DNA of 64,000 bases, taken from Tetradesmus obliquus (lineage: Eukaryota; Chlorophyta; Chlorophyceae; Sphaeropleales; Scenedesmaceae). Shown piece by piece: positions 1 through 64,000 of the stretch (positions within the stretch are counted from its first letter, which is position 1; every line of letters begins with the position of its first letter). A program made the position numbers and the translations under genes. The notes beneath the pieces were generated by a model. That model was not told the DNA's origin. It saw only the letters and a program-made list of their open reading frames with translations, and made no database searches. The stretch covers positions 3,410,001 through 3,474,000 of the forward strand of contig CP126200.1 of the NCBI GenBank assembly GCA_030272155.1. Direction: 5' to 3'.

Positions 1-368
1 GACTCAACTGGCTCAGCATGCAGCAAGTCACATTGCTGACTTCGTGCTGAAGCAGCCAGAGTGTGTGAAGCAGTGGGGCTTGCTGGAGGTGCAGCTGCTC
101 ATGCAGAGTCCAGCAGTATCAGCTTGCCAGGGCCTGCTGCTGGCAGCAATCTGGCTGGCAGGTGGTGCTGAGCGGCTGCAGCATTTGGAGTGGGATGCAG
201 CAGAAGGTGCAGCTGGAGCTCTTGCAATATGAGCAGCTGAGGTACTTGCAGCAGCAGCAGGATGTGTTGGAGCTGCCAGGCTTGGCAGCTGCGCTGTTCA
301 GGGAATGCATTCGCCGCATGGACAAGGCCATCCGATACCCATATGTCAATACTTCTGTGTTCAACTAG
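1..368 (+). CDS. 3' end of an unrecognised gene (partial)
   Basis: Two exons at the left edge join in phase: one open from the window start to 88 (donor GTGCAG after Glu), and one from 201 (after GGATGCAG) to a TAG at 366-368. Together they encode about 84 residues, mostly helical and Gln/Leu-rich (YEQLRYLQQQQDVLELPG), ending in a less repetitive tail (RYPYVNTSVFN). The two exons agree in phase 0 and the tail is not a simple triplet-repeat translation, which favours a real C-terminus. I do not recognise the family. The 5' part lies outside the window. Confidence 0.45.
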
Positions 369-2637
369 AGGGTATCGGGGCTGGCTGGTGCGTGCAGGTG
401 TGCGTGGATGTGCGGATGTAGCGTGTTGGTGTGTTCTTGCAGCGCCATTGCGCAGACAGTGTCGTGGTTCGTAGCACTGATACTGCATATGCTGCGGCCA
501 ACCAGTGATTTGCAGCCTCGACACTCTGGTGGCATGCAACATATTGATCAAGCTCAGCTGATTGCCGCAGGAAGGCTGATTGCTGGTGGGCAGTGGACTA
601 TGGCAAGTCCACTACTGCTGTGCACCATTGGACTGTTGGCCACAATGCTTGCGAGCTCCAGGGCCTGAAAGATCGTACTACCTCAAGCTTCCTGCCAGGA
701 TGCACGCTTCAACATTGTACTGTTGATGAGCGTTGAGGGGTACAGCACTGCCATGTCAGCAATTGAACTGAGTGGGGGAATTGCCGATTCAAAGCACATT
801 GTACAGCCTGTACAAGCAAGATGCGCAGCTTCACTGTGGCTTTATATGTAACATGGCATTGATGGCGGCATCGCTGGACTAGCAGCGGCCTGTGCACATG
901 CTCCTGCAGCTGCATGTAAGCTGGCCGGCATGCACTGCAGACTCTGCTCTGGCAGACTCTAGAGCAGATCTGCTCAACCTGAGCCCAGGGCATCACTGGC
1001 ACTGCCTTCTGAAAGAAGTACGCATGCTGCGTGCTGAGAAGACTGTTTATCAGAGTCTGATCAGCAATTGGACGTTGTTGGTTACCATTGAAAAGTGGAT
1101 CGATGCAAAGATGAAACAAATCAATTATGGAGAGATTGTGGGAGGCAGCATCAGAGGCGTGCTGCTGTAGCCCATCAAGCAGCTGCTGCGTAGTAAATGT
1201 GTAACATACATGCTATAACACACCGCATGTCCTGTTAGACTCAGACGTCTCAACTGCGGCATGCATGAAATACAATACAACCTAGGATGCACCTGCAAGC
1301 TCCGATCCTGAGAGAGCAATCATCTGTCAACGCACACACAATACACGGTGGCATAACCTGCCGCAAGACAACAGCACAAGTGGAGGCACCAGCAGCTGCT
1401 GTACGAACAGCACTTTGCAACTGATGCTGCACTTGCTGCCCGTTTGCGCTGTGCTGGACCGTCATGTTGACGAGGACTGCCAAGCCAACCCAGCACTGAA
1501 CAGCCTGTCCTAGTAGAGAGGGGCTGCACAGGCAACGCCATGCTCCAGGAAGACTCAGCACCTTGTGACAGGCGACAGTCTCTCAACAGCTGCAACAGTG
1601 CTTCAGATAATCCACAACACAACAGCAGACACCACAGCTGCGCAGCTTCGCGTTGGTCTACCTCACGTGCGCCTGCCCAAGTCACCACAGCAGCATTGCG
1701 GCAACAATTGTGCTGTGGCTTCCGTGTTTGCTGTCTTCACCATTCAAGGATGAAGGAGGTTCCACATCCACCAGCTGGGCAGATGCTGCTGTCAGCTCTC
1801 TCAGGCTCAACTCCGCCAGTGCATTGACCCCTATCAAGTACAAATGACGTGCATTGAGCCAAGGTGGCAGCAGTGCCGGCCGTGTGCTACAATGGACCAC
1901 ATCTGTTGATGAGAAGCAGATCGCCGCCGTACAACGCAGCACACAGCATAGCGCTGCAAGTTGACAAGCAGCAACCATGAAAGGAAGCACTCCAACCTCC
2001 AAAGCGGCTACGGCAACCAACCTGCACACGACTGCTCATGGACAAGAGACGCACCACCTTATCTCGCAAGATTAGTAAACACAGTGTGTAACAGCATTGA
2101 ATTCACAAGCCACCCCACACCTCGCTTGCTGAAGTCTATCTCAAACCCACACCAAGACAAAGTGCCCTGATCTGCAACAACTTTCAGCACACGCTCAGCA
2201 CAGGACAAGGCGCCTGAAGATGTGCACTGGGCGTGTGTGGCACACAGCCATTCAACACCAGCAAGTGTCGCCCACCTGCTGCCCCTGCCCCCTTCTGCCT
2301 ACCTAAACACCTCAACCCCAGGTTAGTGCACATGCTGAACCCCTGCCTGCAGAGGAGCTCCTAGCTGTTAACCCCTGCAATGTGTTCATGACGTTGCTGT
2401 GCCAGGAGCTGCACAGCAATCGAGGGATCTCCCCATCATGTAAACCTATACATCCACCCCTAGCCTACACACAGCGACCAGGGAGAGCCCAGCCAACCAA
2501 CTCAGAGCAGGGGATTTGCAGATGCATGCCCCAGCTGCTAAGGCCGCCGCAAGCACCTCTGCCGACTGGTCACAAAACACACATAAACTTCACAACGATA
2601 ACTTCACACTGCACTGCTAGCCAAGCACGCTGCCGCC
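369..2637. other. Intergenic stretch, no supported gene
   Basis: About 2.3 kb between the + strand gene end at 368 and the stop of the glucan-synthase-like gene at 2638. It should hold two 3' untranslated regions because the flanking genes converge. Several 60-150-codon open frames exist on both strands, but none shows a family motif, a consistent splice partner or a good start context. The frame at 892-1170 (+) ends in a less repetitive segment (YQSLISNWTLLVTIEKW) and is the only one I would test for expression. Confidence 0.5.
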
Positions 2638-5326
2638 TCACAGCGCGCACAGGTTCTCCTTGGGGTGCTTCCTGAACAGGCCAATGCTGCACAGCAGCCG
2701 AGCACCCTCAATGAAACCAAGCGTCAGCAGCAGCGGCGTCACCAGCTGCGCAGCCGCCAGCTTCAGCGTGCCAGCCACCAGGATGGTAATCAGCAGCGCG
2801 CCGTTGCAAAGGATTACGCCCGCCAGCTGCCACAGCGCAACCGCCTCCCTGCTAGGCAGTGTCATCATCGCGAGTAGGCCATTCAATGGCCCGCGAGCAC
2901 CCATCACCACCTGCACTGCGGCCACCACCAGCAGCAGCTGCCACTGCGGCGCCAGCTGCCATGCAGCCAGTCCCTTGAACAGCGCGGCACCCGGCAGCGC
3001 TGCCAGCAGCAGCGTTGCGTTCTGCAGGTGCAGCTGCATGCTGCGGCTCTGCAGCAGGTTCACGGCGATGAACATACCCAGAATGCTGGCTGAGAATGCG
3101 GCTCCATTGACCGCAATCATGCCAGCAGTGCCGCGCAGAGCCACCAGCAGGTAACCCAGCACCGCTAGGCCTGCCATATCCAGCACAGATGCCAGCAGTG
3201 ACAGGTGAGGCGACTTGGGCCCTGAGAACATCACCACGCGCTGCTCGCGCCACTTCATGTTGAGCTTCAGATGGGTGTAACCGGGAGCCAGGCTGTTCGG
3301 CAGGCACATCCAGGTGCCCATGGCTGTGAGGGTGACTGCGACGGCTGCTGTGGTGGCCAGGAAAGGCATGTAGCTGACGGAGAAGATGGTGAGAGCTGCA
3401 CAGCTGGCCAGCAGCAGGGACTTGAAGGCGTCACTGACCATCATCAGGTGGAAGCCCACCTGCAAAGGAGCAGAACGTGCAGGCACAGCAATGGATGTGA
3501 GATACGGCAGGAGTAGTAACAGCTTGGATCAGCCATGCACACAGCACCTGACCCTTGCAGCAAGCAGTCATAGCAAGATGAAAGCCAGGCATGCGAGACT
3601 GGTTTAATGTCGAGCCAAACAGCTCGAGCAGGCAGCTTTTGACAAGCAGCCAGACCAAGTAGTAATCCAGCTGCCGGGTTACTCCAGTGTCACCCACCTC
3701 GCTGAGCTCCTGGTTACAGCCCATGAAGCCGAGTGACACCAGAGGGGCGCCAGCCAGCGCAAAGGGTGACACCAGCAGCAGCGCAGTGTTGGCGGCCTGC
3801 TGCCAGATGAAGGACAGCAGCACCACCAGGCTGCACGCCAGCGTGGAGAAGCACACCAGCAGCACGTAGCTCCTGCAAGGCGGCACAACACCCAGCAGCA
3901 GCATGGTGAGCATCATTCATAGAGCTGTCACAGAAACAGCCTCGGCGTCGGCTAGCGAGTCTCTATAGCTGCAAAAGTTTGGCAAGTAGCTGCCAGCTGC
4001 TGAGTTGGCTGGTGCTGTACAACCCCCCAGCAGTGCCAGACCACACCAGCATGGCAAGCTGCTTCCAGACTGATGGCTGCAACCCCGTAGCAAGGCCAGT
4101 TGAGCAAGCAAGCACGCAAGCAAGCAAGAAGGCAAGAAGGCAAGCAAGCCAGCCAGCAAGCAAGCTGTTGCGTGCACACTCACTTGGGTGTCTTCTTGAA
4201 GGCCAGGCAGGTCCAGATGGGTGCAGCAGCAGTGCTCAGGATGAGCTGCCACAGCACGCGCATGCCCAGGCCATTCAGGATCGGCAGCCACTCATTGTCG
4301 TGCGGGCGCAGCGGGCACGTGCTCCACGTCTGCCTGCTGATCTGCTGCAGCACCATGTACGCCAGCAGCAGCAGCGACGGCAGCATGCTCATGCTCTGCA
4401 GCAGCATGATCAGGTAGTTGCTGAACACATGGCGCGGCGTGACCTCCTCGTCCTGCTGCGCCTTCTTCTTCTGTGGGTGCTCCTTCTTATGGTGCAGGAA
4501 GCTGCTGCTCAGCGTGCCTAGCAGCCCACCGCTACTGCTCTTGCTGCTGCCGCTCTCGCTGATCTTCGTGACCATCACGTTGCATGTGCCAGCCGCCGGC
4601 GGCGCCGCTGCCACGAGTGCGGCCTGCAGGTTGAGGTTGCGGCGCTGCCAGGACTGCGCAAAGTACGTGTCAGTCTCGTTGGAGCCAGCCACTGCGCGGC
4701 CCTGCTGCTTGCTGCCGCTGACTGCTGCGCTGGCCGCATCAATCTTGCGCCACATTGCCTGGTACGCCTTCATCTGGTCCTCCACTACAAAGCGACAGGC
4801 CAGTGCGTCTGCAATGAGCTTGCGCCGCTTGTCTGCTGGCGTGCTGAGCGCTGCATTGAAGGCAGATGCCAGCTTGGCAGCCAGGTGAGGCACGGTGGCG
4901 GCGGCTGCAGAAAACAAGCAAACAGGCAGTGCAGCAGCAGCAGCAGCAGCAGCAAAAGTGAGGCCAGCAGCTCACGATCTGATGGGAATGCACAGTAGCG
5001 CAGTTGATGAATAGCAACCAACTCCGTTGCAGAAGCCGTTGCTGACCCAAAAGCATGTGCACGCTGTTGGTTCAGGGGCAATCTGCTGGATGCTCTGCAC
5101 TGCGCTCACCTGCCTGGAAGTTCTGCACCTAGCACGCACCACACTGACATGGCTTCTGCTACATATGTTGTGCAATTGTGGTTTTGTATCTCCAGGTGCC
5201 AGCGCTGCTCTCACCTGCTTGGAAGTAGAAGCCTGGCATCTTGCCCAGGCCGCCTGTTTCATTGCCGATGATGAGGCCGCCATACCAGCCAAACTCAATG
5301 TCAACCAGGCCACACGGCTCATACCT

Positions 5327-5358
<32 letters not shown>

Positions 5359-8300
5359 GGACACCATAAAGTAAGCTCGGGTCTGTCCTGCAAGCGAGCG
5401 ATACTAGGCTGCTGTACAGCTGCTGCCTGCTGTTTAGGGTGCGTATGTAGCAGCTCATGGCAAGCATGCTGTCGGGTGTTTGCAGTACGCCAACACAGCC
5501 ATATAATGTGCAGCTGGCCTCCATGTCTGACATATCCAGGCAGTACAACAGAGCTGGCTCCATCCAGCTGTGGGCCACGCAGTACATGCCATCTACTCTC
5601 TCCCCACCTGGAGGGGCACAGGCAGAAGTCAGCAGCAGCCAGCACTAGCTCCTTCTCATCTCCAGACACGTAGTGGTTGGCAGGCGCCACCAGCCTGCCC
5701 GGGTAGTCCAGCGCAAGCATACCCAGGCTCTCCTGCGCCTCAGCACCTGCCACGTCACCCAGAGGCCCCAGCACCAGGAGCTGCAGCTTCGGGTGGCGAG
5801 CCAGCACCTGCGGAGCTGCCTGAGCGATGATATCGACGCCCTTTTGGTGGGTGAGTCGGCCGAGGAAGATCGCGAGCTCGTACTGCTCGCCGACGGCGAG
5901 GCCCATGCGCTGCTGTATCGCGAGCTTTGCCTCGGTTTTGCGGCGGATGGCTTCGTCGGCGGAGAGGCCTGCGCCTGCCCACGTGCCGGCAGGGTCCATT
6001 GCGTTGAGGATTCCCACCACCTCGTCTGCAGGGCGGGAAAACGAGTTCAACAGAAGTGCAGCGGCAGGCCAGGAAGCAGCAATGTTAGGGCGCAGGCTGG
6101 GGCAGGATAGCTGCTGGGCAACTGGCAGGCAGCGGTAAAGCAGCATAACGGAAAGAACAGCGCCTGCCGCACCCATCCAGCCACATGTCTCACCCTGCAG
6201 TGTCTGCCAGAAGGGGCTCAAGCAAGCACAGATCAAGCAACACAACAGCAAAACACCCCAACTGCTGCACCTTCCCCTGCTATGCGGCGCTTGCCACTCA
6301 CCCTGCGGTATCTGCCAGAAGGGGCTCAGCCGTGTGCGGATCTCTGAGGCGTACTTGGGCGACACAGCAGCGCACCCAACTCCCTTCTGCGCCTCCACCA
6401 TGTGACTCAGCAAGCTGTGCAGCGTGTCAAAGGCACTCTTGTGCTCTGTGTACTTGCCCACAGCCGCAGGGTTCAGGTTGAACATGCTGTACAGGTACGC
6501 GCGGCGCTGCTTTGTCGGCAGCGCAAAGACGCCGTTGTAATGCGCATTGTGTGCGATGTAGAGCACCTCGGGGCGCAGGTGCTTTGGCAGGTACTGCAGG
6601 GACAGCGCGCCGTGGTAGTCGTGCAGCTGCAGCCGCCGCACACCCCAGTTCATGATGACTGTTGCGACTGCCTGGTTGACCACTGACAGCCACGTGATCA
6701 TGTCGTGCTCGCTGGCAAAGGAGTAGATGTCAGAGCGGCTGCGGTGGCGGAAGACGTTGGCCTGTAGCAGCAGGTACCTGCGGCGTGTGTGCAGAGGTGT
6801 GTGAAAAGCAGCACAGCAGGTGAGGGGTGAGCTTGTGAGCCAGTGGTGCAGCCGATGTTTTATAATGAACTCAAGATAGGGTGCCAAGAGGAATGTGACA
6901 TCAAGCTGTCGACACCAGCGGCAGCCAAAGGCTGTGTTGCCAGTATGCTGTGCCAGCAGCGGCGCTAGGGTCCGGCTACATCCAGATGTTGCTGCGCTCT
7001 CACCTGCGGGCCTTGCCGGGTGCTGCATCCGCAATGCACAGCTCAAAGACCTCGACCTGGTGCGCCTGGTGCCCCACTTGCACGTCGAAGCGCAGCACAG
7101 GCGGCCCGTGCACAAACTTGGGCGCTGTTGCCGCAGGATCAGAGTACGCTGCGGCATACAGCGGCGCACACAGCACCATGTCTCCTGGCCAGTCCCTGGC
7201 AAAGGTGTCGACGACCTTTCCGAGCCCGCCAAACACGAAGCCGTCCAAGCCGAGCTCCGGAATGGTATATTCCATTGCCACGTGCATGATGCTGTTCTCG
7301 GTGAGAGGTGTTACGGAGTGCGCGGATGCCGAGCTGCACGTGTCGGTGCGACGGTGGTGCGGGGGCGACGTGGTCTTCGTCTCGCGCACTGCTGCGATGA
7401 ACTCGGTGCTATCGTCCTCGCTGTCCAGCTCCTGCAGGTGAGCATAATCGAGCCATGGCACATCAAGTCAGACGACTAATACAAGTGCCGTTATAGCTTG
7501 GAGGGGAAGGCTGCTCGTGCATGTGCCCTGGCAGCTTGGCATGCTGCACAGCATTGCTTGCTGAAAAACACTGGACAAGCCCTGCAGCTTGTGTATACCA
7601 CAGCGAATGCAGCAATCTTGCTGTGCTGGCAGTGCTTAATGAACTGCCTCCAGGACTACCAGTCGCAGCTCCACTCACCGCCATGCAGCGAAGTGACGTG
7701 TTATGTAAGTCTGCTGCACTGTCCACTTTGCTGGGTGAGCCGGGCCTCTTCATTGGGCTGCTGGGCTGCTTGGCCAGCTTATCTTCAATGCTGGGCAGCT
7801 CTGCTGCTGCTGCTGTGCTGTTATCTGCGGCCTTAGCAGCTGCATCAGGCTGGTCCTTGCTGCGGCTGGGGTTGAGGCAGCTGGCAATGCGGCTGCAGGC
7901 GTTGAGCACGATTGCGGGCGGGCGCATGACGCCCCACCACACTGACAGGCACACAATGGCCATCGCCAGCAGTGTTACCAGCAGCACAAGCTGGTCCACA
8001 GGCAGCTGCAGGGAAGGGCACAGAAACATACAGAAATTAGCAACGCAGCAAGATGCAGGTGACACCCAGCAGGTGGCACCGGCTGGTCCATAGGCAGCTG
8101 CAGGAAGCATCAGAAGCACACAAACAAACAGAGCAGCAGGGAACGCTAAAATCTAGCCTGCACAAGCATCAGGTTTGCCAGCAGGCCACAAGCAGAACAA
8201 CCCCACTGTTACAGCAAGTCCATCCAGTTTGCAGTGCATGGCTGCTTAAAATGAGCATTTGCTATTGCTGGCTATAGGGTTATCTCTCTCATGCCGCGCA

Positions 8301-11300
8301 CCAGCAGCTTGCGTGGCGCAGCGGGCAGGAAGAATGAGGCTGGCTTGGCATCTGCCACAAACACCAGTGGGGCAATGTCAACCAGCTTCAGGTCTGCAGA
8401 GCCGTCTGCGTTGACTGTCAGCGTCACCTGCAGCAGCAACACGACCACAGCACAAGGTGACACGGGTAAGCACTAAAACCACCAACAAAGGGCTGGCTTG
8501 TAGGACTGCTGTGGCTGCCTCATTGTGCTACGAGTGGACAAACCAGCTGCTGCTACACAGATAATCTCAATGAGCTACATTTTGCGCAGCGCTGGGCCAT
8601 ACATCCACACTGCAAGCACTCACATTGGGGTTGAAGATGTTGCGCAGCGTCTGCCCGCGCATGCCGCGAGGCAGGTTTGTGAGCGCCACAATGCGCGGCA
8701 GCTCCTCTGGGTGTGCCTTTGCGAGCTGGCCGCTGAGCACCACCAGTGCTGCGCTGCCGCGCGTGAAGGCCATGACAAAGCCATCCACGTAAACTGTCTC
8801 GTAGTCTTGCTCCCAGAGCTTCAAGTTGGTGCGGTACCTGCGTCATTTGAGTTGGCAGGCGGCAGCAGCAGCAGGGGTAAGGATTTGTCGTACAGCATAT
8901 ACACCCTGCGCAGCTGCTGGTGCAAAGCATTTCATTGACCTGTGGACTGCACAACCAGTCCCTAATTCTGCTGCAGCTGCCTGCTGGAAGAGCTGGCTGC
9001 CTATGGCTAGGCATCCTCAGCAGCTACGGCCCGCACATCCCCAGCAGCAGTGTCGCTGTGTGTGCAGGCTCACCAGTTGAGCATCTTGAGGTTAATGTAG
9101 AAGGGGGCTGAGCTGTTGTAGTCCCACTTCTCCCACAGTGGCTCGCGCTGCACATCCTTCAGCGCCTCAGTCCCATAGTACACGATGGGTATGCCGGGCA
9201 CAAAGAAGGTGAAGGCCAGGGAGTTGCTGCGGGCAGGCAGGATCAGGGCAGGAAGCAGCAGGTAAGAGAGGCAGGGGGAAAGGGAGTAGGGTCAGCGCTA
9301 TCAAGGGCAGCAGGTAACAGACAGTTGAGTAGCATTCAACAAGAGGACAGAGCAGCAGTGACCGCATGTGGCGTGCTGCTGCTGTTCAGCTGCTGCAATC
9401 TCATTGCTGTAAGAGAAGCTGTACCAAAACGTGGCAAGGCTGGCTTGTGATGCAGCAGGAAACAAAGCAACCACTCACAGGATGATGTCCTCGTTGACAG
9501 TTGAGTAGGAGGCCATGCGGGGCATGTCGTGGTTGTCCATGAAGTTGCCCAGGATGTTCACTTGGTGTGGCATGGTCTGGAACACCAGGTCAACCGCTTT
9601 CTGGACAGGCGGCATCATGGCAAGCAGCAGCAAGCAGGGTAGGCAGCAAATCATCTGTGAGTAGGATGATGATGATGCACAGCGTTGGTATGGTCTGAAA
9701 CACCAGGTCAACCGCTTTCTGCAGTCAGCAACATCACAGCAGGCAGCGAAATAAGCAAGCAAGGCAAGCAAACAAAATGAGCGCGAGGGGTTGCCGGCCT
9801 CCAATTGCTGGTCAAACTATGATCACCATCTCAGTCAACAGGGTGCCACCAGAAGGCAGCAATCTGCTGCAGCCAAGCAGAGTCACGTGCAGCAAAGCAC
9901 AACAGCAGCCCAAAGCTGACCTGCAACAGAGCTGTGACATGATGATGCACACTGCCGCCGCACTCACCGCTAGCACGGTGGTGTTCAGTGTCTCGTGTGT
10001 GTGCGTGCCGTCGGGACCCAGGAAAACCCGCGCTGACGCGCCGTACAGTGCATACTGCAGCTGCGAGTGCAGCATGTTGTTGTTGACCATGGCTGCGAGG
10101 CGGCGCGTGCCGTTCTCCCAATCCATGTCCAGCACCTCTCCGATCGTGAGGATGCGTGCACGCCGCTTCATCTCTTGCATGAATTTCTGCAGGGGAAACA
10201 GGCAGTATGCAGTTAGGACACAAGTGACAACTCCCGCAGAGGGGTGTTTTGATTGGCACACATCATAACACAGCAGCAGTGCACCCCGTGCTCATGCATA
10301 GCGGAGCAGAATGCCAGCCGCCAGAACACATCATACCACACAGCCTGCAGATGCTACATCCAAGACATCACGCCTCAATCTCAATCTCACCATGGGCATA
10401 TGCTTTGCCGCGTCCACGCGGAATCCATCGATGTGGTACTCATCCCTGACCCATTCAATCCACTTGTGCAGCGTCTCAGCCACATGCGGCACAGTCTGGT
10501 TCAGATCTGGGAGGCCCTGCACGCGGCAGTTCTCCACGCCCCATTGATCGTTGTCGTTGGGGATGTTGCAGGTCTCTGGCTCGCATCCTGCGAGCGAGTA
10601 ACAAACGTGCAGCAGCAGCAGCAGCAGCAGCAGGAAGGTCATGCTTCAGATGCCCAGCAGGAGCAAAAAGCTCAGTGCATTGCCGCCAGACGTGTACTCC
10701 TGTTAGCATTGGCTCCCAAACAGGGCCAGCCGGCTGCTGACAGGCAGGCACTGAGACGGTGAGCTGCAACTCGTCTGTACAACAAAGATGGCATGATAAC
10801 CACATGTTTACAAACAGAACATAGGTACTGTGTTGAAGCTATTAGACAGACTGCTGGTGAGCAGGCACTCACGGTCGCAGGAGTGGTAGTACTCTGGCTT
10901 TGTAAAGGTCATCTCATGGATGTTTTCTGGTGCAAAGTACCCAGCGTGGTTGGGCACAATATCCAGCATAACCCACATGCCTGCAAGCATATATAACAGG
11001 GCACAAGGCATGTAATATGCACGCATGGCATTCAGCAATGAGGCGTGTGCTTGCATGGTGATTGTGACTTGCGTTTCTAGTCACCCGCTTGCCAGCAATG
11101 TACCTTGCCACCCAGCTGCTGTGCAGTGCTGACAACTGCTGCTGCAGCTTCCAAGGCACTGCTGTTAGTAAGGCGCTGCTGCTACTGTCGAGGCTTTTAG
11201 GTCGCTGCTGCTGATTGTTTGCTGCTGCTGCGCACCTCTGTCATGCAGTGCCTTGGTCAAGTCAGCAAAGTCCTGAGGGGTGCCAAGCATGGAGTTGAGG

Positions 11301-12178
11301 TCCCAGAGGTTCTGCAGACACACAAACCAAATAAGCTCGGTTAGACTGGCGCCAGCTGAAGCATTTGTACGCTTTTTCTGGCTGTGCTGCTGCATGGACC
11401 AGTGGCAGCCCAGTGTTTTTGCTGTTCCCAATGCATCAGCTGGTTCAGGGTTCCTCTGTGTGCACCGCATTCTGCACCAGCAAGCACTGGGTGCTGAACT
11501 TGTGCTGCACAGATTGGTTGTTCTCACCTTGGGCCAGTACCCTGCAGCGACAGAGCAGCAGCAGCAGCAGCAACAGCAGACGGAGTCGACAGCAGCAATG
11601 ACAGCATCATATGACAGCAATGCACTGCTGGCCAGGAGGATGCTGTAGAAGTTCGTCAAGGACCGAATGTACCTGTGCTTTGCATATAGTCTGCAATGGC
11701 TGTTTGTGGGCTCTTGCATTTTTGGCAACTGCCGGAGTCAAAGTAACTTGCGGAATCCTCTCACCGTGCCAGCCATCCTGCAGCTCGCGCACTGGGCCAC
11801 CAGTCTGTGACGTTACTGGACTAATCCAAACGGCATCGAAGCCCATTCCCTGCGGACAAGGTGTCGGGTGAGTGGCCGAGACCTTCGAGCCACGCAGCAA
11901 CAGACCAGACGATCCGACGACGGGGACAGGTGTACCTGGATGTAGTCAAGCCTCTGCCGCAGGCCCACATGTGTGCCTCCGCATGCATTGTCGAGATCCT
12001 TGCAGGGCCGAGGTGTGCTTGGGCAGTCGGGCAGAGCAAACCTGTCCGTCAAGATGTGCAGCACGCTCTTGCTGGCCCACTGTTCGGCTGCTGGACCGTA
12101 TGATGCGGCAGTAAAAGCAAAAGATACAAACACGAGGCAGCTACAGAGGAACAACGAGCCCCGGCTGGGCCCCCACAT
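2638..12178 (-). CDS. AGS1: Alpha-1,3-glucan-synthase-like GH13-TM-GT5-multiTM protein
   Basis: Nineteen exons (12178-11936, 11849-11765, 11541-11528, 11311-11236, 10980-10873, 10587-10391, 10186-9968, 9600-9479, 9226-9074, 8837-8624, 8427-8302, 8005-7679, 7431-7004, 6777-6302, 6025-5608, 5324-5215, 4904-4184, 3872-3698, 3459-2638) join in phase to about 1,677 residues. Order: signal peptide (1-26); GH13 amylase domain with DIVPNH (146-151), GFRVDAAKH (nucleophile D234), GEVLD (acid E258) and FMDNHD (D339); a membrane segment (about 520-543); a GT5 domain with GGLG (about 696), RLTHQKG (986-992) and the E-x7-E motif EPCGLVDIE (1071-1079), then GGLGKMPG; and about 12 C-terminal membrane segments. 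This is the architecture of fungal Ags1/Mok1: outer amylase-like domain, cytosolic synthase, multipass exporter-like end. Plastid starch synthases have no GH13 domain or membrane tail. Oddities: the usual Lys before GGL is absent; length is below the roughly 2,400 residues of fungal proteins. Product and location are inference. Confidence 0.9.
5325..5357 (-). repeat. (CTG)n tract at a 3' splice site
   Basis: An uninterrupted CAG run on + reads as CTG repeats on the transcript and ends directly in the CAG acceptor of the exon that begins at 5324 in the glucan-synthase-like gene. It is the clearest single case of a recurrent arrangement in this window. Confidence 0.85.
11528..11541 (-). other. 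14-nt microexon of the glucan-synthase-like gene
   Basis: CTGCAG precedes and GTGAGA follows this 14-nt block. It completes a split Gly and adds Tyr-Trp-Pro-Lys, turning QDGWH into the GH13 motif H-G-Y-W. Phases are 1 on entry and 0 on exit, and the next exon (11311-11236) continues in frame. Skipping it would shift the frame. Confidence 0.75.
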
Positions 12179-13128
12179 CCTGAACTAATCTCTGCTCTGT
12201 GATCGAACGGTTCACTGTCTCAGTGGATACATGTTTGAGTCGCTTATCAACCAAGAACACTCAAGTCAGTGAAAAATGCTGGGTATATGCACTACACCCG
12301 GCGAACACCAGTCAATGCAACAAGTTACAAAAAACGGAAGTGGTTCGTTGGCCCGTCTTTGACTTTTTAGCGTCCACAATAGTCAATATCAAGGGATCAG
12401 GTCTATGAATAGCACGTCTGGTAATCTTTGCGGTGTTTTTGGCGGCCGTGATCTGCGGGCAGTACATGTCACTGCCGTAGTGCTGCCGAACATGGAAGGT
12501 CCTCCCGTACAGGGTGGCCACACACGAGTGACCTGCTGCTCTTCGAACACGCCCATACGACACATACATCTTGCATTGTACCAACCGACGCAAATTGCAT
12601 GGGTTTAGCCACGCTGCTGCAGCAGGAAGAGAAGCACAAGGGCCTGTCATGCTGTGCCCCTTCAAGGGGCAGCAAGGCTTGCTGCAGGTGACTTGGCAAG
12701 CAGTGCATGATAAAATTGGTACAACGTGCAAGCAGGTCAATCATTTCAAGTAGATGCAGCATAATGAGTACTCACATGGCTGGAAGTGGTCCCCCAAAAG
12801 GCCACCATGGCTGCTGAACCTCAGATTGCAGTGCATGTGCATGGCTTTTCGCTCTTGCCGTTACAAACTTCAACCTACTCAGGCAGCACCGCCTTCGGAA
12901 GGTGCTGCTGCTGAGCCACTGCATCAGGTCAGGCAAGCTGCTACAGATGCACCTGCCAGCTGGCCGCAGACATGCTGCCTGCAGCCTAATGCACACCACC
13001 TCCACGGTGCAGTGACTGCAGCCGATTCAAACAGCCCCGCCAGGCCACTGCACCTGCAATGTCCCATACAAGGTCTGATGCAGCAAAACCAGAAGCTGTA
13101 CTACAGCTGACATGTCACACATTAAAGC
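12179..13128. other. Intergenic: 5' flank of AGS-like gene, 3' flank of REXO4
   Basis: About 950 bp between the AGS-like start and the REXO4 stop, both on the - strand. It should contain the AGS-like promoter and 5' UTR and the REXO4 3' UTR. A TTACA on + at about 12861 is TGTAA on the transcript strand, the usual green-algal polyadenylation signal, though about 265 nt past the stop. No gene is supported. Confidence 0.45.
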
Positions 13129-14557
13129 TCACAGGTCAGCCATTGGGTCGTCCTGCACGTCCCGCAGCCTGTAGCTTTCCACGCGCTTTTTCTTGGCTGC
13201 TGGCCTGTTGGCAGTGGGCAGCTGCTTCAGGCCGGAGGGAGTCTTCAGCGCACGCTCCCAGGCAGACGCATGCTTCTGGTACAGGTACAGCGCTGCAGGC
13301 GGCAAGCATAGTGCACACAGCAGCAGTGTGAGCACACGTCTGCAGCAGCACGCGGAGATGCGGAGATGCGGACACGTAGCTGACCTGCACACTTGTCCTG
13401 TGAGCTGCAGATGGTGCAGCCACTTGAGCAATGCCCCACACAGCACATGATTTTAAGTTCCACACTCATCCACACGCATTCCTACAAAAACTAAAACAAG
13501 CAGCCGTTAGGCAGTGAACTTCATGTAACTTCATGTAACTTAGGCGGTGAACTTCACACTACACACTGCATCATCATCATCATGTTACCCATCAAGCCAT
13601 AGCACACACTGCATCATGTTGACGCCAGCTGAGGTCCTCTGCTTACATGTACGATGCAAACCTATGTCAACTCTATCAAGTATGTCCACACTCTGCGCAC
13701 CTGCGCGCGCGTCGTCCACGGAGCTGTGCTCGCCCTCCTGGATGACCAGGCCCAGCTCCTGCAGCGCCAGGTGGCGCAGCGCACGCGGCCGCCGCTTGCC
13801 GCCCTTGCTGAACATGAACGGCGGGAACCTGCGGTCAGGAGTCGCACGGTGCGATGGAAGACACATAGATCGCACGTAAGACTTTGGCCAATGCACAGCA
13901 AGTGCATGACCTGGTCATCTGGCTCATGAAATGCATGAAAGTGATGAGCGGCGTGCTTAGTGGAGGCGAGATTGCGCAGCGGTCGCTGCCCTTGCTGAAC
14001 ATGAAGGGAGGGAATCGGCGGTTGTTGAACAGCCGCGATTTGTACGGGTTGTGCCTGTCACAATACGAAGTTGGGTTGTTTCCGAGTGGACGAACCTCAC
14101 AGGGCGCAGGACACAGGACTAGACACACACATGCACGCAGATGCAGCGCATGGCAGGCCAGACACATCTGCATGCACACTCGCACTCACTTTGCTGTGTC
14201 GCGGATGGCCTTGCGTGGGTGGCTGAGCATCAGCACTTTCAGATCCTTGCTCAGGCCATGCCCCACTAGCGTGCGGCCCTGCAGCAGCTCCGCTGCAGCC
14301 TTCTGGACCTCTGCCAGCTCAGGCGCCCCCTGCACCTCCTTGGCTGTGACGCCGCTGACCCATGTCCTGCAAGCAAACACCACGATTGGCGACAGAAAGC
14401 CGTGCACAGCAGCACCACGGCAGCAGCAGCAGCAAGCCCAGGGTTGGTGCGGAGTCTCCTGACCCATCTTACAGGGTATTGATCGCGTGCTAGCGGTGCG
14501 CGGCCTTGAACATGGCACGCTGCAACAGCTGCAGGCGCCCCATCACCACGCACACAT

Positions 14558-14600
<43 letters not shown>

Positions 14601-15474
14601 ATGCCGGTGCACACGACCATTTCCTGTAAGGAGTACCACTTGAACATGTTGAAAACCCCGTTGTCAATTACCGCTAACATGTAAGCATGCTGCCAAATGC
14701 AATCTTTCCGTCATCATGACTTGTCCTAGCCGCCACACCTGTAGTCAGTGACTGGCTCCTTCTGAGCCACAAAGGAATCCAGCAGCACGTTGCCCGCAGC
14801 ATTCACCTGCACAGGTAAAGAGTTGGCAAAGTGAGCAGGCAAGACAGCCACGCAGCAGTCAAGAGAAGTGCAGGTCAGATGCGTGCTCAGTTGCAGAGCC
14901 GCCAGCAGCCAAGGGTGTGGCCAGGTGCAAGCGCGCACACATGCACAGAGGCAGCTAATTAGACGTGGAGGAACCACAAAGCACTAACTCGGGTTCTATG
15001 GTTCAACCATGTTATGTGGTTGTGCGCAGCACGCCACTCACGATGCTGACGCGTGCCAGGGAGTCCCTCTCTCCGCCAGGCCCCACCCCCACCATCTCAC
15101 AATCCATTGCCACTATGGGCGTGGCCTCCTTGTTGCGCCCTATGCTGCCTATCTGCTTCTTGGCTGCGCTGCTGCTGCTGCCTGCTGCTCCTGGCGCCTG
15201 CCCAGCGCCCTTGCGGGGCCGCTTGGGCTTTGCAGCTTGCTCTGCCACCAGCTGCTGCTTCAGTGCCTGCCAGTTGCTGCCAATCGCGGCGGGCTGCTTC
15301 GGCTGCCACGGCTTTGCTGCTGCTGCTGCTGTAGCTGGGACTGCTGCACCGTCTGCACCTGGTGTATCGGTGGCGGCAGCGCTGACGTGGTTGGCTGCAG
15401 CTGCAGCACCAGCACCAGCAGCAGCTGCCTCGCTGCCTAACTTGTGCTTTGGTTTGTTGCTGCGCTTTTTAAAG

Positions 15475-15509
<35 letters not shown>

Positions 15510-15863
15510 AGGCGCCTGCTGTGCTGTGTTGCCACGCTGCACTGCCTGCTGCTGGTGCTGCTGGTGGCTTGCTGCCCCATCCTGCTGAGCTTGCTGCTGC
15601 TTGTGTTGCTTCCCAGCTGGCTGCTGCTGTGTGCCCTCAGGCTGCTTGCGCTTGCCGAGCCCAGCTGGCTTACCTTGCTGCTGCTGCTGCTGCTGCTTCT
15701 GATGTGGCTTCTGCTGAGCAGCGCCTGCATGCTTCTGCTTGGCAGGGTGGCTTGCTCCCTTGCCCCCAGCTAGCATTGCAGTGCCTGGCTTGACAGGCGC
15801 AGCTGCCTTATGCACCGGCACTATGGGCCGAGCAAGGCCCCTCTTTTTGTGCTTCTGCTGCAT
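13129..15863 (-). CDS. REXO4: RNA exonuclease 4 (REXO4-like, DEDDh)
   Basis: Exons 15863-15042, 14806-14739, 14366-14190, a 9-nt microexon 14054-14046, 13828-13701 and 13292-13129 give about 455 residues in phase. REXO4 is a nuclear/nucleolar 3'-5' exonuclease linked to pre-rRNA processing. A long basic, Gln-rich leader (KKR near the start; SNWQALKQQL, shared with the family) precedes the nuclease domain. DEDDh residues are visible: MDCEMVG (D254, E256), HGLSKD (D338) and EGEHSSVDDA (H393, D398). The start chosen is the first ATG; no other ATG lies in the 95 nt between it and the upstream stop. The microexon is the least certain join: the 14054 exon also reads on into FPPFMFSKG, duplicated in the 13828 exon, but only the 9-nt version has a GT donor and keeps phase. 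Long CTG runs at about 15476-15510 encode poly-Gln. Confidence 0.88.
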
Positions 15864-15958
15864 TGTTTTTGCGTCCCTGCTGCACTGCCAGCGGTGCTTA
15901 GCGCGTGTTTTGCGGGTTGCTGTTTGCGCTGCTGTTGTTGGTGTGCGTGTTCTGCAAC
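15864..15958 (-). other. 95-nt inter-ORF spacer, possible bicistronic junction
   Basis: The prefoldin-like ORF stops at 15959 and REXO4 starts at 15863 on the same strand, in a different frame. The spacer holds no ATG on the transcript strand and is too short for a normal 3' UTR plus promoter. This matches the polycistronic arrangement reported for some green algae. An alternative is an intron of about 80 nt from the GTGAGT at 15962 to a GCAG near 15880, which would fuse the two frames. Confidence 0.5.
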
Positions 15959-16630
15959 TCACTGCTGCTGCTGCTGCTGCTTGCTCCCCTCGTGCTTGGC
16001 TAAGCTATCTGCATACAGCAGCAGCAGAAGCAGAAGCTACTGATCAACACGGTCGTCAGATACCTGTTGGCAAAATGTTGAGGACGGCATGTGATCAGCA
16101 TGCACAGCTCAGTGACAATATTGTCTCAGCATCCATGCCCTTGCACGGGTTCCCGCAGATCTGCTGCAGCACCACACCACGCCTGCTGCTATGCGCACTC
16201 ACCAGCTATGTGTTTCACTGCTGCGGGCTTGCTGCTGCTGAAGAAAAGGTTACCCTTTTTGACATAGACGGCCTGCAGGGAGTGCAGCAGCAGCCACTGG
16301 CCTCAGTGCAGCAAGACAGGCTGCAATGTTGCGACGCAGCACAATACGCATCATGTAAATATGCAGAAAACAGAAACACAACCACACTTGGACTTAGGTT
16401 GTTGCCATGACAGCTGGCCATCTGCTGCTCACCCTGCCGTCCTTCAGGCTGGCTAGCTCCGCCTGTGCAACTCTTAGTGTCTGCTCCTGCAGTCAGGCAG
16501 GATAGCTGTGACTCACACGAACAGCGCATGTAAGTTAACATTTTCAGCTGGCTTGACTAAGTACCTGCAGCTGCTTCGGCTTGTTCAGACTGCTGCTGCT
16601 GTTGCTGCTGCTGCTGCGGCCACAGTCCAT
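15959..16630 (-). CDS. Small prefoldin-like protein (79 codons, four exons)
   Basis: Exons 16630-16565, 16486-16433, 16272-16203 and 16008-15959 join in phase (66, 54, 70, 50 nt) to 79 codons and a TGA. None of the exons is long enough to stand out alone. The start lies in a strong context (GCCATGG). The product has a Ser-rich start, a short coiled coil (EQTLRVAQAELASLKDGR), a middle with VYVKKGNLFF and a second helix (AAVKHIADSLAKHE). That helix-VY..-FF-helix plan resembles the prefoldin-like ASDURF type (PAQosome/R2TP-linked in animals); the assignment is from memory of the pattern. It ends in poly-Gln. A GTGAGT overlaps the stop, so alternative splicing into REXO4 is possible. Confidence 0.6.
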
Positions 16631-16964
16631 GGCAATCAGCGTTGCATCATCGCAGCTGTGGCGGAAGATATATAACAGCACGCATCACAAGTTGTTGTGA
16701 TTTTGACGAGACAGAAGGCGTTCAAGTCGTATGGCACAACCCTGTCAGAAAGTTCGTCACTTTGAACTGGTTGTGCAGGTGCACTCTGACACGTGCTGTC
16801 GTTACTGGCGTTTCGAAATCTGGTCGTTTTGCATCATTGTCTCCGCTTTTATACGTCACGAGGTGCAGAACATTGTCACCATTGCCTCAGGCTGCAACCC
16901 ATCACCTGCCACGGGTGCACAATCGCCACCGTTTCGACGGTGCACACAACGCACTTCAACAACA
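16631..16964. promoter_or_regulatory. Divergent promoter region, prefoldin-like/REXO4 and LZTFL1
   Basis: The 334 bp between two start codons facing away from each other must contain promoter and 5' UTR for both directions. I see a TATATAA at about 16669 (+) and no other recognisable element. Confidence 0.4.
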
Positions 16965-19429
16965 ATGGCTGATGATCTCACAGACTTGCACGAGCTGCAT
17001 CTGCAAGCCTTCCTGCGGTTCAGCGTGCTGAAGAGGCAGCAGCATGTCAGGGAGGTGCTGCAGTGTGTCGATGAGTGCCAAGAATCTAGCATCAGCTCAG
17101 GGGTAAGTAATGCTGTAAGCCATTAATGCTGATCACGTTGCACATCTGGGGCTTTTAGGGCCGCAGCACTCCTGTGCCGTGTGCAGTAGCAGCGGGAGCC
17201 TGCGCACACTGTGGTTGTCATCCTTTGACCAAGTTTTGACCACTGGCTGCTGTCCCCTGATGGCCTCACTGTGCTGTGGCAACTGCGCAGGAGATGTACA
17301 GCAGCAGAGAAGTTTCCTCTATCTTGGATGGGCTGCGTGAGGAGCTGGGTAAATACATCAAGAAGGCACGCACTGTTGTGCTTGACCCTGCTTGAATCAG
17401 CGTGTTGTCAGGCGCTGCGGCACCGCTGCCCCACTGCGATCTTCTGTGCAGCCACAATCTGAAGTATGATAGCATATCAGGTACCTCCTTGACCCTAGCA
17501 GCAACACACATGACCTGCAGCAATGGCTGATGCCAACAGAGGTTGGCACTTCAATGCACGGGTGCTGCCAGCAACTGCTCATTCTGACCCCAGTGCCGCA
17601 TGCTTGCAGGAAGTGGAAAACGCCTACCACTCCTGCGCACTTCTTGTCAAGCTGCAGCTGGTAGAGGCACAGAGAGCTGGCGCAAGCATCACCATTGACA
17701 CCAACCAACTTGAGAACGAGGCATTGCTGCAGCAGATCAGGGCATGCGAGCAGGCAGCATTGTTGCGGCCAGCAGCAGACTTTGCAGCAAAGCGGGCAGG
17801 TGTGCTTCAGTAGCAGCAGGAGTTGAGTGGCACAGCAATACACTGCTGAGCTACAGAGTAATGCACTGTGGAGCATATGTTCTGTAGCGCAGCCTTTGCA
17901 CGCGAAGCAACTGACAGACCACGCTCAGCACTGCTGTTACTGCAGCGTGCAGGACATAGCAGCTAGTAACTTCACACTGGGTGAAGCACTTGTTTGACAT
18001 GCAACAGGTGAAGCCGGATCTGTTGTGCATGTGCTCCCCTTGTTGTCATGCCCGAGTGCATATATGCAAGACAACATCATGGTGCTCTTCACATTTGCTT
18101 TCCAACTGCTTTTGCTGCTTTGTGCGGCTGTGCAGGCGTTCTAGGTGGGCTGGGCACTGCTGGCGTCAAGACAGTGGCAGACCCTGCAGGTGAGCACAAC
18201 AGGCGTGGTGCAGCACTGCTGTTGCGGTGCTTGTGGGTGGTGTTTGCGTCACCTCTTTGCAGCATTGTGCTGTTACTGTGCACTGCGCCAACGATTGGAG
18301 TTGCTGCATCATACATTGCCACCAAGTAGTAGGTTGGATTCCCACAAGTGTAAACACCTTGTCCCAAAGCTACAGCAGCAGCACCATTTTTTCACAGCAT
18401 AGAACGCTTCATGCCACGGATGTGCTTTTCTGCACATGTTTCTGCAGCAAGCTTGCAGCGGCTGCATGGCTCTGGACTTCTGTATGCGTTGTCTCCTGCA
18501 AACTGCTGTAGTGCTGCAGCAGCGGGATCGCCTCAGGACGGAAGTGGAGGCGCTGCAGTCGCGCCTACACTCCCTGCAGGCAGCTGCCAACACTACCATG
18601 GGGGCAAAGACAGACCTGCAGGGGCAGCTATCAGATGCACAAGCAGCACTTGCAGTCAAAGAGGCAGAGCTGGTGCAGGCCAGAAGCGCTTTGCAGGCAT
18701 ACAAGGCGGCAGCTGACGCAGGCAATGCTGCTGGGGCAGAAGCAGCAGCAGTGCAGCAGGCGGCAGCACTGCAGCAAGCCCAGGCAGCAGCACGTGCAGC
18801 GCAGCAGCAGATGGAGGCGGCTCAGCAGCAACTGAAAGAGAGGGAGGCAAAGGTGGGTCGCGACTGCAAACCGATGCCTGCCCTTTGGGGTGTGAGCACG
18901 GCTCGCCCAGGCTGAGTGTCCCCAAGTACATATTGGCCGGGCATGCCGCTAGCACATACTCAGCATAGCATGCAGCAAACATATGGTCCTGCAAACATAT
19001 GCATGCACGCACAGGACAGCGACACCGCTTCCACTACGCAGCTGCAGAAGTTCTTCTGCTTGTTGCTGCTGTGGTTGTTGATGGCTCATGCAACCTGAAG
19101 CATGCAAGGCAAGCACAACCTTGCTGCTCCTAGCAGGCCACTCAGCTAGCGTTGCAGCATCAGCGTGATCACAAGGCAGGTCGTACTCACTGTGTGTGCA
19201 TGGGCGTACTGCTGTCTTGCAGGCCAAAGCAGCAGAGCAGGCGCTGACCGGCAAGCTGCAGCACACGCCGCAGTGGCAGCAGATGCGGCAGCTGCTGCAG
19301 GAGAAGAGCCAGGAGGTGATGCAGCTGCGGCAGCAGCTGGCCAAGTACCAGCCGCAGGATGTGCCCAACGCAGATGCTGTGCAGAGTGGTGCGCAACCTG
19401 CACGTGCTGCGGCAGTGCACCAGTTCTGA
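16965..19429 (+). CDS. LZTFL1: LZTFL1/BBS17-like coiled-coil protein
   Basis: Exons 16965-17102, 17291-17348, 17614-17799, 18136-18189, 18512-18852 and 19223-19429 join in phase to 327 residues (human LZTFL1 is 299). LZTFL1 binds the BBSome and regulates its ciliary trafficking. The N-terminal helical part (LHLQAFLRFSVLKRQQHVRE; then EVSSILDGLREEL) and QLENEALLQQIRACE fit the family. The C-terminal half is a heptad-rich coiled coil, and the end (MRQLLQEKSQEVMQLRQQL followed by AKYQPQD) parallels the conserved LZTFL1 tail. The donor at 17349 with acceptor at 17614 was chosen because it alone keeps the frame; the nearby AG at 17609 does not. A TGTAA at about 19640 is a plausible polyadenylation signal. 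Presence implies retained ciliary genes even if flagella are rarely formed. Confidence 0.85.
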
Positions 19430-19781
19430 CAGCAGGAACTGAAGGCATGTGTGCCGTGATGTCAGCAATGATGTTGGGCTGCAGTCGTCAGCTGCAGGTG
19501 TTTGTCATTGCAGTGGTGTGTCTATAAGAAAAATTTTAATGCAGTGGTGTGTGTGCTGTCACAGGTGCCTTGGGTGGTGAACAACAAATGCCTTAAGCTT
19601 CTGACAGCAGAACTTCTGCTGAGCTCAAGGTTCCACAAATGTAACAGCATACATGCTACCGGACAGATGGCAGCCCGCTAGAGAGTACTCAGAGCATCAC
19701 GGGAGCGTGCCCCAGCGGGCGCCGCCCAGCGACACCCGGCAGGTGTCATCAGCAGGGCTCTCCTGGTCCAGCGTTGCTTGA

Positions 19782-19884
19782 ACATTACATTACATTACAT
19801 TACATGCTCCACTCAACGAGGAGTGGGAACCCCAGTCAGGAGCCAACGAGAGGCTCATAGGGGGAGGAAACATCGAAGAACAAC
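19782..19884 (-). mobile_element. Non-LTR retrotransposon 3' end with (TGTAA)n tail
   Basis: On the - strand a unique 3' segment runs into about five TGTAA units. The same segment occurs at 25835-25940 on the + strand, almost identical over about 100 bp. A simple pentamer tail instead of poly-A at the element's end is typical of some LINE families. The copy is heavily 5'-truncated and carries no coding sequence. Confidence 0.7.
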
Positions 19885-19931
19885 TTGAAGGTGGTTCTGT
19901 GCAGTCTAGGAGCAGCATCTTACAGTCAATT

Positions 19932-20260
19932 CACAAGTTCTTTTAGCCTTCAATTCAAGGCCGGCTAGCTTGAGGCGCACCGCCGGGCGGTGCTGCTAGC
20001 TTGCTTGTACGTATGTATACTTCAAGCCTGAAGCCTTCCAAATGGTAGGAGGCGTGCACGCCTCCAAATGGTAGGAGGCGTGCACGCCTCCACGTGGAGG
20101 CGCATGAGGTACCCTCATCGCCACACACGTCCCCTTCCTTAACTTACTTGGGTGTCAAGTGTGAACACACCACGCGTAGCTCATTCATTCATTCAGCCTG
20201 AAGCTTAAAGCAGGAACCTCAAGCTAGCAGGCCTTGAGTTGAAGGCTAAAAGAACTTGTG
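19932..20260. mobile_element. MITE-like/foldback element with 43-bp inverted repeats
   Basis: Left arm 19932-19974 and right arm 20218-20260 are inverted repeats matching at 41 of 43 positions (starting CACAAGTTC, ending CTTGAG). The 243-bp interior has no open frame and contains two tandem copies of a 26-bp unit, each with an 18-bp perfect palindrome. Short GC-rich hairpins (CACCGCC/GGCGGTG types) adjoin both arms. No clear target-site duplication is visible, so the exact ends are uncertain. Confidence 0.7.
20048..20091. repeat. Two tandem 18-bp perfect palindromes
   Basis: GGAGGCGTGCACGCCTCC occurs at 20048-20065 and 20074-20091, each its own reverse complement, with an 8-bp spacer. They form the core of the inverted-repeat element and could extrude hairpins or bind a dimeric protein. 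Confidence 0.8.
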
Positions 20261-21852
20261 CACCGGCGGTGCACGGTGCAAGGCTTGCTTCAATGGTATC
20301 ACCAGCTGGTAGCTACCCCTTCAGGGGGTTGTCGCGACATCGCAGTGACGTGAGTCTCGGCTGATAAACCTCTTCCCCGATGTAAGCACGCCGAATCAAG
20401 CCGGGGAACTTGTCACAAGTTATGTTGAACACTGTGGCACTGCACTGCAGCCTTGATGGCTTGCTCCAAGGACAACCCACTCGAAGCATCAGGGGATCGT
20501 GGTGTCGGGGCTCTCCTGGTCCAGCTATGCATTTCTTTGGTTCTTTGCAGTCTAGTTCAGCGTAATATTGTCACATTACAGTTCTGTCATAGAACAGTGT
20601 GCAAGTAGGGTTTTGACTGCTTCTGCAGTTCACTGCAGCTGCTGGCTCGCTGCTTGCCCAAGACCAGGTCTTGCGTACACAAGTTTGTGACCTTAGTGGT
20701 TTCGTTTATGGTAAACAACTGCAATATGCAGCGACTGGTGGCTGACACTGTAAGTGCTTGGACGGATATGGGTCCTCGTGATGAATGCCGAAGTCATGCC
20801 GAATGCCGAAGTCATGACAGGAGTAGCGGTTGTGGTTGAAGTGGTGGTTGGATGTGGATCAAGGTGTGAACATGTTGCATGCTCGAGCTCGATGTGGTCG
20901 CTCCATCCTGGGCGGGTGTCATATCTCCACTGAGTGGTAGGTCGCCGGGATGCAGAAGATGACGATCGATGCCTTGCAGCAGCACGACGTCTTTTGAACC
21001 TGTATGCCTTTCTTGATAATTTTTTTCTTTGGACTTATTCAATAGTCGCAGCTGCTGACAAAGCGGCACGCTGACGCCTGGCCATGGCCCCTCGCCATCA
21101 CTGAGCCCCTGAGCCCCTGAGACACCGTTCCATGCTCTGGCATGCTGTTGCTGAAGAGCTCCAGCATACGCTTAGTGTTCGGCGCAATCATTACTAGCTA
21201 CGTAGCTACTCTGTATACAGAGTTTTTAATAGTAAGAAATCCTAGCGTGCTTGGTCACGCTTCTTCCACGTGGCAATTTGCCAAGCTGCTTAAACTGTAA
21301 CTCCTCCCCACAGACATCGATGTGAGTGGTTTGATATCAAACCAACAGTTATAGCATATAACAGCTTTGCAGGCCACAAAGGCTGATTTATGGTGCATCA
21401 GCGAGGAGATCAGCACTCAGGGCTCGCGGGAGGCAGACTGGGGCCTACCCATACTCACACGCCCTGAGCTAGCCGCTGTAACTGCTAGTATGCCACGGAG
21501 CGCTGCAACCTGCGAGGTGCGTGCATGACGTAAAGCATCCCAGAGGTTTGGCGCCTTGCACTGCTTGTGGGAGGTTTGCGAAGCCCAGCAAGCGCACAGG
21601 CACGTTCGTGCGCAGCAGAAGTCTTTGGTACACGCTTTGCAACCATTCACACGGACCTTTGGACACTACCAGGCCAGGCGACGCACCTGCTGTGCAGGGT
21701 AGTCACTGATCAGTAGTCATGACTACTAGATGATCTCACTGAGATTACTCCTTCGCAGCGGTTGAGGTGGTGTCTCCACGCTTTGTCCAATTGTTAAACA
21801 CCCCGCCGAAACTGTTTCTGGTCACATCTGTCTTGTTGCTGTCGTCTGCAGG

Positions 21853-23615
21853 CCGGCCCTACGGCCTGCTTGTTTTTTTGCCAGGGCCCCACCAGCTGCA
21901 GATGTGACCAGCGAAGAGATCAGCGCAATATTCTCCCAGGATGGATCCGTGGAAGGCGTCAACATCTACCGAAGCTGGTATGTATGCTTAACAGTGGCTG
22001 ATGAAGCAGGCACAACCAGTTTGCCTGCTGAACATAAGCAGGCCCTGCTGCGGCAGCAGTACCGCAAAGAGTGCAAAGAGCCACAGTTTGCATCTATGCA
22101 GTACAGCAGTATGCAACTGTGCTGGCAGTGTATCGTTTTGATCTGTGTTGCGCTGCTGCTGCTGCTGCCGCTGCAACAGGCCAACAGCCAAAACCTCCAA
22201 AGGGTGCGGCACAGTGCAGCTGGCAACGTGCGCAGCAGCATCTGCTGCGCTGCAGTGCTTTGCTGGCACCTGCCCCATCTCCCGCGCACAGGCCCCGCTG
22301 GTGGTGGAGTGGTGTGACAGCCGCAAGCAGCGCAGCCCTCCCCCGGGTGAGGTTGCAGCAGCGCACATCGTATTGTGTCACCAGCCAGCCACACTGCTCA
22401 CTCACTCGTGCTGAGTCATTGCTGGCCGTCACCAGTCCCAGTGCTACTGGAGGGCTCACTCCAAAGCCAGCCTGTTTGGAGTCACACAGCCACTCTTCCC
22501 CGCGCGCCGGTCCTTATACATATGCTGACAAGCTAGCGCACGGCTCACCGGCCAGCGATTGCTCATCACTGAGCATTGCTAGTTCCAGTGGAGCTGCTGC
22601 GCAGGCCAAGCTGTCCACTTCCTGCATTTACTCCCGCAGCTTAGCGCCCATATGCCCCACAGCCTTAGCCAGTCCCATCAGCCATGCAGCCACCCACCAC
22701 ACACATGCGCGCGCGTTGCTGCTGCTGCTGCTGCTGCTGTTGCTGCTGCATAGCATTGTGTGGCACGAGGCTCTCATGCTCACACGTGCTACTGCCGCCT
22801 GCACAAATCTGCAAACTCTGCAGTCAAGGGCACTGCGCTGTCCAAGGACTCTGCGGCTGCAGCAGACCAGGAGCCTGCCTGCACGCCCCTGGGGGGCAGC
22901 GACACAAGTGACACCTCGCCAACCCGGAATGCTGCCGTACCGGAAGGCAGCGGCCGCAACAAGGCACCCACCAAAGGCAGCAGCCAGCCAGGCGCTTCCA
23001 GCCACGAGCTGCTCAATGCATCTCTAGAGGTAGGCCTGTCAGCCTCAAACAGAGGTACCAGCACCAGCATACCTGTTGGTGACATGTAACTGGTACAGCG
23101 CTGCCAATTGCTGCTGCTGTGGCGACGTCGCCATAGCTTGTAGAGCAGCTGAACAGCAACATGTTGCTGTGTGCTGGTGCTGACAGGCAGCTGCCCCTGC
23201 TGTCCTGCTGCGCTGACATGTGCAGATGCTGAGCATGTCTCTTCCTCCCACTACCACAGCTGCTGGCTCCTCCTCTGCCAGCAGCAGCAGCAGCAGCAGC
23301 AGCGGTGCTCCAAGTCAGCTGTACGCCCTGCAGCAGCAGCAGCAGCAGCAGAAGCGCTACTCTTGGTCGGGCATACTACCCGCTCCTTTACCAGCAGGTT
23401 GTGCAGCTTCCCCACCCCAGGACGCTGCGTGGTCACTCCTGGGCAGCACACACCAGGCGCCCTGGCAGCAGCAGGCCACGCAGAGCCAGCAGCAGCGCAT
23501 GCAACAGCGTGCAATGTGCTACGGCGCACAGCAGTCTGGCTTTCCAGCCAGCCAGCGCAGCAGCAGCTGCCCAAATGGTGCAAGATGGACCATGGCTGGT
23601 GCTGCCTTGCCAACC

Positions 23616-23654
<39 letters not shown>

Positions 23655-23873
23655 AGGGTGGGGCCCCTGCCATCGACACCGCCGGTCTGGTGTGCCAGCG
23701 CTGCTTTGGTGGGGAACTCTGGTTCTCTGCAGAGCGGCAGCAGCAGCAGCAGTTACACCAACCTCAAGGCAGCTGACCAGCTGCTGCGCCTGCAGCAGCA
23801 GGTGTCAAACATGCCAGCTGTGCAGGCATCACGAGCGTACTGCAGCCTTGGCAGCGCACCCAGCTTGAGATGA
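21853..23873 (+). CDS. RRM RNA-binding protein, CELF/FCA-like (5' end unresolved)
   Basis: Exons about 21853-21977, 22180-22346, 22824-23029 and 23226-23873 join in phase to a TGA. They encode one RNA recognition motif: an RNP2-like strand (CFFARAPP), helix VTSEEISAIFSQDG, strand VEGVNIYRSW, an RNP1-like strand SKGCGTVQLAT, helix AAASAALQCF, and a final strand APLVVEWCDSRKQ. The LVV-x-W/F-D-ending is like CELF/Bruno and FCA RRMs. The rest is Ser/Gln/Ala-rich and probably disordered, with CAG runs at about 23280 and 23620. RNP1 lacks the usual aromatic at its last key position (VQL instead of VxF), so RNA binding may be weakened. The first exon and start codon were not found; they should lie between 20600 and 21850. 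Confidence 0.65.
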
Positions 23874-26433
23874 TGGGTATGAATATATTTGTGTGTGCCT
23901 GTGGTTTGGATATGCTTATGTTTGTGTGTGCCTGTGATACGAGCAGCAGGCCACTCCTTGATGACAGGCAGAACTTCTGGGGTTGGAACCTAAGGCGGGA
24001 CAGTGTGCCAGGGCTCAGTTATGCGGGGCGGATGGCGCAGATGCTGTGGCTTGTCATTTTCCCGAGGAGAGGGAGGGGCAGGTAGCACCATATGAATACC
24101 GCCAGGGGCCTCAGGCGCGCTGCGCTCCAGCCATGGCGCCGTCTGTGAAACGTACAGGAGAATTAGATGTTGATGTTGATGATGTGAGTGAATGGCCACC
24201 CAGGCTGCTCTGCAGCTTCTGGGTACGTCAAGGCTGGAGAGGGTGTGTGTGGCCGGGGGCGACACCCAGGGCTCCATACCCTCTACCTGCCCACTTGCCC
24301 TGGGGTACAAACGCGGCGGTTGATGAGGATGATGAGGAAGATGATGGGATGATGATGGTGACTCATCATGATGAGGAGGAGGATGAGGAGGAGGAGGAGG
24401 GTCCACCATGGTTGTGTGAGGGGCGGCTGTTGCAGCTGCTGCCACAGCCAAGCATGTGGCCTAGGTGATACCGGATAGCTACAGCTGAGTGGTGTACTTA
24501 CCTTCCCCTCAACAACGCTCAGCACAGATGGGCTGGCCAAGCAGTGCTAGTAGTTTTGCATTGCGGGCGTGAGAGCTTTGGCAGAATCAGCAGCAGACAG
24601 CGGCGCATCTGCAGACCACGTGCCTCAGCTGGACGGTGCTGCTATGCACCGCAGCTGCGCAGCTTGCTGTCGCATGGAGAGCTCTCCACAGTTGTCAAGC
24701 TGTTGCACCTGTTGCGTGTTGAAAACCAGGTATTCTGTGGGGCTCCAGCAGTCGGTGTTTTCTTGGGATGAACCGTGGCCAGGAGCTTGGGCAGCATGGC
24801 TGTTGCAAGTGGCCCAAAAAGGACATCCTATTATCTACCTCGGCAAAGAACTTGTTGCATGATCAAGTAAGCATATACATGAGCAGCAAAGGGGGCAGCT
24901 TGCGCCTGTGCAGCATCCGATGCTGAGCATCGCTGTTGCGCGTGGCCAACAGCTGGTGGTGCCTTAGTCACAACCTGCAGGCAGTTGCTGTCATGCTTGC
25001 TGGTGCCAGCACCTTGCAGGCATTACGGGGCTGCACCACAGCACAGCCGAATGGCGTGGCCCTATGAGAATCAATGAGTCATCACGGGCGCCGATGCAAT
25101 GCGTCATTGCTGCGGCTGAGCTGGTAACAAGGTGATGCGGATTCTCCGCTGCTTGACACAGCCTGAGCATGTCTCCAATCTGCGTTGTACCAGTGTGGTG
25201 CCAACGCACTTCCTTCTTCTCACACTTTCACGATGCAACATTCCTTGACGCTGCACATGTGCACACAGGCATTGTGCGTAGCCGATCTATGTTACTGTGC
25301 AGGTAAGTGTCTGACTCTACAAGTAGACGGGACACTGTTTGCTAGCTCGGCCTTTAAACAATGGCACCAAGCACAAGCTACCAGCACACCTCAAACCCAA
25401 TACAGAACCAGTGCGACACTCCCATAGTAGGCAGGAATGCTCCAAGTGGGCTACCATGCAGCCGCTGCACAGTGTGCCACAATGACCGTTTGTAACACGT
25501 AGATTGTGGCAAGTGAAGTCAAAGCCGCACACATTCACGCCACTGCTGGCCCAGAAGCATCAGTCAGGTGCACACTTGGTTCTAGCAGCAAGCTGCTATG
25601 CTCTTTGTGACGCTGACACCATATTTTGTGAGTTACAACCTTGTTATAATGTACACCCTGGATGCAGCACCGTCGAAGTGACCACCATGATATAAAGCAA
25701 GGGCTGCCAAGACAGCAATGGCAAAGGGACACTGATCCTGAGGTCCTTCTGTCCTGTCAGGCTATTGCTCAAGTTATTGATGATGCTGATGAGTTTTTTT
25801 CTGCGATTTCTTCTTACGGTTAGGATGATGATGAGTTGTTCTTCGATGTTTCCTCCCCCTATGAGCCTCTCGTTGGCTCCTGACTGGGGTTCCCACTCCT
25901 CGTTGAGTGGAGCATGTAATGTAATGTAATGTAATGTAATGCAAACCACCACATTACAATACAACTGAGAAACATGCCAGCCGCATACACATGGAGAGTT
26001 ACGGTGTTAGGGTGCAGCTAAGCAACGTGACCAGCATGATCTGGCAGCAGTAGTACAGCAGGTACCACAAAGGGCCCGGTAAGCAGTGTTTCAAGGTTGA
26101 CCCAGTTGGCACGACACACAAATCCTTGCAGGGGCACTGCTGGTAGAGAGATCACAACCTGAGTGGGCAAGGTTTTTGCAGAACTCCTGCATGACGGCGC
26201 TGACAATAGCTGCACAACTTGAAGTCACAAATAACTGCTGCGTCCTCATCACGGTTGTGTAGCCATCCAAGTTAAACCTGCTGCAGCAGTGGCACCTGAA
26301 AAAACCATTTCCGTTCGACACCTACCCCAAACATTATGAATTTCACCCCACAAACCTCTCTGATGAAACATCTCGACGTGCGGCCGCTTGAAAAGGCCAC
26401 AGCTTACATCAGCCGCCAGCATAAGGTCTGCGC
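23874..26433. other. Interval with LINE remnant and a doubtful small gene
   Basis: After the RRM gene comes a GA-rich low-complexity stretch (about 24325-24400) with GAT/GAG repeats. At 24133 an ATG opens MAPSVKRTGELDVDVDD followed by GTGAGT; an exon 24655-24729 (LRSLLSHGELSTVVKLLHLL, then RVENQ and GTATTC) joins it in phase. I could not follow the gene further, so it remains a candidate. The right part holds the LINE end at 25735-25940 and then the 3' flank of the next gene. Confidence 0.35.
25735..25940 (+). mobile_element. LINE 3' end with coding remnant and (TGTAA)n tail
   Basis: Same 3' end as 19782-19884 but in the opposite orientation and longer. Upstream of the shared segment a frame reads DPEVLLSCQAIAQVIDDADE and stops at about 25824, which looks like the C-terminal end of a retrotransposon polyprotein, then a 3' UTR, then five TGTAA units. 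The 5' limit is not defined. Confidence 0.6.
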
Positions 26434-28809
26434 CTACAGGCCCTTGTTTTGCTTGCTGCTGAACCGCTTTGCTGCCATTGGGGAGTTAGCTCCAGAGCCC
26501 TTCCCACTCGAATTTGAGCTGCTTCTCGGCTTTGCAACCCTCCAGAAATAAGCTGCCGATGCTGCTGCTGCTGGTGAGCCAGCACCGTCATGTGACCGCT
26601 GCTGGCAGCTGGGACTGCCCACTGCTGTCGGTGATGCTGCTGCTGTTGGAGACGCAGCAGCATACCCAGCTTCTCCTGCCAGTGCTCCTCCCTCCAAGTC
26701 TACACTATACTCAGTGTAGAACTGCTGCATGTCAACAGTTGACCGAGGCGTGTCACCATCCGCATCTTGGCTTGATCCATGGCTGCCAGATGCAACTGAC
26801 CCTTCTGTGGACTGCTTGTGTGCACGTGAAGCCCTGATGTGGTACACGCTGCGAGCCAGGAACACGGCAAGCACAATAACAACTGCAACGCCACCTGCAG
26901 CGATGCCAACCACAGCACCCACACCCAGCTTTGGCTGCTGCTTCTGCTGAGATACAACTGCAAGCGGCACAGATGACTTGCTGTGGTGCCGTGTGGAGAT
27001 CAGACCTGCTGCTGAGCTGTGCACCTTGTCCAGATCAGATCGTGCAGATCCAATGTTTGGGACGTATATATCATACGTTGGATCTGTGGGGATCAGATCT
27101 ACCTCAAGCCCAGGCTGATCTGGAGCACCTGCAGCAAACTCCAGCAGTGCTGAGCTGTCAGTGCCTGATCCATCCTGCGCATTGGGCTCTGTGCTGCTGC
27201 TACTGCTGCTGCTGCTGCTGCTGTCACTTGTGCGTGCACCGCCATTGCCTGGGGAGGGCAGGAAACCGACCGTCTCTGCAAGTACTGCAGCAGAGTTGTC
27301 TTGCTTGTGGCTGCTGGCTGCCGCTGCTGCTGGTGCTGCTGGCACTGGAGCTGCAGCCTTTTTTGGCGGGCTGCTGCGCCTGCAGCTTGACCTCTGTGCT
27401 GGCAGGTGCAGGGGTTGCTGCTGGAATCCGCTGCTGCTCAGGCACTGATCCAACATTGGACTTTGACATGCTGCTGCTGCTGCTGCTGGCTGCCTTGGCA
27501 GGCGCTGGCTTTGGCTGCTGTGCTGGTGTAGGTGCAGGTGCTGGAGCAGGCTTGCTCTTTGACTCCTCTCTGCTGCTGTCTTTGCCACTGTTACTGTTGC
27601 TGCTGCTGCTGCTGTCACCGCCCAGCATGGCTGAGAACAGGGTGTCAAATTCCTGTGTGGTTGCCTGGTTGTTTGTTGGCTGTTGCTGAATCTCCTGTGG
27701 TAGCTGCTCCTCCAGCAACAGCTGCTGCTGCTGCTGCTGCTGTTCAAGCTGCTGCTGCTTGCCCATTTCCTGTTCCTTTTGCAGCTGCTGGTGCTCTTCA
27801 AGCTTCTGCTGTGCCAGTATCTGCTGCTCTTGCTGCTGCTGCTGCTGCTGCTGCTGCATTTGCAGGGCATCTGTGGATGGTGCTGACTCCAAGTGAACCT
27901 CTGGTGGTAAGCTATACAAGGGAGGCAGGTCATACTGCAATGGCGGCTGCACTGAACCGCTTTGTGCATTTACAAGCGCAGCATCCCAGCCCTGCGGCCC
28001 ATCTCCCTGCTGAAGGCCGTAGCTGCTGTAGTCAGGCACTGCAGAAGGGTCCGCAGCAGCAGCAGCAGGATAGCCCATGCCTCTGTTTATGTGCGCCAGC
28101 ATCTGGCTGTTTGGATCAATAATGTCCAATGTTGCAGCCGGCAGGACCTGCTGCTGCATCTGCATCGGGTAGCCTCCATCGCTGCCATCCATACTACTCA
28201 ACTCCGCCGGCTGTGTTGCAGCAGGCGCTCCTGCTGCTGGCCCTCCCTGGTTCATCATGCTGAGCAGTAGGCTGCTCATGTCATTCGTGGCCTGCTGGCG
28301 CGCTGAGTCATCAGCTGCCATACGCATACGAGAGGCAGGGCCAAAGATTGCGCCCAGTGCCGGGCCCTGCTTGGGCAGCCCCAGCTTTCCTGCAAGCAAA
28401 CAACAAAACATACAGTGTTGTACACAGAAATCTGTTATGAGCGGCCAGGCCGCGGGTTTTGGGAATAATTTGGTGGGAGTGTAGTGGCTGAGTTATCCGC
28501 ATTTAGAGTGGGCTTGCAGGTGGTACAGCTGCCTGCCACATCAGCACTGTCCTGCCGCAGCTGGGCTGCTGCTGCCCTCAATTATGAGCAGAATCTGGAT
28601 CTGGCGCTGTGTGCACGACATTCCGCCTGCAGGAGGGCTGCTGCAAAGACATGCTGCACCCTGATCTTCTGCACGTGTTTCAACGCTGAGCGTGAACCTG
28701 TGCGTTGGTCACAGCCCGGCCCACCTTGCTTGTCAAACCGCAGCTGGCCATGGGCAGCGGCTTGTAGCGCACACCAGATGCTCAGCAGCAACACCAAGCG
28801 GTGTGCCAT
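26434..28809 (-). CDS. Q/S-rich single-pass membrane protein, apparent frameshift
   Basis: Exon 1 (28809-28725) encodes a signal peptide (MAHRLVLLLSIWCALQAAAH). Exon 2 (28389-26434) continues in phase and encodes a long Gln/Ser/Pro/Ala-rich, probably extracellular region, one membrane segment (VGAVVGIAAGGVAVVIVLAV) and a cytosolic tail of about 130 residues. The frame shifts by one base at a run of six A on the transcript strand (+ 27359-27364): the upstream frame then ends at 27224, whereas the downstream frame opens just before and carries the membrane segment. Removing one A restores about 679 codons. No family is recognised. The signal peptide, Q-rich ectodomain, TM and Ser/Ala-rich tail match the next gene on the same strand (31718-34445). 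A surface or wall-associated role is a guess. Confidence 0.7.
27359..27364 (-). other. Homopolymer site of an apparent +1 frameshift
   Basis: Six A on the transcript strand. Upstream, the frame reads QAQQPAKK; downstream, the frame that carries the membrane segment reads KKAAAPVPAAP. One fewer A joins them. No plausible intron spans the point, so a sequencing/assembly error or a true mutation are the options. Confidence 0.65.
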
Positions 28810-29891
28810 CTCGTATTCAACTTGCAGGAGGTGCGTGTCCGTGGGATTTGATGCTACTGCATCAGCCGGGAGGCAGTCGCTGCACCTGCTGCTGCTTAGA
28901 AGTCTACTTGTTCAGACCTGCAGGCAGTGCACAAGGTGCAGCAGCAAGGTAACAGAGGATAAGCTGCTGTGCTGCACTGTTGAGAGGCATGAATAGAACG
29001 GATGAACTACAATGGTGTCGAGTATCAACCGTGCATTTCGCTGGCTGTGCGAGCGACAGCACAGCCACCACCATCTGCGGGCCTTACCAGCTCTGCACCT
29101 CCTCGGCTGCTCTAGTTGTCTTGAAGCAACTTCAAACGCCTTAATCGCGCAATGATTACATGTCAAAGCATCATTACAGTCGCAAATAAGAACCGAGTCA
29201 AAGACTGCAGAGCGCGCCAGCGCTGATGCTGTACCGTGAGTAGTGCCGATCACTTTAGTTGCTGTAGAACGAGTTAAATGAGCACCTGCTAATGAAATAC
29301 GTATGAAAATTGCACTCAGCAAGTTCGCAAGTAAGCCTATGAGTGAGAACAAGGCAACCGCGTCGAGGCACCAGGTGTCAAATCTTCTGGGCGGATTGAT
29401 GCTCCTCATACTTCCTGAGTCAAACTGTTGTACAAACCAAGGCATTTTGTTTGAATTTGTGGCAGCACGGGACGACCAAGTGCACATTACTCGGAAACTC
29501 GCCGCAGCTGGCAGCAGTAGCATGGTGAGGATTCCCTGCACACGTGCAGACAGCACATATAAGCTTGGTTGTGACGTACACCCCAGCTCGCAGCGCCAGA
29601 TACACTTAGATACCATCATAGATCACCAGTAGCGTGCCACTACATGAGGAAAGAGTTGGGCAGGATGCACAGCAGCTGCGTCGTGTGCAGTCATCAAAAC
29701 AGTTTTCAGCTGGATCCTGCAGGACCGAGTCAGAAACGCATCTGCTGCACTCGCAACTCACAACCATCCTTCTGCATGGCACTAATCTGCTGTGGTTTGA
29801 TTGTTCAATGCGTGTTACATCATGCGAACCCTGGAGCACTGGCCACGACGTGCATTCAACGTAACTGAACAGTCACTCTGTGACGACATAC

Positions 29892-30311
29892 ATTGTGATA
29901 CTAACCTGCATGCGGTTCTGCTACTGAGACTTTGTCCCACTTTGTTTTGGGGTGTCCTGATACCGCTGATTTGAGGGAATCTATGTACGCAGAGCTGCGA
30001 AGGCTGCCAGGTTGCGCTGAAAAACTGCGCACTTTATTGGCCATGACTGACCCCTCTGCCATGGTGTTGCGTTTTGTTTCTGACGATGTTTGGGGTGGAT
30101 CTGGTGTTTGCAGGTTGGCTGCTCGGCTGATTGCTGACTACCTTGTTCTTGCCTGGAATCACAGGAATGTCTGCAAGCGGGATAATGAAATAGTGCTCCC
30201 TCCCCTTCCCCCTTCGCCTGTTCATTCAGCCGCTCCTGTGGGGCGCGGGGCCGATGGCGACGTTGCTATGGCTTAAATGGTAACATGATGATGATGATTG
30301 TGATACTAACC
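29892..30311. repeat. 15-bp target-site duplication pair
   Basis: ATTGTGATACTAACC at 29892-29906 and again at 30297-30311, exactly bracketing the LINE fragment. Confidence 0.9.
29907..30296 (+). mobile_element. 5'-truncated LINE with target-site duplication
   Basis: A 390-bp insertion flanked by identical 15-bp repeats (ATTGTGATACTAACC at 29892-29906 and 30297-30311). An open frame from the insertion's first bases to TAA at 30274-30276 contains the Cys/His motif at the end of many LINE ORF2 proteins (TETLSHFVLGCP) and continues for about 100 residues. The 3' end is a short ATG-repeat tail. Because the frame is open from the left junction and the duplication is perfect, this looks like a recent insertion that was truncated on reverse transcription. 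The tail differs from the TGTAA family, so it is a second LINE family. Confidence 0.85.
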
Positions 30312-31717
30312 GCAATCTGGATGCACGGCAGACGCTGTCATATGAGCCCAGTAATCACTGCCACGGTACATTTGGCTGTTGTCGACAAGCACCAGCAATG
30401 GACTAGATCAATAGGCAACTGCCTGGCACCAATGCAACATGCTGTGGCACATGCTGTGCACAGGCACTAACTTCCTCGGTCCTCCAGGCTGCCAATTAAG
30501 TGCTCCAGCTGGCACGCTGCAGAGCAGGCACGCTGCAGAGCATATGTGGTGGCAGTAGCACATCAGCCGCTGCCAGCTGGCTCAAATACAAGTCGAATGG
30601 CAGATCTGTTGTCTAGACAACGCACCAACGCGCCAGAACATGCATTTGCAAATGCAGTAATACAAGAGCAGATAGTCACATCTTTCAAGCCTGGCAAGCT
30701 GTCATGGAGGAGTCAACCCAGAACCATGTGCAGTGCGTAATGCTTCTTTGACACAAAATGCATGACACTGTTTGTTCACTGCCGCACTGATCATCTGATG
30801 ACAGAGCGCAGCGCACAGCCATAAAACATCTCATCCCGCAACACAAAAGGTGCTGTCAGCAAATCCAGCGCTGATACAAGTCCACATGGGTGGGTGTGTA
30901 TCCTGTGTGCTAGCTTCCTGTGTCGAACAATGCATGGAGACAGCCCATGCTGCTGTGGACTAGCCAGCTGGGCAGCATGGTAAAGCTGTCCACACGGAAT
31001 GCATACACAGCGTCTACTGTTGCGCAACACTAATGCATGCATTACATGCAGCAGCAAGTGGGTGGTAAAACCCGCCAGATGCATGCATAGGCCTTCACAA
31101 CCACACAATGTCGATGGCACTGTTAGCAGCAGTTGTCTGATCAAGCAGGGCACACAGCAGCCGACAGTACTCGGTGCTGTGCTGTGTGCACAGGTTTTAA
31201 CAAGGTATGCACTCTTGCAAGTTTGTCTGCCACACACCAGTATGCACAGATCTGCAAGCAGGGATAATTGAAATCCTGTGTGCAGATGTTAAGCTGTTTC
31301 AAACCCCGCTGCGCGCGCACAGACCCACAAAGGGTGTTTTAGACCAGAACAGTCTGCCCTTGTCTCACTCAAACGGCTACACATCACACACATTTTGTGC
31401 AACCACCGATTCACCACATAGCAACTCCCCCAGTACCCACATTTGCAATGCTCTGGATTAACAGATGCTGATGATAGCGCTTGATATTCACAACCCTCTC
31501 GGAACAAAACATGTGTTCGATGAAATGACATCTGAGAAACAACCAAGAGTAACAACCTTCCTGCTATCTTGCAGCACTTGGGCATGCACTGAAGAGCTGC
31601 AGCAGCTGCTCTTCATTTGATGCAAAAAGATCAAATTGAATGTTGCCACATTTATTCTCTGCTGCCTCGCAGCCATGTCATAACATACTTGATGACATCA
31701 AAGCAACACCCTCAGTG

Positions 31718-34445
31718 TCACTCACTCGTCAGAGTGAACCTCCGGATGTCACCCGCAGCCGCCGGCGGCTTGGTGGAAGCTGCTGCTCTCACCCTTGCTC
31801 CACCTGCTGCTGCTGTTGCCGCTGCTGCTGCTGCTGCTGTTGTTGTTGCTGCTGCGGCTGCTGCTGACCTGTCACTCGTAGCTGCGGCTGACGATGACCT
31901 GCCAACTGCTGCTGCTCCGGCGCGCGCAGAAGCATACAGCTCCTTCAACCAGCCCGGATTGCTACTGCTGCTGGTGCTGCCTGTGGTTGCACACCCGGAC
32001 GACTCTTCTGTAGTATCCGTGGCCCCGCTCAGCGTGAACCTCCGATCCGGCCCACGCACCGCTGCTGCTTCTGCCGCTGCGGCACCGCCTGTGCTGACTG
32101 CTGCGCCTCCCATGCTCACCGCAGGGCTGATGCACACTGCAGGCGGCTTATGGCTCGCCAGCTCCAGATCCCCTTCACTCAGTGCTGTGGGTGTGTAGCC
32201 ACTGTCAACCTCTTCTTCCATCTTCTTTGCCTGCACAAACAGCAGCAATCCTGCCCCAAACAGCACAGCGCCAAATGCACCTAGGGCAATGCCAGTGGCG
32301 GCCCCAGCATGCAATCCTTTGTTGGCACCTTTGCTTGATCCCGCTGCACTCAGCCCCTCAGAGCCTGGCATCAAGTGGCTGGCCAGCCCAACAGGCACTA
32401 TCACCTCATCCTTGGCTGCAGGTGCTTGCTGGTGCTGCTGGTGCTGCTGCTGCTGCTGCTGCTGCACAGGCAGCTGCTTGCTGCGGCTGTATAGCATCGG
32501 ATCTGCTGCTGCCACAGCCGCGGCTTCGCCTTGGATCTGGTCAAACGTCAGCGGCGGCTCCTGCTCCAGTGCAGCCAACGTGGCTGGATCCACCTGCAGG
32601 ATGTCAACCTTGAAAGGCTGCCCTGCAGCAGCTGCAGCAGATGCCGCTGCCTTGCCAGCATCCCTGTCAATCTCGCGGGGCTCCGCCAGCTCAACGCTGT
32701 CTTTCAAAACATTGCCGTAAGCATTGCGGCTGTCCCTGCCATCCATCAACTCCTGCTGCTGCTGCTCCTGCGCGTCCCGCAGCGCCCCTGCTGCACTGCC
32801 CTGCCAGCTGCTGCTGCTGCTGTCAGCTGGTCCTCCAGGTGCCAGTGGGGTGGCCTTCATACGTGGCACATACTGCTTCCTCGCTGACGCCTCCGACACG
32901 CTCGCAGACCTGCCGCCAACTCTGTTCAGCAGGCTCTGGAACTGCTGCTTTGCTAGCACAGGATCCAAACCTTGCAGCTCTGCAAGCAGCTGCTCTGCTG
33001 CGGGGTCTGTGCTTCTGTACTGACCTTCCTCCATCCTGCTGCCGAACGTCAGCACGCCAGGCTGCTGCGCCAGCTGCTGGTGGGCTGAGGCATCCAGGGA
33101 TGGTGGGCCGATCGGTGCTGACTCAAGCCTTGGGATGGATGCGTGCAGCATCTCATGGCTGATGCCGCCTTGGCTGGTGCCAAACTTGCGCCCCCTGCCA
33201 GCCAGCTTAGTGATCAAGCTGCCGATCTGTGGCGCGTCCGCTGTCTGCTGCTGCTGTTGCTGCTGTGGGGTGTCTAGCTGTGCCGACTCCAGGTTGTATC
33301 CCTGCGGCTGCTGCTGCTGCTGCTGCTGGGGCTCTGAGAGGCTTGGGAGGTGCAAAGGGTCTGAGCCCAGGTAGTGCCTGAACCTCTCTGGCAGCTGGTA
33401 CGGCTGATTGCTGCCTGGTGCACCAAAGCCCCCAGCTTTTGAGTCAAACGTTTGACCAATTTGACCAGTTTGACCAGTTTGACCAGATGCCCCTAAGCTG
33501 GAGGGCCGGCCCCCTCCAAAGCCAGGGAAGTTAGGGCCTGGCAGGCCAGGGCCTTGATAGGCAGGGTTGCCTCGCGCATTTGCCATCCGGGACAGCAACC
33601 GCAGCAGGCCTGGTGTTGGCGGCTGGGGCAGCTGCACTGGCGGCGCCTGCGTTGGCAGTGCAGTGCAGGGCAGCAAGCATCTCTCATTGCACATGGCTGT
33701 CCTGGCTGCTGCTGCTGCAAGATCTGGTGTGCAGGTGCAGTTGTTGCTGGGAGCTTGTGCTGTCTCTGCCAGCAAAAGCCTACTATATCAATGCAATGCA
33801 GTGCACCAGCTGGTTCAGTAACGAAACACCTGCTTGGTGCGCACAGTTAGCTCAATGTGACAGCATCAGAGCAGCACAACAGCAGCATCAGCAGTTCCTG
33901 TTGCGCCCACCTTGTCATCGAGAGTTGAGTCAAACCGCAGATCTTCCACCCTCATCCCTGCTGCTGCTGCCAGATCTGCCAGGTATGCTGACACATCCTG
34001 CTCTAGCGGGCTGTCATCAAACTGCTGCTGCTGCAGGCTGCGCGCATGGCTGGCGCTTGGCAGGCGGTCTTCTGCATGTGTATCACATGAAGAGCAAGGT
34101 GAGAACATCAGCGTGAGACACGTTTGATGGCTGCTGGTGTGCTGCTGATGCTACTGCTGCTGGTGTGTCTGCTGTGTAGCAATGAAACATGGCATGCTCA
34201 CAGCAGCTAGTCACCGATGCTGTGGATCCGCTGGGGCAGCTGCAGCTAACACCTGTACTTGCTGGATGATCCAGGCAGCAGACCAATTTCATTGTCTTTC
34301 ACTTTCCTATCTTACAGTGTTTATGTTAATCCGTTGTAGCTTCTGAACGGTGCCAAGGGCCCTCACCTGCTGCTTGTGCACCACCCAAAGTTGCGCAGTG
34401 CAGGACCAAGGCCAGCAGCAGCAGGGCTAGTGCTGCCCTGGCCAT
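31718..34445 (-). CDS. Q/A/S-rich single-pass membrane protein
   Basis: Exon 1 (34445-34367) encodes a signal peptide (MARAALALLLLALVLHCATL). Exon 2 (34071-33911) joins in phase 1 and gives an acidic segment (EDRLPSASHARS ... FDSTLDDK). Exon 3 starts near 33758 (ACAGCACAAG after an AG; exact acceptor uncertain) and runs to a TGA at 31718. It has a Cys-containing stretch (NCTCTP ... CNERC), a long Gln/Pro/Gly-rich region, a five-residue repeat (QTGQTGQIGQ), one membrane segment (GIALGAFGAVLFGAGLLLFV), a dibasic stop and a cytosolic Ala/Ser/Thr-rich tail. Total is near 760 residues. Function unknown. The layout matches the gene at 26434-28809, suggesting a tandem pair of related surface proteins, though sequence similarity outside the composition is weak. 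Confidence 0.7.
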
Positions 34446-36061
34446 AGCTGCGGACGTCTTCCGTTGCTCGATAGCTTTTGTACAGCTATGTACCGCCAAT
34501 CTATCTCGCTGTGCGCTAAAACATCCAGACTGTGATGACGTAAAGAGCTGTTCACGGCGAGCCAACTTGCAGCTGGCAAAGCGCTGCCGGAGCGCTGCTT
34601 TTTCAAGACGTATCAGTTAAAGTGGCACGACGTGATGCAGAGGTCCTCTACGTTCAATGTTCTGCCACGCTCGTTCAGGGAAGATAGGGAACAGCCGACG
34701 ACCACCACTTCACGCCGTATGCTTGTACTTGTGTATTAAGTTGAAAAATAAGTAGCTGCGGAAATCAATCCGAGCCGATGATAGTGAAAGGTAGCGAGCA
34801 CACTCAGCGCGCTGTACCTGGTTGGCGCCAGAATTCACCGTGCATCTGCCAACCTAGAGCCGAGACCCCCGTTTCCACGAACACACCACCTTTCAAGCAG
34901 GAGTTAGTTGAATCTTGTTGACTGCAAGATCTGTTGTGCGGCGCTAAGAGTACTGCATACATGCAACCAACCTGGCAACTAAGTGCATCCTTTGGGTCCC
35001 ACCTAATGTACACTCCTTCGGTGAAAGGTAGCTGCCTCGGCATACAAAAACGGCGAGTAATATCTGATCACCAGAAACTTTCCAAGTGCCGAGTACACAG
35101 AAGGCCAATCCCATTACCCCTGTACTGCAATCTGCACACGGCCCTTGTGTCACCTGTGGATCCTGTGGGTTGCAGGAAAGGCAAATCGCAACAGCCACTG
35201 CACTGCCGTGACACCAAACCACATCTCAAGCGGCTGCTTCATCATTTTCTGACATCACATTTCCTGGTTGCAGTAAGAGCCAATGGCTGCCATGGCTTGC
35301 TGTAGCTAGCTAGTGGCCGTCCAACAGCCAACTGTACACAAAAACACACCTCATCCTGCTGCTTTACTGCCGCTGCAACATCGTAATGCACATGTACCAA
35401 CTTGACGGCTTCTCGTGACACACGCCTCACTTGGCCAACTCCAGCAAGCAGAGGTGGCTCTCTGCCAAACGGCAGAAGCCCTCTGCTGCATTGTTGACCA
35501 TGCATCCCAGCACACACTGCCACTGGCAACACGTAGAAACAAGCCAGCTGCAGCTGACCCTCCTCCTCTTGCTGCCGCCGCTGCCGCCGCCGCCGCTGCC
35601 GCCGCCGCTGCTACTGCTGCTTGTCCAGCAGCCGGCCTGCCAGCGCTGGCCTCACCGCTGCCGCGCTTCTGCAGACCCCACTCACTCCCGCTCAATGAAG
35701 CACCTGCGCTGCTTCTGCACGCCACCATGCACCCCTGCACACACTGCCACTGGCACCAGCAGCAGAAACAAGCCAGCTGCAGATGACCCTCCTCCTGCTG
35801 CCCCTGCTGCTGCTGCTGCTGCTGCTGCTGGTGGTCCAGCAGCAGCAGGCCGCGCACCGGCCTATCAGCCATCGTCACACCGCTGCCGTGCACCTGTACA
35901 CCTTGTTGCTCACTCGCATTCAATGAAATGCCTGCGCTGCTGCTGCACGCCTGGCAGCTGCCTTCTACTGACAGCAGACAGCACTGGTTTCAGGAAGCGG
36001 GACACCTCCAGCGGCTCCTCCCGCCAAGCCTCCCTGCTGAAAGCTGCCCCTGGCCAGATCA
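34446..36061. other. Intergenic with a 227-bp tandem duplication
   Basis: Upstream region of the 34445 gene and downstream region of the helicase. The only structure is the tandem duplication at 35498-35951. Open frames of 100-220 codons across it on both strands are Leu/Pro- or Gln/Ala-rich by-products of CTG/GCC repeats. Confidence 0.5.
35498..35951. repeat. Tandem duplication, 227-bp unit
   Basis: Copies begin at CCATGC 35498 and CCATGC 35725 and share long matched blocks (CACACTGCCACTGGCA; AAACAAGCCAGCTGCAG; CTCAATGAA(G/A)). The interiors differ mainly in GCC versus CTG triplet tracts. A third weak partial copy may precede 35498. Confidence 0.7.
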
Positions 36062-37039
36062 TCAGGCAGTGCCTGAAGCACAAGAGCGGCGCAGGGTGAG
36101 CAGCAGGGTGAGCAGCAGGGTGAGCGGCAGGGTGAGCGGCAGGGTCAGCAGCAGGGTCAGCAGCAGGGTAAGCAGCAGGGTAAGCAGCAGGGTAAGCAGC
36201 AGGGATGGCGATGTCTTGAAGTTGGGGGCAGTGTCAAGTCCTAGCATACGATAGCTGCTGTCAGCCAGGTTTAGGAAGCAGAGCCTGCGGTGCAAAGAAG
36301 GCAGCACGCATTGCGCATACACGCACCATGACATGTGACACAAGATGATGCTGTCACCAGCCCCAGCTGGTCAGCTGCAGAGGCAAACTCAGCTCAGTTT
36401 GCCAAACACACCACGCCGCATTCCGGGACACATTCAGCAGACCAAATGCGCTCACTCCTTGGCTCGCGTGATGGCCACATACAGCAGGTTCCTCTCCTGG
36501 TCCAGCACATCTGAGCCAGCGCCGGCGTCATCCTTGTGGATAGACGGCATGGCGTCATCGTGCAGGCGCAGCAGCGCCACGCACGCAAACTCCTTGCCCT
36601 TGCTGGCATGCATTGTCATCAGCTGCACCTTCTGTGCATCACGCTCATCCTCGTCATCCTCGCCTTGCAGGACACAGTAGTCGTACAGCTGCTGCAGCAG
36701 CGGCAGACCTGTAGTTGGCTGCAGCAGCGGCAAACTGCTGCTGCTGCTGCTGTTTGGCATGCCCGCATCACTCTCGCCACCATCATCCCCGCTCTCTAGC
36801 CCTGCTGCATTCGCTGCTGGCTCGGCTGCATCCAAGCCCAGCACAGGACTTTCTGTGTAGGCCCGCGTGTTGCGAGCCAGCTTGAGTAGAGTATCCAAGT
36901 TGTCGCGGCGCTTGCGCAGCTTCTTCAGGTCCTCGCTGTCCTTGCTGCTCAGCCGCTGCTTGGATGCCTTTGCCTGCAGCGCTTCAAGTGCCGCCTGCAG
37001 CTCCGGGCGCACCCCAGAGGCCCCCAGCAGCAGCTGCAG

Positions 37040-37071
<32 letters not shown>

Positions 37072-40000
37072 GGCAGGACGCACAGCAGCGCAGCGCAAGT
37101 GGATGCTGCTGCTGGTGCCTCTGGATGCCAGCAGGCCCAACAGTACTCCTTGCGCAAGCTGAAGTGGCACCACCTACAGCAGCATTGCCTCTCAAATGCA
37201 ATGAAAATACCATAATTATTTAGAAACAGCAAACCCTAAAACCAGCGCCATCAGGCTCACCTCGAGCACCTCCTCAGGCTGAGACACAGCAGCAGCACAA
37301 CCTGAAGCAGCATCACCCAGTGACGTGGCCACAAGAAAGCGTAGCCATTCAGTTGCTGGCAGCAAACAGCAAACAAGATATTGCTCACCTCCAGCACCTC
37401 CTCAGGCCTTGAAACAGCAGCAGCAGCCCTGCCCAGCAGCACCAGGCCCCGCAGCCGGTCCACAGCCGCCGCCTGCTTTTTGGTCAGCTTCTTGGCACCA
37501 GCCGGCGGCTGCCAGCCTGCAGCAAGACCTTGCAGGGTCTCTGTAGGGTCAGCGCCAGCAGCCGTAGCTGTGCTGTATTGATGTAGCGTTGCAATGGCTT
37601 GCTCAGAGGATGGCTCGAGCGGAAGATCTCCTAGCAGGCAGCCGCCGAGGCTGCTGCTGCTGTTGGTGCTGCTGTTTGCGGCAGCCTCAGCAGCTGCGGC
37701 CAGGGCGTCAAATGAGTCGGGGCCTGCAGCGCAACGCACAGAGTGCAGGGGATGTGGCAGTGGCAAACATATGTGCATGAGTGTGATAGATGCAAGCTGT
37801 CCAAGGCAGATTGCTCATCCCTGTCACCGATGCAGTTTGAACACACGGCAGTTTGCGTCAGCGACGGCTGCAGTCGTGGCATGCCACACATCCACGCTTT
37901 TCTATACAATGAAACTGCACAGCGTCAGCTGCTTCCGCATCATGATGCTGCCAACCCCTCGCAGTGCTTGTCAGTCACCTCCCCTGCCAACAGATTTCGA
38001 GCCCAAGAGACACCCATTCCCTGAACAGCACGATTGCTATCAACTAGCCCCGACATGAGCAGCACTCTCACCTCTCAGCAAAGAACAAGCCCAAAAGATA
38101 TTAGCCTGTGAAAAGTGCGCTCACCTAGCCCCGACATGAGCGGCACCTTGACCTCTCAGCAAATGACGAGCCCAAAATACCTTCGCCTGTGAAAAGTGTA
38201 ACTGCGCTCACCTAGCCCCGACATGAGCGGCACCTTGACCTCTCAGCAAATGACGAGCCCAAAATACCTTCGCCTGTGAAAAGTGTAACTGCGCTCACCT
38301 AGCCCCGACATGAGCGGCACCTTGACCGGGCTGCCCTTCTTGACCAGGCGCTTCCTGATGCTGTCGCCAGCACGCAGCGGGTCAACCAGGCAGCGCAGCA
38401 GCGCCAGCGCCACGCTGACCTCCGGAGCCTCAAAGAACTCCTCGCGGGACCACAGGTGGCACGGCACGCCGGCTGCAATCGCCTTCTTGTACACCTCAGC
38501 GACCTGCAAGGCAGTAGCAGCAGCAGGCGGCCAGCGAGAGAGGGTCTTCAAATTCAACACAAAGGTGCACGGTGCAGCTAGCATGCAACAGTCCGACAGT
38601 CCGACAGCATGCAGCACCTTCCACGTCAGTTCTCAGCTGACATCTGCAGATGCTTGCGCTGTGCTGCGCTGCGCTGTGTCGCAGCCCACCTGGCGCTTGG
38701 CCCTGAATAGCACCGCCATCTCGCCCCACACGTAGCCATCCTTGTGCCACTTGCGCAGCTGCAGCACCACCTGCAAGCCAAATTTCACATGACACAGCTT
38801 GAACGATACACACGGGCACCATTGCCTGTTTGGGGAGCCAATGACAGGGCTATCGCACAAGAGCATGCAGCAGCATGCGCATCACGTGTCGATCCAAACC
38901 TGCTGGTCGTAATGCTGCGCATGCAGTCATGTAGGCTCCCAACGTTCAACCAGCTGTATGAGTGAGCTATGGGAGTAACCTTGTGCAGCAGCAATCTCAG
39001 GGTTGGGCTGTACGAGTTGCCCCTGAACAGGGCCGAAAAACATGGTGTGTGTGCCAACCACCCGTCACTTTACAGCAACTCCACAATGTACTGCTGCGCT
39101 TCACTTGACACAGGGTCGCACAGCTGCTTGACACCACCACCGCAGGCACTTGCAGGCACTTGCAGGAAGCCAACGGTACGTTGCAGGAAACGTGCAGGAA
39201 ACTTGCAGGAAACTTGCAGGAAACTTGCAGGAAACCTGCTGCCCACCTGGTCCGCCTCGTCGTACTCATTCCTGGCCTCCATGAGCACAACTGTGTCCAG
39301 CCTGACAACAGGCTGCCTGCTGCGGCCTGATGCAGCAATGCTGCTCGACAGCCTACAGCCAGCAGGCACACAACAACATTGGTCAACACATGCAGGCGAT
39401 GATGACTTGTAGTGACAACACACCACCTTGGACCCTGACCTGCTGCAGTTAGACGTTGTGCTATGCAAAAATTTACACAAGGGCAGCTGCAGCCCTTCTG
39501 TCAAGATACTTACCCCCGATAGCCACCTGGCAGCCCACCACACCATGCGATAGAAGAAAAACACATCAAGTCACGACAAGCGGACTAGTGCTGTACATGC
39601 AAACATATGACCCAGCGTGATGCTGTCATAGCGCTGCCTGGCAGCTTGTCACGCACCTGCCATGCCGCCGCACGAGCTCCGCCACCTGCACGATAGGCTC
39701 CCGGCTGCGGTAGTTCTCCGACAGCGAGCGCGTGGCAGCAGTGGGGCCGTACAGCTGAGAGAAGCTCTGCAGGCACAGCACAACAGTACAGCAGCAATCA
39801 GCGCACTGACAGGCAGAAGGGCCGAGGGCCGAAGGCCGCAGCTTCTGCAGAGCCTTGGCAGAGTGCCGCGCAGCAAGCAAGCCCTGCGTGTGTGTAGAGT
39901 GCACGTCACGCCGATGCAGCACAGAGGTGCGAGCTGTGCAAGCTTGCTGACGATGCTGCAGCTAAAGCATGATTGTTTCATGGGTGCAATGTTTGCGCAC

Positions 40001-42963
40001 CTCTGCCAGCAGTGCAGACTTTGCCCCTCGGAAGCCGTAGATCCCCTTGGGACGTTGAATTGGCGGCAGCAGCACCAGCAACAGTGGCAGCAGCAGCAAT
40101 GGCAGCAGCAGCAGTGGCAGCAGCAGCAGCAGCAGCAGCAGCAAAGTTAAGTTGAAGAACGGAGGCCAGCACCCAGAAACACAACGCAGCACAGCCACCG
40201 CCCCATGCATGCAGCTCAAACTGGCACAGGTTGGCGGTGTGTAACAGTCCTGTAACAGTCATTTGACAGTCATGTAACAGTCAGGTAACAGGCATGTAAC
40301 ATGGGCCCCACCTGGTCCGGGTCTCCCACCATGAACAGGCTGCTGCTGGGGCTGGTCAGCGCCTGCACCAGCTCAAACTGGCACATGTTTGTGCTCGTAA
40401 CTGTCATGTAATAGTCATATAACAGTCATGTGACATGGGCCTCACCTGGTCCGGGTCCCCCACCGTGAACTGCTGGGGCTGGTCAGCGCCTGCACCAGCT
40501 CAAACTGGCACATGTTTGTGCTCGTAACTGTCATGTAACAGTCATGTGACATGGGCCTCACCTGGTCGGGGTCCCCCACCATGAACAGGCTGCTGCTGGG
40601 GCTGGTCAGTGCCTGCACCAGCTCAAACTGGCACAGGTTGGTGTCCTGCGACTCATCGACCAGCACATGGCGCCAGCGGCGGTGCACCGCAGCCCTGACC
40701 TGCGGCGTTTTTGCAGGCATCGCAGGGCTATTTTGGGTGCAGGAAGCAGCAAAGACGCTGATACAAACAAAGGCAGTGTGCTTGCAGGACATATTGCAGT
40801 GTTTGTTGGTGTACATTGCAAGGTGCACCTTTTCTCCCTACGCACCACACACATTGCAAACTTCGCATGCCTCACCTCAGCGTTGTTCAGCAGCAGCGCA
40901 AGGCAGTGGTGCAGCAGATCATCAAAGTCCAGCAGCTGCTGCTGCGCCATGCGGGCCACGTACTCGTCATACATGGCAGCGATGCGGCGCGTGATGTTGC
41001 TGTTGTCGCCGCCTGGCAGCCTGCGTCCCGCTGCAGCCATCTGTGCAATGAGCTCTGCGCCAGACCGTCTGCAGTTTTGACATCCCAGGGGCATGTGATC
41101 ACCCATTTGTACTGGTCACGAGCGCAACTTGCCTTTGCTATGTACGGCATGGTATGTGTGTACGGAGGCTTTTTTGAACCACGGGAAATTCAAACCAGGG
41201 AATGCTGCTGCAGCACAAATGCCTTGGCTTGGCTGCGTCTATCCATGGTCTTGGTTATTTGATGCAGTGCATTGGTTAGCAAGCAGCATTGCGCTTCATT
41301 CTGAGGCGCTTCTGCAGGCACACACATATGTCAGTCAGTAGTCAGTAACATACTAACACGCAGGCTCACCGCTCAATGTTCACGCAGAAGTTCTTGATGT
41401 TGCTGATGTGCTTGCGGTAGTATGTCACCTCGTCCTTGCCCTTCCGGTCCTGCTGCTCGCCGGCAAAGTAACCCAGCTCCTTTCTAAAATCTGCATTCTC
41501 AAGGATGGACTTGACCATGGCTGCCGCATCGTCTTCGCTCGCCACTTGGAAGTTTGGCAGGTGCGTGTGCTGCCTGTAGTGCCTGCAGGGACGCCACAGC
41601 AGCAGCATGGGGAAGTGTGATGGCACCTGCGGAAGTTCAGAGTGCACTGCACGCCTGTTTCAACAGCCCGTTGCTCTGCCGCCTGCAAGTACACGTCTGC
41701 ATGCCGACTTTCTCCTGTTCCTGCAGGAGGCAGGAGATCTTAACCCCCGTCCCCCTCCCCTCCACCCACCTCAGCAGGTTGGTGCACAGCGAGTCGAAGG
41801 TGCTGGGCCGCAGCCGTGCTGTTACTACCTCACCCAGCAGCTCCTGCAGCCACTAGTGTTTAGTACCACTGTACTCATGCAGGCTGTGGTGACAGGCCCT
41901 ACAAACCCACCATCTGCCCACCCGGCACACACCACATCGTTTCCCCCATTGCTTGCAGCAAGGAGGCAGCCGGCCCCCTGTAATTGTGCGTCACACGTCT
42001 TACTCTCCTTACCTCAGCAGGTTGGTGCACAGCGAGTGGAAGGTGCTGGGCCGCAGCCGCGCTGTTATTGCTTCGCCAAGCAGCTCCTGCAGCCGTTGCA
42101 GCAGCTCGCCCGCTGCCTTGCGCGTGAAGGTGATGACCAGCAGCGATTCCGGCGCGTGGCCAGACGCAATGAGATGAGCCACTCGGGCTGCAACCACACG
42201 CGTCTTGCCGCTGCCGGGGCCTGCAGCAGCAGCAGCAGCACATGGGTGGATTGAGCTCATCATACAGCATCAGCAGCATCAGCAGCAGCAGCAGCGGTGC
42301 AGGCAGACGATGGAGATGAAGAGGATGTTCCGCACATGCACTGGATCAAGTGATGGTGGGTTGCGTAAAGGTGATGACGAGAAGTGACTCATGGGCATGG
42401 CCGGATGCAATGAGGTGCGCCACTCGGGCTGCAACCACGCGCGTCTTGCCGCTGCCAGGGCCTGAAGAAGTTGACAAACCACAACGAGTTTGGGGCATTG
42501 CTATCTGATGCCAGATCACGACATGTGGCAGCAGCGCCTGCAGTAGCCAGAGGGGTGCTGCAGCGCATGCGCCGCATTGTTCTTGTTACGGCTGCCTGGG
42601 TGAAGCAGAGGCGTGTCGTTGTTTGAACCCGCAACATTGCACACTGACATCCTCGCATAGCAGTCGACAATGTCCAAGCAACCATGCGCATGCAGTGCTG
42701 CTGTCGCCACCGTCACCAGCTGCTGCCGCAGGCAAGCTACTGCAGCACTATTAGAACGCACCCGCAATGACTGTCAGACCCAACAGGCGTATAACACACA
42801 ACACAAAGACAGCGGATAACCTATGGCAGCCCACCTGCAATGACTTTTACGTGCTGCTCTGGGCTGAAAGCAGCCAGTTGCTGCTCATCATTCAGCTGCG
42901 CCAGGTATGCTTGCACTGCCGCATGGTGCTGCGGGTCCAGCGTTGACGACTGCAGCTGCACAG

Positions 42964-42995
<32 letters not shown>

Positions 42996-43561
42996 GTGGT
43001 GTTGGGCTGCTGCTGTATAGGCTGTAGTACTGCTGTTGCTGCTGCTGCTGCTACTGCTGCTGGTTCTGCTGGTGCTTTTCTAGCAGTTCTGCTGCTGGTC
43101 CGGCGGCTAGGCTTGGGCTGCGCAGGCTGTGCTGCTGTTCCCACTGAGTTGCTGCTAGAGCTGCTGCTGCCGCTGCTAGGGCTGCTGGTGCGCCTGCTGC
43201 TGCGCACCAGACGCTGCGTTATGTCTGGCCGTTTTGTTGCTGTTGCTACAGTGCCCCTGCGCAGCATGCTGCTGCTGCTGCTGCTGCTGAAGCCCAGTGC
43301 AGGAGCCCAGTGTTGTTGCTGCATGCTGTGGTGCCGCAGGCCTTGGGTCTGGCTGGCGCCGCATGACACCTGGCTTATTGTATGTAGCAGCCTGCTGCTG
43401 CTGCTGCTTGCAGGAGCACTGTATGCGCAGCTGGCTGCTGCTGCCACCGACTGGCGGGCATTGCTCAACCTGACAGCAGCTGCACGCAGGGACTGCAGGA
43501 CCCTGCTGGTGCCACGCCTATGCATGCCCTGTGTGCTGCTGCTGTCCACTTGCAGTTGCAT
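36062..43561 (-). CDS. UvrD/SRS2-like superfamily 1A DNA helicase
   Basis: Thirteen exons (43561-42835, 42220-42013, 41582-41370, 41068-40876, 40699-40562, 40045-40001, 39766-39657, 39352-39247, 38770-38690, 38503-38299, 37723-37389, 37033-36456, 36284-36062) join in phase to about 1,053 residues. The family translocates 3'-5' on single-stranded DNA and strips recombinases or unwinds duplexes; plants and algae have an SRS2-like member. Seen: Q-motif region (LNDEQQLAA); Walker A GPGSGKT (243-249); VITFTRKAA; STFHSLC; LLDFDDLL; motif II VDESQD (about 461-466); VGDPDQ; GIYGFRGA; LSENYRS; LMTMHASKGKEF; motif VI LYVAITRAKE. The first about 230 residues are Ser/Arg/Ala-rich without acids at the start, suggesting an organelle-targeting leader. 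Motif V and VI are separated from motif IV by Ala/Ser/Gln-rich inserts. The C-terminus runs into a 12-bp minisatellite coding for Leu-Leu-Leu-Thr repeats. Confidence 0.88.
36094..36204. repeat. 12-bp minisatellite inside the helicase 3' end
   Basis: About nine copies of GGGTGAGCAGCA-type units (variants with GGTCAGC and GGTAAGC). On the helicase strand they read CTGCTGCT(C/T)ACC and are in frame, adding (LLLT)n to the protein before the stop at 36062. Confidence 0.8.
38044..38310 (-). repeat. Tandem echoes of a helicase exon end, about 87-bp unit
   Basis: The 3' end of the exon 38503-38299 (coding MSGLG and the donor GTGAGC) is repeated at 38212, 38125 and 38044 with periods 87, 87 and 81. 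Each copy keeps the donor-like GTGAG and the same flanking intron sequence; the farthest copy is the most diverged. Confidence 0.85.
40311..40561 (-). repeat. Echoes of the helicase GDPDQ exon end
   Basis: The end of exon 40699-40562 (coding TSPSSSLFMVGDPDQ plus donor) recurs at about 40445-40500 and 40311-40390, with the TAACAGTCATG-type intron sequence between copies. The middle copy has lost a few codons. Confidence 0.85.
41768..42463 (-). repeat. Echoes of the helicase P-loop exon, both ends
   Basis: The functional exon is 42220-42013. A copy of its beginning, with acceptor and Walker A (PGSGKTRVVAARVAHL), lies upstream at about 42463-42363. A copy of its end (RLRPSTFDSLCTNLL) lies downstream at about 41850-41768. 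Neither copy keeps phase with the flanking exons. Confidence 0.8.
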
Positions 43562-44089
43562 GTTGCCTCACCAGCGCCAGTGTGGCTGGTTGTGCTGCTG
43601 CGGCTACAGGTATCAGCAGTAGCTGCAGCTGCAGTTCATGTCAACAGCCACCAGGACCGTCGCATGGTCTCCTGTGTGGCTCGGTGTAGAGTGATAGCAG
43701 CTTAATATCCAAAGCACTATGATTGTTGCTCTTAAAGCGATGTGCAGGCAGAGACCGTGCACCCCAGAACAGATGCAGACACAGGGGCAAGCAGCTTGAC
43801 TCGAGCTTGGCACAGCAGGGGCGTTCCTTGCATTTCACACTTTCTTCCAAATGCACAAGCACGCTAGTTACGGCAAATGCATGATCGTGACTGCAACAGA
43901 CTGCACATCTGGCCAGGCTGTCATTTCACGTTGGACTTCCGCTTCAGTGTGCCTGAAGTTATTCCGAGCTCTGCCCTTGCTAGATCCAGAGCTTCATCAT
44001 TAGCAACGTTTAGGTGTTCGCTTGATGCTCACATTTATCACGTTTCGCTTTGGTGACCTGTCAATCAGTTGCCCAGTACACCCCACACA
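43562..44089. promoter_or_regulatory. Divergent promoter region, helicase and ABM-protein genes
   Basis: The 528 bp between two outward-facing start codons must serve both genes. No TATA box or repeated motif stands out. Confidence 0.45.
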
Positions 44090-45595
44090 ATGCTGTCCTC
44101 AAGCCTGAGCTCGCGGGTCGCAGCAGCACCACGCAATCGTGGCAGCAAATATGCCTGCAGGGCTTCAGCAGCAGTGAGTTCGTGCGTGCAGCTACAGTCC
44201 GTGGTGCTGCTGCATCCCTCAGGGTCTGCTGCTGCAGCAGAGTGATGCATGTGTGCATATGTTTGCAGGAAGCCCCAGCAGCTCAAAAGACATGCTTCAT
44301 TGCAATGAATGTGTTCAAGGTGGGAGGTTACGAGATCATCTTCTGCCTGCTGATTGAAATGCAGTACAGCAGCAGCTGCAACTGCAGGACAAAGCCAAGC
44401 AACTGCAGCACAGCCAGCATCAGCATCTGCTGTTGCAGACATGCAGACGCTCTTTGCATGTTTGGCACAGTCTGCAGCACGTATGGGCACCTTGCAACCA
44501 GCGGCTGCATGGGCCACCAGCAGCACTGCAATTTAAAAGAATGTGCAGCACACACTTCAGCATGCTTTGCCAGCGGCCTCTCATGCGCAGCTAGCCATGC
44601 AGATCACACTGCACTCACTGCTTTTGTCAAACTGTCTCCTGCAACCACTGATCTCCTGCCACCAACTGGCCTCCTGCAGGTGAAGCCGGAGTGTGCCGAG
44701 GACTTTGAAAACGTGTGGAAGAACCGCGAATCGCACCTGAAGGAGATGCCTGGCTTTGTGCGCTTTGCGCTGCTCAAATGTGAGTGCCCACACTGTGCTT
44801 GCAGCAGTAGTGCTGCGTCTTCCCACAGTTGCTGACAGAACTCCCACCGCAATGTTTTAGCATGCACTGGTGGCATCTGCTGGCAGCAGTTGGCGTGGCT
44901 GTGCCAGCAACAGATGTTGGTGGGCGCAGCATGCTACGCCAGCAGCGCATATGCTGCAGCAGCAATGCCACATGTTCACTTGCAGCGTGGTGCCGGGGCT
45001 GTAGCAGCAGTCAAGGGTGCTGATGTGCCCCACAGCAACGCCGCTGCTGCTGCCTTGAGCTCCAGGCTCCCCAACCAATTGCATCTCGCAGTCCACCTGG
45101 GAGAGAGGACTTGCAGCAATTCCCTGTAAATAGGCAGATTTAAAGGATCCTTGTGATGCCGTCTATGTTGCCGCCGCTGTCGCCCCAGACTCTCACGTGC
45201 CTAACAAGTATATCATGCAGTCCATTTGGTACACCAGACGCCTTCAGAAACGATGATCTCGGATCTGTCTTGCCGCTGCCGCTGCTGCAGGCTCCAACGT
45301 GCCCAACAAGTACATCTCTCAGTCCACCTGGGAGAGCAGGATTTTGACAAACCAATGACCTCAGGTGTGTTGTGCTGCTGCTGCTGCAGGCTCTAACGTT
45401 CCCAACAAGTACATCTCTCAGTCCACCTGGGAGAGCGAGGAGGCCTTCCGCGGCTGGACGCAGAGCCAGCAGTTCAGCAAAGCACACGGCGAGGCAGACA
45501 AGGACAAGGGCGGCAGCAAGCGGCCCAATGTGGGGGCCATGCTGGAGGGGCCGCCTGCACCGGAGTTTTTCAGCAGCGTCACTATGACAGAGTAG
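44090..45595 (+). CDS. ABM-domain, IsdG-type haem-oxygenase-like protein
   Basis: Exons 44090-44173, 44269-44319, 44680-44779 and 45390-45595 join in phase to 146 residues. Residues 1-28 (MLSSSLSSRVAAAPRNRGSK, then YACRASAA) look like a plastid transit peptide. The mature part is one ferredoxin-like antibiotic-biosynthesis-monooxygenase domain. The Asn-Trp-His set needed by IsdG-type haem degraders is present: N42 in FIAMNVFKV, W92 in STWES and H111 in FSKAHGE. Chlamydomonas has an iron-responsive IsdG-family protein (LFO1), the likely counterpart; orthology is inference. Other ABM proteins act on quinones, so haem as substrate is unproven. The last exon is preceded by (CTG)n-CAG and surrounded by decayed copies of itself. 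Confidence 0.82.
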
Positions 45596-45890
45596 CCAGA
45601 GGCTAGCACATCTGGCTAGCTTTGGGAGCCAATGACGGGCTTGTGGGGCAGAGGTAGCAAGGCGAGTCAGGATGCGACGTTGGCAGTCTTGGATGCTCTA
45701 AATTTGTCACGACAGAGGAGCAGTGGTTGCCAACCAGTGGCTTCAGCAGCCTGCTGCCTGCGCCGCAGGATGCGCCACACGTGTGGCCAGTGCACTGGCG
45801 GCTGCAGTGTGCATTGGGCGCCATGCTGGAGGGGCCGCCACCAGCACAGTTCTTCAGCAGCGTGACGATGACAGAGTGGCGGATGTCGTC
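45065..45890 (+). repeat. Echoes of the ABM protein's last exon
   Basis: Around the real exon (45390-45595) there are partial copies of its first half at about 45065-45110, 45190-45235 and 45286-45345 (the last still encodes SNVPNKYISQSTWES), and of its last part at about 45815-45885 (encoding GAMLEGPPPAQFFSSVTMTE without the stop). Similarity falls off with distance from the exon. Confidence 0.8.
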
Positions 45891-46449
45891 ACCCTTTTTT
45901 GTTACCAGGGGGAACGGAATCCTACTGGCTCGCTACCACAGCACAATTGGGCAAGCCCAATTGCCGGGAGCGGGAGGCAGTGCCTCACCAGGAGAACACA
46001 CTTTGCGTAATTGGGAAGGCCATGGCAGGCTTATACGGTGCAGAGAGCAGACTCTGCAGGAAGGCAATGACAGGCTCATAGGGTAAAGAGAGTACAGTGT
46101 ACTATCAGGGGTGATGGATGACAGACAAGGGGTGTCAGGCATGGCAGTTGGACGACGGAAGCCGCGCACTGGCAGCTACAGCGGCAGTGGCTTCAAGCCG
46201 CATGCAGCGAGCAGCAGGAAAGAACCGATGCCTGATGCAGCAGCCGAGCATGTGCTGTGCAAAGCACGCCAAGCAGTGCAACATGATATTGTCCTGTTTG
46301 CCAGGAGTTGGAGTGTAAAGCAGAAGCCACTGGCTGTTTGGCTAGATGTTGTGCTTGTGCCATGCACGCTGCTGCGGTAGCTGCGATTGCAATTGTCTGT
46401 ACCTTTTTGTTGTTGCGCAAGGCACGGGTTGTCCATCAGGATGTGTAAC

Positions 46450-46484
<35 letters not shown>

Positions 46485-48573
46485 CGGACTTTGGCTGGGG
46501 TTGCTGACATGCTGTCCGGGTGCAGCAGCTCCAGCTCAGATGAGGATGCTGCACCTGCTGCGGTGCACATTGAAGCTGTGCTGCCGTCACCAGCCTAACT
46601 GCAGCTGCCACACGTTTTGCTACAGCAGCCACAGCGTAGCCTGATCAGTACATGCTGCCGCTGCTGTGCTCAAGGTTGGCTTGAGCAGCTGCGCTGCTAC
46701 TGGTAGCTGTAGTGCCGCTGCTTTGGCTGCTCGCTGCCAGCTGCAGTTATCCTGCCGTGGCTGTGTTGCTGTACCAGGTACCCCTGTCACCTGCAGTCAA
46801 CAGCACGCAACAGCAGACAAAGGTCATAATCCAGTCTTGTCCAATCTGCAGCTTTAAGCCGCTGCAACTCATGCATACTTCTGCTGGAATGCTTAGCAGG
46901 TGCAGGTGTGCAGCAGTGCAGATGTCGGCATGCAGTTCAAGGCATGCAGCACTGAACGAGCTGCAGGCCAAAACCCAAGCGTGCCGGGTACTGTTGCTCC
47001 AATCGGAAGCCGAGGGGCCCACTGCAGAGAGCCAATCAGCCCTAGTTGGAGCTTACTGCTGAGCAGTGTCTACTGCTGCTGATGCTGTTCTGCGCCGGAC
47101 CAGTTGATCTGCGGCAGCACGCAGCCGAAACGTTTCTCACCATGATGAGTTGCCAAATGATAGCGGTGACGCTGAAGCAGCGCCGAAGACGGCGATGAAC
47201 AGAGGCCGAGGCGGCTGCAGGTGCAGCTGCAGGCGCCCTGTTCGATGATTTTCGGTAGTCAAGCTTCAGTGTCGTTCAGCATTTTCTTGCGTCGCAATGC
47301 CACGCTTTCAAATGCAACGTGACGTCTGCAACGTCTGCCCTAAAACCTGCACCCTTTCTAACATTCCAGGTGTCACCTCGTCAGCACTGCAAGCAGCTTT
47401 TACCTGGCTCAACAGCCGGCAACACGTGTGTATGCCTCTCACCAACGACGCCTGGTGCCACACATGGTGAACACACAACAGCACAACACGACCACGGTCT
47501 GCCAGCAAGCACTGCACAACTGTCGTCTCAACGTATCAAGCTTTGTCTCAACGACAATTGGCTGCACTGTCGTCGAAATGCATCACACATATCCCGCAAA
47601 TGCATGTGCGCCACGATGCGACGCGTGCATTTAAGTTGAAATAATACTACGCATATAACCATGGAGGGACACACATGCTGGAAAATTAGACAAGTCAGTG
47701 TGGAGGTCTGCCCAAAATGCTGCTTCAGATTAGCAGCTGGCGCACAAGCACACACAGGACATGCAGCAATCTTTCAATTCAGACAAGCATCAATCAACTT
47801 CCGTACTGTGCACCGATGCATCCGCAACATCACGTTGCATGTCTGCAGGTGGGGGGGGGGGGGGGGGGGCACACAGAGAGCCGCCAAGTCCCCAGTCAGA
47901 CCTGCAGCACCCACCATACAAACAATGCTGCTCTGCACATGCACATGCAACCAATCTGCACATGCAACAGGGCATTGCGCCAGCACAAGTGGCGCAATTG
48001 CCTGCTACGGTTTGTTGCTGGATTGACCCGGCTTTGCTGCAAGCAACACACCATGCTCTGCTGCAAGCATGCAACTCACCACAACCTAGGTCTCAAGTAA
48101 CAGAGATACTGAACCTCTGCCCTGCAGCTTGCTGGTTGTATCACCAGCAGCTACAGCCACACCAGCAACTACAGTCACAGCACAAACAGCTCTGCCGTGC
48201 ACCAACAATCAAAAGTAGGCATATGTTGCTGGCAACATCTCATGCCAACAACGCCAAACCGCGTTGCATTGACGTGCCAGCTTACAGCCAGCAACACGCC
48301 ACGGGCTTGAGTTGAACGCCCCTGACAGCTGTGTGCATTGCAGCACATACATCAAATGGTGCATACAGGCACCAGAAGCCGAATGCACTGCCTGGGATGA
48401 CAGGCATTCATCGTGTGCGCACCGCTCAGGGCTACTCTGCAACAAACCATGCCGCTGTACCCCACGTGGCCTCTGCGCACCACCCGTCTGCCCTTGCAGC
48501 AGGCATTGCCATGCATCTGCTCACAGCAGTTGCAGTTGCAGAACACGTCATCATGCTGCATATGCTGGGGCAG
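45596..48573. other. Intergenic between ABM gene and HPPD 3' end
   Basis: About 3 kb. It holds the decayed exon copy at 45815-45885, a (CAG)11 run at about 46452-46485, and a G19 run at 47851-47869. Three fragments look like possible exons on +: an ATG at 46140 (MAVGRRKPRTGSYSGSGFKP), a frame after the CAG run ending at about 46601 (ERTLAGVADMLSGCS, then SSSSDEDAAP), and one ending at 47061 (LNELQAKTQACRVLLLQSEA). I could not join them in phase, so no gene is claimed. Confidence 0.4.
47851..47869. repeat. G19 homopolymer
   Basis: Nineteen consecutive G on +. It can form a G-quadruplex and its length is unreliable in most sequencing data. Confidence 0.85.
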
Positions 48574-48661
48574 TTACACCTGCAGCGTGCGCTCGTACTC
48601 CTCAATGCTTTTGAACAGCTCGCTGAAGTTGCCTGCAACAAGTAGCAGCCGCAGCAGCAAT

Positions 48662-48698
<37 letters not shown>

Positions 48699-48974
48699 AT
48701 CAGTAACCCATGCTGTATGACAACAGCCGTGTCCTGTCCTGAAGAACAAGTTCTTTGCTGCCAGAATGTGCCTAACAACGCTTCTGTCACGGTATGCACA
48801 ACCTTTGTTTAATTGCACACTTGGCACACGCGTTACTGAATAAGGAAGCCCCACTGCAGCATGGCGTAGAAGCACATGTTTGCAGCAGTGCTGCTTGCTG
48901 CCGGCCAGCCTCACCTTTGCCGAAGCCTCCACAGCCAGCAGCTTGCTCCACAACCACGCCATCCTCACGCACCT

Positions 48975-49009
<35 letters not shown>

Positions 49010-50738
49010 TGGTAAGAGAGGCAACAACCGACCCATGCACACACACACACACACACACACATACCACAATGCAATCTCCAGCGGCCACACACTGCAACAT
49101 CTGCTGAATGCAACATCGCTATCGCCTGGCCCATTTGCCAGGTGCCAGCCAGCATCGATTGATCCCCGCAGATGCTGCATCAATGAATACACAGCTTTGA
49201 CAACTCTGTGAACAACTCTGTGATCAACAAGCTATCTCATAGATAGGTGCTCATTTGCTTGCGTGCATGCTGCAGTCAACGACACGTGTGCATAACTTCT
49301 CCTCCCACCTGCACGATGTCTTTGAACTTGTCAGCCACTGCTGCTGCTGCTCCATCTGCATCTGCATCACCGCCAGCTGCTGTAGGCTCTGCTGCTGCTG
49401 CTGCCGCACTGCCTGCCTGTGCCGCGCTCTCCTTGAGGCAGCCGCGCCGCTCAATGATCTCAATGAAGATGGTGGGCCTAAAAACACAACAGCAGACACA
49501 GCACACACAATCAGACCTCGCATCATACCACTAGCGTGTGAAACAATTGGCTTTGGCTCATGTCACAGCTGGTTAGCTTGCTGTCGATACGTGCAGACGC
49601 TGCACGAAGCAGGACCTGACTAGCGCAGAATATGTGCACCATCCGCAGCCTCATACAGCAAACACAAAGCCACGTAAAGCACATGCAGGCATGTTCAGCA
49701 GGCCCTTTCAAAAGATGTAAGATCTTCACCATGAAAACTGCCACACCAGCGCCCACCTGTCACCCAGCGGCTTGGTGAAGATCTGCAGCAGCACGCCCTG
49801 GTCGTCCTGGTCCACCAGGATGCCCAGCTGCTCAACGGCTGCCCACTCCTCCGGGGACAGCACGTCACCCTGCAGCAGCAGCAACAGCAGCACCCCCAGC
49901 ACAGACGATATGATGATGGCGTTCTGTGCACAACTCAAGCCATATTGCCAGTGTACACAGCTGCTCCATGGCAGACCGCTCCTCAGGAGACAGCACGTCA
50001 CCCTGCAGCAGCAGCAGCAACAGCACCCCCAGCACAGACGATCTGATGATGGCGTTTGTGCATGACTCAAATCATACTACCAGGATGCCCAGCTGCTCCA
50101 CAGCAGACCACTCCTCTGGTGACAGCACGTCACCCTGCAGCAGTACAGAAGAGGTGCCGAAGCTCATGATCAGCGCGGCATGCTGCTAGCGCGGCATGCT
50201 GGTGGTTGATTCAGCTCCAGATCACACACATTGCTGAACACACTAAAGGTTGGTGAGCTTGCCTTAGTCGCCACAACTTTCACTATATGCGTCCTGCATT
50301 GTTCATCCACAAGTGCATCCCGATACACCACCACAGCCAGCAACACCATCACCCTCGTACCAATTCATGTGCCCGCAACACACCGCACCACAGCCACCCA
50401 GCAGCACGCCTCACCACTGTCTCCGCCACGCGCTTGTAGTAGTCGTGCCTAACCGCAGCCTAGTTTAAGCAAGCATGTGCAGTAGCACCAAATCAAACCA
50501 GCAACTCTTCCAATGTGCCCGGCAACACACCGCGACAGCAACATGTACCACATGACATAATGCGCTCACCACTTCATCCGCCACGCGCTTGTAGTAGTCG
50601 TGCCCGGGTGCCGCCTGGAACTCGAAGCCGCCGCAGCGCGAGCGCGCGTGCATCTCGCGCATGGTGGACAGGATGTCGTGCGTCTTCAGCGCCAGGTGCT
50701 GCAGCCCGGGGCCCTCGTTCTGCTCAAGGTACGTCTGC

Positions 50739-50769
<31 letters not shown>

Positions 50770-53700
50770 CGTCAGAAGCTGTGGTGCTTGCCGGTGTCTG
50801 TCAGACAGTAAGCCAGGTGCTGTTGCCTGGGGCCCTCATTCTGCTCCAGGTACGTCTGCAGCTTCATCACCAGCAGCACACATCTGAACTCGATAGGTGC
50901 TTGAACCGCAGGTTGCTTATGTTGATGCAAATCAGCCATGTTGTACATGCAGCACACGGCTGCTGAAACAACCCAAAGCTCCCAGGGTGCCGTACATCAC
51001 ACCACCGCCACGCAACAACATGCATGCGAAGGCACCCTGCAGACAATGGCAGCAACATACGCACGCAGCTCTTCTTTCACCACACCTGGAACTTTGATTT
51101 TACTCTTGGCCCATCAGCTCGTTCATGGGCAGCAGTACCCTCTCATGATTTGATCGCATGTGTCAAAGTGCTCAGAAGCAGCCTCACTCGCCGCACCTGG
51201 ATCTGCAACTTGCGCTTGGTGCCGAAACATTACCTCGTCAGAACAGCAGCACAAGGAAGCAGCAGCACAAAAAGGTGCTTGGATGCTTGTAAGCAGTTTG
51301 AAACACACCTGGATCTGCGACTTGCGCTTGGTGCCGAAGGTGGGCTCGTTCATGGGCAGCAGCACCATCTCGTTGTTGCTGGCCAGCACCATGCTGTTCA
51401 GCCCGCTGTCCACAGTGCCCACGTCCTCCGCCACAAACTCGGCAAACTCGTGGAAGCCTGCAGTGAAAAGGCAGGCGGCAGCGGCGGCAGTGTCAGTCGG
51501 AGTCTTGCTAGCTGCAGTGAAGTGCGCAGCCCAAACACAGAGCTCTGTCCACAGTGCCCACATCCTCAGCCACAAACTCGGCAAACTCATGGAAGCCTGC
51601 AAGGGAACAGAAGGCCACAGAAGCAGTGACAGTTGACATGCAAGTGACTGCGGTGAAGTGCGCAGCCCGAGCACAAAGCAACGGACCCTGCCTTCCGCCG
51701 CAAACATGATTGGAAGCCTGCCAATATCTACAAAATGAGCCCTGAGGAAGCTTCAACCTCCTGCCATGCACATGTGAAGCCGATGACGTGCTCTTGGTGC
51801 TCAATGGTGCAGGGTGCAGGATCAACGCTTTGCCTGCACTTACAAATCCCAAGCAGTGGCCCTTATGAAATCACTTAGACGCACCTGTGAAGCCGATGAC
51901 GTGCTCCAGGTGCTCGATGAGCTTGGGCACGTTGCCCACCACGCAGTCCAGGCACTGCAAGGCTGACCTAAGCACGCACATCACCCTATCCTGAAGTCCT
52001 ACAAGTTCGCTCACACACCCCAGCAGCCCATACCGTGCTCCACCTGCCCAATAGCGCAGGGTGTAAGATCAACCCCTTTGCTTGTCATGATAAACCCAAG
52101 CTGTAAGCCCTGATCAAAACATAGACGCACCTGTGAAGCCAATGACGTGCTCCAGGTGCTCGATGAGCTTGGGCACATTGCCCACGGCGTGGTCCAGGCG
52201 GTGCAGGCCGTAGCAGATCTGCGGCTCATCAGGCGTGGCTGTGTAGCCCGGCAGGTAGGGGCCCTGCATGCATGCGGCACAGCAGGATGTTGGCGTTGAC
52301 AGGCAGTTGTTCAGCAAAAGCAGCATTGCATGTTTTGTAGAGCGTGGCGGCGCACTGAGCAGGGTGCGCCTAAAAGGGTGCGCCTGCAGTGTGACAAGAT
52401 GGCGTGCCGAAGCGACCAATGACCAATGGGGAAGGCGGATCCAGCACCGCTGCAGCCAGCTGAAGCCTCCACGACCTTCTTCTTGCAATGTTATCCCTGT
52501 TTCCCACAATCACAACTCACGGCAACAGCAGATAAATTTCAAGACTCTGCAAGGGTCTTCTTGCGCACCTGCCACTTGCCGCTGATGTAGCGCAGCACCA
52601 CCACACGGTACAGCAGCACGTCGCTGACCACAGCGCTGACAAGCACAAAAGTGACAGCAAGTACTGCAGGTGCAGTGCCTTCTTCGTGTGATGTAATATG
52701 ATCTGACGCACCTGCCACTTGCCGCTGATGTAGCGCAGCACCACGTCACCATACAGCAGCACCTCCTGACCACAGCGCTGGCTAGGCATACACAGTGACA
52801 GGTGGTGCAGCTGCCTTGCCTTCGTCAAGTACCATGCCAGGTTCTTAGTAGCGTATGCACAGCACCAGCGACAGCCTCAAGGTTGCCCTTCTTGCACTGA
52901 TCTACCTTTTTCTTGATAACGAACTCGCAAATGACCCAACAGGTATACATACAAGAATCTCTTTGCGCACCTGCCACTTGCCGCTGATGTAGCGCAGCAC
53001 CACGTCACCGTACAGCAGCACCTCGCTGACCACAGCGCTGACAAGCACAAAAGTGACAGCAAGCACTGCAGGTGCAGTGCCTTCTTCGTGTGCTGTAGTA
53101 GGTTCTGACGCACCTGCCACTTGCCGCTGACGTAGCGCAGCACCAGGTCACCGTACAGCAGCACCTCGCTGACAAGAGCGCTGACTAGGCACACACGGTG
53201 ACAGGTGATGCAGCTGACAAGAGCGCTGACTAGGCACACACGGTGACAGGTGATGCAGCTGACAAGAGCGCTGACTAGGCACACACGGTGACAGGTGATG
53301 CAGCTGACAAGAGCGCTGACTAGGCACACACGGTGACAGGTGATGCAGCTGACAAGAGCGCTGACTAGGCACACACGGTGACAGGTGATGCAGCTGCCTT
53401 GCCTGCGTCATGTGCCGGGACAGCTTCTAAGCAGCGCATGCACAGCACCAGCGACAGCCTCAAGGTTGTCCTTCTTGCACTGGGTTCCCTCTTTATCAAG
53501 AAAGACCCTCTTACTTGATAAAAAAACTTGCAAATGACCTAACAGGTATACATACAAGGATCTTTGCGCACCTGCCACTTGCCGCTGATGTAGCGCAGCA
53601 CCACGTCACCATACAGCAGCACCTCGCTGACCACAGCACAGCCGCCGCCATCCTCCAGCTTGGTGGGTGGACGCACACCCTTCGCGCCGTTTGCCACAGA

Positions 53701-54936
53701 CACCTCGTACGCCTGCGCTGCATCGCCCACCTGCAGGCCTGCAGGACGTACGACAACGTTGCATGGTTAGGAGTGTTGTCTTGCTATTTGACATCTAAAA
53801 AAAGGCATGCCCAAGGCAGGCAGCGCACGCACGCATCAACCTGGCTGCTAGGTGGCTGCTGGATGGCAACGCATCAATCAGCCGGCCTGATATGTGTGGT
53901 GCAAACTGCCCGGCCCGCGTTCAAGAACAAACAGCCCCTTCAAACCAATGCACCTCCTAGCGAGAACAGCAGAAGCACGCAGTGCCAACATCAACAAATC
54001 TCCTGCAGGGCCAGGCCGCATCGTTGCTTCCTCGCCTGGGCCTCCCCAACAGACATTGCACCCAGGCCATGGGTGCAGATGTACCCATCAAATACCACCC
54101 AGGCACGCCCCAGCGGCAAATGCAGAGGCAACCGAGCACACATAAGATGTCCTGGCAACAAAGTACAAACCCAGATTCGCGCCGCACCACTGCTCACCTA
54201 CAGCCCTTGCCGCCAGGCCGTGGGTGCAGATGAATTCAAAGGCCTGCTGCTGGTCATAATCTGGCAGCGGCTCGCTGCTAGAAGGCGCTGCTGCTGCGCA
54301 CTTGCGCGAGTAGGGTGCTGTGAAGGTGAACACGAGGTCGTTGCTTTGCAAGACGTAGCTGCAGTACTTGCTGTTGCCTGTGCTGTGGTCGGACTTGGCC
54401 ACTAGGGTCATGCCCAGGCCATGCTGGAAGCTGCAGCAATGCAGCAAAAAGACAGGGGCAAGACTTTATGATCAGGATAAACGATGGTAACAGGCATGCA
54501 TGGTGCTATTATGATGCATTGAGTCCATGCAGGAGCACATCATTGTCAACCATGTGTGAGCAGTGGATGGCCGGTGAGTGGGGGGTCCTGTGAGCTGCAT
54601 GCGAGTGCCAAGAGTTGCACTGCTGCAGCACGCTGCATGTCTCCAGAGCTGAAGCCATGACATGATGCATGTTGGATGCACGTGCGGCTGCTGCTGTTGC
54701 TGCTGCTGCCACGGGGCAAAGCTGCTGCTTCTAATGTGGCCAGGCTGTACTCAGCCTGCTGCTGGCGGGTATGTGGACGTTACGCACCGCTTGAAGGTGT
54801 TGGTGGCGTCCGCGCACCAAAACTCGATGTGGTGAAACTTGTGCACAGGGAACTTATCGCTGCGAGGGTTGTTGCGAACGAAATTGGCGTAGCCAACCAG
54901 CTCAACCTTCGGGCCCTGAGCTCCACCTGCGCCCAT
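48574..54936 (-). CDS. HPD: 4-hydroxyphenylpyruvate dioxygenase (HPPD)
   Basis: Ten exons (54936-54788, 54430-54198, 53738-53572, 52263-52131, 51457-51309, 50734-50570, 49869-49757, 49477-49309, 48972-48915, 48632-48574) join in phase to 464 residues. HPPD converts 4-hydroxyphenylpyruvate to homogentisate, the precursor of tocopherols and plastoquinone and a step in tyrosine breakdown. The three iron ligands are in place: RLDHAVGNV (H208), GLQHLALKT (H290) and IFIEIIERRG (E376). Further family blocks: KFHHIEFWCADATN, GLGMTLVAKSDHSTGN, GPYLPGY, FGTKRKSQIQ, DYYKR and C-terminal GCGGFGKGNFSELFKSIEEY. An Ala/Asp-rich insert of about 35 residues follows ERRGCLKES and is an expansion relative to plants. 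No clear transit peptide precedes the conserved part, which leaves plastid versus cytosol open. Introns are full of exon echoes. Confidence 0.93.
48976..49010 (-). repeat. (CTG)n at the HPPD exon-9 acceptor
   Basis: A CAG run on + is a CTG run on the HPPD transcript and abuts the CAG acceptor of the exon beginning at 48972. A second run (about 48645-48697) precedes the last exon. Confidence 0.85.
49860..50130 (-). repeat. Echoes of the HPPD exon-7 start with acceptor
   Basis: The first part of exon 49869-49757 (coding GDVLSPEEWAAVEQLGILV) and its (CTG)n-CAG acceptor recur at about 49965-50005 and 50080-50135. The copies are about 115 bp apart. Confidence 0.82.
51309..52163 (-). repeat. Echoes of HPPD exon 4 and exon 5 borders
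   Basis: A copy of the exon-4 end lies at about 51886-51960: it reads LDCVVGNVPKLIEHLEHVIG where the functional exon has LDHAVGNV, so the iron-binding His is Cys in the copy. A shorter copy is at about 51770-51800. The exon-5 start (GFHEFAEFVAEDVGTVD) is copied at 51541-51600. Confidence 0.82.
52562..53180 (-). repeat. Four echoes of the HPPD exon-3 end
   Basis: The end of exon 53738-53572 (coding SEVLLYGDVVLRYISGKWQ plus donor GTGCGC) recurs four times in the following intron, starting at about 53113, 52970, 52711 and 52568 on +. All keep orientation and most keep the donor. Confidence 0.88.
53169..53393. repeat. Five tandem copies of a 45-bp unit
   Basis: Units start at 53169, 53214, 53259, 53304 and 53349 with near-perfect identity (CTGACAAGAGCGCTGACTAG and 25 more bases). 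They lie in the HPPD intron, directly upstream (in transcript sense) of one exon echo, and begin with the CTGACAAGAGCG seen at that echo's edge. On - they read as a 15-residue repeat that is not part of the spliced protein. Confidence 0.92.
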
Positions 54937-55763
54937 GTTGTTCCTTGATGTGTATAGAAGGCGATCGAAGCAAACGTCACAGTGTACAGCTGGTGCTGCT
55001 GCTGAGTGGGATGCTGACGTAGAGCAGCTGAGAGAGGGAAACGCAACAGCTACAACAAAGCAAAGACGTGCACGGGATAGCTGGCAAGATCGTAGACAAT
55101 AATGGAGGTGGTGACGGAGCACACTGCTAATCTGCTGTAGACGTGTATGACATGACACAAGCAAGTGTCGTGTCACTACATCGTAAAGCCAGCGCCATGT
55201 AAGCCCATACCGCTTGATTATTGCTAAAGTGGCTTAAATGTTGCTACTGAGAGTGGCATGGCGCTGCCTGTTCAACTTGGCGGCAGCTCCCGCCCAGCAC
55301 TGTTCACACTGATGCTACCTGAAGGATGCAAGGAGAACTCAGCAGTATAAGGGATTGAACTCAGCATAAAGTTGCTGCAAGAATAATGTGCGAGCAGAAG
55401 CACATCATTCAAACGACAAGGTTTAAAACAAGTACGCGCCCATGTAATATCACAGCTGCAGAAGAGTGGCTGATCCAAGGCTCTCCAACAGCTTTCAAAG
55501 GCACTGCTGTAAGAAGCTTGCTCAAGCAGCAGGCTGGGTCTACACACTTGAAGTAACCAAAAGGGAGCATGTATATCAGTGATATTCGCTACTCTACTCG
55601 CTGAGCCTTCGCACTTGTATGCGTGACGAGTCCATACAACTGCGGCCTACAGCTGCAGCAGGAAACGGCAACTGCTCCATGACAGCGCAAACCTGCCTGG
55701 CCTTGCACACGCTGGTAACATGGAGTTTTCAAAGCTTTTTAGCATGTGCTGTCAGTAATGCTG
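54937..55763. other. Intergenic: HPPD 5' flank and 3' flank of next gene
   Basis: About 830 bp with no supported gene. It should contain the HPPD promoter and the 3' UTR of the 55764-58766 gene, since both are on the - strand. No element recognised. Confidence 0.45.
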
Positions 55764-58700
55764 TCAGTCTGTCTTGCCGCCTGATGTTAGCAGCTGCTTG
55801 ATCAGCTTCAGGGCAGCAGGCTGCAGCTGCTGCCGCTGCCGCACTCCAAGCGCATCAGCATCGACGTCGACAGCTGCAGCAGCAGCAGCAGCAGCAGGCT
55901 GCTGCTGCAGTCGCCGCGCAGCCTTGGCGCCCTTGCCCTCTGCATCATCTTCAACACCGCTACTGCTGCTGCTGCTGCCAGTGATGCTGCCGCCAGGCAA
56001 CCCTGCTGTGTGGTGCCCATTTGCAGCCACCGCTTCAACCGCAGACACTGCTACACCCTCGCCAGCTGTACCGCTTGCTGTACTGGCTGCAGTCTCTGGG
56101 CGTTCTTGCGCACCTGCTGCTGCTGCTGCTGTGCTTGCTTGCAGCGCCTTGATCCTAGCTGCCACTTGCTTGAGCGCAGCAACCACTGCAGGGCCCCACA
56201 GATGCTGCCTGGACCCAGCAGCCTGCTGTGCATCTGACAGCAGCTGCAGCAGAGCCACCTGCCGCTGCAGGTTGCTCACATTGCTGCAGTCCAACTCCAG
56301 CAACGCAAGCAGCTGCCCTGCACTGCCGCCACTGCTATTGCCGCCGCCGCCGCTGCTGCTGGACGCTGTGCTCTTCTTACTGCTGGTGGTGCTGCTGCTG
56401 CTCTTGCTGATGACAAACTCCCAGATGGCGCCATGCGCCTCTGCTGCTCCGCCCAGCTGGAATGACGGCTGCTGTAGCTGCTGCAGCACAGCTGGCACGG
56501 CCAGCACCCAGGCAGCTGCCTGCGGGGAGGAGCAGCTGGCCAGCAAGACAGCACGCCTGCACAGCAAGCAGCATCAGCAGCAGCAGCAGCAACAGCAGCA
56601 ACAGCAGGAGCAACAGATGGCGCAGGTATGGATGTAAGACAGGCGGCGAGTACAACGTAGCCTGAGGTGATGTCAAGCCTGGTATGTGTGAGGGGCTGGC
56701 ATGCATGCAGCACATCACAGACATCACGCATGCAGTCCCCGCGTCATCATCTGTTGCTGCAGCGTCTAGCACTCTCCTTCAAAGCCATAGTCATCAGCAC
56801 TTCACTGCGCCACTGTATTTATCAAGGCTGTATTTATCAAGGCTGTGCCACGCACCTGACTGGCTCTGCTGCAGCGTTGCCAGCATGCTGCCCAAACAGC
56901 ACCACCAGGCTGCGCATCACCCCCTGCTGCACCAGCTGCCCCGCAACATCCACTGCACCGGGCCTGCTAAGCAGCAGCAGCTCCACAACATGGCACAGCA
57001 GCAGCGCATGCGCAAAGCCCTCCCCTTGCACAGCAGCATGCTGCTGCTGCTTGGTGCTGCTGCTGGCTGTGTTGTATGCAAGCTGCTCAGAGCATTGCTC
57101 CAGCAGGGGAAGTAGGTTGTCATACATGAGCCGCCACAGCTTGCCCCGGGCATTTGTGCCGGGCAGCTGCCCCCACACAGATGCAGCTACACTGAACCCC
57201 AGCACTGCTTCACTTGGAAGCTCCTGCTGCCTACTGCTGCTGCTGCTGCTGCTGGCCTTGAACCCTACACCCTGACCCCCAGTAAGCCCTAGTGCCTCCC
57301 AGAGCTGCTGCAGCAGCGGAAGGTCAGCAGGCACTGCTGCCAAACGATCCACTAACAAGCCAACGTACGCATGCAGCACTTGCTGCAGATCCTCAGCATG
57401 GGCATGCACTCCCAAGGCACGCAGCAGCTGCAGCAGATGCTGCGCAGCTTGCTGCTGCTGCCACAGCGGCTCATACCCTAGCAGGCTGTAGTGCACATGC
57501 TCCGCCAAGCTGCACAGCTTCTGCTGCAGAGCTGGCCAGCTGTACTGCTGCTGCTGCTGCTGCTGAGCTGCTGCCAAGCTGATGGTGGCCGCTGCAGGTG
57601 CTTGTGCAGCCTCTAATGCTTCATATTCTTCATCATCTGCATCTTGTTCAGGTGCCTCCTGCAGCTCATAAGTGCATGTGCTGCTCGTGCAAGTGCTGCC
57701 AGCGCTGCCCTGACCAACAGCACAAGCAGCAGCTGCTTGTGGGCCTGCATGTGACGCAGCAGCGCCGCTGCCACTGGCTGCAGCAACTAGTGCTTCCAAG
57801 AGTTGTGTGTCATCCAGCTGCATACCTGCCAGTTGCTGCTGCATGTCCTGCAAGGCTGTTTGCTGCTGCTGCTGCTGCTCCTCAGGCTGTTCTGGCTGAT
57901 ACTCAGCGAGTAGCTCCCATGCCTCCTGCTCAGGCAATGATGCTGCCTTTGCAACATACTGCAGCAGCAGCACTGCACACAGCTGCTGGTACAGCTGCTG
58001 CTGTGTCTGCGTTCCTTGCTGCTCCTGACTCTGCTGCTGCTGGCTGTCGGCTGCGCTGCTGCTGCGGCTGCTGCCGCCAGCTGCCTTGGCCTGAATGCTG
58101 CTGGCTAGGGCGTCCTGCAGGAGCTGCTGCAGCTGCTGCTCCTGCTGTGAAGCTTCCAGCTGGAAGCTGCTGCTGCGCTTGGCCCCAGCAGTGATGTTCT
58201 CTAGTGCTTTGGCGGTTAGGCTGTAGCAGGGCCAGCTGGTCTTGCCCTGCAGAGAGGCTCTGCAGATGTGTGCGTTGTTGAAGCATACACAATGTTCAAT
58301 TTGGTGTTAGATGTAAATGTGTGCAGCATTAAGCATTGATCCACCTGCTTGGCGAGTAGGCCTGTAGATGCCTATGCTGTGCCCAAGCAGTTGCTGCTAA
58401 AAGCGGACGCACCAAAGGCATGTGACAAAGGCTCATGGCGCACTGCCAAATTGACAGATACAGCTACCTATCAAGTGCTTCCAGGATGCAGCGGGGCAGC
58501 AGCAGCTGCAGCAGGAACACAGCAACACACCTCAGCTGATCGAGCAGTGCCTGCAGCTCTGCAACTTCCAGCACTGGTAGGTCAAACTGCAGCTTCTGCC
58601 AAGCCGCATCAGCCAGTTGCTGCGAAGGTCTGTTGATTCTTTGGACCTCTAAGTCCTCGATCGCTCGTATGACATCGGCCGTGAACTTGCTGCGCTGCCT

Positions 58701-58766
58701 CGCTGCAGCACTGCCAGTGCTACTGCTCATGACTGGTGTCTGGTCTCGCATACTCGTGTGGTCCAT
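55764..58766 (-). CDS. Uncharacterised 810-residue helical protein
   Basis: Exons 58766-58531, 58259-56856 and 56556-55764 join in phase (236, 1404, 793 nt) to 810 residues. The start is the first ATG (MDHTSMRDQTPVMSSSTG). The N-terminus is well-formed helix (FTADVIRAIEDLEVQRINRP); then Gln-rich spacers, a long all-helical part with Leu-rich repeats suggestive of ARM/HEAT packing (HLLQLLRALGVHAHAEDLQQ; GKLWRLMYDNLLPLLEQC), an acidic patch (DADDEEYEALE), and an Ala/Ser-rich C-terminus ending in LIKQLLTSGGKTD. No catalytic motif, signal peptide or membrane segment is seen. I do not recognise the family; the helical-repeat call is inferred from composition and Leu spacing. It is divergently arranged with the RNA polymerase I subunit gene. 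Confidence 0.75.
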
Positions 58767-59422
58767 TGCTGGTAAGCTAGAACCCGTGTTGATGAATCAT
58801 TTTGTTGATGTTAATACAGGCTGTCAACAACAACATTCAAGTGGATCGCACGGTCAGTGGGTGCATCCACAACTTCTCAACTGAGCATCAACATGACGTG
58901 TAAGCGAGCTCAAACACGTATAATATTTATTCTTGATGCATACAACAACTGGCGTCGCAGCAGGACTTGAACACGACCAAACCCCAAAACGCGCAGCCAG
59001 TAACAGGTAGATAACAAGTGCGTTCACCTCGCTGTGGCTATAATTTTTGTACAAGGGACTGTGATGGTAATTTTGCTGGGTTTACACGTTGTTTCAGCAG
59101 CTCTGGACAATCTGCAGCAGTCTTGAGCCTTCGATCTTTGCGCTGCTGGGCTCTTGCGTGTTGAAGAGTACGCATAAGTTATTATCTGGTCATTTGAAAC
59201 CAGCTGTAGCGGCACCTGTGTGTACTGGTGCTTCCACAGCACTCACGTAACTTTGGCAGCAGCAGCAGCAGCAGCCGCGTCCATACCAGCAGGCTCGCTT
59301 CACGTCCAACCCAGAACACGTCCGACGTTATGTCGGACGATACCGTAAACGGATAACAGGGCTGCTGGCGGCCCTTGCCGAGTACCGGGGCTGCTAGCAG
59401 CCTCTGCACAGCAGCAGCCAAC
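58767..59422. promoter_or_regulatory. Divergent promoter region, helical-protein and Pol I subunit genes
   Basis: 656 bp between two outward-facing starts. A TATAATATTTATT stretch at about 58919 is the most AT-rich part. No other element is recognised. Confidence 0.4.
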
Positions 59423-60266
59423 ATGTTGAAGGGTCAGGCTAAGGGGCCGGAGCCCCCGCAGCAGTTTGAGAGGCTGGTACGCCCTCATGTGGCCAGCTTC
59501 GACTACTTCCTGCAAGATGGCATGCGCCAGGCAGTGCAGCTGCAGGAGCCGCTGCAGGTGCACACCGCCACAGCTCACACATGCTCCAGTGCATTGGCTT
59601 CTGGAGGAGACCACATTGCGCCTGGTTGGCAGCAGCAGCACAGGCAGATTTGGCTGTATCGTGCTGCACCTTGTCACTCTGATCAGTTGATTGGCCAGCT
59701 ATTTGCAGCAATGAGCCACCTCAGCAGCCCTCCTCTGAACTCTTCCTGGCCCAAAACACTTTATAGACTCAATCGATGCACTTCTTTCAGCGGGCAGCGC
59801 ACCATGTATCTGTACATCAGCGAAGCCTGCCACTGGCAGCTGTCGTCAACACCTAACACCAAACTCGCTGTCACCGCGCTGCTTTCTGCTGCTGTGCCGC
59901 CTCACCAGGTGGAGCACCCTGTCACCAAGCAGGTGTTTAGGTTCTGGTTTGAGTCGCCAGTTGTGTCCATGCCCACCAAGGACGATGCACCCACAGGAGC
60001 TGATACGCGGCTCTACCCAAGGGACTGCAGGGAGGGGGTGAGCAGCAGACGAATAATAGTGAAAAAGCAGTTGTGCTGGGGCTGAGCAATGCTGGCCTTT
60101 AGGTTAGGTTGGTTAGGTTAAGTTGAAGGAGCTGTGCGACAGGCGTTGCAAGGGGGTTGGACACGAGCAACAGTGACTGGCAGCAGTGGCAATGTCCAGT
60201 GCCTCCGTTTCAGTCACATCGAAACTTCCAACACACTCATGGATTGCCACATTGACATCTTGCTGC

Positions 60267-60311
<45 letters not shown>

Positions 60312-63300
60312 TCAACAATACTCAACTCCTGCAGGGCACCACTTACAAGGGCGCCCTCACAATGGACCTCTGTTGGGAGGCAGAGGGCAGCGGGTCAGGC
60401 CGGCACAGCATCTCGCGCCGCATGGGGGCCCTGCCCATCATGGTCAAGAGCAGTGCCTGCTACCTGAAAGGCATGAACAGGGCGCAGCTGGTGGCCGCAA
60501 AAGAGGAGTCCACCGAGTTTGGTGGCTACTTCATCTGCAACGGTATTGAGCGCATCATCCGTGTGCTCATCCTGCAGGTATGGTTGCAGGCTGCTGCTTA
60601 TCTGCCTTGTTCCAGCTGCAGCTGCTAGTTCTATTATATTATTTGTTGCAAAGCGTAGCTTAAGCCAGACCCTAAATGTTGGAGGTGCGTGTTGAAGCGA
60701 CTTATCAGACCAGCCGTTGCCATGCAGTATGGCGATGCTGACAAGCGTGCTGTGTGCTGGTTGATCTGCTGAGCAGCTTGCGCTGAATGTTCTGCAGTTG
60801 TAAGGAAAACCAAACAGTGCAGGAACACAGCTGCGTGTCCGCCCTGTGGGTGCTGGGCCATCAAGCAAAACAGCTCTGCCTAATCCTGTCTGATTATCTG
60901 TGTCTTCCGTCCTGTCCTGCAGCGGCGGCACTACATCATGGCGCTGAAGCGCAGCGCCTACCTCAAGCGTGGCGCCAACTACACGCCAGCAGCCACGCTG
61001 CTGCGCTGCGTGCGGCCAGACCAGAGCAGCGCCACGGTGCGATGCCACTACCTCACAGAAGGCGGCGTGAACTTTGCCTTCACGATGCGGCGAGCCGAGT
61101 ACTTCATCCCAGTGGGCATCCTGCTCAAGTGCTTCGTGGAGGTGAGCCGCCAACGCTTGCAGGAAACACCACCTGGCTTGCAGGAAACAGGGCCTGCTTG
61201 CAGGACGCCTGCACCAAGCAAATGCGGTCATGATCGGCGCGTGTAGTCAGCTGTCAGACTGACACACCCCTCTCACCAACATAGCCAGCCGAAACATACA
61301 ATGCAAAGATCAAGGCCCCTGCCTGCACCACTGCAGTGTCCAATCACTGCGGGAGTACTGCAGCCCTCACTTGGGGACTCGCGGGAGGCCAGATTACGCA
61401 CACCTATCCTGGTTTAAAGCAGGCATGCAGCGCCTTCCTGCTCGCCTGTGTCGGACCCAGGAGACATGGCCACACCAATGGCACAACATCTGTTCAACAT
61501 CCGCCAACATGCATCCCACGATTGTTTGATTCGGCTGATGACGGTGCCCCCAAACTGTCGTGTTTGTGTTGCTGCTGCTATCTGCTCCTACATCCGCTGC
61601 TGCTGCTGCTGCTGCTGCTGCTCAGATGTCTGACCGCGAGCTGTTTGACAGGGTGGTCAGCTGCGCGGAGCCTGGCAGCGCGCACGCGGGCTGGGTGGCG
61701 GCGCGCGCGCAGCTGCTGCTGCAGCAGCTGGGCAGCAGCGGGCTGTCCACGCGGCAGCAGTGCCTGCAGTACCTTGGGGAGCACTTCAGGGTGGTGCTCA
61801 GCCTGCCAGACAGGTGCGGCTCCCCAAGGTTTTCACGGTGTGCGGTTTGCGTCCTCTGTAGGGCCATACGCAGGTTGTGCGCACAGCGCAATTCAGCAGA
61901 GTTATAGGACTGTAGCATGCCTCGTGGGATCAGTTCTAGTCAACCGTGTCTGCAGGAATGTTTCGCCACAGCAGCGCTGGTATAATGTTGCTGCTGCTGC
62001 TGCTGCTCCTTTGTTGTCACTGCACCTGCACAGGTTAAGTGATGCTGCTGTGGGCGAGGAGCTGCTGCGGCGCTACGTGTTCATCCACCTGGAGCACGCC
62101 GCTGACAAGCTGCAGCTGATGCTGGCCATGGTGCACAAGCTGTATGCGCTGGTGAGGCCTGCTGGCTGGTGACTGGTTGTGGCTGTTTGTGCTGTAGCTG
62201 TTTGCGCTGTGGCTGTTGTTGGTGCTGTGGTGATGCTGGCCATGTTGCACAAGCTGTACGCGCGGTGAGGATCTCGTGCACAGGGGTTCTGTGTATCACT
62301 GGTGATGTTCACTCATTTGGCGTGGGACCGAGCTGTTTTGGGCACTGCGTTCGAATGTTGAGTGCACGCGTGTGGGTATGCTGGACCGCAAGTGGGGCAG
62401 GCCAAAACTGCATACGCAGAAGGGCTATGTTGCGCTTTTCGCGTTCTTTTTTCCATTGTTGCCGTTTTTGCGAGTCCTGGGGCGCGGCCTGCTGATGAGT
62501 GATGAGTCTCCTGCACATCTACGAGGGCTGAGGGCAGGGGGGCACCCCTGCCGCTGCTGACAACGTCTCATTTCACTACTGAAGGTCTCCCAGGACTCTT
62601 GTATGATGTACTTAGATTTTACTTTGATGTCGTTGAGTGTTCTGCGTGGTTGGTGATGATGATGTTTTTGTGTGTAAGATGTGGCCGCTACAAAGCCTGG
62701 TGCGCGCCCTGCCCATGGTGCAGCCCCTTACTTCCGCTGCCTAGACCAAGACACGCGCACGTCTGCAGTTGTGCCCTCGGGTGCAGCTGTGGCCGTGTGC
62801 GTGCGGCTGACAACCGGAGTCCTTACCCACGGCAGGCTGCAGCCTCCACTGCAGCCAGCCACTAATTGCACGGACCACATCTCTGTACATCACCCACCTC
62901 CCTCCCCGTCTGTCGTTTGCACTCACTGTCTCATTCCAACACAGCCAGGCTACCTACTGGAAACGTCTTATAACATGTTACAATTGTTATCTGCTCCTTG
63001 CTGCATATGTTTGTCTACCACCAGGTCAACGGGCAGTGCTGCGAGGACAACCCTGATGCGCTGACGCACCACGAGCTGCTGCTGCCGGGGCACCTGCTGC
63101 TCAAGTTCTTCAAGGAGAAGCTTGATGACTGCCTGGCGGCGCTGGGAGAGGCAGTGAACAAGAAGCTCGAAAGCGCGCCAGACACCAACCTGCAGGTACG
63201 TAAGCATTTGTAGGTGTTTGTTGTGTACTGCTGATATGGATCGTGACTGCCTGGCGGCACTGGGGGAGGCAGTCAACAAGAAGCTGGAGAGCGCGCCAGA

Positions 63301-64000
63301 CACTAACCTGCAGGTACGTAAGCATTTGTATGGGTTTGTTGTGTACTGTTGATACGGATCGCGACTGCCTGGCAGCGCTGGGGGAGGGCAGGCAACAAGA
63401 AGCTCGAAAGCGCGCCAGACACCAACCTGCAGGTGTGTTTGTGATGCGCACGGTATGTTGCTGTTGTTGGATGTATGTTTGTGCAATAGGTGACGTTAAG
63501 GATGCATCTGGGACTGCAGGTTTGCTGCGTGCTGGTGCCTAGAGCACGCCAGGCAAGTTGTTGTCTTGCTAGTGTTGGACTATGCCCATGGCCGCTACAA
63601 AGCCTGGTGCGCGCCCTGCCCATGGTGCAGCCCCTTACTTCCGCTGCCTAGACCAAGACACGCGCACGTCTGCAGTTGCGCCCTCGGGTGCAGCTGCCAG
63701 CGTGTGCGTGCGGCTGACAACCGGAGTCCTTACCCACGGCAGGTTGCAGCCTCCACTGCAGCCAGCCACTAATCGCACGGACCACATCTGCAACCTATCG
63801 CAGCTTTTACATCAAGTTGTGTCGATCGCATATCGGCGTAGCCAGGTGCAGCATCCTCGCATTTCATAGACGCGGACCACAGACTCAAGATGCTGAAAAG
63901 TGCCACGTTTAACCGTCCATCCAGCTATGCAGCAACTAGCTACCCAGCCATCTGAAAACGGCGGCACTGTCTCGCCTCCTACAGCTGTGTCTTCTGCTGC
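59423..64000 (+). CDS. RPA2: RNA polymerase I second-largest subunit (3' truncated)
   Basis: Exons 59423-59557, 59909-60037, 60335-60577, 60923-61141, 61626-61813, 62034-62151 and 63025-63195 join in phase to about 400 residues, roughly the first third of the protein. Family blocks: HVASFDYFLQDG, SPVVSMP, LYPRDCREG, TTYKGALTMDL, GALPIMVKSSACYL, EFGGYFICNGIERIIRVLI, QRRHYIMALKR, YLGEHFRV, YVFIHLEHAADKLQLMLAMV and LLPGHLLLKFFKEKL. The NGIERIIR-to-QRR block and short N-terminus fit Pol I rather than Pol II or III. The start at 59423 is preferred over an in-frame ATG at 59375 because the conserved part begins right after. An eighth exon was not found before the window edge; 63196-64000 is intron with exon echoes and a duplicated block. 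The subunit forms half of the active centre for rRNA synthesis in the nucleolus. Confidence 0.9.
60268..60313 (+). repeat. (CTG)n upstream of Pol I exon 3
   Basis: About 14 CTG units end 20 nt before the acceptor of the exon starting at 60335. Similar tracts precede the exons at 61626 and 62034. Confidence 0.85.
62217..62270 (+). repeat. Echo of the Pol I exon-6 end
   Basis: GTGATGCTGGCCATGTTGCA and the bases after it repeat the end of exon 62034-62151 (MLAMVHKLYA), including the following GTGAGG, about 115 bp downstream. Confidence 0.85.
62682..63789. repeat. 201-bp direct duplication, copies 907 bp apart
   Basis: 62682-62882 and 63589-63789 match at all but about six positions, starting TGGCCGCTACAAAGCC and ending ACCACATCT. 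They flank the 63025-63195 exon of the Pol I subunit gene. No coding role is evident. Confidence 0.9.
63126..63436 (+). repeat. Three tandem copies of the Pol I exon-7 end, 118-bp period
   Basis: The end of exon 63025-63195 (coding DCLAALGEAVNKKLESAP plus GTACGTAAG) repeats at 63249 and 63367 with an exact 118-bp period. The second copy is still open and has an identical donor; the third has a frameshift (GGGGGAGGGCAGG) and a changed donor. Confidence 0.92.

Follow-up and report, generated by a model that had tools for sequence, protein, structure and literature searches.

The window, by which we mean the whole stretch of 64,000 nucleotides of Tetradesmus obliquus DNA that was analyzed, carries on its minus strand a gene whose product joins an amylase part (GH13) to a synthase part (GT5) and a set of membrane spans. 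Hand splicing of the window sequence from 12178 to 2638 gave 19 exons in a single frame, encoding 1677 residues and ending in a TGA stop, and this model is identical to that of the preliminary description. All 18 introns, which are 86-367 bases long, have GT..AG ends, an in-frame TAG is located three codons upstream of the ATG, and the gene is real. Intron 7 also holds a partial tandem duplicate of the first bases of exon 8, which lies outside the model and, if read onward, runs into a stop shortly after entering that exon. The window gave no match in Rfam and tRNA scans.

The protein begins with a hydrophobic N-terminus, which is followed by GH13, one span, GT5 with an E-x7-E motif and a multi-span C-terminus (Table 1), and this domain order matches that of fungal Ags1, as had been claimed from a first look at the DNA. 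Pfam matches, each over its cut-off, were found for PF00128 at residues 55-376, PF08323 at residues 693-920 and PF00534 at residues 974-1137. The GH13 catalytic motifs and the GT5 E-x7-E motif that had been described were likewise found (D146, D234, E258, D339 and E1071-x7-E1079), and hydropathy gave a hydrophobic stretch where a signal peptide had been proposed (7-25, probably such a peptide) as well as the proposed membrane segment (525-543). The C-terminus is multi-span, but the number of about 12 terminal spans given for it was not borne out, since the crude hydropathy scan supports nine segments beyond residue 1262; the same scan called one false segment within GH13 (353-371). N-glycosylation sequons, of which five lie before the first span and four in residues 544-1260, were set aside as a hint of topology.

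Table 1. Features of the Ags-type gene, in positions of the window.
Feature	Positions	Strand	Basis
Whole coding region	2638..12178	-	19 exons, 1677 residues; GT-AG 18/18, one frame, TGA
Hydrophobic N-terminus, residues 7-25, probable signal peptide (exon 1)	12104..12160	-	hydropathy
GH13 and its C-terminal part, residues 33-503 (exons 1-11), TAKA-amylase-like	8350..12082	-	PF00128 E=1.8e-43; solved-structure relatives
GH13 region I, D146 of DIVPNH	10961..10963	-	motif alignment
GH13 nucleophile position D234 (GFRVDAAKH)	10412..10414	-	motif alignment
GH13 acid/base position E258 (TIGEVL)	10136..10138	-	motif alignment
GH13 third catalytic position D339 (DNHD)	9526..9528	-	motif alignment
Partial tandem copy of exon 8 start, in intron 7, outside model	9690..9718	-	29 bases, one difference from 9572-9600
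Membrane span 1, residues 525-543 (exon 12)	7934..7990	-	hydropathy 2.57
GT5 synthase domain, residues 677-1158 (exons 13-17)	4747..7287	-	PF08323, PF00534, best fungal Ags 188 bits, tree
E-x7-E motif, E1071 to E1079 (exon 16)	5294..5320	-	sequence motif
C-terminal multi-span membrane domain, residues 1262-1677 (exons 17-19), end ENLCAL	2641..4437	-	nine hydrophobic segments

Whether related algal genes had been described was left open in the preliminary description, and such genes are in fact already present in databases. Relatives with the same domain order were found in Scenedesmus, Elliptochloris and Tetradesmus and, over the part that they cover, in two metagenome proteins, which places Ags-type synthases in both Chlorophyceae and Trebouxiophyceae. 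The relative from Scenedesmus sp. PABB004 (P0001) is named mok12 in the database, while those from Tetradesmus obliquus (P0002) and Elliptochloris bilobata (P0003) are unnamed; P0001 and P0003 are fused proteins with the full order, and P0002, as annotated, is without span 1. The GT5 domains of these three are 44-51% identical to that of the window gene, which stands on a separate branch from the type of P0001 and P0002; the T. obliquus genome contains both types. The C-terminal domain of the window gene scored 109 bits against P0001, 95 against P0002, 42 against P0005 and 24 against P0003. A homologue search with the GT5 and membrane part of the Elliptochloris protein returned only the query and P0001, missing known relatives, and is of little value. 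The metagenome-contig proteins P0004 (1198 residues) and P0005 (1505 residues), predicted by others, combine within a single sequence a partial GH13, GT5 and the membrane domain or at least its beginning and, therefore, the linkage of GH13 and GT5 in one protein does not come solely from the splicing performed here. A literature search found no description of a green-algal Ags-type gene.

Within the same genome a second copy is near-complete and a third is damaged; of the three genomic copies, another besides the damaged one has an in-frame stop in its spliced model. The presence of related copies on contigs C2 and C12 of this 17-contig genome, which has starch synthases too, argues against the gene having come recently from a fungus or being a fungal contaminant in the assembly, a reading that is favoured by the database name mok12, reminiscent of fungal genes, and that we consider very improbable. 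The algal GT5 domains form their own clade (support 98/99) with 35-36% identity to the fungal ones, and the algal GH13 is unlike the fungal one. Contamination and recent fungal transfer are rejected on the copies elsewhere in the genome and on the trees, an ancient transfer being still conceivable, and the Ags-type gene belongs to a green-algal gene family.

The synthase part is genuinely related to its fungal counterpart. The GT5 domain of the window gene scored 188 bits against the best fungal Ags and 70 against E. coli GlgA, and in the GT5 tree ten Ags-type domains were split from 13 starch and glycogen synthases with support of 99.9/100. Only 3 fungal sequences entered this tree, as four of the seven chosen (P0006, P0011, P0012 and P0015) were dropped when the extraction pattern did not cut them. 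The domain was 22-32% identical to nine starch synthases of the same genome, which fall on the other side of that split and are represented by fragments with rough exon ends, obtained with our own spliced aligner using E. coli GlgA as the guide. Plastid starch synthases belong to the same CAZy family (GT5) and have the E-x7-E and QKG region in common with the algal protein, which is, by contrast, a membrane protein with a hydrophobic N-terminus. That the locus is a plastid starch synthase next to an amylase gene by chance, as the Pfam name of the domain (starch synthase) would allow, is hardly credible, for the forced grouping of the algal GT5 with plastid synthases was rejected (AU p=1e-5), fused proteins occur in other algae, and the hydrophobic N-terminus and membrane spans also argue against it; this reading is refuted on sequence. 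The GT5 part thus groups with fungal Ags, apart from the plastid starch synthases, in the comparisons made, which for this part is the outcome named as support in the preliminary description. Motif scans with the algal GT5 alignment, whose reach is limited to sequences carrying the algal motifs, gave 25 pattern matches in genome contigs and 102 in viral contigs, none of them a confirmed relative, and a prokaryotic or viral origin was set aside within that reach.

The motifs of the synthase part are also largely common to algae and fungi. E-x7-E was present in all 7 algal or metagenome sequences and all 11 fungal-type sequences checked, and HN and GRxxxQKG, which fungal Ags has as well, were kept in 7/7 of the algal and metagenome sequences. 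The lysine of KxGGL is kept in 11/11 fungal-type sequences and in only one of the seven algal ones, the other six having V, M or T (V in the window gene). With this lysine replaced, activity or donor may differ, if the residue does bind sugar nucleotide.

The amylase part shows a different affinity. Among the matches listed, its best score was 275 bits against a stand-alone amylase (an unnamed ENA protein), with 257 bits against the best amylase of the green alga Bryopsis, while it reached at most 25 bits against fungal Ags. Identity to the 120 stand-alone proteins listed, of at least 1605 matches found when 8000 candidates were scored, was 31-39%. The best solved relatives are alpha-amylases, at 200 bits at best and with TAKA-amylase A included. 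The catalytic triad and the histidines of regions I and IV were retained in 6/6 aligned algal Ags, and the LPDL-type, NH and NHD motifs are present as in TAKA-type amylases, a domain that we take to be subfamily GH13_1; in the alga, this kind of secreted amylase is fused to a span, GT5 and a membrane domain. In sequence relatives and catalytic motifs, therefore, the GH13 part appears closest to TAKA-type amylases. The two histidines are missing in 4/4 fungal Ags. Since the region I histidine is also missing in 3/3, and that of region IV in 1/3, of the neighbouring fungal amylases, their loss is not a clean mark of fungal Ags.

Trees of GH13 were built with 32 (without outgroup) or 20 (with outgroup) of the 120 listed proteins and with 5 and 4, respectively, of the 10 longest fungal Ags; P0005 was excluded, being partial. 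With four E. coli GH13 enzymes as the outgroup, fungal Ags GH13 fell with those enzymes, outside the TAKA-type clade (98.9/98), and this placement argues against the reading that the algal gene is a full orthologue of fungal Ags from a common ancestor, the fungal GH13 being merely fast-evolving and having gained an extra region. The same holds for the fungal protein P0007, for which neopullulanases and bacterial amylases gave the best solved GH13 matches (about 44 bits) and TAKA-type enzymes reached 31-34 bits, over short stretches, compared with about 180-200 bits for the TAKA-type lead in the alga. Full orthology is, however, a substantial if somewhat doubtful possibility: the GT5 parts are sisters; without the outgroup, fungal Ags GH13 stood, at support 60, beside three fungal amylases belonging to the TAKA-type clade; and hhalign aligned the algal and fungal GH13 profiles over 349 columns with a probability of 99% at 24% identity. 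Forcing the GH13 parts of algal and fungal Ags to share one origin, with Haematococcus free to join, cost 14 log units and was not rejected (AU p=0.155), and this value is relied upon over the p=0.043 from the less fair test with Haematococcus kept outside. The proposed grouping of the amylase part with fungal Ags is thus disfavoured by the scores and the outgroup tree, which point to ordinary amylases, one half of what the preliminary description had named as refuting it, though a shared origin is still allowed. On balance, the amylase part is probably of the ordinary eukaryotic secreted type, and algae would then have the same architecture with a different GH13.

Outside the two catalytic parts, the algal protein also departs from the fungal form. 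It is about 700 residues shorter and lacks the long stretch that in fungi separates GH13 from the first span, with about 22 residues in the alga and about 360 in P0007 (domain end by our own reading). Moreover, none of six Pfam families listed for fungal Ags is given for the five matches from algae or metagenomes. No match between the algal and fungal C-terminal membrane domains was given by hhalign in the first run or under three further settings. The last nine residues of algal and fungal Ags are alike, with a score above all 309 control scores, which favours full orthology; shared ancestry of the multi-span C-terminal domains is unproven. Of the label "complete fungal-type" that had been attached to the gene, the domain order and the descent of GT5 stand, while completeness is overstated, given the GH13 that resembles stand-alone amylases, the missing region before the span, the unlisted Pfam families and the unproven homology of the C-terminal membrane domain.

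Taken as a whole, the gene product is likely a membrane-bound synthase of alpha-glucan, a green-algal form of the Ags kind, whose GT5 lineage is old and shared with fungi. A synthase-domain mutation in S. pombe Ags1 has been reported to abolish the iodine-staining glucan of overexpression, and the extracellular domain is thought to join chains (PMC5753165). Function is assigned to the algal gene by analogy with this enzyme, and the protein probably makes alpha-glucan across a membrane. The cytosolic GT5 domain would lengthen alpha-glucan from nucleotide glucose (UDP-glucose, by fungal analogy), and the C-terminal spans would pass the chain outward, where the GH13 domain, with its full amylase active site on the outer or lumenal side, might cut or transfer alpha-1,4-linked segments and thereby trim, join or release chains at the surface. 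The synthase part would be the old lineage common with fungi, and the algal architecture would carry its own GH13. Searches of the genome for GT48 and for the alpha-1,3-glucanase family GH71 gave no match, nor did they in any control, and are uninformative.

The product is a separate matter. TAKA-type enzymes act on alpha-1,4 links, and the GH13 active site is complete, so an extracellular glucan with alpha-1,4 links (amylose-like) or of mixed linkage, in place of alpha-1,3-glucan, is a serious possibility, only a little short of even. The glucan of S. pombe Ags1 overexpression, which stains with iodine and needs the synthase domain, is presumed to be alpha-1,4-linked (PMC5753165), in line with such a product. 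Against it stands the descent of GT5 from a clade whose fungal members make the alpha-1,3-glucan of fungal walls.

Discussions of green-algal alpha-glucan normally centre on plastid starch. In its sections on the family, a survey from 2013 that covers the glycosyltransferases of sequenced green and red algae presents GT5 solely as starch synthases (PMC3797821). The presence in Chlorophyceae and Trebouxiophyceae of a synthase that is of the Ags type and spans the membrane hints that some green algae may build surface alpha-glucan besides plastid starch. We propose, tentatively and at rather less than even probability, that core green algae possess their own ancient line of surface alpha-glucan synthase, combining an Ags-type GT5 that dates to the split from fungi with a different amylase of complete active site. 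If true, a second route to alpha-glucan would operate in such algae beyond the plastid, together with an unrecognised wall or coat alpha-glucan, and the Ags architecture would have been assembled, or its amylase exchanged, at least twice. Both a surface alpha-glucan and an Ags architecture older than fungi become testable with these genes, and if the amylase proves to have been swapped in nature, the case would help in learning what part of Ags determines the product.

The region 12178-2638 of the window carries a single gene with exon ends read off the sequence itself, and it is real and well formed: all 18 introns (86 to 367 bases) have GT..AG ends, the 19 exons join into one frame of 1677 residues closed by a TGA stop, and an in-frame stop lies 3 codons upstream of the ATG. 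The preliminary description of a one-frame, 19-exon gene combining a GH13 amylase domain, a GT5 synthase domain and membrane segments holds, while its about 12 terminal spans are reduced to nine by hydropathy, which also flags one false segment inside GH13. The motif TGTAA, the usual green-algal polyadenylation signal, was not found within 600 bases past the stop codon. Exon 8 opens with 29 bases that occur a second time, with one difference, upstream within intron 7; reading onward from this upstream copy leads to a stop just inside exon 8.

Features of the window gene, its protein and other loci
Feature	Position	Strand	Basis
Gene	window 12178-2638	minus	
Alpha-amylase domain	residues 55-376		Pfam, E=1.8e-43
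Starch-synthase catalytic domain	residues 693-920		Pfam, E=5.3e-9
Group-1 glycosyltransferase domain	residues 974-1137		Pfam, E=4.8e-12
Hydrophobic segments	N-terminus; span 525-543; nine after 1262		hydropathy
Exon 8 start, two copies	window 9572-9600 and 9690-9718		
Region searched for TGTAA	window 2038-2637		
Tandem repeats, units of 118-133 bases	window 40269-40643, 49814-50143, 63126-63434		
Frame with UvrD/REP helicase match	window 40609-41115	minus	
45-base unit, about five perfect copies	window 53168-53396		
RNA polymerase beta subunit start, weak match	window 59357-60082		PF04563, below cut-off
Damaged Ags-like copy	C12:2803000-2814000		spliced alignment
Divergent GT5 locus	C2:1290500-1297500		

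Elsewhere in the window, the first of the tandem repeats overlaps the end of the helicase frame, and stretches made of an exon plus an intron may thus often be duplicated in this region. A perfect 45-base repeat and a weak RNA polymerase match are also present.

In a full-length homologue search of 5.8 billion proteins, 16 of the 8000 scored candidates matched: P0001 from the chlorophycean Scenedesmus sp. PABB004, which carries the database name mok12, P0002 from Tetradesmus obliquus, P0003 from the trebouxiophycean Elliptochloris bilobata, two proteins of JGI metagenomes (P0004 and P0005), and 11 sequences of the fungal alpha-1,3-glucan synthase (Ags) type. Ten of these 11 have 2354-2410 residues, and P0016, without a name, has 1421. 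The order GH13, GT5, membrane domain is kept in P0001-P0005 as far as each extends; P0002 as annotated is without the first span, P0005 is without the front of GH13, and P0004 breaks off soon after the membrane domain begins. In both P0004 and P0005, which were predicted from metagenome contigs, the parts lie in one protein, and this supports the fusion independently of hand splicing. Conservation across the relatives is highest in GT5, where identity to the window protein is 40-51%, followed by GH13 (28-33%) and the membrane domain (21-30%). In the database listings, PF26108, PF26775, PF26114, PF26111, PF26122 and PF26127 are given for the long fungal Ags and not for the five algal and metagenome matches; our own Pfam scan gave none of them even for the fungal Ags P0007. 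In full-text searches of a library with few subscription journals, no listed paper described, by its title or the opening of its abstract, an Ags-type gene for a green alga.

The genome assembly (104.7 Mb, 17 contigs) contains further copies. With P0002 as query, 35 exon-level matches were obtained: 17 on contig C12 (13 of them at 78-95% identity), 15 on C2 (14 at 67-86%) and 3 in the window. These identities point to a species near T. obliquus, though probably distinct from it. Spliced alignment reveals on C2 a near-complete Ags-like copy that begins with a hydrophobic N-terminus and reaches the terminal ENLSAP; its GH13 part contains one in-frame stop, and a second, in the linker, is seen only with P0001 as guide. 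The C12 copy is damaged, with repeated exon pieces, and no counterpart of P0002 residues ~300-820 was found there among 31 of 73 candidates scored, nor by spliced alignment. The window gene is the more distant paralogue, its GT5 core being 55% identical to that of the C2 copy. Nine further loci with starch-synthase-like GT5 matches (with the window counted, ten loci share 28 exon-level matches) and a stand-alone amylase on C9 are also present and are the right internal comparators for separate trees of the two domains. One of the nine, on C2, has a 1290-residue open frame and branches apart from the other eight.

The window GT5 scores 188 bits to the best fungal Ags and 70 to E. coli glycogen synthase. 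The GT5 tree, built on 257 columns, compared 23 sequences: seven algal and three fungal Ags-type domains, the nine starch synthases of the genome, rice GBSS, barley SSI, Cyanophora GBSS and E. coli GlgA. The ten Ags-type domains stand apart from the 13 starch and glycogen synthases (support 99.9/100), and the algal domains from all others (98/99). Forcing the algal domains together with the plastid synthases is 59 log units worse (AU p=1e-5); this and the tree split rule out a plastid starch synthase placement of the window GT5, whose grouping with fungal Ags agrees with the earlier proposal. The algal domains fall into one group and the fungal ones into another, with long branches between them; the link is therefore old, and may reflect inheritance or ancient transfer alike. 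HN, GRxxxQKG and E-x7-E are present in all algal (7/7) and fungal-type (11/11) sequences, whereas the KxGGL lysine occurs in 11/11 fungal-type and 1/7 algal ones.

The same proposal extended to GH13, where the evidence is divided. The closest solved structures to the window GH13 are alpha-amylases, including TAKA-amylase A (200 bits at best), and in one scored set stand-alone amylases reach 275 bits while fungal Ags GH13 stays at or below 25. The best 120 of 1605 stand-alone relatives include many unnamed environmental proteins, and those named come from Bryopsis, social amoebae, Pelomyxa, Haematococcus, Trichoplax and fungi. For the GH13 of P0007, the highest-scoring solved structures are neopullulanases and bacterial amylases (~44 bits, along short stretches), and TAKA-type enzymes score 31-34. 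One Haematococcus protein clusters with the algal Ags GH13 domains (support 97 without outgroup, 86.8/92 with it). That H. lacustris protein (P0050, 589 residues) has GH13 followed by a hydrophobic stretch, and may represent the first part of a truncated gene model belonging to this family in Chlamydomonadales. Without outgroup, the very long branch of fungal Ags GH13 attaches beside three fungal amylases (support 60); once four E. coli GH13 enzymes are included, it joins these, outside the TAKA-type clade (98.9/98). A common algal and fungal grouping is rejected when Haematococcus is kept out (p=0.043) and is not when it is free to join (p=0.155). Since rejection depends on that exclusion, a different origin of the algal Ags GH13 is only favoured on balance, and the amylase of the window protein seems, to the same degree, not to be of the fungal Ags type. 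In the alignment, 6/6 algal Ags sequences retain the catalytic triad together with the region I and region IV histidines, and both histidines are absent from 4/4 fungal Ags. Their loss is no clean mark of fungal Ags, because some ordinary fungal amylases share it (region I in 3/3 shown, region IV in 1/3).

By our own domain reading, roughly 360 residues separate the GH13 end of P0007 from its span at 1079, whereas in the window protein GH13 ends near 503 with the first span starting at 525, and this long region is absent. Profile comparison gave no significant similarity between algal and fungal multi-span domains. When aligned from the C-terminus, the last nine residues alone match (ENLSAP-like and EQLSKP-like, score 16.0), against control maxima of 7.9 (200 shuffles), 8.5 (55 shifts) and 7.0 (54 other cut ends), which is at most suggestive of homology.

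From sequence comparison, the window gene belongs to the Ags kind as a green-algal variant, with a synthase truly related to the fungal one. In S. pombe Ags1, overexpression no longer yields iodine-staining glucan once the synthase domain carries the mutation E1526A; the extracellular domain is believed to link two chains, and the multi-span domain could serve as a pore (PMC5753165). The parts are seen directly in the algal sequence; the direction in which the enzyme works, its donor, and the linkage and place of the glucan are suggested by analogy. On the model of S. pombe Ags1, glucan would be synthesized in the cytosol, exported via the membrane domain and processed outside by the amylase-type domain.
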